Below, one piece after another: positions 1 to 64,000 of a stretch of DNA of 64,000 bases. The stretch is taken from NCBI RefSeq assembly GCF_035582795.1, contig NC_134370.1:34211501-34275500 (forward strand). Reading direction: 5' to 3'. This stretch comes from Mycteria americana (Eukaryota > Chordata > Aves > Ciconiiformes > Ciconiidae). The notes under the pieces were generated by a model. That model saw nothing but the letters and a program-made list of their open reading frames with translations. It did no database searches and was not told the DNA's origin. A program made the position numbers and the translations under genes. Position 1 is the first letter of the stretch. Every line of letters starts with the position of its first letter.

Positions 1-1896
1 CATTCAAAATAAACAGAGCTCAACAGTATATGTATTCATTTACATATTTTTTAAATATATGCATCTTCTCCGAGTATGTAGTATACAAGAATCACTATAA
101 ACTTCAGTTTCCTTTTTCTTCTATTGTAATTATATTGTAATGCCCAGTAACACTGTTACAGATGTTTAGTTTTACTACTCTCTTTCAAAGCTATTTCACT
201 ATTATGTTTGATAGTCATTAATAAACTGAGGTCATATAACGTCAAGAATGTACTAAATAAATCAGCTATGGTAATAATACCTGCTTCACCAACAAGATAT
301 TTTGAACTGAATTATTTTAGTACGCAAGAAAGTGAAGTATATCTTACGACTGTAACCTACATACTTTACTACTCAATTGCAATACTCCATCTGCATTTTA
401 ATCAGGATGCAATATTAGCGTGCCATTTGTTATTGAGAATTCACCTTTTTAACAGAACCTAGGAGATTTTGAGCAAAGACATCCATGATTTTACTCTTAA
501 GGAATATAATTAATCTTGAAAAACAGAATTTCACAAAAATAAAACCATGAAAGAAAAAGATTAGTACAAATATCTCTTGACATGGAAGACATTTAAGTAT
601 TCACTACCACAGTCAGTTAAGTCTTCAACTCTAATCTCAGAATTCATTAATGGATCTTCTGTACAGAATACTAGAAATTAGTAGGGGCAGAGACTTTAGG
701 TTTTTATTGTATTTTCTCTCACATTCTAAGGTCAGAAAAGATAAGTCTAGGTTTCTGGGAATTATAGTAGAATATCAATTTGCTGCAGCCTGACTTTATC
801 TCAGTTGATAAAAATTTAATGGCATATTGTTATTTTTAATTAAGCAGAAGGTTTGTGAAAACACACAGATGCCAAAATTTTGAAATGTTTACTCATTTAA
901 CAGAAACAGTCATTTTCAACTTTAAAAACCTCACTCAGAGAGTCGGTAAAAACCAGGCATCATCCACTGCATTATCAAGTAACTCTTGAAACTGATCTAA
1001 CTGTGAATTCAGCATTGCTCTACACTGATGCATGCAAGCAGGATGATACACGCTAAACTCCTAAAAAAAGGCTTTATAATTACCCTGATTAGATGTGTCT
1101 ATAATAATTTCTCCAATTTTTTCTTGTTCTGTTTGATGCATATTAAAACCTCAGTTTACGTACATGTTACCTTACTGCTCTGGCCTGGTTCCTTCCTCCC
1201 TGCCCAGACTCAGACCTGCAATATGGAACACTGCAATGCCACTTCATCGGAGTGCTCAGAAAGCATCTTTTGAGGCTTTACTTTCCCCAATAAGTTTCAT
1301 TGATTGTATCACGCTAGCAGCTCTAGCTCTTCATAGACTTGCAATGAGAAGCTTTCAAATGCCTGCTGCCCAATAGCTTTATAATAAACCCCGTACAGGG
1401 GGGAAGTGTTTGTCCCGTTCAGTTACTGCTCAAGCTGGCCTGGAAGTCAGCTCACTACCTACCTCAGATTTTAACTGACACATCGCCTCAGAGAGCACAG
1501 TTGTTTTGGCACGCTGCACGCAAGATAGACAAATATTTTGAAGGCGCAGGAGTTCTAACGCTTCCTTTTTAGTCTCTTTTTAAAAGTTCTTGCTAATACC
1601 TCACCTATAGGCTTCAGAATTGATTTGTCTTATTGTGCTCATTAGCACAATGTAACTGACTTTTTGGGGGCAAGGAGTAGAAAGAGGATGCATTTCATTA
1701 CTAGCCTGGTTTTTGTGAACCAGAAACATGGGCAACTGCAGTAGTGTGGGGGCTGATTTGTTTTTAAACACCATAAACCAAACTCTAATTTGGGAAGCCT
1801 GTAACTAAATGAAACATTAAGCCTGTTAGCAATAATCTAGTGCAGTCTAGTTTGGGAAAGAGACATAGAAATGCTTAGGAAACAAATTTCATTGCT

Positions 1897-1915
1897 AAAA
1901 AAAAAAAAAAAAAAA
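1897..1915. repeat. Poly-A tract
   Basis: A run of about 19 A with no recognisable element upstream and no target-site duplication apparent. Confidence 0.85.
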
Positions 1916-4900
1916 GTCACACAGTCTTTGGGAGTGGACATCACATACAGAAAAGCGTCTGGGATAGGAGCATGCTCCAACCCCCCAGATTTTGCAAGGC
2001 ATTGCAATGCCTGTCAACTTTTCCACCTTTGAGAAACTCTTAGCTACTTCTGGAAAAAAATCCAAGAAAAGTCCTCTCTGCTCTCCTTCATATGCCACAG
2101 TTAATTACCAAACCACCATGGGAGCCTGTCAGTGCTCTCCGTGCAGGTCGGTAATGCTACCACAGTTCCTTCTTTAAAGAAAAGCAGTTTTAACCTGCTG
2201 GTCATTTTGAACACCACCTTCATCACTAGACTTCAACTGCACGGCTGCATTTACATCTCCCTCCCCCCTCCTATTTCCTTACGTTATTTCCACGGTCAAA
2301 CATCCCGTCCCACAGAGCTGGGGCAACGTGGTAGCTGTTGTGAGTGCAGTGCCAGACCAGCAGCTTGCAGAGCAAGTCGTCTCAGCAGGCTGACAATCAA
2401 CAGGGATATTGATACTTCCCAGCACACTTGACCTGCTTGGTAGAAAACAGGAGCAAAACGGGAGCATGGCTAAAGTCAGCTCCCAAGAAGCATATACATT
2501 CAAATTTTGCAGTTACGCTTGTAACTTCTTTCAATAGCAATAAAGAGTGAGAGAGGCTATTCCTTTTCCTGCAAAAGTGAAAGACTACACCCTTCTGCAC
2601 AACGTCCTCTTGGAACAGATACCATGGTTCAGCAGATAAGAGAAAATTAGAACTACATTCACAGCTATTTGTTACTATTTAAGTTAAATAACAGAGAGGG
2701 CAGAAGAGAGTCAGTCCCAGATGGTGGCATGTAGGGAAAACCATACTGCTACATTAAAGATGTGCTTTTAATTAACTTCTATCTGAATGATTATAATTAA
2801 AGATTTTACCACAGGTGCTCTTAGAATAATTACGTTCTATTTCCTTGCGCAGTGCACATTCCCAGGAAATGGGAATCGAGACTATTTCTTAACTTAAATA
2901 TTTTCTCAATTATTTTTAAAATGTACTGCTTTTTAATTGTTTTATTATTGAGATTTTCTTTGTGCTTTTTTGGCCCTTTTCAGAGTCCTATAGGCTTTTC
3001 CAAGACCTCAGAAATGTCTTTCAGGTGGCCAGGTGCAATTCCAAGCAGTTAAGAAAATATAGGTTGATTTTATTATGTTTGGATCCAGGAAAACCAGTTC
3101 ATACAGAGAGTTATAAATTTACTTTTGGACTTGGGAATAAATGGCTCATTTTTGTCACTGGTGCTGCACATGTGGTACTAATTTCCTTCAGTTTTGTTCT
3201 GGACATTGGTATCTCTTTTACTGTTGCATTTATACATACATCTTAGCAGATGAGCTTGTTGCACATCAACTGTTGCAATGTGTACTGAATAAAAAAGATT
3301 GAGTAGTTATCCTGATTTTTTTTCCACAAGACTAATTGTGCAGGTCAATGCATCAAGTAGTGATTCCTTGGTTTCCTATTAACCTTTCTGCTGATAATAT
3401 AACAACATATTGTGAACTGGCAATGAGAAAACATAGGCCAAGAGAAACAGGCTGCTGCTTCATCTGCGCTGCAAAGATACATTGGGTCACATTTTTCCCA
3501 TGAGTTTGAAATTCATAGTTTGTAATTTTATTAAAACAGAAAGACAGAGAGGGCTGAAGGTAGGATTTCACAAAGGGAGGAGAAGAATAATGCACAAAGA
3601 AGAATGATTTAAGGCAGAGTCCTGCCCTCTCTTGCATTAGTTCCTGCCAGATCTGCAGCAGCTTTTAGTATGCAAGATTACATTCTGAAATTCTTCTTAA
3701 CTATATCTTCCAGTCTAGGGAAAACAAACAACAATAATCCAAGAATAAACAGGATCATTCATCTTGTCCGTATGTTTATCTCTGAAGATGCTATCTTTAT
3801 ACTGAAATAATATTCAGCCAGAGGCAGTCTTAAACTGAAGAGACCTTTGAAGTAGCACCTCCTGAGACAAAGCAACAGCATCAAATGGCATACATGCTGG
3901 TTTCAGTTTAACAGGCAGAAACTAAGGTCTTAATATAACACTCACAGAGATATCAGTGTTCAGTCCAGCTAAGAAGCCGTTGGGGAGGAGAGCTCCCCAC
4001 TTTCCTCCATCCGTGTCCATCAGGGCAGTACTAGATAGATGGGTGCATGAGGCTGTGGGCGCACCTGCGCGTGACACAGCGTTGGAGATATCGACCTTCC
4101 AGCCACAAGATCTCATTTAATGCACTCATTCAATACAAGCGTGCAAGAAAAATTTTAAAGGGCGTTGTAAAAGCTATGACATCGTAAATCTAAAACCATC
4201 TATTGCATCCATTACAGCCTTCTCCAACAACCCAAAAAAAGGTAGTATACATATGACCATATACGACAATTCAGCTGCTCCTATGGCTACTTTTATAAAA
4301 ATTTGATAGCAACTGACACTAGAAATCCAGTTATTGCTGAGTAAGTCACCTCAATCACCTTATGCTTTTGGTTTTGTCTTTTTATTTTAAGGACATTGAC
4401 AGACAAAGAATTGAGAAAAAATATTTCCATTTCTTCAGTATTTGGAAGTAAATAAAGAAAACAGAATTCTCCATAAGTCCCCATCTGGGTCTCCAACTCC
4501 TCTTTTCTTTCTTTAGACCGCCTCCCCAAAATTGAGTATCTGGCTATAACTAGATAAAAATTAAGCCTTCTTTGAAATAAACTTTGGGATTTCTGTGTGT
4601 CAGCTTTCAAAGACAGGCAGAAACATTCAGTATCTATTTATTTAAACTCCTGGCCAGAATAAGACCTTGTTACTGTTGGCTCTTACCAAGCAAGCCTAGA
4701 GCATAAAGCAGCTTTTGCCAAGAAACACTGAGATTCTTCCTTGTAGAGTAATTCCCAAGCCTCTGACTGTCTTGTTCCCACAGTGCTTCATTAGCTGAAG
4801 AACTGAATAAAATGGATTCTGTTTAAGTAAGAACAGATATTAATAGCGTCCATGCTTATTTCCGTTGCATGCCATGCAAGGACATACAAAATGACCAATT

Positions 4901-7900
4901 TAGTTAACACATGGGTGAAACCCTTCTGCTAAGTGGCCACTAAAGTGAGCAGGGTTAAGACAGAAAATAGAAATTTCACTGGGGATTGATTTTGGAGGCA
5001 CAAGTGGGGGGTAAAGAGATGGAAATCACATTAAAAGTAATTCCTAGGTCTGTATTTCAAGAATTTTAAAAGTTTAGCCCTACAGAGCCTACATTCCACC
5101 CGCATTTTATGAGTGTTATCTTCCATCTTGCTCAGTGTATGCTATAGGAAAGCTGTATTAAGTGCACCAAACTAAAAAAGTGATACAGAACTCAAGAGCA
5201 GATCTGCTGAACAGCCTGTCCCTACCTGTGCACCCCATTCTCAGTGCTTCTCCTTATTTCAGTGGGGGTGTTTGCCTGAGATATGCATGAACCATTTCAG
5301 CAGTAGCCCTGCTTATCCAAAACTCTATGGTCAAGTTTCACGCCACCTTTTCTTTGCTTCTACTGAGAAGCAAGGGAAGGAGAAGAAATCAAAGCTTAGT
5401 CAATTACGAGGTTTAATCTTTCCACTGTCCACTAAGCAACCTGGCTCAAATCTCTCTCCCTGACTTCTGCCAGCAGCTTGCATGGTTTATCTTCCCTGCT
5501 CCCAGAAACAGCGAGGCTTCCATCTTAAACGTGCCAGAGTAGCATTACATCTGGTCCGACAAACACGAGGGAGAGCACAAAGGCTGTACAGTAGAAGCAT
5601 CCCTACTTTTTGCCCACCTCTGGGTAGTGTACAAGAGCTGGTTGTGAGTCAGTTTTCTCCCTGGGGGAGGGAGAAGGATGGGGAAGGGAAGGAAGGATGA
5701 ACAACAGGTACCCGAAGACAGGTTTTGGCAAGGTATGACAAGCAAAGTACAACGGTAAGTGCCTCTCTGCAACAAAGTGCTGCATTCCCTAACGAGAACT
5801 GCTTGAGCTAATGTGGCCCCAGAGATACCCTAAACATCCAGCCACCTAGACTCTAAAGATGCCATGTGCCTGTAGGAACAGCCTCCCATGAACATACCAT
5901 TAACTATAGGAACAGCCTAAAAATACTGTAAACTACAGAAATCATAAGAAATTATGGCTTGTGAAAAAAAGCTTTTGCAATACATTCTACAGTAGCATAA
6001 AACAACCTGCTATTGGCACTTCTCAGACTTTTAATGAGTCTTTTCTCTTTACTAAGATTGCTAGCAACTGTATGTGACTGGTGTCAAGCCCTCCACATGC
6101 TCACACATTGGGCTGTCCAGTCGATAGGCAAGGTCTGTGTTCTGAACGCCTACGGAGGCATTGCAAGCAGTGCTTTCTGTAAATGAAGTGCTGTCACTGC
6201 CTGGAAAACAGCTCATGCAGACAGACAGCTTGGAGACATGGCAACTCTCTGGCTTCGCAAGGATGACAAGGAGCCAACAAACAATACTTATTTTATATTC
6301 AAATCAAAATGAATCCCATCCCAAAGTAAGTGTTTTTAGAATGTTTGAGGAAGGTCTCCAGCACACACAGATTTTTAGAATATATGTTGACATTCTGTAG
6401 GGCAATCCAGGAAATGTAACTTGAGCCAGAGCTGGCAGGGAAATCCAGCTCTCTTTAGCATGCAAGCTTACGGAGCAGCTGAAAAGGAAAGCTGAGGTGG
6501 GGAAGAGATTTAAATTCTGAGACAGGAAGCGCACTGCGTTGTGGCAAGAAGTGTAAAATAGGTAGCTAATGAAAAAGAATACGAGGAAAAAAAGAAAGTG
6601 AAAATGAGTGCTGCAAACCTGTCTACACTCTTTCAGATTAATCCTGACAATATTGTCATAATTTCTTCCTTTCCTAATTGATCTTTTTTGTTGAAAAGCT
6701 AAAAAATAACAAAAATTTCCGCACAAATTCACAGAGAGATATTAGCAGTAAGGCTGAGGCCAGAAAAGCTGCCTTGGCTTACTTGACTTAATTACAAAGA
6801 TTTTTATAGGGGACCATCAATACATAATTCAAGCAACGTAGCACATATAGAGAATGACAAAAAAGGAAAAAAATTGTGAACCACATGAAAAACATTAGCA
6901 CAAAGGGTCAGATTTTAAAGGATATTTGAAAAGTTTAAAAGTTGTAATGGGTATATTTAAGCTGTCTTCAGATGTTCAACATCTAAAAGCATGACTTAAT
7001 GTGCATGAACATTTTAAAGTGACATATTGGTGAAATTCTCGCTTTGCCATGTTTCTCAGCATCAGTCTGACTTTGTCCATTCACCAGTTGTGGGGTGTCT
7101 CTAATGCTTGGAATGAGGATAGAAATACATCTTTCGGCCAGCATTAACACAAGTATGGAAACATCCCAGGTCTGAGAGCAACAGTGCACAGAGGGCATCC
7201 GTCCTATTCCCCATCTCTTACCCACTAAGCAGAAGGAAAGCAGAGTTGAGGCAGAGGGCTTAACAGGAGATGGAAGTACATACACTGCTTGTTCTCTTCC
7301 TTGCGTTGCGATACATTTTCTCTCCTTTTTTTTTTGCGCAAGAAGAGAACAGTGGGGATTGCTGTTTTAATTATGAAGTTCTGAACTTACATCCATTGAA
7401 CACAGAGGAAAGTGATATTAACCATTGGTTCCCAATGTTCATCCCCACTGAAAGCAGAACGGCATTGGTAAGAACAGCGTATTTGCACTGACAGCGTCAT
7501 CATGCTGAGAACCAAGTGGGAAAGCAAATCTCTGAGATTTGGTTGTACTAGTTGAATGAGACACATTCTCAGTCCAGTTTTGTTGAGAAATTCCACCATA
7601 ATAAATACTTCCCAGAAAAGCCTTATCGAACCTTGCATACAGCCATACTCAGTTTCTACTTCAATGAACTGATATTTCCCACCTAAAAACAGGCCTGGCT
7701 GAAAAACTGCCTATCTTTGACCCACACCGATCAAGCAAAAATCATGTGGTAAAGAGCACTGAGTCAGAACAAGCTTACCAGAGCTATTGAGATAGCAGGT
7801 ATGCGCTTCTGTGTCTGCCTTCACAGACATGAAGGGGAAGTCTCAAAAACTTCAGCAGAGCTAAGGTAGTTCATGAATAATTTGAGTTCTCTAAGGAAAA

Positions 7901-10299
7901 AAAAGAAATCCCTACAACTAATGACTCTTGCAGCTACTCTGACGGCATCAGAGACTGGAAAACATCAAATATAGTGGCAGCAAACAGAGAGAATCCATCC
8001 CTGCGGTATCACTACATGTTACAAAAGAGTTTAACCAGCTGGTAAAGGAAAATTTGAAAAGGGATATGGAAACATAATATTAAAAAATGCATACATCATA
8101 TTGAACCATTAATTCAACTCATTCTGCAATGTGCTTGTGTCTGCCACTGCTGCGGTTAATAGAGAGCGTATGAAACTCAGAATGCAATTAAGTCTTGGAG
8201 GAAGCACAGTTGGAGGCTCTGGCAGTTTCTATAGCAACCTGAAAGGCTCAAGACTAGTAACGGGAGATTAACTTAAAGGCAAGATAAGTACGTAAATACA
8301 GCTCTCATTTACCATTTTCTCTGCTTCCAAATGGGCAATGTATTTTCAATTTAAACAATACAGGAATGTAGTCAGATGTCCTACTTGTTATTAACTAGGG
8401 GAAAAATAACCTTTTAAAACATCCTGTTAAAAAAATTCTGACAATTTCAGAACTGGGGAATCATCCAAATTTCACTAATTAATTCAATCTAAATGGAAAG
8501 CACCGAACTTGAATGCTGCCAGAAGATTAGAATGAGGCTTCAAGATAGGGAACATGACAGTCATAATAAGAGTTTGCTGATGTCAACGCACTGTACGCTT
8601 ATGAACAAATCCTCTTGACGTATTTTTCTGGATTACGCTTCAGATCAGGTTTTAAGTCTTCAAAACGGCGAGGGCAAGATAAAGAAGAATTTTTGTAAGC
8701 GCTACAGACCTTTCTTCTTTCCTTTTTTTTTTTATACTCTCTTCAGTAAGAAAGACAGTATTGAACAAAACTCATCCAATATTTTTCCTGGCATTTAAGA
8801 GCTTTTATTCAAAGGTTCAGTTGAGGCTGCAGTCACCCTTTTGAACTCCTGTCCACCTTCCATACAAATACAAAAAAAGTACATGAAAGAGATTCCCTGG
8901 CCACATCCCTAGTGCAGCCAGTTGCTCTGAACTTGTTTTACTTCATCATTTAAAAACAATTGGTACATGCATAAGACATTCAGGAACACGTATGTAGCCA
9001 GGAAACAAACACGTAGTGACAACGCTACCACAGGTACTGAAAGCAGTTACATTAGCCAAATAGCTAGTCCAAACTAATTTACCCTATCCATCCTATCGAG
9101 TAACGTAGAGCTAGCACTAGCACCTCAGCACAGCACTGGGCTGTCCTGCACAGTATCAGTTAGCATCAGACTAATGAAAGAAAAATAGCACTACCCCTGC
9201 TTCACCACTAATTGGTGAATTAACCACGTGCACGGTTAATTCATGATGCATCCAAGATTACCATGGAATACCTGCCTCAGACAACACAAACCTTTTGGGC
9301 TGACCCAACCATGCCTTCAAACCTTGTGTGGTTTTACTTGCATGGTGAGCTTTTTTGGTTGGAATTTGTTGGCTTGTTGCCTATTTGAGGAAAAAATGCA
9401 GATACCCCGTGAAAATTTCAAGAAGTCGCTGTTATGTAATTCAAAACGTTTGTCCCACTTCACTGAAGATATTCCAACCTGCCCATGATAATATCTAAGC
9501 ACCACCTAGAGTAATGAGACTGGCATAGCATTATTCACAATGGAACACGTTCTCTGTTTCTGCTGTGGTGGGAGGTTGCCTCTTGCATGTGCAGAGCACA
9601 AGAAAACAATAAGCTGATATTTTTTGTCAAGAGCATACTACATTCTCTGCCATAAGCAAAATATTTCGTATTGTAAAAAGCCTTGAAAGTACTCTGGTTC
9701 AGGAATAGTACTCTCTTCTCCACAAGATCATTTCAGAGTCGAAAGTGGTTTTACCCAGGGAGCTCCACCACATCAGCTACACAAATGAGAGTAGAAGTGA
9801 TACAGGAATAACCTTTCTAGCAGCACAGCTGGGCACTGATCCACTGAGGGCTTCTAACATTTGGACTAAGGCCTTCAATCTCCACCCAAAGCAACTGACA
9901 GCCAATGAAGAGCATGAAATACAGTAGGATTTTCTCCAACATTTTCCCTTCCTCGGAAAAAAATCTCTGCAACAAGAGCTGCAGAACCAGGCTGAGATGC
10001 ATTGAGGTAGGGAAGAAACCTTGCCATCCCTCTCTACGAGGAGCAATTTACATCACCTGCATCAGTACAATACCTAATTTACCAGTAGGTGATTTCTCCT
10101 TGCTTTAGCATCATATTAGACAAAGAGCCAATAGTTTAACAGGTGTGAAGTGGATCGGAGTAGTGAAAATTTTCTCCTCTTGGTTTTAATTTAACAAGGA
10201 ACAAGAAATAAAAATAAAGAATCTCTCTAATGCCAAGTGTTTGTTCTACTTTGTAACAGCAACAGTTTCAAAGAAGTATATAACACTTTTTCACTTTCA

Positions 10300-10460
10300 A
10301 GGAAAAAAAAGTTGGTAGAGAGGGAAAAAAAGGGGAGGAAAGGGGGGGAAAGAAGGGGGGAAGGAGAGGGAGGGGGGGAAAGAAGGGGGGAAGGAGAGGG
10401 AAGGGGGGAAGGAGAGGGAAGTGGGGGAAGAAGGGGGGGGGGGGGGGGGAGGGGAAAGGA
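10300..10460. repeat. Purine-only GGGGGAAA/GGAGAGGG tract
   Basis: The plus strand is almost pure purine here, with repeated units of the type AAAGAAGGGGGGAAGGAGAG and ending in an 18-base G run. Open frames across it translate to low-complexity Gly/Glu/Arg or Pro/Ser and are not genes. Confidence 0.95.
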
Positions 10461-11252
10461 TATGCCTAAAGACCTTGTAGCATTTTCCAGAATTAATATT
10501 TTGTTCTGAGTGGAAGAGCTGCAACAGGGTGAGATGAGGACACCACTCTCAACTTCTTCATTGAAGTGAATTGTAAGTTGATACCAAAGAATTAATTTAT
10601 TCTCCTGTTTTCCACTACTGATTTTTTTCTCCTTTTCAACTAATTGAAAAGCCACAAGTGAAGACCATACAGGGACAGTAGCAGCCCTTCAACTCTGGTT
10701 AATTTTGATTAAAAAAAGAAACCCCATGCTATATAAAATTTTCAAAAAAGGGAACATTACGTATTGTAGAATCTATTAAGTGGAAAGAAGTTGAAGAGTT
10801 CCATCATTGCCCTCAGTAGTCTTAGGAGCTGTACTGCCCTTTAATTGAAGTTACCATATCCCACTTTAAAGAGTTTCTTTTCCTTTTCTAGAGTGGCTGT
10901 GGCAGTGCCAAGCTTCTCAAGAGAAACAGCTTAATAAGAATGTAAAAAATGCTGCCGCCCTCTTCTGCACATAAAGGTTTTTATATTTTTTTATTTGATT
11001 TTGACTTGATATGAACTTCTCTAAAGAAATAAAGTAGGCTTCACTGGAGGAAAATGCAGCAACCACATTTAGAAATATGTATCTCAGGTATTAGCAAAGG
11101 GGTTAAATACAGAAATCAGAGCAAAGCTTCGCAAAGTTGTTTGGTTTTTTTTTTTTAAATCGTGGTTTAGGAGGTCCCTAAGCACACCTTTGAGAAACAG
11201 CATATCTGTGAATTTTAAGCATACAAATGAATTAATCTCCTCCCTGTTTTGC

Positions 11253-11385
11253 TTTAGAAACTTTAGAAACAAACAGACTTCATATAGAATGACAATTAGG
11301 TGGATCTGGATTTGCTGTAGACATTAGAAACAAATAGACTTTATAAGGAATGAGATTTACATGGATCTGGATTTAGATTTCATCT
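11253..11385. repeat. Diverged tandem duplication, period about 71
   Basis: Both copies begin TTAGAAACAAAYAGACTT and carry TGGATCTGGATTT further on (copies start at 11253 and 11324). Several substitutions and small indels show that the duplication is not recent. Confidence 0.75.
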
Positions 11386-12489
11386 ACTTATGGTCTCTCT
11401 GATCAGAAAGCGCAGTGACTTTGTTACCATGTGAATACAGGGGATAGGGAACGCTGGAAAAGAAGTCAACACTGTTTGCTCCTGCTCATAACTAGCTCAT
11501 GCTCCAGGCAGATCCAGAAGGAGATTTTGTTTTAGTTGACAAGTTTGCCTGCAACTGGAAAGTTGCTAGAAGCATCTTTATTCTACAACTTGCAAGAAGA
11601 AAAGACTATATACTTTGTAACACACAAATTACCAAGGGCAGGTGACAAGAAAGGCATGCACAGCTCCTTGATTATCTAGAATACAGCAGGTTGCTGGGTC
11701 TGTCAACAGCAGTTTTCACAAGTTGCTTAAGCTTCTTACATGAACGGTGCTTAGTGGTTGCAAAGGGTAATTAAACAGATACAGCTCTTCCGTACTGTTC
11801 TACAGCTCATTTAATTTTAATTTTGAACACGGCTTATCTTCCTCTTCTCCCACCTCCCACCCCAACCACATTTTGGTTGAGCATGGAAAGCATTATGGAA
11901 TATAAATGGTTAGCAAAATAGCTAGGAATTTGGTTAGACTAAACATTGAGGACATGAAAGCAAGAGTTAGAAGTAAAGCAAAGCAGCAGATCAGATATTT
12001 AATCAAGGAAATATTCCCTTCATACATCATTCCTTGCAATTAAGCAGTAGATTGCTTGCTATACTTTCCTAGTGAAAATATGCAAAAGACAAACAGATTT
12101 TTAGAAGTACTGGATGGTTTTGAATTACAGTGTGCTGCACACATCCAAAGTTAACTCACTGTTTATTATTGCTTCATGGTCCTCTTGTATTGACTGATGA
12201 AAAAGATTATGGAGCTCAAAGCTTTCCATGTAGTTCCCAGAGAGTTTGAAAATAAAATTAGGAAATAAAGAACTAAAATAATATCAGATAAAGAGTTCTA
12301 AATCATAATTTCTTCACTTGATCTCCACCACAACTCTATGAAAATACTAAAGCCATCACGTAGACGCTGGTAGACCAAGACTGGTTCCTTTGCTCTTTTT
12401 TTCTACTTTTTTTTTTTTAAAGTAATATTTTTTTTCTTCCAATGTAGTCCCATTCAGCTTAATGTTTTCGGTTTTGTTTTTTGGGTTTT

Positions 12490-12514
12490 TTTTTTTTTGG
12501 GGGGGGGGGGGGGA
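12490..12514. repeat. T run followed by G run
   Basis: About 12 T are followed directly by about 15 G. This simple sequence is prone to length error in sequencing. Confidence 0.9.
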
Positions 12515-15500
12515 GTATAAATAAAACACGCAAAAATCCTAAAGCTACAGAGTTTAGTATCTATAAAGGACTCCCTGTCATTGCCTGTCCTTCTATACTT
12601 ACACCCACATACTTATCTTGTGTAGCTTTACCATTCCCCCGCCCGCAGGGTTTATGCAAGGATCAGCCTTTCCCTGACCCAGCACCCAGGCCCCTCTCCT
12701 GCCAATGCCAGGCAGGGATCCCAGCAGCCCTCTGCTTGGGAAACCTCTGCATCTTTCGGCCACCCCCTGGACAAGATGGACGGCAGGCTGGTTTTAACCC
12801 GTGGATTTGGCCAGCGGCTCCCCCTCTGCCCAGCTCCCCATGCATGGATGCTGGCATGATGAGCCTCCTGAAGTAATCAACAGCTGAGCTCCTACAGCTG
12901 TTCTTGCATGCAGCCCAGCGACACCAGCAACTCCCAGGCAAAGCTCCAGTCGCATACTGGAAGCAATGCTGGATCAAACAGTAGCAGCCCCTCAAGTATT
13001 TCTTTGTCCTCCTAACAGCTTACAGAAAAATTCAGTCCTGATCAACATCCTTTAACATGATCGCGTCCAGGCACAGCTGACTACCTCACCACTTGGCAGA
13101 ATAGCCTAAGGCCACACTATTATTTCTTTACTAGCCAGAATCCTTGTATGCGCATCTGCAGTCCTCTGGAAATAGGGCAACATCTAATTAAAGCAGATGG
13201 TCAGTGAAAATTCAAAGGTCAGAATTAAGGTTGTTGACAGAACCTCAGCTTCAAGCGTCCATCTAAATTACCAGCCACACAAGCCAACCCGTGCGTGCAA
13301 AGCCAAACTGCAGTAATGTTCGTTTAAATTAAGAACGGTCTTTGAACTGACTAGAAATGCATTTCGAAAAAAAGCACATACAGAGGTGTTGTGTGTATTT
13401 GCTCTTATTAAAACTTGCTGAAGTATCATGGTTTTTCCATAATACTCTTAACAAGCTTTTTCCACTTACTCCTCCCCAATTTTTCCGCAAATCTCTCTTT
13501 TTCTTTGTTTTCTTTTTTGAGGGAAAAAAAAAAAAAAGATGTATCAGTAAATCAGGATAACCTGGATTAATCTTTTCTAGCCATGAACCCTGGGGAACAG
13601 GTGCAGCACGCAACTTCACCATACATTTCCTTTTGTTTCTCATGTTTTTGGCTCAATTGCATTTGTATTTTTATTACAGGCATATTTCATCCCTTTCCTT
13701 TTTCATAGCAAAATAAAAAGGTACCCAGTATTTAGTTTCATAGTTCTGGAAATTATTTAGCAGAAATGCTGACTCATGGACATGCATTTCCTTTTTTACT
13801 TGAAGCAAAGAAATTAAATGCTGCAGACTCTGCTCTACAGCAAAACCTCAAATAAACTGGGAGAGAGTGAAACTGGTTTACGCTCTAACACGTTAATATG
13901 CTTTCAAGATTCAGCCAAGCCTTTCTGCATGCAACTACGATAAGTGCTAGCCCTATTCTTCCCTCAATTCGTGTTGTTTAAAAGCGCTTCAGCATGTTTG
14001 CATCTTTGCTAGAATAGGTGAAATAAACCAATTAAAGAGGAACAAAATAGCCTAGGAATCGCTGAGGCATGGGGGAGGCAGCTTGAGGGGAATCTGTGCA
14101 TTCAGAATATGCCTATTAAATTCACTGTTGCACAGCTCTGCAACTAACTAAAATTAAATGAACTACAATTAACTACAGTTAAATGAAAAATGGGATTTTC
14201 TTCTTTTGATTTTTTCTGACGGTGGAATTTTTTTTCAGGTTTGTATTTTATTCTACATTTCTTGCCTGCTTTTCTGAAAACATTTCCCACTCCCATCCCT
14301 AACCTTGCATGAAATGAAAAGCCACTAAAGGTTTAAAATAATGTCCTTTTTTCCCCCCCTAATATTATAGCCAATAACAAGTAAAAAGGCTGAAATATTT
14401 TGATGCTTACATATCACAAGCCTTTCAGTAAAAATACTTTTAATTTCCCAAGGGATGATTTTCTTATCAAAGACTTCACTTCTGATGATGTTTTTTCAAA
14501 AAGCCCTGACCATCAGCAAACAAATCAAATTGCTCGTGTACACCAAAGAAAATGAATACAAAAGTGGTAAGAGATTTTTATCGGTAGTCCTGCTGAGGTA
14601 AGGAAGGTGACACGAGCATACAATAAAAAAGGTTTGCATTTCATAATGGTTTGGAGGTGAATTCATACCCTTCCTTCATGCCTCTCTGATATCAGTAATT
14701 ATCTGAGGAAGGAACAGGCTGATGTTCTGATACGTTACAAAAATAGAAATGTAATACCTAATTTTAAGATAGGTACTCAGAACATATTAAAGGGTTATGT
14801 TCAAAGCAAATAGCAGCTCTGGAGTGAGAGAGAACAATGCTGACACCAAGTGGAAGAAAACGCTGCCAGCTTCATCCTCTATTGCAACCTTGAGATGTCT
14901 GAAAACCTCAGAGCCACGAGTCTTAGGTTTAGGTGTTGTGGTAAACTTTAAAAACATCAGAGGAAGGCCACACAGATCCTCTGAAAGCGGAAAGCTGTGT
15001 TATCCTAATGTGTACACTAGGTGATTAATTATAATCCTCTTCCTTGTAGTGTATCTGATCTTAGTAAGCAAAGCTGCTGCTCGGAACACATCAGGTATTA
15101 CTTTCCCTCACACATTGCAGGTAAAACTCCTTAATTTGCAATCAGCATAAGTTCTGTGAGCCTGACTATGGTAGAGGCTTTTGAGATGCTCTGTTCACGG
15201 CAAAACTGCAAACGGGCATTCACAGACTGAGAAGTAACAAAGAGGAGTCCCCATGTAGTTGGTTTCTGTACAGCATACTGCCTTCAAAACATTTTTTTCC
15301 AAGCCAGGAAAGGCCTCTGTCAGTGACCAGTTTTAGAAAGACCTTCCCCTCTCGCACACTTTATATCATTATCGAATGACAGACAGTGATCGGTGCAATC
15401 AGCTAGTGTGATTGCCTGAGCTCTGTTCTTGTATTATTGATGGCATTAAAGAATCACAGGATTTCAGTTTGACCAGCTTCCCTCTTCTGTGTTCAAGCTG

Positions 15501-17737
15501 CTTGTTACAGTAAAGCACAGCCAACGGTGTGTTTCATGTCACACACAGCACACCTCCTCCTGCCGTTATTCTCTCCTAGTGCAGCCTTCCCCAGCCAAAA
15601 AATTAAATTATAAAAATCAACATACTGAGGGGAGGGGGAAGAGAGAAAAATGGATAGCAGCAAAATCCACTAAGTCATAGAAAGGGGTTGAAATGTGACA
15701 GCAGTGTCCCAGAGCACTTGTACAACAAGTCAAGAGAAACCCCCAGCAATGCTGGAGCAAACGTTAAATCAGTGACATTCCCTCCACAGCCTGCGGTTCC
15801 CTAAAAATGGAGACCAGGCACGCTTGTCATTTCCAAGTTACAGATCTCCAGTGCAAAGGACAGTCTGCTGCAGATCACAGGCACAGGACAGAAATAGCAC
15901 CTCGCTCCCTCCATGCCTTCTTCCCTCCACCGACAGGCAGAAAGGCTCTGGCACTGAAGACCTAGAAGGAGCAATGAGTACTCCAGCTACATTCGCTTTG
16001 GTTGTTTTAAGTCACACTTGTCTAGGCTACAGTGGTTTTTATCAAATCCTTATGCCTACGGTCAGTAAAATATTCTGCACTGTTTACCCAGAAGAAAAAA
16101 AAATACATCCTTACAATCTATTGGCCACAATTTTTGTGGAGATCCAGGTCCTACTTTGATCCTCAATGTATTGCATTTTTTATCCAGTCTTCTGGTTTGG
16201 GCAGTACTCAAATACAAAATTAAAACTTAATGTTTAATGAGTCCATGCTTTTGCTAAATTCACAGAGGTTAGGGAAAATACTTTTTTCTGTGGAATGGGA
16301 AATAATATGAAGAAGTCTTTCTATAATGTAACAGCAATCCCTACAGAAACATTGACAAATCTCCTGGCAGTTTGCATGGTACACACAGGATTTGCTATGT
16401 TCATATCTAAACCCAACTAAAAGTTATCATTGCTAAGAAAAGAACTTAAATGAAAGAACATAATCAAGACCTGTACCAGTTTAAACGTAGGAAAAATTGT
16501 TAAGAGACACAAATAGGAATGGGAACAATGTTCCACTACCCAAGAAAAATTATTTTGACAAGACAATTTAGTCTAACCTGGAAATTTCAGTTTACTAGGT
16601 CATGAGATAATGTCTGTTTGTTCGTTCTGAATGGTTTCAACTAATTCCACAAGCATTGTCATGGGATTAGCAAAGGAGAATATCAGTTAAATTATTACTG
16701 TCCTCCAAATTGAGGACAGTCCATTTGGGAGGCCACAATTCTTTTTTATGGCAACTTCAGATGAGAGTGAGGCACCGCATCTTTTTTTCACAAAACAGGG
16801 TTAATGCCAAAACGCCCATGTCCTCTTTGAAAAAGGCTGAAAACCTGAGACTGACAAAACTCTCCAGACCACAAAAGCCTTCCCAACAAAACCATAATTT
16901 GAGTAGATAAAGTCTCCATGAAATATTCAGTTGCACTGTTCCGACCAAGTCCAAACCACACTGCAGTTCCAGAAATTCGCTCCGAGGTGTCTGTGGTCAA
17001 CCTGCAGGCCCAGGATACTGTCCAGCTCCACTTCCCCAGCCCCCCTGGATCTCTGCAATCCCTTTATAATGGGGTTCCACAATTGTAGGAGCAGGTACAT
17101 GGGATCCAATCAATAGGCAGTCCCTGCAGCATTACTGATATATAATGAAGCGTGCATAAAAGGGCAAAGGAAGAAAAGAAAGCAAGAAATGAGACTCATT
17201 TCCTCAGGGCATAGGCTTTTCTTCTAACAAATCCTATGCTTTGATGGAGATACATGCAGTGGCTTGCATGCACCCACAAAGTCACGCTTCTGTTTGTTTG
17301 CAAGACAAAGGTACTGTGCATAATTCAGGAAGGATTTATCTATGACTTCTGTACAAAAAGGAGATATGGAAAAAACACTCTTGGACTAGATGCCAAAAAA
17401 ATTCCATAGTCAACTTTTATCTAGAACATAAGACTGAGAAATGATGAGGGAAAACAGCATGACAAATTGCTATTAGCAAGGTTTGGTTCATAATTTAATT
17501 ACACTGCAGAAGTTAAGCTAATCTTGTACCCCTCCAACACAGCTAGTGATACGCTTCAGGTTAAACACAGCTATCTAGAGAGGCCTCAGGTCAAAACAAA
17601 CACCAAAGTGTCTAACCTCTTTTTAAAGAATGATTTAAGCCAAACAAGAGAATCAGTTTAGTGCCAGTGCAGTTTGTCGGTTAGGACAGAAGGTTATAGG
17701 ACAGCTTTAAATGCTAATGGACACTCAGGTGGAAAAA

Positions 17738-17831
17738 TTAAAAAAAAAAAAAAATTACAAAAACCCAACAAAACAAAACTGGCAGGATTTTACAGCATTC
17801 CAACTCAATTTTAAGAAAAAAAAAAAAAAAT
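17738..17831. repeat. Two A tracts about 60 bases apart
   Basis: Runs of A lie near 17741-17754 and 17815-17830, in an otherwise unremarkable A-rich segment. Confidence 0.8.
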
Positions 17832-18254
17832 ATGTACAACATACAACGGCCAGGGAAAAGGACAAGCTAAAATACAGATATATTTTAGCTTGGATATATC
17901 TTTTAAACCACTATCTTTAGATGGAATAGGTGGCTGTGAATAGTCTACTATCTAGCCCAGGGTAATAGTTCTGAGCTATTAGACTGGTCCCATTCAAAAA
18001 CTTGCAAATTCTTCTCCCAATCTGTCAGTCTGAATCAGCCTGCAGACGTAGAGCAAGTGGGATGACTCCTGGTACTTCAAGATACTAAGGGCTCTGCTCA
18101 GGAACAATCAGTCTTGCCCATCTCAGCCTACAAACGACACAACTGAAGGTTAAGCCTATGTCAGCTGTATGGCATGCCTGTCAGATTAGCATGGCTTTCA
18201 TTTGTTAAAGCTCAATTAATTAGGGTAACATATAATGTTGAAGTGGGAAAAGAA

Positions 18255-18375
18255 AAGGGCACCCCAACAACAACCAAAAAAAAAAAAAAATCACAGGAAT
18301 TAAGTAGTCCAAGGGCACCCCCAACAACCCCCCCCCCCCCCCCCCCCAAAAAAAATCACAGGAATTAAGTAGTCC
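18255..18375. repeat. Tandem duplication with different homopolymer cores
   Basis: Two adjacent copies (18255-18310 and 18311-18375) share the left arm AAGGGCACCCC(C)AACAAC and the right arm TCACAGGAATTAAGTAGTCC. The first copy has 15 A between the arms; the second has 20 C followed by 8 A. Confidence 0.9.
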
Positions 18376-20164
18376 AAATGCAAGTATCCGTGTAACTGCT
18401 TTAAGTTATTCGGTGAGAAAGAGCCAATAAAAGCAAGTTTCATTTCCAGGAAGCAACAAGGGATCCAAGCCAGGTTTGACATTTCACTTTTTGCTTGCCT
18501 TGCTGGAACTAGAACATGCACTTTTAATATGTTTAGTTTGTAAACCTAACTTTGATGTTTCCAGTTTAGTGGACTTTGAGCAATTGTTATATTATGAAAG
18601 ATGAAGGGTACCTATCCAATGTGCTGGGTTTCCTGCCAGAAAACAAAGTCTTATAAAAACAAGATCAACCACAGAATACTGAATTCCCTTCTCACCCACA
18701 GATGGGATTTCTTTCATAAGCTTACCTCAGAGCAGGAGAGTGCCTCATGGCTATGCCTTGTCTGAGGTTTTTATTAAAGAACTTGAAAGGATCTTTTCAG
18801 CAGAATTCTTTCCCACATCACCACAATCCCAGACAGACTGTGACACTTTGCAGAATTACAGGGAGTAAAGTTGCTTCTAAAACAAAAGCACTGCAATAGA
18901 AAGCCAGGTTTCCTGGCTTCTCTAATACTTTTCCAATTTCCTTTAGCTGCTGATGCTTCTTCTAGTTTTGGAAGCAGAAGCAGATATAATAGGATAGCTA
19001 ATATTTTGATCTTGCATGCTCATTTGAGTACAGGTTGCAGGAATTCTCAAAGATGGTAGTGACATGGGACATCTTCAGAGAGTAAGGGGAGCTCAGGCAT
19101 GGGCTCCAACACTGTCTTTGTGTGAAACGATCCTAGTTTTAGATTTGGAGCCATGTCCTGTGACATAGCAGGAATATTTCAGAAACATCCTTGTATCACT
19201 GTATTCTGTTCTCTGTACCTATGGCTGTACAGGATTTAAAAGAAAGGTTCCAAGGAGCATTACAGTCTCAATATTCAGTTTGGGATATATAATATGCTCT
19301 AAATACTGAATTGACTTTGTATTCGAAGTCTACTGTTTTTCCTTAACAGAGATACTTGGAGAAAGAAGCCAGGAAATTAAGGAGTCACAAACAGAGCAGC
19401 ATGATCTACAATTATATGCAATGCAAATGTCTTTCATAATCCTTCACCTGATCTGGCACACTGCTATCAATCTAGTCATGAACCACAAGGATGTGGGGGA
19501 ACTGCATGGTGCAGTATTAAACTGTAGGTTTTGCTACAACATTTCCTTCATGTCTTTTTCTAAAAATCAATTTCAAGTTAAGCAGCAATGATACATCACA
19601 TCACAAACTGAGAACAAGACTTATATTGACCCTCTTCCTAAACCAGCATTTTTCTATTATGTTTCTTCCACCAGGAGGTTTTTGACAAAAAAGGCAAAAA
19701 AGGAATCAAAGTACTGACAATGTTTAGCAAAGAATATGCCCAAGGAGAGGCTGAAACATACACACTGAGTTCTGGAAAGGTGAGAGGGTTTTCACTCTTC
19801 TGGTTTTGCTTTCCTGCATTGCCAATGTATAGCCAAACACACACACAAAATAAAAAGTGCTTTACTCGAGGAAAAATCCAGTGGCTTTGATCTAACAAAG
19901 CTCGGCATTAAGATATTTAAAGTGGAACTACTTGGGATTTTATTCTTGACCTTTTACTTTTGCACTTGCATTTTTTTAAAAATTGGAATTTTAAACACTC
20001 ACGTTTCCCCACTAGCTTAGGCATATAATGAATATTTACATTGCTGGCAACAAGCTAAAGTCATTACTTACACTATGTATAAGCAAATATATTTCCATTT
20101 GTAGGTTCCAACCTAATGAAGCACTTTTGATTACTTGCTGAATCAATTAACATAACTTTTTTAC

Positions 20165-20300
20165 CTGAAGGCCATCTGCGCGTCTCTGTGAGAAACAAGG
20201 GTTCAGTTCAACAAAAAGCATCTCATGGTGTTGAAGCAAATATAGCAGGAGGCCATTGTAAAGCCTTTGTTCTTCACAAGCCAAGGGACTGACAGGGATC
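20165..20300 (-). CDS. FAM13C: RhoGAP gene exon D: segment following the GAP domain
   Basis: A strong acceptor, TCTCCTCTTCCCTTAG, precedes 20300 and the donor CAG|GTAAAA follows 20165. One base completes the Lys codon opened by exon C, then 45 codons follow and the exon ends in phase 0. The peptide starts IPVSPLACEEQRLYNGLLLY and continues LLQHHEMLF. The FK-IP joint and the EEQ..YN..L.YLL..HE.LF helix parallel FAM13A (FH-VP, KEQ...KI...LENY..LF). No long open frame marks this exon; it was found from the splice phase left by exon C. Confidence 0.88.
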
Positions 20301-23300
20301 CTAAGGGAAGAGGAGATGGATTAAGTTTAGGAGCTCTCAGATCAGGGGCTAATGATGAGTGACACAGGGAGCCCCCCAGTACTACCCAAGATAATTCAGC
20401 AAAGCAGCCAGTTGAGTGACTGGATAAAATGCAGTTCCAGCCTCATTTCCAACAAGCAATTGTTGGGACAGGGACCAGCTTAATTTGGTGGGTTCACAAC
20501 CCTGGGAGCCTCACAGTGACGGAGCCCCATGCAACGTTTGCTGCAATGGTTCACAACACGATGCATCTTTGAGGCCGCACAGCAAGACAGCTAGAACCTG
20601 ACAGTACCTCAGACATGAAGGTCATAAAAGCAAGGATGAAGAGGACCAAAAAAAAGCCCCAGAAATCTGCCATCACTCACTGACACTGGGGCTGGAAGAG
20701 AGTTGTTTTGTTCTAGCTTAGTTTAGGAAGGGGAACTTTGATGGCTAGAATGTCTTATTACTGGAATTGCCTGAAAAAAAAACATAGGTAAGAAACTGTT
20801 TCATTGTAATAATTTATAAGTTCACAGACATCAGGCACATCATGCAGTGGAACTTCTGGATGCTCCCATTAACAGGTTGGGTTTTGGTTGTTTTTCTCTT
20901 TTTTTTTTTTTTTTTAAATAAATAGTAGTTGAACTTGTACTATGCACCCAAGTAGACTAAGTTGGAATCATTTAATTAAAGTCAAGATATTCTTTATATG
21001 CGATTCTAATCTCATTCCCTGAAGGAACTGTGTATTCCCCCCATGAACTATTTGGAAGCTTGGAGGACATTTACATAAATGCTGTCGCCTTAATCCAGCT
21101 TCTCCAGCCGTGCTGCACCAACTCAGTTCCACCCAGCACAATATTAATATTTAAACAAGAAATTCATAAACTCTGGAGACTAATGTGGAGACATACACAC
21201 ACCAGTCTTCTGTTTGCCAAATCAGTACATTCATTATTCTTTTGTGATTTTAAAGTACTGGGCCCAGTCTAATTGCTTTCATTCACGGTCTTCTGTTGTA
21301 AATTTACTGTTGTTTCTGTAAGAACTTGAGTTTGGGCTCCTTTTGAAAGAGGATCGTTTAAGCAGAGTTATAGCCAGGTACAGCGTAGATAGATTTACAG
21401 GATAAACTACTGCGTCATCAATTCTTTCTTAAGGGCTGGCTAACATTTCTCCTTCTTGGATTCCTATTCTTCTCAGGACAGACTCAATTTCTCCACAAAA
21501 GCAAGCCTGCATGTAAAACCTGGCTGACCGAGCAACAGCCTTTCCTGCATACAACAATCCTAAGAGATTATTCATTGCTTACCCAAACATTGACGCGCTC
21601 AATTCACAGGCCATACAAGCAATCTTTTAGTCCCTTGCCTTCTTTTTCAGCTTCTTTCTTTAACTTAGGCATATGTTCCTGAATCCATCTCTACCAGCTG
21701 TTAACTCCTTACTGGCAAGGAGCCCTCCACAAGTGGTTCATGAAGTTAAACAGCTCTTGCCCTACTTATTAGGTCCCACTTTCCCTTACTAGCAGCCTGT
21801 GTTTTGGGTGCCCAGTTCTCATTTCATCTTAAAACAAATCTAAGCTATACTTTGGGATGCAACCCTGCAGCTGACTCCAAATATCAATGTCTGCTCATCC
21901 GCAGATATCCACAGGTGGCAACACATATGTATTCCAAATATAGAAAATATATTTTTAGTTTTCTCTGCAGCCACCTTCCACAATGACTTTTAATTAATTT
22001 TGTAAAATAATCACTTCCTGCCTCTTCAGATACTTCTGCTGCTAGCAGAAACCATGTTATCAGGCTGACAATAGGGGAACCATGTTCACACACTGCTAAA
22101 TCCAGGAACATGTTCCTAGGAAGAGTACAGCTACTGAATTATATTCTGCACTTCACCATAAAAGCCCTGTCATCAGTTGTAGTGCAAATCAAACACAGGA
22201 GAACAATCACTACAAATAAGAAACAATTAAAACTTGATCATCGGGAATCAGCTACTGGTTTCCTTGAGTCTAAACCTTTCAAAGTTGCTTTGCCACAAAG
22301 CGCAAGCTAGAAAATCCATACAGTCCCTTGCCTTGGCTTTGTTCGGGAGATCTGCCAAGGCTCGCTGCTGGCAGAGGCTTGCTGCAAATTTACAGAAAGA
22401 ATGAGTCAAAGTGAGTAGAAGCAAACAGCTGGCTGGCTAGCATCCTTGTGCACTCATGCAAGAATTACTTACTGAGGTTAGTAGCAGAAATCTCTTTACC
22501 AAGATGATGCATAACAAAGGAGCCATAGAAATTTCAGTAACATCAGCTGAATCTGTGATAAAAGCAAAGCAACACATTCTCCTCGGCATTTACAGAGACT
22601 AGGAGGACATGAAACAGCTCACAAGAAGAAGGATGAATGGCAAAAGAAATAAATAGTTCAGAGGATGAGCAGAAAGAAATCAACAGTAGAAGCTGATAGA
22701 AGAGTGGAGCTTAGCAAAGAAAGTCTAGGGAGTAGCCAGCCTGATACTTGACCTAAGAGTTATGTTTTTGGTTCCCTTACCTACAAGGAGGTGAGGACAT
22801 GAAAACTGCATCATGCAAATGTTAAGACTGAAGTCTCAAAAGCTAAGAAACAGGTGCCAGGGTCAAAAACCAAAAAGAAAAGCAATGTGAAAGGTAGAGC
22901 AACTTAACAGCAGTGAAGATAGCAGTGAAGATTGACTCAGTCTCACAGACAAAAATAGCATGAGGGAGGAAGGCCAGTAGAAGAAATCGGAAGGAGCTGG
23001 TTTGCAAAGGAGACTAAGGTAAAATTAAAAATTTTTACTCAGTTATGCTTTTTTATGTGCAAGTTTTATATACTAATTTTGGGTCCCCAAGGCCCATATG
23101 TGTTCCTTGTTCCAGCTACCGAATATTCTAACTCAGTCACTTCAGTGAAACTATAAGCATGACAGGTCTCCACAAATAAAAGTGTCAACAGATTGAGACA
23201 GGTGACAATCACAGACAGAATTTACACTTGAATACAAATAGATCAAAAATTTAAAGTAAAAAGGCTTATAAACAACCTACTTTCTTCTTTAATGTCAAAA

Positions 23301-26300
23301 AAGGAAGAAGTAATTGCACAAAAACACAGATTGCCAGAATACATGCAGAACAGTTTTAACACCTGCAATGAATTAGTGCCATAAGTGGAGCTGACATTAC
23401 ATCCAGGAGGTTATTTCCAACAATTGCATGGGGTATACATTTCTGCAGATTAGATCTAGGGTTGTTCTTTCCATAACCTTCACGTTCTGCCTGAACAACT
23501 GTAGCAAGTACTACCCAACGTGTCTCACTTTCCAGCGAATCTACGCTCTGGCTGCCAAATGTTTCATAATGCGGGGGCTAATTGCACTAATTCTTGCTCT
23601 GGAAGACATAAAGGATATTCATGACTTTATTCCCTGTATCAGCAGATATGGTTTAGCACATTAGACTACCTTGAATTTTGCTGCTGTACAGGACAATACA
23701 AATGGTTTATTCTGAACCATTCGAGGCCCCAGGTCACTCAGCAGGAAGTGGTACAGCAATCTCACTGAGAGAAATTGCCCGCTGCAAGGCTCTCCTCTCT
23801 GCCCGACTACCAAAAAGGTGATTTTTCATAATCCTAGGAGGTAACTCTCTAAGGACACCCCTAGTTATACACTTACTGGTTTCTCTCCCAGAGCTAGTGA
23901 GATCAGAATAACTGCAAAAAGCTGGAGTTAATGTTCATAGAGCAGATATACTTCTAGTTATGGTATCTGTGGTTTTCTTAACAAGTCACTCTGGCAGGGA
24001 AACCTGATGCTGATCGTTTTCAAGGCTTCTCAGGCAGGTCATTGCCACAAGCATGTAGTTTAGCCCTAAGCATACTTTAAAAACCAGAGAGAGGGGCATG
24101 TTCAGAAGTAGCTGGACCATCTCCCAAAAAAGAGTGGGATGCTTAAAAACTGAAACAGCTCAGCAATCAATAAGGGAGCCTACTGGATTCTTATGTATAG
24201 ATATAGAAATCAGTGGGCACAAGTTCAGAGAATTTGGGAATGGAGATAAAGGAATAAAATAAAGTATTCTTGCGTGTGTGTTCATGCACAGAAGCCCCAT
24301 GTGATAGTGAAGGGGGCCTGATGGCAGAAGAGTGACAGTGCAGTCCTTGTTGAGTTAGTGTTGGGGCCAAGGGATAGATTTTTGGTGAAGGCCTTTTGAC
24401 ATCAGCCTTTTACCTGTTTATGTTATAAGTATCACCTCGCAACTAGTCCAGACGCTGGGAAGTAAACCTCTTCTGCCTACACTCATTTACTGATTTTAGC
24501 ATGCAGATATTAAGGAACTTGGGGTCTGGCTGTAGAACTGCTTTGTTCCATCACTGAATATCCTCCATGGTGAAGCCTGTTCTCAGAGGAGTGAATGGCA
24601 TAACTCCTACCACACTACCTGTTGTTAGATTCTTCTCCCTAGCTGTACTTTTGCTAAAGTAAGGGTCCTTTTACTTGTAACACCTGCAAAGGTTATAAGC
24701 TGGTACATCTGGTGATAAGCCCACAGAGCAGGTAAGCAGGCACAAACATAGAGACCTATGGAAACAGCAGCAAGGTTTAAGAGCACATTTCCCCAAAACA
24801 AAGCCTGTCATCGATTTCTAATATGCTTGGTACCAATTTTGCTGAATGTATCTTTTTAATAACTTACTTGGCTTGCCATACAAAAAACGTGAAAAATAAC
24901 AAGGCTTTTCTTACTGCATAGAAAACACTAATTGTTAACATATACATTTTGCAAAGTGGCATTGGCTTATAGCTCACATTAAACTGGAATGGCTCTGATC
25001 CACTAAAACAAAGGTTTACAAATTGTAAGACAAGTATAAACATTTTAACATCTGCTAGTGTCAACATGAAGGATAGGATAAAGAACTAAATCGTTTAAGC
25101 TTCACTGGAAAATCCTCCATTATCAGATCACTCTAGGCTGTTCCTTCTCACCACCTTGACTTACATGACACATGCCCTCCCACCTTTCTTTTTTAGCATC
25201 CAGTTATGCATCCGCTTACCATCATCCCAAACATACCTTCTCTAGCTTCAGCCAAGCACTTACTGCTTGCAAGCTCAGCTGGCCTCTGCTCGGACGTCAG
25301 CTTGCATTTTAGCGGCAAGGGGAGAACGAGTTACTTCTCTTTCTTGATAGAGGAAATTCCTTTCTCTGATATCAAATGCTATTACGAGGTCAAAGTCAGC
25401 CTTAGCTTTTCAGGATCAAGGCTAACAAGTAAGTAACCTCCACAGCCAGCACTTAGCTTGGCTAAGAAAAGAGGAGTAGTTGTCATTAAACAGCTCTCCA
25501 TTCCTCATGCTTCTTCTCTTTCAGACGGTTTCTTACTTGAGGCTGGCCCCGTACAGTCAGTGCCTAACAAGATGAAGGTGGTCAGCCAGCTCAGAATGTC
25601 ACATCTGCCCATAATATACTATGTAAACATTTAACTGCCAAAATGCTGCACTTACTATGGGACGTACAGTTATGTCAGAAAGCCTCGTTGTAAAGTGTGA
25701 TCTAGTAGTACTATTTAAGGTAGCTACATAGAGAGTACTCACTTGAAAAGAGCAGGTCCAAACACAATGGCTAGGTTTTCCAGAGTCATGAAATTCACTG
25801 CACTGTACGTTGCTACCTTTAACAGGAAAGCAGACAGGAACTGAAGAAGGTTTTGATGGGCTTTGGGCAGGCAGCTGAGCAACTGCCTCAGGTTCTCTAT
25901 GCATTCTGTTGTGTGGATTTTGTGCTCTAGAGGGGGGGAAAAAGTTATTACATAGATATTCCTAGTAATAACACAATTTCATCATAGGCATTATTATAGA
26001 TCTGAGAAAGAGGGAAGGTTTTAAAATATATTAGAGCAAAGTAAAGAATAAATATGTCCTAAACAAAGAATTTGTACACTAAATTGTGACAACAATTTTC
26101 ACATATATTAATATTTAAAGTACCATAGATTTTCCACATATTGGGTTTTATATACACTGTTTCTGCTGTTCTTCCTGTTATGACAGAATCATCTAGCACT
26201 TGCTGTTTTTTTAATGGAATTGCAGGCAGTAGTCATGTACCTGAATCCTTAAAGCTGCCTTTAAAGATGATACAAGACTGTCAACCTTGACTGTCCCCAG

Positions 26301-28324
26301 AGATTTTACACATGCTGCATGATTCTCGTTAAGAGGAACAAGAAAATGTACCCTTTCACCCCCCATCATCTTCATTTCCTGACTAATTGGTAGCTCTCAG
26401 TCTCAAAACATTTTTGCTCTATAAATATGCAACTGTAGTTACACAAGAGATGCTTTAAAATCTAAATTGGGGATACTTAGCAATTTTTTTTGTTTTTCAT
26501 TCTTCAAAGAAGAGTTACGAGGCAGAAAATGGGTTCACAAACAACTCTATTTGATCAGCAGTTCAGAATTAGTATGATAAAGTCTCCTGGTTATTAGAAC
26601 TGAGGTGACAGTACTGCTCAATAACTGGCAGTGGATGCTCAAATTTGCCATAGATCACCAGGACACATCTGCGTAGCTTTGACATCATGAATAGCAAATC
26701 ATGCCCTAAAGGGCAATTTTAGCCCTAAAAAGTACATTTCATAAGGGCCAAGACCCATGTTGCTCAACCTATTAATGAGAGATATGGAAAAGGGGATAGA
26801 GAGGGGAAAAAAAAATAAAATTTAAAAAAAAAAAAAGAACAGCAAGACTGTTCAGGGTAGTCAAAACAAGGTTCTTGCAAAAACCTGTAGATCTTTCAGC
26901 ACAGACTTTCATGGTTGATGAAAATGACTCCTTTCTCTTTTTCTCCTTTCTTTTTTTTCTTTTTTGTAAACATGTACATAACTTGGCATTTAGCAGATGA
27001 AGTTTGAACAAAAGCAACCTGCAATCTAACGCACAAACCCCACTTATTTGTATGCAAACACCTGAATTAGATATCACTCAAAATCACCGGGCAGAATCAT
27101 CTGAAGGCATTAGCTCAGCCATTATAGACAGGAATAGGGAACCAGAGAGTGTATTGCTGTAGGTACTCAACTTAGCTTTGTACTTTGAACTCTTCATGCT
27201 TCTCCACACAAGGAGAAGCGTGCTGTCCAAGGAGACAGCATGCTTCCATGGACAACATGCTGTCCAAGGAGACTATAAGAAAGCTAGTAAAAAGTACTAA
27301 ATAGGAACAGGGATGTACAAAAAGGCTCCTGTACAAGGGAAGGTTAAATAGAGAAAGAGGCTCCCTAAAGAGAGAAGTGAGGCAGTGGCTATATAAAGGC
27401 ACAAGCAGCATTATGATGGTGATTAGAATAAAAATAAAAATGTTATCCCAGTAACAAGTAAGGTATCCAATTTAAAAAGAAAGCATGCAGAAGAGGTACT
27501 TTCTCAAAGAATACAGGATTGGATTGCAGAATGCCTTGCCACAGGACATTGGCAAAAGCCTTAATGAATTAAAAAAAAAGACTATAGACAAGTTCATGGA
27601 AGACTGGTCCATCAAAAGCAATTAAACATCAGTCTCGGGTTAAGGAAACTTAAATCCTTGCTTATAGGAAGGTGCAACGAACACATTATCTGTCACTGTC
27701 AGAGGAAGGACAGCAGCTTGGAAGGTGCCCATTCTGTACCTTGGAAAGTTTTTAGCAAGCTAGAACAGATGTTGTCTGGAAAAACAGCCACTGGCAGTTC
27801 TTTCAGAAAAAGTTTCAGGAGACTGGCCACAGAATCAACATCTCCATCATTAATAAGGTCTACTTTTTCTCCTTGATTGTATTTCTGCTTCAATTCCTTG
27901 ATTTTATTTACTGAGCCACTGATTCGAAATATACCGACATGCTCCAGGCCTGTTTAAGAAGAAATATGAAACAGTAAGCAATGGTTGCATTACCATGCCT
28001 GTGTGATAAGAACTGGATCTCAAAAAGCAAGAACTCCTCTAAGAAAGCATAATTGTAAAAAGAGACTTTTCAGCAGTTACAGCTGAAAAGTACAGCTTAA
28101 ACAAATAACAACAGTTTTCAGAGACCAACCAGGGAAAACATGAACTTACCAAATACTTCTAGATACTCCACCATCTGTGTCACAAGAAAAGGAACTCCAC
28201 ATTGCTTTGCATCCTGTATGAGGGTTTCCAGAGGAACACCAAATGTGCTTCTTTCTCTGCTGAACTGTAGATCTGGTGAGACTTTATTTGTTGTGTGCCT
28301 GACTTGAACAGAAGATAATGATTT
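20165..28324 (-). CDS. FAM13C: FAM13-family RhoGAP gene, partial (four internal exons)
   Basis: Exons 28324-28150, 27949-27740, 25926-25743 and 20300-20165 join in frame into about 235 residues. They start after FGVPLETL and VPFLVTQMVEYLE and cover the RhoGAP core. The catalytic arginine finger lies in GIFRISG. The helix LLKLFLKELP keeps the conserved Lys but has Lys for the more usual Arg. NLAIVFGP holds the conserved Asn. RhoGAP domains speed GTP hydrolysis by Rho-family GTPases. After the domain comes FKIP...CEEQRLYNGLLLYLLQHHEMLF, which resembles the stretch after the GAP domain in FAM13A and FAM13B. Strand and position next to SLC16A9 match FAM13C in human 10q21, so the symbol is inferred from synteny and family. 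The human FAM13C protein is usually described without this domain. The start exon was not found and the 3' exons are probably beyond base 1. A lost-in-mammals separate RhoGAP gene is the alternative. Confidence 0.75.
20301..25742 (-). other. Intron between RhoGAP exons C and D
   Basis: This 5.4 kb stretch includes a T tract at about 20890-20916 and a small tandem repeat of the unit AGCAGTGAAGAT near 22910-22933. A donor-like TCA|GTAAGTAA near 22468 is not needed, since exons C and D already join in phase. No other gene is seen. Confidence 0.75.
20890..20917. repeat. Poly-T tract
   Basis: A T run interrupted only near its start, followed by AAATAAATAG. It could be the reverse of an A-tail, but no retrogene body is seen next to it. 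Confidence 0.8.
25743..25926 (-). CDS. FAM13C: RhoGAP exon C: C-terminal half of the GAP domain
   Basis: The acceptor CCCCCCCTCTAG precedes 25926 and the donor AA|GTGAGT follows 25743. The 184 bases complete a Glu codon, code 60 residues, and end with two bases of a Lys codon. Diagnostic segments are NLRQLLSCLPKAHQNLLQFL and NFMTLENLAIVFGPALF. They hold the conserved Asn of NLA.VFGP that contacts the GTPase. The long open frame reported over this exon (25904-25599) is in a different frame and is not the gene. Confidence 0.93.
27198..27273. repeat. Clustered hairpins and a 16-base direct repeat
   Basis: Arms GCTTCTCC (27198-27205) and GGAGAAGC (27212-27219) form a perfect 8-bp stem with a 6-base loop. 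GACAGCATG (27234-27242) pairs with CATGCTGTC (27256-27264). TGCTGTCCAAGGAGAC occurs twice (27221-27236 and 27258-27273). Confidence 0.85.
27485..27655 (+). mobile_element. Diverged CR1-like LINE fragment
   Basis: The sequence resembles the CR1/L3 3' region: GATTGCAGAATGCCTTGCCA, then CAGGACATTGGCAAAAGCC, an A-rich stretch, and GACAAGTTCATGGAAGACTG followed by GTCCATCAAAAGC. It is old and fragmentary, lying inside the intron just 3' of RhoGAP exon B. Recognised from memory of the repeat family. Confidence 0.5.
27740..27949 (-). CDS. FAM13C: RhoGAP exon B: arginine finger and LLKLFLKELP helix
   Basis: The acceptor TTCTTCTTAAACAG precedes 27949 and the donor CAAG|GTACAG follows 27740. The 210 bases complete a Gly codon, code 69 residues, and give one base. 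The peptide contains LEHVGIFRISGSVNKIKELK (finger Arg in GIFR) and then DGDVDSVASLLKLFLKELP. It is the most diagnostic part of the domain. The plus-strand open frames over it are shadows. Confidence 0.93.
27950..28149 (-). other. Intron between RhoGAP exons A and B
   Basis: This 200-base intron has GTAAGTTC at its 5' end and TTCTTCTTAAACAG at its 3' end. It contains nothing else. Confidence 0.88.
28150..28324 (-). CDS. FAM13C: RhoGAP exon A: N-terminal linker and first GAP helices
   Basis: The acceptor TTTTTATTCCCCAG precedes 28324 and the donor G|GTAAGTTC follows 28150. The 175 bases code 58 residues plus one base, beginning KSLSSVQVRH in phase 0. They end FGVPLETLIQDAKQ, VPFLVTQMVEYLEVF. 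The FGVPL...VPF..V..MVEYLE pattern is the usual RhoGAP opening and fits the FAM13 subfamily well. The ATG must lie upstream in another exon ending in phase 0. Confidence 0.88.
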
Positions 28325-31300
28325 CTGGGGAATAAAAACAGGCAAATGATAAGCAGAAACTGGTTTTTATTATTTTAAGGTCCAGTGGTCTACATCTTAG
28401 GTAAAATTATTGTCCTCGTTATAGTGTCTTAGTACAGATTTTACTTCTACTGCATGTTCTTAAAATACTAGTATCATTCTCCTTCTGTAGAGCTGAGACA
28501 GGACCTGTGACAGGGTAAATCCTAATAAAACCCATTCACACCTACATTCAGAGAAAATGGGGCTCCAGGTCAAGGCAGATGCCCTGTTTAGGGCAGGGAG
28601 GGGTTGCTAAGCCCCTTCCTCAAGAAGAGCCCCAACAGTCAGGAAAAAGGCTGACCGAGTGCTAGTGCACAGCCTTCCAGCCCCGTGAAAGCTGTGAATT
28701 TCTACCCAATTCACAAAGATAAAAAAATGCAAGAGGCAAATGCAGAAGTCCAAACTGGGAACACCCAGATTTACCAGTTCTGCATCAAGAATATTTAGAC
28801 AGTATCTGCATTTCTTTTTAAAGGGGGATTTTAATTTTTTGTAGCATCATCCCAACACATTCTAAAAATAGCCTCTTCTTCAATGTTTTTATTACTGTGT
28901 TTTCAGAGGGAAAAAGGAAAGACTTTCCTACAGATTTGTAGCTGAACCGCTACAGAAAAGCTGTTTTTCAGCTCATAACGCACACACCTTCAGTAAAGCT
29001 GCAAGCCAGAGCTCTGCGAAGCCGCGCTGCCATGGTGAATGCACACAAACACTCACTGAAACACCTAGACCTCATTTTGCTCTTTCACTACATATGCAAG
29101 CTTAGAACGCGATGTTAATGCTAAAGCATTAATAACCACCTAAAAGGAACCAATATCAGCATGTATCAAACGTATTTTACAGCATTTTTATAGACAAGCT
29201 GCAAGATGTTAAAAAAAGCCTCTAAAGTATCTATGATATATTACTCTAAATACCTCCTCTTTCCCTCCTCAGATGCAGCAGTTGGGTTGGGGGAAGAAGC
29301 ACAGCCTTCTCAGAAATAAGAAAGGATATAGGAAAGGACTCAGGAAGCCAGATTTAAGTTCACTTACACAAATTGAAAGGGAGGCACTTGCTCCCATATT
29401 AGACTGCAGGAGACCGTCAGTATTTCAGCTGTGCTGCTCAGAAGACACCGTCACCTTTCTTCCCTTCACAAATCCATGCAGTCTGGCCAAAGCTAACTGC
29501 AGCCATGGGGCTGTTCCTCTGTAATTAACTTATCGTAGCATAATTGCTAGGCATCATCTTAAATCAGTAGTTTCAACCCAGATTTTGTCAAAGGTAGAAA
29601 TTAACTACTAGTAGAAGTGGATTCCTTGTAGCCAACGCTTGCCTCCGGAGTCACGTTGCACAACTGATGGATGTGTTACCATCAGGAGATGTTTCCATGG
29701 CACCTAACACACACAATGGCACGGCTTCCTGAAGCACGCTGATCGTGTCCTTGATATTTACTTTTGAGTGGGTTTTTTCAGTTCAGGTTTGCAGATATTC
29801 ATACTACATGCTGTCCATTCTGCCTGCTAGCAGCAGTAGGCAAAATATTTTGAGATGGCCTGCAGTGTATACATATTATAGATACATATTTATATAACAC
29901 CTGCACAATCATTTTGGTAAGGATCCATCCAGCCTTTGAAATACGGAAGATGTAGATGCTGTTAAGCCCAACATAATTCGTTACTATAATTCTTTCAGAT
30001 AGAAAGCCTCTCCTAGGAAATAAGCCACAACGAAGCAAGTAATGTTGCAGTTAAATCTTATCAGGGGAGATTCTTAATACAAATTTGGTAGGTACATACA
30101 AAAGAAAAACAAAACACAGCAAAATGAAAAAATACAGGCGCTGAATCAGACCCCTTGGTGGAGCACTAGAAAAGCAAGAGTTACTCTGTCAACGCATTGG
30201 ACTGCTGGTTCAGCACAGATGGTAGAGGCGATTCCCTCTTCCTTAGTAGAGGGAATACCACTTTAAAAATAGTGCAGATTTTTAGCTCACTCACCTCTCT
30301 ACAAGATCCTGCGATGAGGTCTGGAAATGCTATGGTTTATGGCTTTCCTGCCCACCTGGCATGAGAAGAGCCCTCACAGAGGTGACGGCCTTATCTTCAC
30401 ATTAGGGCATGCCAGCCCCCACCATCCAGGCGCAGCCAGGACATGGCTAAATCCCTAGAGAGTAGGGTTCATGTCTGGACAAAAATTCCTCACTGCCGCC
30501 TCTGGTTGCACCAGATCTCCGCTTTCCAGCCCTCAGAAAATTATGCATTTACCCTGCTGTGCACCAGAAGAGGCTGGCTGGCTTAGTCAGCCCAATGGGC
30601 TTTTAATCCCTTTCTCCATGGTGCATGGGTCATTCCTGCAGCACGGCTGACTCTCCCCAAGCCCATTTTGGCCAGCGGCATGCAAAGCTCAGCCCTCCCC
30701 TCAACACCACTGTTCCCCACAGCCCCTTCGCCTGCTCTGCCCATGGGCTGAACTGGAGGCAGATACCACCTTGCCCAGCAGCCCACCCTCTCCCAAGAGA
30801 GCAAGAGAGGGGCCCCCACACAACCCCCCCACCCCATGGCTTCCTGCCGGTGTCTGCTCGGCAGCCCTCCCCACCACCCCCGGCAGGGGCAGCCTGGCCC
30901 CGTCGCTGCAGATGTGCTCCACCTGAACCCATCACCACAGCTGTGGCTGCTTGAGGGGCCCTGGCCCTGTCCCGACCCCTCCAGCACTGCCACCCTACCA
31001 CATTACCCACTTCACAGCTAAGCCTGTTCAAAGCTGTTGGGCCCACAGGCAGTGCCGATGCTGATGGTGCTGTCCCCCCAACACTGCTCCGTATAAAAGT
31101 GCTAAAAAAGAGAAGAAAATATGTTGGTCCTCCCATACCTCATGGTGCGACTGCCCTTCTCTGGCACAGCAGTATGTTGTCCAGTGCTCATATCTGAGGA
31201 TACGGGGGGCATTTTGGTGTGCAAAATCCCCTCCCTGCTGCATTCAAATCCTCTGCCTCTGCCCTCCAGCCACCGTAAACAGTGCTCTCCCACCCTCCAT

Positions 31301-34300
31301 GCCCTCACATCCTTTATCGTCGTGTTTGCAAGGCAGCTGGAGCAGGAGCAGCTCCCCCCCCTTCACTGGGTCCCTTTGGGACAGACAAAAGTACAAGGCA
31401 CTCAGAGCCACCAGTGTCCCAGCTAACCGTGCCCGTGGGCTGGCAGCAATTTGCTGTCTGCAGAGAAACATCTCACAAAAGTCCTGTGCAAAAAAAAAAA
31501 AAAACATCAACTCTCTAACTCTTTGCTCCCTGCCCCAGAGAACATTTCCACCCTCCATCTTACCAGATGTCACAGGAATCATCCTGCTTCAGCTGAACAT
31601 GTAAACTCTAGGCAAATACCTTTTAAAGCAACAAATTCCCAGCCGGAGCAGCAAGCACAATTTTTTTCTATTGGATCATCACAGGGCAAACAAGGCAGCA
31701 GCGACTGCAATCAGCCGCTTCATCTCTACGGCTCCTCTAACTGCAATTGTTGAAGAATTTGTTTGCAAGACCAGCCCGTTGGGTCCAAGAGCGAAATTCA
31801 GCGAGGCTTATAGAAAATGAAGACATTTCGGTTTCTCAGAAAGCCTGCAACAGCTAGAGGGCACGCGAGGCTTGCCGGAGAGGTGGTCCTGCAAACCTCA
31901 CTTCAGTCACAGCAAGGAGACCCAAGCCCTGGACAGGATTTTCCTGTTGTACGAAGTAACACAGTTCCGAGGGATGATTTCTCATTAGGGGATGAAGTAC
32001 CACGCATTGCTGTGGCACAAAGAGCAGAAGGCTGCACGCAGCACAAATTAAACATATAACTGCTCATACTGTGTGGCTGCAATTCGAACCCCTCCTTCCC
32101 AACCTCTGGGTCACAGTCAGTCTCTGCAGGACTTCAGCTATATGAATAGGATGTGTGGCACTTTGAGCAGCCACCCTGACTTCAAGGGCCGCACCTAAAT
32201 TAAAACCAAAACTTTTGGTCTCCCAACACCCTGCCGCCCAGGGGAAGGCTTGTGAGGAAAGGCAGTGCCCTGGCCTGGGCGGCGTGAGGGGCTGGGGGAC
32301 CTTTGGGGTTGCTTTGGTACTCTCTTCACTGGGCATGGCCTCCAGCTACTGAAAGGGCTGCTTTTGAGGCTTGCTGGTGTCTCAAAAAGAGAGAGAGAGA
32401 ATAAACATGAAAGGAAAACAGAAAAGTTTAGTTTTCTTCCTTAGAAAGCAAGTTTTTTTACAGAAGCATTAGGAACAACAGGATCTCTGTGAGAGAGGGC
32501 AGAGGTAAACCCACTGGCAGCAGCAGTAAAAAACAATAGCTGCAAGAAAAATAATTAACCAAGGTTTTACTGTTCATTTCAGAGTTTCCTTCAAAACTGC
32601 AAGCAGCCTTTTGTGCTAACCTAGTGATCTGTGTCTCGGCTTCGGGAGTCTCCAAGCATCCAGCCAAATAGGAAAGCAAGCCCTTCTTGGTGGGCGAGAG
32701 CTGAGCAGCTGGAGCGTGTGCCCCATGGGGAGGCTGCGGTGGGGATGTGGTGTGGGCAGTCCTGCCGTGCCGCTTTCCCCGCCGTGGCCCGGATCCAGCT
32801 GGAGAGGCTGCAGTGGCTCTGGATTAGAAGTAAACACTGGGGAAAGCAGCCCCGCTGCTCCCAGCTGAAGAGTAGCTTGCAAGCTGCAGGCTTGGAGCAC
32901 TGGATGCTCAGGATCAGAGTAGAACCGTGGGGTTCATAAATAAACACGTAAAGCTTGACCTGAAGCAAGAAACTCAATCCAATTGCAACTGCTAGCCAGC
33001 CCCTCCATAATATGATCCTCATTATCCAGTGGCAACTTCAAAAGCAACTTTTCAAGGATATGCGGGCATACAACACTGATTAAAAAATCAATACTATATG
33101 TTTTTCCTTTAAAGCATTGCCCACCCATAAATGCTATGTTTCAGTCACACTGCTTGTCTTCTGGTATCTAATGTCATCCTAAAACAGAATTTGTGATGCC
33201 TTGATTTTAATTGTGCTGATGCCTTGATGTATTTAGAGAGTTTAGGTCTTTTTTCTTGTTTTTTTCAAGTGGATAACTGCAGAGAAGAAAAAATCTTTCA
33301 GTGTGTCAGAAGGTCAGAGAACACCATAAATACAAATTAATCAGCTCATGAAAACATCACTAAATTTGTCTCATCTGTAGTAAACACTCCAGACCCTCTG
33401 CGACTGGTCTGCTGGAGTTGCTAAATTACGCTGTTGAGACAGGAAGATTATGAACTGCGTTGTATCCAGAACACTGCACATTACAAGTTCATATAATCAA
33501 CCGCTACCTCATTTCAGCTGCTTTAAAAACCTTTTCTTCCCATATATCAAAATAAATGCCAGCCCGGTGGAGGAGAAGGCCACAGGGTAGCATCCCCCAG
33601 GCCCTCACAGCTAACGGTGCTGCTTTTTGCAGCTTGCCAACAGGCAAATCAGCACATGTGCCCTGGCCAGCTGGCCAGCTCTCCCCAGCTGCAAGAGCCA
33701 CAGAGTAGCACACTGTCTCTTGCCCACCTCAGTGCTGGGGCCTGGGGACAGCGTGGGGTAAAAATGGCCAGATAGACCCGGTGGGAGCTGAGGGAGGTGG
33801 AGAAGGCACTGCGAGACGAGAGAGCGTAAGAAGCTGATGATACAGGGGGGATATAGGATATAGCAGGGGATATAGGACTCCAACACACTGCTCAGAACTG
33901 TTTTGAAAAACAGTTTGTTTTGGGTGGGGAGCTCAGAGAAAAGTCACAGGCATAAGTAAGAACAATAGTGCTCTGACTTTGCAATTTATATGACTTAAAA
34001 ATAGGGTAAAACACCATGACAAGCCCGTGAACCCATGCCAAGTGTGTGCTGACCTCTTACACTTTCAGAGCTGACAGCTTCAGCAAGTAAGACTGGAAAC
34101 ACTAAAAAGCCCTAGTGATTTGTCTGAAGAGAAGGAAAACAGAAAAATTATATTGTCTAGTCCTTGGCTCAAAATGCTCAAAACTGTCCCGTTCAGGAAG
34201 GTATTTTTTCCTTTCTCTACGTAATCTTTTGGGAACAGCGTGATCATTTGCTAAATGTGCTATAATGCAATGGTTGAACCGTCTCAGCCTTGACAACCCT

Positions 34301-35420
34301 CGTGCGCTCACTCCATAAAAGCATCCCTGTATTATCACGAAAAACAGTCAAGGCCAGATACACGTGAATGAGTTTCCATCAGACGAACCTGTCTTAATGG
34401 CTTTCAAAGCAGGTTTTCATTGCCACCCTAGACACACAAGCATTTGTATATTTTATTCCAATTCATCATAGCCACTTCAAACTGAAAAATGAGTAGGTTC
34501 TGAAAAACTGCACATTTTAAAGTATATGGAGCTAGTAGAGAAACTATAGTGAGTCTCGAACAAAAGGAAAAAATGGAAATATGAGCTACAACCAAGACAG
34601 AAGTACACATGGAGGAAAAATTCATCTAGCATTAGGTAATCATTGGCAAGAAATGAGGCATGAAAAACCGGTATTTCTATTTTAATTGCTACTGTATCAA
34701 TATACATTTTCCCACATCTTAGCTGCTAAAAGTCATAGTACAGACTTATAGAATGGTTGCCACATATCTCTCATCACAACATTTTGACTGCCAACTACGT
34801 TTACTCACCAAGCTAAATTATCAGAAAGGGAGAGTTGCTGTCCTGACAAGAAAGCAGTTCTTCCCTGCTGCTACGTGCTTTGCTTTTCACTGTGCTTACG
34901 GAGAGGGCACACAGGCCGCAATCCCTCCTGCCAGGCAAGCTCTCGTCAGCTGCCAGCAGTGCCCCCTTAGCTGTATTTCTGCTCACAGCCGGCCAAGTGG
35001 TCTCCTGGGGATGTGGATGCCCAGGGGCAAAGGCAGGTATGCCTCCACAGCCAGCGCCAGGCAGGCGCAAGGGAACGGCTCTCGTCTCCGTCAGCCAGGC
35101 ACGCGTTGGTCCGGTGCTGTGCCTGAGCAAATATCTCCTGAGTCACGGCAAGGCTCTTTGTTACTCTAGACGCAGCACTACATTAACCCACCTGGCAAGC
35201 TTGGAGCCGCTTCCATCTCTGCACCCATCTCTGGCAAGCGATGTGTTGGTGTCCTGCGGTGCCTCAGCAGAGACTATTTCCAGGCAGCTGAATTACAGGC
35301 ATGTGGAGAACTGCCCAACGAAACAGTGGGAGGCACATGTTCGGACTGCTTGCTTGCCTTTCTTTTTCCCCAGCCTATTAAACTCTCCAGCATCATTTTT
35401 CTTTTAAAGGCTTTAGAAAA

Positions 35421-35494
35421 GCGTGCACAAAACTGCACGCTTCCTTGGCAGTTTTGCAGAACTGACAGTAACTGGCAAGTGACAGTTACTGTCA
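35421..35494. repeat. Two adjacent perfect stem-loops
   Basis: GCGTGCA and TGCACGC (35421-35427 / 35434-35440) form a 7-bp stem with a 6-base loop. TGACAGTAACTG and CAGTTACTGTCA (35463-35474 / 35483-35494) form a perfect 12-bp stem with an 8-base loop. No similarity to a known RNA family was recognised. Confidence 0.85.
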
Positions 35495-37030
35495 ATACCC
35501 TTCTCCTCTTGGAGGGAAATGACATGAAGGTTGAATTGGAGCCTCACTTTCTCTGCTTCCTGTTATGAATTTTGTTTTCTTCCTCTAGTCTCCACCTGGC
35601 ACCTAAACCTCTCAGTTTTCTTGAAGCTGTTCCAGGGAAAACTACTCAGCATTCAAAATTCAGTATTGCTTCGTTATCTAAAGGCACTATCTCGCTGTTG
35701 CAGCTAAAGAGCAGAACATCAGCAAAAATAGCTGCGGGCTGAAAACTATTGTAATGAAGCAAGTAAAGCTCTTTTCTGGGCCTTACAAATTATTTAAAAC
35801 CCATTTCACTGTATATCACAAAGTTCAAACCACACACGAGTAAGACCGATAACTGAACTCTCTATTCAGGCAATTAATTGAGTGAAAGCAAATCCCAAAC
35901 TTGGACACAGAGGGTAAATTTGAGAGGAAAAATATATCCAAAGTAGCTGGAAGTATAGCTGCATCCAGTAAAGGCTCTGTCTGGTAAAAACTAAGCACAG
36001 GCACAAGGGCTATTCTGCAACTAGACATTCTGACTGCTGTTCCTTATTTGAGTTCATACGCCAGTGTATAGAGTGTATATTACTTCCTGAAAAAAAACAC
36101 AGAAAGAAATACATCATGGGAAGAAAAACTGTCCTCCCTCCCCAGAGTCTTATCATCCCTGCAAGAAAGGCAAATATTCAATCTGCTTCTTGGTGCAATT
36201 TGCACAAAAAAAAGGAAGTCATGGGAATAGCAGTTTGGCCAGAAAACTTGCCTTTGTAAGAGAAGAGAATTTATTCTTCTTTCCATGCAGATTTCCTTGC
36301 CATTTGCTGGTGGCTGCTTCATTTCACTTTCTTCAGTCTGAAGGAGAAAGATCAGAAAAATCCTCTGTTCACATCTCTTATGCAGCATCTTCTTCCCTTC
36401 AAAGTGGGTTACAGCACTAGAACTTAGTATTTCTAACATTGCAATTGCACTGGAGTGCAGACTGACTCAAAAAATATCCGGCCTCCGCTGCAGGTATCTT
36501 CATACATGGTTAAGGGCACCTGGATTTTCTGCTAAGGCACTACAGCAATAGTTAAGCAACACGACTCAGTTGATAGACCGGCAATTACTGAACATGCATT
36601 TAAATGTAATCAGGAAATAATAACTAAGGAGAATTTTCTTTGAGTTTTGCTGATGCCAGGTTTATTTCTCCAAGAAACAGAAAGCTGAAAAGCAAAACCC
36701 AAAGCAACACAATTTTTGTAATCATGGTTTGTTCCCAATCCGCTCATTTTCATAGGGAATTTGAATTGTTGGACTAGCTTTAGCAAAAGCTACAAGTACC
36801 AGGCCAGTTTCTGCAGCCCCAATCATCCTCCCAGGAAGACAGATCTCCCATGAGGCTCCATCCACAAGCTGGTCACTGGTTTCTGACAGCTTCCCACGGC
36901 TGACGGGAAACTTAGCTTCCAGCTTCAGCTCTAGACAGCTCATGGCCTATGAATCTTTAGCTGAAGCAATTATCTCTGGCACCATACGCTGCCATTTTGC
37001 ATAAATAATTCTGTTCCAACACAGTATTAC

Positions 37031-37054
37031 CTCTTTGATGAAATCTTTGAAGAG
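37031..37054 (-). other. Possible 24-base micro-exon
   Basis: On the minus strand a good acceptor, ATTTTATTTCTTTACAG, is followed by eight codons (LFKDFIKE) and the donor GAG|GTAATA. It enters and leaves in phase 0, so it could splice to RhoGAP exon A at 28324. The start exon and any transcript evidence are missing. Confidence 0.2.
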
Positions 37055-39424
37055 CTGTAAAGAAATAAAATACGGTTAGTCCTTGCCTCCTCCCTGCCTC
37101 TAGCTCCTACAGCACCTGAGGTGGGGATTAAAAAAAAGAAAAAGGAGCAATATGGTAAGTGGAGGCTTCAGCATCCTCTTGCACCATGAACACTGCCCTA
37201 ACCCATGTAGAAGTCAGGCAGAGGCAGCTTTTTATTTGTATTTCTCCAAGGGCGTAGAATTTCAATACCTTTGGTCCTTACCGATTCAACGTTTTTTCAA
37301 ATAAGTTGTTCCTGTCTGCTATGTTCAATTAACTCTGCCTTCTGCAGTCTTGTGATACTACTTCTTGAGCAAAATTAGGCAAAACTGAAAAAAAGCGGAA
37401 GACCCTCAAAAGGGAGATCTTCCCTCCAGAGAAACTGAGGAGGCAGCAGGAGCTCCATCAAGCTTTCCGGTTCCGGGAGAGATGATGAAACCTTGTTTTC
37501 AGTAATTCAGTCATATGCAAATTCAAGTCTCCTCTTTCTGAAGCATCAAGGTACATCGTGTGTTCAGTGAGAATTCCCTTTTCCCCATCTCTGTCTCCCA
37601 GGAATCTTTCTGGTAGCCAAAATGGTCATCCACACACCCAAAACACTTAATTGACCACTTAATTGTTACCTATAATTGGTGGTGCCTGGGGAGATACCAG
37701 ATTGTCAAGCCCAGTCTTGTAAATGTAATTTTTTGTCTCTTATTCCCTGACAGCGCCTCCACATAACCCAGTTTTATTTGAAGCAAATATTAATTAATTG
37801 AAGCATTTTTATGAACCCTTGCATAACCTCATACACAGTATTTATTGTAATTCAAGACACACCAGATGATTTCAGTTATCCTGACTTGCAAAGATGGTCC
37901 CCTAAGTAATGCAAAGCAGGTAGACAGCCACTCTAACCCAGGGACATTTTAATTAAACAGCATGACCTAATACAACTTGATATGCATGTCATACATCGAA
38001 TTTTAAAGTTATAACCACAAAACCCCCACACAATTTAGATATGATCTGTAAAAATAGAGTTGCTCAGAGCACTGGCCGTTTACAAAACAGGGGGGTAGCT
38101 ATTCATCTTGTTACTCAGCAGCATCCCCTAGTCATTGCTGTTAATCACTGAAAACATGTTTACTTTTCAACATGAGCTGTCACACCAGGAAAGGAGTTTA
38201 GTCGGATGATTTTCAGCCTGCAATGAGAGAAACGGGGGAAAAAACACAACATTAATTTGCACTAAAAGAAAATGCTTTTTGCAAGTTTAACTACGACCAA
38301 GTAAGATTAAGGTCGGAGCCAAAGGCAGCTGGTAACAATGTTTGCTGCAGCCTCAACACACAGAGACACAACCGCAAGGGCAGCTTACAAAGGAATTCCT
38401 GCAAGCTCCTTCCCACCCGTGCGCTGCGGCGCACCACGGCGTGTTGTGCTAGCAGTTACATGTGAGCCCGCACTGTAAAAACAACAAGTGGATCTCAGTT
38501 ACCAAAAAAAAAAAAAAAGCATTTCCAGGGGTTCCTTGAGTGGGTTTACAACAGAACACCCACAACGCTGCACTGTTGGATGCCTTAAGCAAGCACTTCC
38601 ACTGGCAGAAAACACAACTTGAAACTACAGCCTGGAAAACTCACTGGACTTAATCCCTCTGCAGCAGCACTGGGGCTCAGCGAGGAACAGATGCAGGGAT
38701 GCTCCCTTGCAGACTCCAGAGGTGCGTATTTGATGACTGAACATTGCACGATACTCCTTGTTGCACGCTAAGTGAGGAGACTGGAGGTACTCGAGTGTTA
38801 AATCTCACGCTCCAGGTATGCGATTCTCCTACCTCTCACCTTACGCTAGCTCACAAAACTGCGGCGCACGCAGCAGAAGAGCTGCACCTGACACAGGAGA
38901 TCCAAAGAGAAGAAAGCACAGCAGTGAGACCCCGGGGCCAAAAGATTTGTCCTGTCTTCACTCTTTCTTATCACACATGCACGAGACCCTCAATTAAATG
39001 AAGTCTTGAGCATCTGCAGGCAGAGAAGTCGAGAGATCTGCATTCATATCAGTCATATTTTATTCTCTTTCTATAGCTCTGGCCAAGAATATCAGCAAGT
39101 TGCTCATTTCAGACATCTTTGCCTTTAGGTTCTGGCAACATGAAATTATTTTAGGGCTAATAAAGTCAATTTGGACTGATGTGATTATTTAACACCAATG
39201 AGAAAAACCCAAGCAAGCAAATACTCAATGCATCAAACAAAGATAGCTAAAGCTCACCAACAACGTTGTTGCAAAAAACTATGGACACACTAAAGAAAAA
39301 TAACATAAGAAGCTATCGCAGAAAACGTGAGGCTTTACAATAAGGACATAAAAGAAAGGAGTCAAGCCTTCCCCACAGAGCCATGAAAGCGACAACAAAC
39401 CAGAAGCAGACCAGCTATTTAGAG

Positions 39425-39516
39425 AAACTTGAAATCACTGTATCATGGCAGCATAGTTAAACTAGATGATCTTTAAAGGTCCCTTCTAACTCAAATCATT
39501 CTATGATTCTATGATT
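39425..39516 (+). mobile_element. CR1 LINE, 3' tail
   Basis: The plus strand carries the characteristic bird CR1 3' end: a segment reading TTAAACTAGATGATCTTTAA, then AGGTCCCTTCTAACTCAAA, then two ATTCTATG-type octamers. The 5' part is missing or too diverged to delimit, as is usual for truncated CR1 copies. The left boundary is approximate. Confidence 0.85.
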
Positions 39517-41413
39517 TAGTTCCTGCGACAAAATCATTACATGATATAGCAAGGTACAAGATGAGCATGTGTGTATTGGCTTCTGAGAACTGTTGAAATT
39601 GTTTAAAAGACATCATTTAAAAGCACAAATATCTTTCTTCCAAAAAAATGTAAAAACCAAAACGGATTTTGGTAAACTGAGCACATACTGACACGTCTCT
39701 AAAGACTATTTCTTGTAAGACGACTGACAAGTCTTTAACTTGGCTCTTCCGCATAATTGAGTCCACAGCAAAACATCACTGAAATAAGTCCTTTGAATCT
39801 GAGGAATTCTATTTCATAGGAGAAAGCAGCTTTTGCCACTTCCTTTGACATACCTGTCCAATTTCTGTATCATTTATTGTTTTGCCATTTTTAATCTGAC
39901 CAGTATCATGCTCAGCCCAACATATTCACCATATATATGTCAAAGGCCCTCCTGAAAGGCCTTAAGTGACATATCTTTCCAATAAAAAAATACCTCAGTG
40001 TCAGTTTAATGCTATGCTAACATCTCAATCAATTTTTATAGCATATGATCTGTAGCCCTTACTCAGCACATTGTTCAATGTCAGTACGTGATGCAGGAAT
40101 CCAGTATCAGCATGATGCAGACAAATTAACAGCTACCAAAGGAACGTAATCCGGTTTTGCAGCTAGCCATAAAGATCATCAATTGAGCAAGGCACAGAAT
40201 AGACTTTAAATCTAATAAAACTTAGCAGTTTCATTTGTCTTGTGTTTTGGTAACTACAATAAATTTTCTTAAGATCTGGAAATAAGATGATAAATGTTCT
40301 AGTCATGACTGACTCCACAGTAACCAATTAATTTATGCAATAAACAATAACTTTTTCTTCTACAATAAAGAGCAATTACTTAAGCATCTCATTCCTTCTG
40401 TTCCAGATCTGTTTGTCAGGATGCAGAATTTAATTCTGCATGGCAGAACTGTGTACCTACCTATCTCTACCACCCTGTCAATGCTGATAACCTACTTTTC
40501 AAGCAAATGAGGTACAGATAATCATGTTGTTCCCCTCCTGCCACCTTCCAAAAAACCATTTGATCCTATGGGCCGATTTGAATGAAGCGTGCCAGACAGA
40601 AGAAGGAAAGGCTCTCAGATAATATTCAAGTTGCAGCATCTCTGGAAATCACTTCTTGGAAAGGAACCCTGCAAAACTAGAGAATTAAAAAGCAAAAAAT
40701 GAAATATTATGTCTTAGGTCTTATTTATCAATTAAAGTCAAGATTAGTACGGTCACAGTGTTCAACTAATTGGCTAGGCTAGGAGTCCTAACACATATTG
40801 CCTGCAGTGGCAATATAAAATTCTTCAATAGGCAGGGCTCTCTCCTCACTGATGGGTAGGGTGTTACACCAGGAAACTATCACAGATGACTAGTCTTGTT
40901 TCCAAGCATATCAAGCTGCCTAATAATAGACTCCATTTCCATTGCAAAAGTGTGCTACATATTGCCCAGCCATTAACATTAATTCCAGCTGATTTTTTTT
41001 CCAAACAGACTGACAACTAATTTAACATCAGTTTCATATTTAAAGTACTCAGAATGTATTGTTGGCAGGAAGTGAGAGACTTTAAAAGATACTAACCTGA
41101 AGGCACACATACCACACTGAAGGCACAGTATGTCACCGCAGTTTCTTTAAGATGTTTAAAACATGGTACAACTTCCATATGCATGTGGTGAAATCTGACT
41201 ACAGCTCTCATACATAAAATGGGTGCAAATCCACATCAGATACCCAGGGCTCCAATTTGGAACCGGAGTTGCATTTATGCCTATATCAAATACTCAGTAT
41301 TTTTTCCACATGCATTGAATAAGCAATCCAGGAAAAAAAAAAAAAAAAGCACACGGTAGATACACTCAGCTGACAAATGGAGGAAAAAAATAAAGAGATA
41401 AACTAACTGTATC

Positions 41414-41419
41414 TTTATT
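41414..41419 (-). terminator. Candidate poly(A) signal AATAAA, distal
   Basis: Minus-strand AATAAA is followed within 30 bases by a long T-rich stretch and then GT-containing sequence, the usual arrangement for a cleavage site. It would give SLC16A9 a 3' UTR of about 1.8 kb. Confidence 0.45.
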
Positions 41420-42495
41420 TTTGTCAAGTTTTAATACAAACAAACATAAGTGAATCCCAGAAAGTCAGCAAAAACTGTCTGAAGCCAAGCTGGATTTTCC
41501 TGCCTTGGACCAGAAGAGGGAACATTACTTGGACTTAAGGTCTGCCCCACTTAGAGGTTACATCGCTCTTGCTTAATGAGGTGTGCAAACACAGTAACTC
41601 TGTGCATAGCACTTTGACAATAAAAGGTTGCTCATTACATGGCTGGTTTTTATCTTAAGGATTATTTATGAGTCAGAATCACAGCAGACGTTCGAGGCAC
41701 ATAGAACTGCTGAGGACTACTCAGGCGTTTGCAGGCAACCACCACACTCCACTAAACTTTAAACCTACAGCAAGAAGCCAAAGCACATAGCATGTGCCAC
41801 AGGTGGATAGATTTCTGTGACTACTACGCAAGAGCAACCGGACGTATCTTTGGCATGGGAGGAACTACAGAAGCAAAAGCTATGGCACAGGGCGTGCAGG
41901 GCAGTGCAGAGCTAGCCTTTGCTGTAGCACCTGTCTGGCTCAGGAAAGACTTCAACCTCACACAGCGTTCTCCCCCAAGTCATGCCAGCCTTGGGCCAAA
42001 CAAAAGCAAAAACCCAACACACACACAGAGCTAGCCTGCAGCTAGAGAGTATCCATGCAGTGGGTTTCAGGGGCTCCCTCTTCATTGGCCTGTTCGGTGT
42101 TGAAGTGTTGCAATTCCTTCCACCTCAACTTCCACCGTACCTCTTCTGTTATCCCTCCCCCATGCTTTTTCTTGCTCCCTGTTACTAACTTTCCTCCTTG
42201 CTATGTCCATTTCAAAAATGACAGAGCACAGATGACATTGGTGTCACATTTTTCCTTTTTTCATCAGGTCTCCCTTGTAGTAGAAAGCTCTACTACTAAG
42301 CTCTCTGCAGCAGGTTCAACCTACTAAACTGTAGTTGTGCAACAACAGATGCTCCCAGTACTGCCAGACTGCGGGTGACTTGCTTAGAAACACTCACCAG
42401 CGGGCTTCTGTGAGCACATCTCCAACTCCGATCCAAAGATCATGAACTTGCATATAATCAAGTCAGCATTTCTTTTCATGGTTTCAACAATCATA

Positions 42496-42501
42496 TTTAT
42501 T
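42496..42501 (-). terminator. Candidate poly(A) signal AATAAA, proximal
   Basis: The plus strand reads tttatt, so the minus strand reads AATAAA about 695 bases after the SLC16A9 stop. The downstream GT-rich element is weak (TGATTGTTG). Confidence 0.4.
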
Positions 42502-43193
42502 CCTTGGTTTAAAAGGTTTTGGTTCAACAGTTTTATAAACAGACTTCACAAAATGTGCAATATTTATAAACATAGTTCTTAGTTGCAGTGGTAGTAAGAA
42601 TCTTTACTTTCATTGTAAAGTTCACTTCGGTTACACAACACAAGGTTGGTTTTGTTCCCTCTCTTCCCCCCACCCCAATTGGCACTTCATTATAAATTGG
42701 AGAAACTTTAAAAAGACAAAAAGTTAATCTAAGCATGATGTTATAAGCACCTTGCCACAGTATTACATTCTAATAAGGCAAATTTTTGTTTTGTAAAGTC
42801 TGATTGTGCAATTCAAAGACCTATAAAAGGTGACAGGCATGCCAGCCTTCTCCTATAAGGAACAGGCCTTCATTTTTACTTCAAAGTTTTCACCCCTCTG
42901 CACCACTCCCCTTAAAAAAAGTACAGCTGATAATACAGCAGAGTATACCCTTTACAGGGTGAAAGGAAATTACAGTAGACAAAGGCTGAAAACACAGTGC
43001 ATAGTAGACAAAATAAGACTGTTCTTAAAAATAAAATAAAAAAGAAATAGAAGAAGAAAAGGGAACTGAACAACAAGCAACAATGGAATTTTTCTAGTGG
43101 AAGAGGATTTTGGGGCTTCATAAATAAGTGGAAAATTACTAAAATACTTTGCTATATAATATAAAAAGGCGCAAAGTGTTTTCCAGTTGTCAC

Positions 43194-43372
43194 CTAAGCT
43201 CTAGATGCAACTTTGTAGGAGTAAGTATTTGGAGGCAGCTTTGAGCTCTGAGTGGTACAGGCATTCCAGCAGGGTAACGCTGCCAACAGCAGAAGAAATC
43301 CACCCAGTAAGACGCAAAAGCCACTGAAATAGAATGCAGTGTCATACTCCTGCGTCCAGTCGTAAAACCAAC
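43194..43372 (-). CDS. SLC16A9: SLC16A9 exon 6: last helix, C-terminus and stop
   Basis: The acceptor TTTTCACCCTCAG precedes 43372. The exon completes Gly449 and codes residues 450-507, from [18 protein letters not shown] through the last helix [14 protein letters not shown] to KVASRA. The TAG stop is at 43196-43194. This exon is too short to appear as a long open frame and was found from the donor phase of exon 5. Confidence 0.95.
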
Positions 43373-46300
43373 CTGAGGGTGAAAATAAGAGAGAAGCGCA
43401 TCAGTGAGAAGTTAAATGTAACACAGCACTGTAAGTTAGAGAAACATCATTAAAAAAACCAACAACAACAAAAAAAGGCCAAATCTAAAATGCAGCTTGA
43501 CCACTTAGACGTGAAATGTGCTTTTCATCAAAGCCAAAACAAGAATACAATCAGCTTGGCCAGCTCAAGCAAAACAGGCTTTAATTTTTGTTGAAGATTT
43601 TGATTTCATCTTTCCATTATTACTAGGACCAACTAGAACTACTTGCATGCAAATTAATTCTGCCTGGTCCTGACAAGCTCATGTTCATTTTATAGTGTCT
43701 ACCTTGATCTTACCTACAATTGGTGGTCCGAGGCTATTTCCAAGTCCAGCAAAGAACATCAATATCCCATACGCATGAGTCAGTTTCTCAATTCCCACAG
43801 TCTTTGTTGTTACATATGGAAAAATTGACCAGTTCCCAGTCAGAAAACCCAAAATCCCAGAAAGCATCGCTAATGTAAGGTAACTTTTGGCAAATGGAAT
43901 TGCAAACAAGGCCACTCCTGTCATTAGTAAGGTAGTTACATATAGATATAAAGTGTTAACCCACTTAAAATCTGCCAATATTCCTAAAGTAAGTTTGCCA
44001 ACAGCGGTCATAATGCCTATAATGGAAATAAGGGGCATATGATAGTCATCTTCATTAATGTTTGCACTTCTTGCTACATCTTCCATGAGCAGAGAAGGAG
44101 GAAATCCACCAATATCAAAGAGCAAGATGGCAACAAAGAGAGCTGAAAATACTTTGTTCTTAAAAAGAACCACGGTTTCCTCCCAGTAGTTCAAATAGAG
44201 CTGCCACTTCCTTTTGGCGAGTTGCTTGCAGAAGTTTGTCTGTTCTACAACTTTCTTTTTATAAGTGTCTTTCTCATTTACATTTATTGAGCTTAATACA
44301 TTCTTATTTAAAATGGTATCCTGTTTGTAATCAGGTATATTGTTCGCACATTTTTCATCAACGTAGCCCTTTTCAAGGATGCTTATATTTTCTTCAACAG
44401 TCTTTTCTTTTTCATGGTAAACAAAAAATTGATCTGGAACTTTGTCTACACATGTTTTTTCTGGTGGAGGGGAATCAAATGACTCCAACGGTCTCATTAG
44501 GCTGCCACATGCTAATATATTTAGAGACAGTGCGCCAACTATTAGCAGACAACCATCCAGTCCATATAGATCAATAAGCTCTCTTTGCAATGCTGCATAT
44601 ATAAAGAGTCCAACACTTGAGCCTATAAAAGGAAAATAAGATCAGTTTAAACTCAAGAACTGAGAACATTCTTCAACACTAGCAAACTTCTACATTTCAG
44701 CAGCTACAAATATACTGTCATAGGAATGGTAAGTCATTTGTGCTCCTCCCTCCCCAGTCAATGAACTGGTAAAGTTACCATCCCTCCTGAAGTTACAGTT
44801 TCTTTATTGAGTATGCACAAAATAAAAAGCCTTTCAAAATGTCTGAACAACTTATGATGATTAACACTAGCAGACACTTTAGAAACAAGTAGGATCAATA
44901 CTATATCTGATGAAAAACATCAAAGAACTATTAAGCCATCCTTCTGCCATGCAGTCACATATGTGTATCCCTTCAGGTACCATTTTGTGTTAGCACAGTT
45001 AGAATTTCACACACCAACAATTTCCCCTTTCTCCTCCTCACTGCCACCTTCCTCCTCTAAGGCAGGAACAGACCAGGGGTTCACCAAGAGCCCTCCTAGA
45101 AACAGCCCTTGACTGCTTGGTGTTTAAGGAAGGGGGCTTACATGGTGGGATTTTACTCCAAAGGCATTTCTGAAGCTCTGCAGGGCCAAACATGCATTTG
45201 AGAAATTCAGCTATTCAGAAGAAAACACTGAAGAGTAAGCAATTACTGTGAACACAAGCATTTTATGCAATCCCACCAATTTAAAGAAAAAGCTCTCAGT
45301 TGAAGTGAGCGTAGATCCATTGTAATCTATGGATGTCCACTCACAAATACAGAGCATTGGTTTTTCAAGTCAATTTAAAGACAAACTTTAAATTAAAAAG
45401 AGTTGCTGAAGACTGTCTCTAGGTTATATTAAAGCCATTTTTATACTTCAGTGATAAACATAGGAAAAGATAATTATAACATTCAGATCTGTTGTCTTCC
45501 AGATACTAAAATTAACCAGGGCTCAATAAGATCAGGCCTTAAGGCAAACCACCTGGAATCCCAAAAAAGCCACTGAAAATAATTCCAAGGAACATTTCTG
45601 CAGAAGTCCCCCTTTATTCCATTGGTGTGGATCTGGCATTAATATCTCACAACACTGACTGTACTGACCAGGCCTCTCCTCACTAACAGCTACTTGAGAA
45701 TTTTCCTTGTATTATCAGAGGTTCATTTTTCTAGGATCCGTTTAACATACATGGACAAAAAGCTGGGATGAGCTTTAGGAAGATTCCAAATTTAGTCTCC
45801 TTTTAGATTGAAAATGAAAAATTATTAAACATGTAAGCCCAGACTTCAGCTACTCCTTTAAAGATACAGCTAATGTTGAGGTTATAGTGATCCAGTATTT
45901 ACATCCTGCATCTCCAACCTCTTTCTCACCTCTGATCTTGTGTAAGAAAGAAGACAGCTCTATGGAAAGTTTCCCCTCTCATCACCCATGGCATACAGCC
46001 CAAGCTACTCATGAGTCTGCTTTCATTTTAGTGAATATCCTTTTCTCATCTGTATGGATAACCCACACCATACACCTGCAAGTGTAGTTACTATTTTATC
46101 TGAAGCCTGATTTTATCTGTTTATTGCTACTGCTGTTTTGACTTAAGAAGTACTTCAGGAAGTAACTGAGAAAAGTATAATCTCCTGGTTTTTATTGCCA
46201 AGGTAATGGTAGCTCTATCAGAGTTGAAAAGTGAGACAGAATGACAATTAAAAGTCATACCTGTTGAAATCAGACCAAGTGCAAGGCCTCTGCGTTTGTC

Positions 46301-49300
46301 AAAATAGTGGCAAGTGATGGTAACTGTTGCGGTATACAAAAGGCCACATCCAAGCCCTTGAGAAAAAGAGTTAGAAATAAAGCATGCAACATACTCTGGG
46401 AAATGAATGCCCCTTCTTATTCCCCAGATAATACAGTAGTGTACCCTAGGCACAGAGGTACCTTTTAACTCTGGCTCAGCACCAGCCACACCAGCCTCAT
46501 AGTGACAGGGCCTTTAGGCTGCCTGCACTGTCCCATCTCCCCCAGCCATCCCCGGCTGCAGAACCTGCGTGGAGCAGGCTGGGTTTGAGGAGTTCACCAG
46601 CTCAGGTTCTGTGCTACGTGGAAGGGTTACATGGCTTTCAGGCCAGCAGCTGGCCCCAGAAAAGAGCAGAACTGTGTCCACATGGCACTGTGCCCGAGCC
46701 AGCACACTGCTGGGTGCCTGCTGGCCAGAGAGGTGCCCGGATTCCTGACACAGTTAATTTGATAAACCACCCACAGCAGCCCTCTGCAGCACAGAGGGGC
46801 AGGTCACCACCTGCCAGGAGAACAGGACATTCATGCCTTTAGCACAGCGTTTTAGGTTGAATCCAGTTACGTGGAGAACAACATTGCTCCCTAATGATCC
46901 CTAATTTATCAAATTAGAATGAGTACATGACAAAACTCCTGAAGAGATGTTATTCCTTTAAGACTGGCACTTCACCCCCGCAGAAGACCTGCTTGATTCC
47001 ACACCTTAGGTAAAACCTCAGCTTCTCCATCTCTAACAATCACGTCAACAGAGGACAAACTGTTTTCAAACCCTGATGAACATATGCATTACCTTTATCT
47101 TTCACTACATGGTAACAGTCTGCCTGTGCAACACCCCTCCCCGCCCCAAAGTAAAGTATTCCTTGATAAATCAAGTCCCAGACTGCTGCTGCCTCTGTGA
47201 ATCAGCTTCCCATTTCAGATTCATAAACCAAGACTGAAAATAATAAAATTAAGTCTCTATAAGAAGGAGAAGTGTTTCTTACCAACAACAATCCCATATG
47301 AAATATATAGAAAGTATATGTTAGGTGCAAAACTGCTCATCATGAGGCCCCCGGCCACCATAAAGCCACTGAAAATTGCTACTGGTCTTGCTCCAAAAGA
47401 TGATACGCATATACTGCAGACAGGACCTAGATAGAGGACAAGCAGAAAAAACATTCCTAGTAAATAGCAGCACCAGTAAGAACTTCTAAAAAATCTCAGT
47501 CTATGGAAATGTTTCTTGAGACAATTATTTATATTTACAGGATTCTTTAAAAGAGTCAGTTACAAAAAACCATACAAGATCAGGCTTGCAAGATTTTTGC
47601 TCAAGGAGAAACTGACATCAAGACCACGAAATGGTACCAAGGTTGGGAGGGAGAGAGCAAGCAAAACATTCTTTAAATACAGGATGATACATACATACTA
47701 GACTGTAACACTGTCACTGCACACCTAAGGACTTGTACAAAGGTTCTGAAAAGAATCTTCCTCTTTAGGTACCAAAAGAAGTTAGACCATCAGCCAGGTT
47801 TTAACTATGCGGATATTTTTTGACAGAGCCCAAAAAACTGTGTTTCAGAAAAGACAGTATCGGTATTCATCTTGATATAAGATGAGATTTATAAAACTGA
47901 AATGGAAAATAGTAACTTCTGATCATAATCATGGTAAGAATGCCACCTGCTGCTGTCACAGAGGAAATATCTGCTGATATACCAGATAAAGACAAACAGT
48001 ACTCTTCCCTAATCTTCTAGGGAATTAAATACCTGCTAGTTAGTATTCTACCAAATAACTGTTTACTACTTATCTTGGTTTCTACTGTAAAACTATGGAA
48101 ACTAGAAGGCATTTATTGAGAACGTCCAGAGCAATGTTCATGAAGTTTGGAAGAGGTTTCTTCCTCTCCTTACCCGCCCAATATGTCTTGGTTGGTTAGT
48201 TGTTCAAGAACAAAGTGCAGGCAACATTCATACTCTGCCTCTGCTCAGCCAGTTCTCCCCTCACAGAAGTTGTACAACAAGCACTTATTTTCAGTTGTGT
48301 GACCTGGAATACACCTTTTAGTCTGAAGTAGTGTGCAAGCTTGGTGCCTTGCATAAAGAAGCGACCAGCAAGGAACTTGGCTTGCAAAAGACAATCTCTC
48401 ATCTGAAACCCTGCAGTGCCAAACATTCATGCATAGACTTATATATTAGCCCCAAGATCCCAAACTCAGCAACTCTGAGATTAGAAGTTAGATACACAGA
48501 TGAATGACATTATTTAAAAACCAACAACCCCCCCACCACCACCACTTTTGTATCTCATTCGCAGTGATACAAAGACACTCCATGGTCAAAACAATCTGCA
48601 AAAGCAGTAACTTTGGAATCTGCCGTTTGTTAAGGTTGGTCCTCCCTGACTCACACATAACTGAGATTCCCAACAGATGGGCGATGAGCCCAGAGAGGTG
48701 ATATGAGGTGAACAACAGTTGGAGCTGAGGACGGTGCTTGCCTGGGTTTGCAGACAGGAGCTAGCAGCTGGGAATGTAGGCAAGATTTTTGTGTGGTTAC
48801 TGGCCCTGGGACAAGCAGTTCTGGCAGGCAGGAGCACAGACTCGTTAGCAGGTGAAATGATTCTCAAAGGCAAGGCAGGTCAGAACTTTTGCCCTACGTA
48901 AGAGCTATCTACCTAGGGAACGTAAAGGGAAGCAAGACTGAATTGGGGCTCACCCAGGCAAAGAGTCAGAGTTAAAGAAGAATCGAGAAAAATCTTCTGG
49001 GGAAGTGGGGCTTATTTGGATTTTGGAAACGATGAAAAAGGAAGATGTAAGCGCTCGCTGCTTCTCAAGAGTCAGCACGCTGTGGGAATGAAAGACAGCC
49101 AGAATAACTTGGGCAGAGTAGCTTGCCGAGAACAAAAGCTGAGAGTGTTAGATCACTGCCGATTCTTAGAATTAATTATTAGAACTGGCAAATTAAGATT
49201 GGTATGTTTCCTAAAACCACGGGATTTAAAAATAAACAAAGGATTGAATCTGTATTACATAAAAAATTCTTTTACACTATAAGAACATTAGGTAGTGATA

Positions 49301-52300
49301 ACATAATTCAATTAAGCAGAGGAATTTGCACTCTTTCTATTCTTTATTTCTCACCCACTACCTTGCTAAAGCAAACAGTATTTCCCTTCCACCTGCCCTC
49401 TATATTTCAACACAGCTACTTTCAGAACATCTCTGTCCAGCCTGGGGTAGTGGGACTGGTACAGACGGCACTGATTGCTACTAGAGGATCCAAGGTGAAG
49501 CTGGACCCTCTGACCCCGAGCCAGGACAAGGGAGATACAGAGCTGAAAAACACGTCTCCATAATCTGACAAGGACAGTCTCCTCTGGAACACCATCAAAA
49601 GCATCTCTGACAGGGTCCAAGGAGATGCTCTTCCAGTTTCTCCCACTTACAAAAAATAATCCCAAAGAAGAACAGGAAGTACAAAGAGATCTTTTTGCTC
49701 TGACATGGAAAACAACCTGCACAAAACTGAAGAACCTGCTCCAATAAGCTCAGTATTAATGTGTCATCTCACACAGCAAGAGATCTGGCAGCTCAGCAAT
49801 GACCCTGTTTATAAGAAGGAGCGCCAGTATAAGTATTAAAATAGTTATTATAGGTTTCCAGGACGAGAAGAAAAACAGCTCCATCTTCCCGTTCACACTA
49901 GGCCCTACTTTCATACTCCCCTCATTGTACTGCTAGAAAATAAAAGTCACAAAAGAAAACCCCCATGACAGTCAGCATCTTTGTTCTTTTCCCTGCCTCC
50001 TCGCATTCCTCCTCTTTCTCTGTTTCCCAAAGAGCTGGCATTTTTTTTTTTACCAGGCACAGTACCTTTGGTTATTACCATGGTATTTGCACAGTTCACT
50101 GTACACAAACATGTTATTCTCTACAAGTAACTCAAGCACAATGGGTTCAAGGCAGTTAATTCTGGTCAAACATTCAACTTCCCCAGAGTGGGACTGAGAC
50201 TTGCTCTGTGAACTCCTGCCCTGTGGATTTTGTTCAAAGTGGACATTCTGAAGAATGTAAGAGTCTACATACAGCGGCATAGGAAACAGCTCTTCAGGCA
50301 GTATAAGGGTTTTCATTTCGTTGACTCTCTTTCAGAAAGATCCTTCCATTGATAATGTATTTCTCATCATAACGTGAACAACAAAAATAAAATCCCAGTG
50401 GCAATCCTCAATAGTAAGCATGGAAAATGGCTTTTAAGCCAGCATTTTGTTCAGTTTGCCAAGCAACTCCAGGGGTTAGCACTGGTATTAGAATAATATT
50501 TGAAGACATTGATAAACATTTACCTCTTTTACAAATAAAATCTCTGGGGCTTTTTTTCTTCCAAATGATGTATCTTAAAACTAGACCAAACTCTGTCAAA
50601 AAAAGATAGCAGCCCAGTTTATAAGAATAACAGCTACCTCTAGGAAAAAAAACTGTATTGTTCTGAAAGACTTAGAAGCCAGCACAGGCAAAGCCACCGC
50701 TCTTCTGCACACAACTTGTCAAGGCTTGGCAGCCAGTAATACAATTACCAGGCTCTGCAGTGGAGCAGTCAAGAAGATCCCTAGACAAAATGGGAAGAAA
50801 CAGCAGAAAGAAGATGGGTTCTCACAGTAGATCTTCATGCAGAGAGACCAAAGAGGAAGAACTCCTAGGAAGAATCATTTGTACATTGATATTTTCATTA
50901 AGATTTTTTTGAATAAAAGACTTTACCCTCAGTGAGACCTGGATGTGACATTGAGTCCTTCCTGAGATGTGAAAACAAGCCATCTGCTGCTCACACAGGA
51001 ACTTTACAACTACCGCAATCTTCTGATCTCCTGACAAGTACAAAGTCGTTTTGTTTAACAAACATAAAGAACTAAGACTCTCTTCCTCAACCTTCTCACA
51101 TGAAGAGAAAAATTCTGCAAACTAACACTCCCTTCCCTCCACTCGCCCATCTCAAGGGTCTTCCCTCCTTCACCTCATAGGCATACAAAACCTTTTGTTA
51201 AACAAACAATACAGGACAACTGAGTTCTTTTTCTTATCACCTGCATTAATCTGACCCACCCTACTTGCTAGTATCTGTTCAAGCCTGTTGAAACTGCAGA
51301 GTAGAAGCAATGCTCATGGACTGCACATAAAATCCACTGGACAGAACACAAGAATATTTTTTGCATATTAAATGCATTGCTAAAACCTGGTCATAATAAA
51401 TATAATATTCTCCAAGTGTTTGTACTTTGGATAAGAATATAGCTCAGAAAAAGCCTTTTTACACTGAACAGCAACCAACTCCCAACGGGTTGAAAGGACT
51501 GCTCCTTTCTGATAAAGTTATTATATGAACTAGGCTCCTCTTCAGAGGAATCTTTGGGACACCCTCTCCACTGCCCACAGACTATACTTCCATAGTTTAC
51601 AGCAGGGGCTACCTATGTGCAAGGTTTTTGTCCAAAAGTGTGTAGATGCTGCAAGTTGAAAGTTGTAAAAATATTGCTTGAAAACACAAAATTAAGCTTT
51701 TTAAACATTTAACACTGAACGCCTCAGATCAGCAGAAACACCCCATTAATTTATCAAGACATGCCTTTCAAGGGAGAATCTTCCCTTTGTTCCTTCTCCA
51801 TTAATAAAGGGAAGTTGGAATGGGAGACATATTGCTGATGTCTCCTGCTATGCCAAATACTGTGAAGTCAACTCTTACTATAAACAGCTTTGGTGCCAAT
51901 TACGGGCACCAAGGTTCTTGTCTGTTTTGCTTTTAACAAGTGTAACAGATCAAATTTAATTTCAGGCCCGAAATGGATGTAAAATTAAGACCACGTGGTG
52001 CAGGAGAAACGCATGATCTTCAACAACATAACAAATAGCCTTCTCTGGCCGCTTTTAGTAGGGGAAACATGCTGAGCTCTTTCAATTTCTTCCTATGCAA
52101 CAAGCCCTACATCGTCCATGGAGCCATTTGCCGCATCCCCTATAGCCTGACCAGCGTTATGACACCTAGTATGGTAGGGGAGGTCTCACCACAGCCCTGT
52201 ACAATAACACTGATGCTTTTCTTTCACCGTTTTAGGCACATTTCTTCCAATACACTGTAAGGTCACATCACAGAAAGTTGTAACTCAAGTCATCCTGCAA

Positions 52301-55300
52301 GGAAGAGATCAACCTGTCCCATTCCCTTTTCCAGCTGATGAGCTGTACAGTCCAGCTCAGGGCTGAACGCTGGCCTTAGCAACACTGTCTGTGCTGCAAG
52401 CAAGAGGACAGAAATCAAACACCGGGTGGCTCGGAAATTCATCTCAATAAACAAGGTGCTGTACTGGGTTTCTATGTCTCGAGTCTAAGTTTAGCTCTCA
52501 CACAAGTCATAAGTAAACATTGTAGAAAGGATACCAATACAGCAAATGTGAAAGGACTCACCAGCATCAGCTACTTTAAAAAACGTTCAAGACTACATGT
52601 ACAGAGGGAAGGGGAGAAGACACAGTGAACCTTTTTCTGTGCCAGCTGGCATACATATAAGGACATCTTCTTCTTTTTGGTGAAATTACAGTACTAATAC
52701 AGCAAAGTCACTGGACCTACCTTCCACTGTTACAGAAGCTAGCTAACGTGATTTCCAGTGCTATCAGTGAGAAAAGTCTTCCTTAAGAAAGTGGACACTA
52801 ACTTATTTCCTGTATGTAGCTGCAAATCTACCATAACTGCCATTCTTCTCCCAGTTTGGCATCTACAGCTTCAGAAAGGTGATGTTAAATTGGAGAGGGC
52901 TCACAGAAGAGTCTAAATGGCTCTTCAGAAGAGCCTTAATTAAAAGAGCGGAAGTCTCTTGTATCAACGGCAAAACGACTGTATCAAGGCACAGGCTTAA
53001 AAGAAAATTTAGAAGTAATTTGATTGCAGTCTCTAGACATACACCGCACTTATTCAGAGACACTTCAAAATATACCACTTAAAGCTAACATTATTCATCA
53101 GCTGAAAACTAAAACCAAGCAACTTGTATCATAAGATTACATACTTTTAAGGAGGGAATTAACTACTGAGAAAAGCTGTAAGAGAGAGAGAATGCACTAA
53201 ACAAACATGTTCTAAATCAAATGAGAATTACAGTATTTTCTGCATGCAACATGGATTGCTTTAAGAGTACCAATACTTGAAAATACATCTTTGGATAACT
53301 AGATCAGAGACTGGAAACCAAAACAAAGGAGGAGAAGGGAAAGAACAACGAATACTAGAAGAGTCAAGCTAGGAACAGTAAAAGGCAAGGGGACTGCCGA
53401 AAGGCTTTGGGGTGAAGCTGTCCTGTTACTAGCATCCATACATGCAATATTGCTGCTCAAATCAGCTTGCTTGGGGAGATTGTTAAGTTATTAAGTTACT
53501 GATAATATCTTTTCACATACATGAAAATAGGCTAATTTAGAAAAATTCAATTAGCCCGATCATCTACTTAACATAGGCTACAACACACAATGGTCCCACC
53601 TGGGCTATAATACTGGAACCTGCAATAGCAGAAATAAGAACAGAAGCAAGTTCTCTTTTCCTATATTCATGAAAAGGGCCTAACTTTGCAATGTGTTATT
53701 TCAATGGTTTTGCACTGAAAACACGTATGTTCTTTACACTAGGGACTAGGTCTGAAAAAGGCCTGCTATGAAAACTGCATGAAAATTGTAACTTGTCAAG
53801 AGCATTCCAGTTTTAGGTAGAGGTTATGACAGTTATAGTGTCCCTCCAAGTTTACTTTAAGTAAAGTTATCATTAAGGTCAGATCCCAGCTTGATAAGAC
53901 AGTGGGAGCTTCCATTTCAGATAAAGCAGAGAACATATATTTTGTTTTCAGTAAACTCTGATAACATCAATGCAATTAAAAGGCCCTTGCTGTCCTTTTC
54001 TTTAAAGGCATTAAATGTAAGAACGATTACTAAGCTTCCAAATCCTAAACTGAAAGAATAAAAGTACACTGACAATGTTCCTCCTAACCTGTCAAAATTT
54101 CAAGTGATTTAATCATTCCATACCAAAATCAATTATAATAGTACCTTTTATTTGTATTATTCACTCGCTGAAGTTTCTATTTGCTATAAAGGACACTACT
54201 GACAATTGCTCACAGTGGCAAGACAGAAGACACTAAGAAATCTGGAAACTAGCATTGTGTTGACATACGAGAAACGGGGCTGAGGCTCTTGTCAGAGGAG
54301 TGAGACAGAGACTTCTGGTCTCCAGAGAGAGAGGGTTTTTCTTCACCCCTTCTCTTGCAATCCCTTTCTGCCTAGTTTTTCTTCAGTAACTATCTTGTTT
54401 AGCCTTTTTTTCCCCCCACTTCATTCTCTCACTCAAGTTTATTTAGGTCGTGATCCATTAATAATAGGAGTTAATGCCCTTAAAACAGGAAAATAAAAAA
54501 GTCTGATGGAAAAATAGTCTACAGTCCTTTGCGCACTTACACCCTGGGACTGAATATAGTCTTCTTGTGGTTAATGATACACCTGCCTTTGCCCATTTCT
54601 ATTCTGCCTAGTGATATAAGACCCTAACACAAGTGTGACACCAGTATTTGGCCAGTTGTAGCATCATACAAAGCAGTGGTCTTTATTCAGGTCTGTATCA
54701 CTATTTGAACATCAACTTTCTTTTAAGGAGAGATTTCATCAGAATCCTGAGCTGCATTTTGCCCGTTAAGCTATGTAATTGCTTTTGCCCGTAGCAATTT
54801 CTCTGCTAACAGGCAATTTTTTCCAGATTCAGCAAAAAGATAACAGTTCTCATGGTGAATCTTTGAAAAGCAGAAGTCAGTGATATTACCCAGTATAACA
54901 CCCATGCTTGATATTAAAACAACAAAAACAAAATGGACCTACGGACTTTCAAAGTGGTGTTTTATTTCCGTAAATCCTACTGTTACTCTCCAAGTGACCA
55001 TGTCTTACTAAAGAAAAGCTTCCAGTAAAGTTGTTTTATTTAATGCCACTGTTATCCATAACTTTCCAGGCTTCAAAGGGAGTTTTTTCCTCAAATAGTA
55101 GAAAAAAGCCCTCACCCACCCTAACTGGTGGGTTTACTTCTAGAGCTGAAAAATGAGTAACTGGTTTATTAATTGACTTTTTTTTTTCTTAAAGCACTTG
55201 AACCATTTCAGACTAACAGGTTGCTCTGATTTTAAAGATACTAATGCAAATGTTAGTCTTAAAGCCTCATTAAAAAAAATTTTAAAATTCCATCAACAAA

Positions 55301-55785
55301 ATTACCATTCAGTTTCCCAGACAGAGTTTGGTTTTTCTAGTTTATTAAAATGCAATAATTTTCTAAGGGTAATATTTTTATTGCTCTTTTACCATTATAT
55401 TGGTTTGGTTTATGTATAGTGGAACTACAAATGTCATCTTCTTACCCATCTTGACCTAAAAGAAAAATGCAGCATCCTCATTCCATGACTTGCAGCTGTC
55501 TTTAATATAATTCCAAAAGCACACACAGATGAAAGCATCTATTAGAAACAAACGTTTCTATTTAAGATAAATACTGCATCTACACTTACTGGCAAGCAAT
55601 CCGATTCCATTTGCTAGTGATCCAACCCAAGCAGTCTTGCCTTTCCCTTCTCCAAAAGCATCCAGCCATTCTAAATACAAGACTCCCACCGCCAGCGGTG
55701 ATCCATAACACAAGAACTGAGTAAAGAAGGAAACGACAACAATCACCCAGCCCCAGCCACCATCTGGTGGTTTCCGAAATTCCAT
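43194..55785 (-). CDS. SLC16A9: Monocarboxylate transporter 9, complete coding region (5 coding exons)
   Basis: This is a 12-transmembrane major-facilitator carrier of the SLC16 family. Family knowledge: MCT9 sits in the plasma membrane and has been linked to carnitine efflux and urate levels. Joining 55785-55590, 47426-47283, 46356-46261, 44622-43714 and 43372-43194 at GT/AG sites gives 507 residues with no frame conflict; human MCT9 is about 509. The SLC16 TM1 signature DGGWGW is at residues 8-13. The second signature, [17 protein letters not shown], is at 131-147 and spans a splice junction. A hydrophilic loop at about 190-290 separates the two six-helix halves, and the protein ends in a short polar cytoplasmic tail (KVASRA). 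The start was chosen because [10 protein letters not shown] matches the family N-terminus; the open frame upstream of it lies in UTR and intron. All four coding junctions interrupt a codon after its first base. Nothing looks broken, so the gene is probably functional. Confidence 0.97.
43373..43713 (-). other. SLC16A9 intron 5
   Basis: This short 341-base intron has a GTAAGATC donor and a TTTTCACCCTCAG acceptor. It holds nothing else recognisable. Confidence 0.85.
43714..44622 (-). CDS. SLC16A9: SLC16A9 exon 5: large exon, TM5-TM11 and the central cytoplasmic loop
   Basis: The acceptor CTTTTATAG precedes 44622 and the donor G|GTAAGATC follows 43714. This 909-base exon codes residues 147-448. 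It starts in [13 protein letters not shown] and completes helices 5 and 6 ([19 protein letters not shown]). It then crosses a charged, low-constraint loop at about 190-290, ending in the basic stretch [13 protein letters not shown]. Helices 7-11 follow, with the family-typical segments [29 protein letters not shown] and [19 protein letters not shown]. An ATG inside the exon (MQREL in antisense-frame calls) is not a start: the real exon has Leu-Gln-Arg-Glu there, continuous with the upstream exon. Confidence 0.97.
44623..47282 (-). other. SLC16A9 introns 3 and 4
   Basis: Intron 3 (46357-47282) contains a GC-richer patch near 46500-46800 with chance open frames on both strands. Intron 4 (44623-46260) is AT-rich. 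I see no further genes in either. Confidence 0.7.
46261..46356 (-). CDS. SLC16A9: SLC16A9 exon 4: TM4-TM5 with the second SLC16 signature
   Basis: The acceptor TTTTTCTCAAG precedes 46356 and the donor G|GTATGACT follows 46261. The 96 bases complete Gly114, code residues 115-145, and give the first base of Gly146. The peptide includes [16 protein letters not shown], then [15 protein letters not shown], the conserved loop before helix 5 in SLC16 carriers. The short length and matching phases on both sides make this a safe exon. Confidence 0.95.
47283..47426 (-). CDS. SLC16A9: SLC16A9 exon 3: TM2-TM4 region
   Basis: The acceptor CTATCTAG precedes 47426 and the donor G|GTAAGAAA follows 47283. 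The 144 bases complete Ser66, code residues 67-113, and give the first base of Gly114. The peptide runs from [20 protein letters not shown] to [13 protein letters not shown], two hydrophobic helices joined by a short loop with the GARP turn. The surrounding sequence outside the splice sites has no recognisable protein character. Confidence 0.95.
47427..55589 (-). other. SLC16A9 intron 2
   Basis: This 8.2 kb intron separates coding exons 2 and 3. Open frames in it, such as minus 49722-49366 (118 codons), lack family similarity and usable splice context. A possible LINE relic lies near 52.1-52.3 kb, and a perfect 8-bp hairpin (TTGGTGCC / GGCACCAA) at 51890-51912. Confidence 0.7.
52060..52330. 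mobile_element. Possible CR1/L3 relic in SLC16A9 intron 2
   Basis: The block around GGGGAGGTCTCACCACAGCCC and the following CTGTACAATAACACTGATGC reads like the reverse-oriented segment common in L3/CR1 copies. Boundaries and orientation are uncertain. Confidence 0.3.
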
Positions 55786-55818
55786 CTTGTCAGATGAGTG
55801 CAGATGTACGGGCAGGAC
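55590..55818 (-). CDS. SLC16A9: SLC16A9 exon 2: end of 5' UTR, ATG, TM1-TM2
   Basis: The acceptor is TTTACACAG before 55818. A 33-base untranslated stretch leads to the ATG at 55785-55783, preceded by GACAAG. The exon codes residues 1-65 and the first base of codon 66, and ends at the strong donor A|GTAAGTG after 55590. It carries the SLC16 signature [17 protein letters not shown] of helix 1 and the conserved loop [20 protein letters not shown]. The frame stays open upstream of the ATG through the UTR and across the acceptor, but that part does not look like protein. Confidence 0.95.
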
Positions 55819-58800
55819 CTGTGTAAACAAAACCCAAACAGAACAGAGCATTAGAAACGTGACTGACCTAGGTCTGCTAATACAAGTGAGCTGTACAGAG
55901 AAGCACATATTCAAACAGAGGCTTATTTCAACCATCCTTCAAGAAATCTACGCAACACAGCATACAGGCAATGAAAATTAGTTACCGTTTGGTACTTCTA
56001 CCTCTTCTGCATAACACAGGAACAGTACACAAAGCATTAGTAAGTCATACATACATCAGCACTGTATTACAGAAAGGGGGGACATTTCATTTGCTGAGTG
56101 TTAAAAAGGCTTTGTGAAGACCTCAGGCATTAATATCTGCCACAGTTCAACAAGAGAACCACATGGCCACCAGCTGTTAAGCCCTCAGATATCCTGAGTG
56201 AAGCGTATAGGCTTAAAGGATAAGAAAAGCTACAAGCATAAAACAAACTCAATAAATAATTTAGGATTTAAAAAAATTCACAAGTATAAAAATATTATTT
56301 CAAAGTAAAAAAAAAAAAAAATCTCTACTTAGTTGTAATCTCAGCAGTTTAGCAAGGTGTTTGCCACCAGATAGTGTACTCTGGGAGGGGCAGGCCAAGC
56401 GGAAGACTGAGATTCTGGAAATAGTAACAGTTTAGTACTCTGCTCTGTCAACAAGGTGCTGTGTAGAGGAGTGATGCATCCAAAAATCACTTTGTACATA
56501 TTAGTAAGTGAAGTGAGTTCTAAAATTGTATACAGGTGTTGGCTTACATGTCAAGACATGACAGTATTAAACATGCACACAAAAATCTCCTATAACCTGT
56601 TACAGTGTCCGCTCTCTGCACAGTTTGCACACATCACCCTTCTCCAAACTGGTACTCACTTCTTGTGATTCCATAAATACCACCCTACTCCTTTGCATGG
56701 CAAGATCCATCACCCAGGCATATATGGCTTTGAATAACTGTCCTCAAACCTTCTCAAGACTAGTTTTTGAATGTAGGGACTGATGCCCCTAACATCTGGC
56801 AAAGAATTTAGAAGTTTCCAGGCTAAACTGCTTTGGAGTTCGGATGACTCCAACGATACGTGAGTCCCTATGCACACAACTAACCTGCCCTCCCTCTCTA
56901 CAGGGAGCAATCTGCCGAAGTGATGATCACAAAACCCATGTTCTGTTCCTGGCTCTGTCACTAACCAGACGTGTGATTCTCAACAATTTTATTTCCTTTA
57001 CCCTGTAAGACAGAAACAGATAAGATCTTACCCTGTTTTCTTCGTGAAATATTCTCAAGGACCATCTTCACACTACAGCTTACGCATTAAGACTGCTGCA
57101 GTAACAGTTCTGCTCTTGGAAACCCCAAGAAGCAAAGCAGAAAAATAAACGCATCTCACTGCCTGTTTGGCTTACAACCCAGAGGAGATGGAGTTCTTCA
57201 GCTTTTCAGTGAAAGGAAAAAAGTTACTGCTTTATGAAAGCAATGGTGTAATTGAGTAGACAATAACAGAACTTCCATTCAAGCTCTCCATACTCATTGA
57301 TCAGGCAATATTTAAGAATTTGCATTGAATACTTGCAAAAAAGCTGCAGTATGAAATTTTGAGGAAAAATTACTATAGAGACATGAAAAAGGCCAGTTCT
57401 AGTTTACAGACACACTTAAATGTTACTTTGAGGGTAGATACTTACAGATGATGACACAAAAGTCTTTCAGCTCCCTACAAATGTACCTTCACGTGGCGAC
57501 TCTACCTGCAGAAAAAGAGCAGCAAAGCAAGTTTTCAGCCGAAGTATCACTGCAACAGTGAACACAAGTCTGAAAAACTGGTGTCTTCACACTAAATTTC
57601 TTCTTTCTAATATCTTTTCAGAGGACCTTCAGAAGTAATCACGTTATCTCAGTGGAGAAATACTGATCTCCCCTCAATTAATTAACAGCTGACAGCAACC
57701 TTGAGCTCCAAAATAACAAAAGCATTGCCTACTAACGTAAAATAAACTTTGACATTCTAGGTCCTTTAGGAGTGATTTACAGTTTTAACATAATGACAGT
57801 CCTTCAAGATACAGTATTTCCAGTTACAAATGTTACAAAGTTATATGTTTCAGTTATGAATGTAAGCTCTGATTTATTTCCTCAAATGTCCGATAAGTGT
57901 CCCTTGATTACATCAGATGCAAGGGTGACAGCTGGGGTAGACAGAAATCGTACCATACCGTAAGGTATCAAAACATTAAAAAACTGCTTCTAAGTACTTT
58001 CCTGCAACAATAACCTTTATACAAAAGGGGATCCCCGTATTTCTACACAAAATATTTAAACTATAGGTATGCAGTCACCAAAAGAGCTGATGTATGCATC
58101 TCTCTGCGCATTAAATAAGCATAACTTGGCTTGTTTTGTCCCTGACCGGAGTAAAACTGGTGGAAATAAGTAACAGCTTCAAGAAAAAACACTTCCACTG
58201 AGAAGTGTCTTGCTCCACTGAGCAAGGAAGTTTTCAGAAACCCACTAAAATAATGGAAACACACAGTGAATAAACCTAACTCGTATTTGTTTAAAAAGTA
58301 ATCTTTAGAAAACAAACACATTTTAGCTGTTATATTGATTTCTACTATATTGACGCCCTATAATTTGGCACAGAGACAACTCTGAGTTCAGTTCTGCTAT
58401 TCTAAACATTTGATGGGGAGGAAGGGAGGGCAGGGCAGGGCAGGAGAGGAAAAAAGTTTTCGTAGTCTTAGGTCACATAGTCTTTTCTAACAGAAAGACT
58501 AAAAAAACTCTGGATCAGTTCCTCATCTGCTGCGAGTCTGCACGGCTTTATTGACTTTAACCAACTGCTCCCAACTTATGGCAGCAAAAGAGCTGACCTC
58601 CTACATCCTGACACATCCTATTTTGCACCACAGATCTCTTTTGCACCTTTTAGCTAAATAACAGGATTTTAGGTAGCAAAAACATCTCTATTTTCTAAAC
58701 ACTTCAAGCCATTTACAGTCTGTAATTGTCAAGCAAAAAGTGAAAACCACCGTCATTTTTTCCCCCAGAAATCATCCTCAAAGTGAAAACAGATCTATGA

Positions 58801-60369
58801 TGTCCCAGAGTTTCTTTTTAAGAGACAACATGACCTGGCTTTTCCTTCCCTTTCTTGCAGGTTGCTCCTTCACCTCACACCACTGTGTGCCTATTACCTA
58901 AAATAAGGCATATTTTCTAACTTCCCTGAAGGGCCGTTCCCCAGAGCCCTCTGCTACGATACATGGTTAAAGATGTCCCAGTCAACCAAACCGCTGCTGG
59001 GACCATGGATATCAATACACCTTTTACTGGTACCTTATTTAGTGCCTCCCTGAAAATGACAAGTTGTAGTACAAAAGCTTAGTAGCACGGACAAGAGCCG
59101 ACAGTAGGAACTAAACCGTCACTACTCCCCACGCTGCCTGCATGGGCATCAGATCTGTGCATCGACTTGGGAGGGATCCAAAGTGCCTTTTACTATTTTC
59201 TGTCTGTGTGGAAGGAGGATACAGACTGTACAGATACACGTGATCATCAAAAATAAAGAAGCAGAAACACATACAGAAAAGAGCACTTAACAGTTTTGTT
59301 TTCTCTTGGAACCAGCCAGGAAGACTTGTGTGATCCTGGAAAGAGATGAACAACCATGGGTTTAAGATTCAAGTGGGAACCACTTCACAAATCTTACTGT
59401 TCACAAAACCTAAGGATGTTGTTTCAGACTCCAGGAAACCTAGTCACTTCAAAAACACTGATATGGAGAAATGAAACATAAAGAATTAAACAGTAACTTA
59501 AGGTTTGGTCAGAAAAAGCTTTTCAGCGAGTTGTACTCACTGTGAGTAAGAATCAGAGGAAGAGAGCTGCTTGATGAAAGCCTTTACAACAACAACAAAA
59601 ATAAACTCTAGAGAACGAACTGAACAACAACAGTTTTAATAAGGAAAGAGAGAGGTGTCTGGCTGCAACTATTTTATTTTATCTAAGCAGCTTTATCACA
59701 GTATCGAGCTCTTTTTCTATAAATCTTAAAATTTGGCTTAAAGACGACAGAGGAGTACAAAAAAAGAATCGGTCTCAAGAACAGGAGTACGACCGAAACG
59801 TTAGCCCTCAGCACAGAAACTCGTATTAATCTGTGGGAAAGGGAATCTTGAGAAAGACAGTAGCAATACGACTGTTTCCAGTTTGTTATTTGTGCAACCG
59901 GAGTCTGGTTAAGTATGCTGCTTTCTGCAAGCAGCACATGGCTGCAAAGAAAGCCGACGTCAGCAGAATAACTGTGTGTTTAACACTCAGCTATTCCAGT
60001 TTTGCAAGGCACTGGTACAAATTAAGACAGTACCAGCCAGAATGGTAACATCCCTCATTTTAAGTTGAACTAGATTTCACGTAAATTTCTATTTATTTTT
60101 CAGGCAATGTTCTTCCAATTATCATCTGAAGTTTCTGCTACCCTTAGCTTGCAAGTAACACCTAGAGTGTTAGAGCGGCAGTGATACATTACACTTTTTA
60201 ACATGTTCATTGTATCTAAATGCCTGCATATATACCGACATGACGGTATAAGCATTGTATTAAATGCACTGAAAAAGACGCATCTGTACTTTGATGACAT
60301 TGGACTTTAACTCATGTTCTAACTACAGTAGCTGCCCATGTTTAAATATTTGTCCAAGTTCTTTCACAC

Positions 60370-60372
<3 letters not shown>

Positions 60373-60406
<34 letters not shown>
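60373..60406. repeat. (AT)17 microsatellite
   Basis: An uninterrupted AT dinucleotide array inside SLC16A9 intron 1. Likely polymorphic. Confidence 0.95.
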
Positions 60407-60408
<2 letters not shown>

Positions 60409-60736
60409 CCCTCTCATTTCTCAGCATCCAGGTCTACCTATTTCTCATGCTCCTCTACTTTCCCTTTTGTAAGTTATGCAAGAGGCTCATCAACATAAAT
60501 ATTTCCTTCCATTTCTGCCTGATAAGGGAAGAAGCGTGGAGTTTAAAAGAAAACAAAATACCAGAACAAAACTTACTGATAACATAATAACGTTTTTCCA
60601 TTGTGCAAAATAAGCTCACATAAAGAAGCATCAACCAGGGCAGCACATAAACCCACCAGCTTTGTACAAATCTGTCAGCTCAGCAGAACCAGTCCTACCT
60701 GTTTCCAGAGCCTCACTGCCCCAGAGGGGATAGAAA

Positions 60737-60760
60737 CCCCCTCCCCCCCCCCCCCCCCCC
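60737..60760. repeat. C-rich homopolymer tract
   Basis: CCCCCT is followed by 18 C, about 0.3 kb downstream (in SLC16A9 sense) of the CpG island. Confidence 0.9.
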
Positions 60761-61079
60761 GCAAGACACTAGCACGCATTCATAGAGACAGTTGTAAGCC
60801 GGCGCTGCTATAAACCACCAGACAACTTGATTTACCAGAGGAGAACTCCTCTGCAAAACGAGAGCGCGGTGTGCGCCGCCTTACGCATCACAACCTGCGA
60901 GGGGTCCCCTTGGCGTCCGCTCTCTCAACCGGTCCGCGTCCCTTGGCCAGGTCCTCCGTGGGGATGGATGGGCTCTTATAGCCCCCAGCTTGCCTCGCCT
61001 CTCCCCGTGCTCCCGGGGTCCAGCCCACACCCCCGCTCCAGAGGACTGCGTTACACATTGACGCCTTCCACCTCCAGAC

Positions 61080-62360
61080 CCGTTTCAACAGGAAGCGCTC
61101 ATCCGCGCAGCAACGCGCGCTGAGATGACTGAAGGTCGTCCCCACCGGCCCCATGCCACGCACACAGCGAGACAGGGTCGCGCCACGCTGCCCCACTCCC
61201 GGGCAGCCGCGGCCTCCGAGACGGGCACCCGCAACGGGCACGCACCGATGCTGACAGGCGCCCGCTGCCATGTGCCCACAGCAGGCACCGACGCCGCGAC
61301 ACCGCTGGGTGCCCACAGTGGATGCCAGCAGGCACCCACAAGGGACACCAGGAGGTACCCGCAGCCAGCACCGAGGGGTGGACGTCGATGGGCACCACAA
61401 GGGACGACGCTGCCCCGGCGGGCACCCAGGGGTGACGGCAGGTCCTGAGCCAGCTCCTTTCCGCGAAGCCCCGGCGCTGCGGAGGCCCCTGCAGAGCCCC
61501 CTCAGGGCCACCGGCCTGGCCCGGCCGCCCCCCGCACCGACACCCGGAGCCGGGACAGCCCCGCGAGGCCTCTCACCGGAGAGCCGGGCCGACCCGGGTG
61601 GCGGCGGCGGCCCCGGTGGGGGGCGGCGGCGGCCCCGGTGGGGGACCCCATCGCCCCCCCGCGGCTCCTGCCGGCCCGGCCCCCTCGTCCCCCTCACCCG
61701 CGACCCGGCGGCGCCCCACGCGGGCGGCCCGCGGTCCCCCACGGCCCGGCCGGAGCCCGGGTCCCCCCGAGGCGGCGCCGTCCCCGTTACCTGCGCCCCG
61801 CGCCGGTGGCAGCGGGCGGCCCGTGGGGCGGGGGCGGCCGGGCGGGGGGCAGGAGCCGCCCCCGGCGACCCGGGGCAGCCCCGCATCCCCGGCGCGGCGC
61901 GGCGCGGCGGGGCGGGGCGCGGCCGCGGCCGGTGCCGGCACGAACCGGTTGTAACTCGGGCGGGGGGAGGAGCCGCCGGGGGCCGCCACCGCCTCCGCCC
62001 GCAGCCCCGGGGCGGGGGGGGCTGGCCCGGCCCCCGCCCCTCGGGGCAGGCGTGGGGCGGCCGCTCACCCCTCGGCCCTCCTCCTCCTCCTCCTGCTGCT
62101 CCGCGGGCGGACCCCGGCCTCGCCGCCTCCCTCCGCTCCGCTCTCGCCGGGGAGAGGCGGACCCCGGTCCCTGGCCGAGGGCCGCCGCCAGCCTGGGGCC
62201 GGGCGGCCGCAGCGGAGCCGGGGCAGGAGCCGTCCTCGTCCCCCGCGCAGCGGCGGGGCCGCGGGGGAGCGGCGCTCACCGTGGTGTCCCGCCGCTCGGC
62301 CCGCCGGGTGCCCCTGCCCGTCCCCAGCGCCAGCCCCACCGCCCCGGGTGAGGGCCTAGC
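61080..62360 (-). promoter_or_regulatory. SLC16A9: CpG island, probable SLC16A9 promoter and non-coding exon 1
   Basis: The GC content is extreme and CpG is frequent, with many CCGCCC/GGGCGG (Sp1-type) boxes and no TATA box, unlike the AT-rich surroundings. It lies 5.3 kb upstream of the ATG exon, where the untranslated first exon is expected. The best minus-strand donor is CAG|GTAACG with last exon base 61791. Weaker GTGAG donors occur near 61574, 62069 and 62276. Which one is used cannot be told from sequence. The island may also fire in the plus direction. Confidence 0.75.
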
Positions 62361-64000
62361 TCCAAGGCACGATAAAAGCCCCCTACCACCATCCCCCGCG
62401 CCTTTTATTCGCATGCCCACGCTGAAGCCCGGAAGGCAGGAGCAGGACCGCAGCTCCCTCAGGCATACCGCAGCGGCTTTGAATCTGCTCGGGTACCAAA
62501 GGCAGCGTAACCGCTGCAGGACGGGGATGGGCGCTGGCTCCCCGCCTGCATCGTTGCCCAAAGGCCACAAACTTGCACTGCAAAGAGCGATGCAGGCACC
62601 ATACATGCAGCACTGCTCCCCCACCCTGCTAGCTGAGGTAAGAGACAACTCACTTTTCGATCAGCGTAGCCGCTGCCTTTAGAGGCAGTGTCATTAGAGC
62701 CCTAGCCCAGATCAGTGTGCATGGCACGTACAGCGCTGTTAGACATGACAAGGTAGCTGTCAACTCACACGAGTTCAGCCGCCTGCGACTTTCACCCTCC
62801 AGACTGCAAAATTTGTTGCAGAAGCTGACTGAATACTCAGCAAGTATCAGGCTCTACCCAGGGCTGTGTGTTCAGTGTGACAGCTCTGTGCTATCTCTAC
62901 CCAATTAGGTCAGCTCAGGTACCCACACAAGCTGCAGGTGGAAATACAAACATTACCAGAATTGAGTGAAATTCTGAGAGCTGAAATATTCTTAGAGCTG
63001 AAATTCTGAAGCAATCTCAGGTGTTTACAGCCCATGCAATTCCTACAGGTATGGCATAACTCCCCTTTCAGACCTGCGGTCCAGATTTACTCCTCTATGC
63101 AATATTTACAAAGCTTCATGTACTTCAAGTATCTTTTAAAGTGCCTAGACCCACCTCACAGTGTTCAGGCAAATACTAAAATGAATACTTGCTACTGGAA
63201 GGACTGACAGAAGAATGATACAAACTCAAGACTCACTTCTAAGACATCTCTGAAGTAAGAAGGCCTCAGGTGGCATACGGTTCAATTTTGGGTATCTCAT
63301 GTCAAAAAGGGCAGCCAACTGAAAAGAAGAGAACAGGAACCGTCAGAGCTCTAGAAAACTGATCCAGGGAGGAGAACTGAAATAAATGGCATTTAACCTA
63401 GAGAGAAGGCAGAGGGGAACCATAACAACATTCTTCAAGAACTATAAGGAGTTATTGCAAAGGGAAAGGAATGAATTGTTCCGCATACACATTAGACAGC
63501 TAGAAGAGGTGAGTGGGCTTAAACTCCATCAAGAGATATTGCTTTAGATATTAGGAAAAGCAAGGCTAGCTTGGCACTGGCAGAGATTTCTCTGGGAGAG
63601 TGCAGCATTTGGGGAACACACATGCACCAGGTTGCCGAAACAAGAAATGACTGAAGACAGCTGCTCAGATAGTAAACAGCCTCTGTTTACTTTTATCATT
63701 TCTTAGGCTCCAGGACACAGGCTGAAATCAAAAGGCTAACTGAAATCTTTCTATAGCCACACAAGAGATGACTGGAAAATAACAATTCTGAAACAACAAT
63801 TCAAGATGTGCTGTTTCCTACACTTCAAAACAAAACTAATAAATATGATAAAAACCTTTTTGCATACAAGTGCATATAAAGCTGCAGTTCCCATTACAGT
63901 GCTTGATATAAATGTTTTGCTTTTTGAATTCTACAGAAGCTTAAAAACCAATGTTGTGGGCTAAAATTAAGCACAGGACATTTCACTCCAGCAAAATTAG
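62361..64000. other. Upstream flank of SLC16A9
   Basis: Beyond the CpG island the sequence returns to AT-rich. A plus-strand donor-like GCTGAG|GTAAGAGA sits at 62638-62639, and an old LINE relic follows at 63.2-63.6 kb. In mammals the small muscle peptide gene MRLN and then CCDC6 lie in this direction; I could not recognise either here. Confidence 0.5.
63245..63625 (+). mobile_element. Ancient CR1/L3-type LINE fragment
   Basis: The order of landmarks matches the amniote CR1/L3 3' region. It reads a GAGAGAAGGCAGAGGGGAACC block, CATTCTTCAAGAACTATAAGG, GAATTGTTCCGC, GTGGGCTTAAACTCCATCAAG, TTTAGATATTAGGAAAAGC and then GGCACTGGCAGAG. It lies about 0.9 kb beyond the CpG island. Divergence suggests an old insertion. 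Confidence 0.6.

Follow-up and report, generated by a model that had tools for sequence, protein, structure and literature searches.

To our knowledge, human FAM13C is a protein of approximately 585 amino acids that has no RhoGAP domain, and neither ARHGAP35 nor ARHGAP1, whose RhoGAP structures (PDB 3fk2 and 1grn, respectively) serve as references below, carries a FAM13 tail. Two RhoGAP tables list FAM13A and FAM13B, in papers whose text has no mention of FAM13C (PMC11139668, PMC7281527), and the latter table gives RhoA as the target of FAM13A and describes the target of FAM13B as not yet determined (PMC7281527). A paper on FAM13C states that FAM13 proteins may signal via a RhoGAP domain in exons 2–5, for which it cites a 2004 paper on FAM13A1 (PMC5458224); these exon numbers fit those of the Mycteria americana exons presented here. 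In the literature searched, as far as its text was available, we found no report of a RhoGAP domain in FAM13C itself; automatic database annotations may already show one. The text on a chicken FAM13C variant does not distinguish a long from a short form (PMC6210987), and the passage of a cattle Iso-Seq paper gives no domain information (PMC10012480).

In M. americana, we found a complete RhoGAP domain upstream of, and collinear with, the exons of FAM13C, an arrangement that FAM13A and FAM13B also display in the same genome. The domain is encoded by four exons (e1–e4, with bounds set by splice sites; Table 1) within the window, by which we mean the whole 64,000-nucleotide stretch of DNA analyzed, starting at C6:34211501. 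Joined in frame, these exons give 705 nt without a single stop codon, encoding a product of 235 amino acids. When sites were scored using general splice-site frequencies, all four acceptors fell within the top 0.3–1.1% of the 12,214 minus-strand AGs in a 174-kb stretch, and three of the four donors fell within the top 0.6–2.7% of its 10,095 GTs, with the weak donor of e2 (GTACAG) reaching only the top 8.4%. An exon scan that combined splice score, codon score and phase ranked e1 fourth of six candidates, e2 first of two, e3 first of one and e4 first of five. Since the codon term, which was trained on only 935 codons, was positive for e2 only and negative for e1, e3 and e4, this ranking was carried by the splice sites and the open frames. 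One of the 13 training strings (FAM13B exon 2, which was off frame) was dropped from the scan, and was also omitted from the linking-exon search described below. Outside FAM13C, the upstream neighbor consists of coding segments resembling a gene that we take to be SLC16A9 (Table 1).

Table 1. Features of the window, in window coordinates.
Feature	Position	Strand	Phase (entry to exit)	Sequence and remarks
GAP exon e1	28150-28324	minus	0 to 1	KSLSSVQVR...FGVPLETLIQ...VEYLEVFG; homologue of FAM13A exon 2
GAP exon e2	27740-27949	minus	1 to 1	Arg finger GIFR and Lys LLKLFLKELP
GAP exon e3	25743-25926	minus	1 to 2	conserved Asn in NLAIVFGP
GAP exon e4	20165-20300	minus	2 to 0 (compare FAM13B exon 5)	C-terminal helix of the GAP module
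Candidate first coding exon	30787-30837	minus	phase 0 donor	MGWGGCVGAPLLLSWER; lead only
SLC16A9-like coding segments	43685-55938	minus		upstream neighbor, outside FAM13C
SLC16A9-like ORFs	43685-44641, 46127-46513, 47257-47559, 55558-55938	minus		

The 235-residue product matched the RhoGAP profile PF00620 over its full length (model positions 1–147 of 148, E = 1.8e-41), with a score of 141.9 bits, above the curated cut-off of 24.5 bits; the corresponding scores in this genome were 153.2 bits for FAM13A and 130.3 bits for FAM13B. The same profile search also listed Fanconi_A_N and PAH, both at chance level and below their own cut-offs. There were 45 distinct PDB sequences that matched the product at E ≤ 0.001, with 3fk2 (the RhoGAP domain of p190/ARHGAP35) at the top, whereas the best solved-structure match of FAM13A was ARHGAP1. 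The motifs GIFR, LLKLFLKELP and NLAIVFGP mapped to what we take to be the catalytic columns of ARHGAP1, at which FAM13C displays R (the finger), K, K and N, FAM13A displays R, K, R and N, and FAM13B displays Q, R, Q and S. FAM13C thus keeps the Arg finger, the Lys and the Asn, as FAM13A does, and differs from FAM13A in having Lys in place of its second Arg (FLRELP); in FAM13B, all three residues differ, with Q at the finger position, R at the Lys position and S at the Asn position. Judged by these residues, FAM13A and FAM13C look GAP-competent, while FAM13B does not. The domain and its catalytic Arg, Lys and Asn columns are also common to ARHGAP35 and ARHGAP1. These results bear on three points made in a preliminary description of the locus: its four phase-matched exons were reproduced in bounds and frame, with coordinates exact to the base, and its full RhoGAP core with Arg, Lys and Asn was borne out by the profile match and by all three residues; as for the FAM13-like helix that it placed after the core, LLLYLLQHHEMLFVE does align with MTKMLENYNTLFELE of FAM13A, but the alignment is weak.

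A search of the whole genome with the product returned 10 matches, four of which were the query's own exons. The best non-self matches genome-wide were at C4:52169849 (E = 3.7e-12) and then at C8:6018230 (E = 1.7e-10), which are the FAM13A and FAM13B loci, respectively: the human proteins align there over four exons each, at 72.5–76.7% and 90–96% identity. Across the core of the domain, FAM13C was 43% identical to FAM13A and 40% to FAM13B, compared with 34% to ARHGAP1 and 32% to ARHGAP35. Searches of the collections viral_contigs and genome_contigs gave no relatives.

Using the human FAM13C sequence as the query, we located the FAM13C tail in eleven segments, arranged in order on the strand of the GAP exons, from C6:34160584 down to 34105302, which places them 71–126 kb downstream of the GAP exons. 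The coding exons of the mammalian short form, from MFSCFCFS... onward, are thus matched in order and on the same strand, but this short form is not known to have a RhoGAP domain, whereas M. americana has GAP exons upstream. One of the eleven segments, RIDQ, was weak (E = 0.048), six of the eleven were found again with a composite query of this genome's own tail segments, and residues 22–37, 128–144 and 170–197 of the human query had no match in the tail search. Composite-query searches placed the tail exons of FAM13A at C4:52.045–52.061 Mb, approximately 88 kb downstream of its GAP exons, and those of FAM13B at C8:5.98 Mb, approximately 30 kb downstream, in both cases on the same strand. The long form of FAM13A (C4:52.045–52.173 Mb) resembles FAM13C in having its RhoGAP domain in exons 2–5, upstream of the tail, and in the start of its first GAP exon (QSKSAVRLK, compared with KSLSSVQVR in FAM13C), and differs in that we did not recognize a linker in FAM13C. 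FAM13B (C8:5.98–6.02 Mb) has the same exon layout. The inner GAP introns are in phases 1, 1 and 2 in all three genes, and FAM13C has its entry phase of 0 in common with FAM13A and its exit phase of 0 in common with FAM13B.

In the first coding exon of the FAM13C tail (MFSCFCFS...), the start codon falls within the pyrimidine tract belonging to a good 3′ splice site. The human protein begins with MFSCFCFSLQDNSF and its M. americana counterpart at C6:34160584 with MFSCFCFSIQDNSF; the DNA at this position reads ATGTTTTCTTGTTTCTGTTTCAG/CATTCAGG..., where the slash marks the splice site, so that the ATG and the codons following it make up a pyrimidine tract ending in CAG. This buried acceptor scored 5.4, within the top 1.2% of AGs, and the seven acceptors scored alongside it ranged from 4.0 to 7.6. 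Its position is 23 nt into the coding sequence covered by the alignment. For 8 of the 10 other tail segments, the best acceptor was at most 11 nt from the start of the alignment; the VTKQ segment has an acceptor at offset 0, although a different one scores best, and no acceptor of QEEED passed the threshold. Alignments can thus run a few codons into introns by chance, but all eight residues preceding the buried acceptor are identical to those of the human protein. When entered at the buried acceptor, the FAM13C exon is 39 nt long, runs from phase 2 to phase 2 and ends in GCAGA/GTAAGT, while exon 7 of FAM13B is 42 nt long with the same phases and the same end. Since the two peptides (IQDNSFNTTALAE in FAM13C and SAHISPISILPASAE in FAM13B) are hardly alike, the homology that we propose between these exons is based on their phases, lengths and donors and on their location within the gene. 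On this basis, we interpret the first coding exon of the short form as exon 7 of a long ancestral gene, and the short form of FAM13C itself has the look of a truncated version. GAP exons aside, the buried acceptor is the strongest internal sign that coding exons once lay upstream, and maybe still do.

We consider it highly probable that e1–e4 are exons 2–5 of a predicted long form of FAM13C, a numbering that assumes one upstream first exon. A long transcript would start at an upstream promoter and open with a short first coding exon, followed by GAP exons 2–5 and one or more linking exons (phase 0 to 2); it would then enter exon 7 at the TTTCAG/C acceptor and continue through the rest of the gene. 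The encoded protein would combine the FAM13 coiled-coil tail with GAP activity toward a Rho GTPase, possibly RhoA by analogy with FAM13A. The short form found in mammals, which has no GAP domain, would stem from a second promoter located in the intron preceding exon 7; its transcript would keep the old acceptor as coding sequence, its first residues, MFSCFCFS, being the translated pyrimidine tract. In mammals, only this short form would remain. We lean slightly toward the fuller version of this reading, in which the MFSCFCFS start of mammalian FAM13C is a splice acceptor that came to be translated once the 5′ half with the GAP exons was no longer used, through transcription from an intronic promoter across the former 3′ splice site of exon 7, and in which catalytic and non-catalytic forms coexist in M. 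americana.

Among the eleven tail segments, four exons were phased, and these start in phase 2 (n = 3) or phase 1 (n = 1); e4, which ends in phase 0, cannot splice directly into any of them. Because exon 7 is entered in phase 2, a transcript leaving e4 could reach it only by way of one or more linking exons running from phase 0 to phase 2, as exon 6 does in FAM13B. The LERTIR...VEQHLFD linking exon of FAM13B had no match in the FAM13C region (174-kb stretch); this exon is presumably also part of FAM13A and absent from human FAM13C, so its absence, although a point against the long form, does not exclude FAM13C. An ab initio scan of the 71 kb between e4 and exon 7 yielded nine candidates of type 0 to 2, the best of which (C6:34204429-34204475, 47 nt) scored 16.1, compared with 8.2 for the best candidate of the same class on the other strand. 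Scores in other phase classes were as high as 17.7 (other strand) and 22.4 (same strand), and we presume that some high-scoring candidates derive from repeats; the 47-nt candidate is therefore a lead that is not significant against the controls. The distance of 71 kb between the GAP exons and exon 7 counts against a long form. A search for the first exon gave 10 candidates, none of them convincing, and the one with the top combined score for donor, Kozak context and CpG is included in Table 1. Between 19 and 44 kb, no 600-base window had both a GC content above 0.5 and a CpG observed/expected ratio above 0.6.

That neither homology nor the ab initio scan yielded a firm linking exon would fit a rival reading in which the GAP exons make up a short gene of their own, or a FAM13C isoform truncated after e4, and encode a free RhoGAP domain. 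A minus-strand AATAAA at 19939–19944, approximately 220 nt past the e4 donor, would fit such a transcript, as would the frame of the retained intron, which stops after a few codons (VKKLC, then a stop). However, AATAAA is common (123 matches on the two strands of the 64,000 bases), such that one would occur by chance in approximately 1 in 5 stretches of this kind, the e4 donor is usable and in the phase that it has in common with FAM13B exon 5, and exon 7 keeps an acceptor that requires an upstream coding exon. We therefore regard a separate short transcript in place of the long form as unlikely, while a short GAP-only isoform, produced for example by intron retention, could coexist with the long form.

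Less likely again is that the GAP exons are a relic that is no longer expressed, the long form having been lost in this species too, recently enough for the exons to look intact. The weak e2 donor, the lack of a CpG-island window between 19 and 44 kb and the negative codon term in three of the four exons are in keeping with this idea, but 705 nt are free of stops and frameshifts, all eight splice sites are present and the catalytic residues are kept. In simulations of neutral decay (2000 replicates, with an assumed indel rate), the probability that 705 nt would persist without a stop or an indel fell from approximately 0.16 at 2% divergence to approximately 0.009 at 5% divergence and to approximately 1e-4 at 10%. 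Given that an intact 705 nt is improbable beyond approximately 5% neutral divergence, any loss of function of the GAP exons in M. americana would have to be recent. A chance or old-pseudogene origin was rejected on the E-value of the domain, the open 705-nt frame and the decay simulation.

The predicted long form of FAM13C also presupposes that the domain is a FAM13 domain. We built a RhoGAP tree of 14 rows, several of them incomplete: the three FAM13 genes, two PDB sequences and nine other loci of this genome, the latter being a small part of the 150 RhoGAP matches that had been scored. Two loci were dropped (L001, which is the same locus as C2_118, and L002, which is FAM13A itself), two were left out because they were covered by C4_32 (L004) and the window (L005), and 20 N-terminal residues were trimmed from the three FAM13 rows. 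FAM13A and FAM13B grouped together at 98/95, and FAM13C joined this pair at 84/85, below the starred threshold. Seven of the 11 inner branches were open, so the tree says little about other RhoGAP families. At C4_32 and L007, two further RhoGAP loci, the fragments are interrupted close to the model positions of the FAM13 GAP introns, so these inner introns may predate FAM13. Inner intron positions alone were rejected as proof of FAM13 membership, as the breaks are alike in at least two other RhoGAP loci.

That the domain comes from another RhoGAP family that happens to adjoin FAM13C is very improbable: the sub-threshold 84/85 and the best structure match being to ARHGAP35 (3fk2) rather than, as for FAM13A, to ARHGAP1 would be consistent with it, but the two top non-self matches in the genome are FAM13A and FAM13B, core identity to both exceeds that to ARHGAP1 and ARHGAP35, and position and strand are as in the FAM13 genes. 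The likelihoods attached to these three alternatives are not exclusive of the long-form reading. From the genome-wide best matches, the tree, the intron phases and the collinear downstream FAM13C exons, the assignment of the GAP exons to FAM13C is well supported. The orthology to FAM13C claimed in the preliminary description is thus supported by the FAM13A and FAM13B matches and the collinear tail, and in our RhoGAP tree, a check that it had proposed, the domain does group with FAM13A and FAM13B, at a moderate 84/85.

The layout common to FAM13A, FAM13B and FAM13C makes it likely that ancestral FAM13C had a RhoGAP domain, and the acceptor buried in the first exon of the short form strengthens this argument from sequence. 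The same features agree with the ancestral domain that had been suggested before us; the accompanying statement that birds keep the domain holds as far as intact exons in one genome (n = 1). A loss of the FAM13C RhoGAP domain in mammals is plausible in view of the human protein and of the RhoGAP tables cited above, from whose papers FAM13C is absent. What is new here is a third RhoGAP-bearing FAM13 gene, along with the reading of the short form as beginning in a translated acceptor.

FAM13C features in several prostate-cancer expression signatures, and its function is described as unknown (PMC5458224). If the ancestral gene encoded a competent RhoGAP, human FAM13C would be the tail of a Rho regulator without its enzyme, which would provide a concrete hypothesis for the function of the human protein and would call for caution with the general claim that FAM13 proteins carry a RhoGAP domain. 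The gene would then also be a clean example of promoter choice removing a catalytic domain, with what is left of the old splice site remaining readable. If both forms coexist in M. americana, catalytic and non-catalytic FAM13C could be compared in one animal.

We detected several overlapping open frames within a GC-rich stretch between the GAP exons and SLC16A9, a possible candidate promoter for the FAM13C long form; no window around it reached the CpG-island threshold (600-base windows, GC > 0.5 and CpG observed/expected > 0.6, window 19-44 kb). One candidate for the exon linking the last GAP exon to FAM13C exon 7 resembled the C terminus of a CR1-type LINE product, a likeness that fits a sauropsid genome.

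Features in the window and elsewhere in the Mycteria americana genome (C6, the window's contig; C1, C3, C221 and C232, other contigs)
Feature	Location	Remark
GC-rich stretch	window 30580-31140	
Linking-exon candidate	C6:34176477-34176647	
Main RhoGAP array	C3:121470494-121662718	at least 27 copies among matches listed
Further RhoGAP arrays	C3:108.59-108.62, 113.54-113.58, 114.90-115.44 Mb	
Further RhoGAP arrays	C1:174.29-174.30, 181.39-181.41 Mb	
Further RhoGAP arrays	C221, C232	

The same genome also holds large tandem arrays of RhoGAP-bearing copies, which look like a strongly amplified RhoGAP gene. In the main array, the copies among the matches listed were spaced ~7.37 kb apart; every one of them had a 386-aa open frame and matched over two stretches. 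Copy numbers are lower bounds, with 150 of 395 candidates scored.

Because Q, R and S replace the Arg finger, catalytic Lys and Asn, respectively, the RhoGAP domain of the paralogue FAM13B (contig C8, 6.013-6.019 Mb) is, judging from its sequence, probably non-catalytic.
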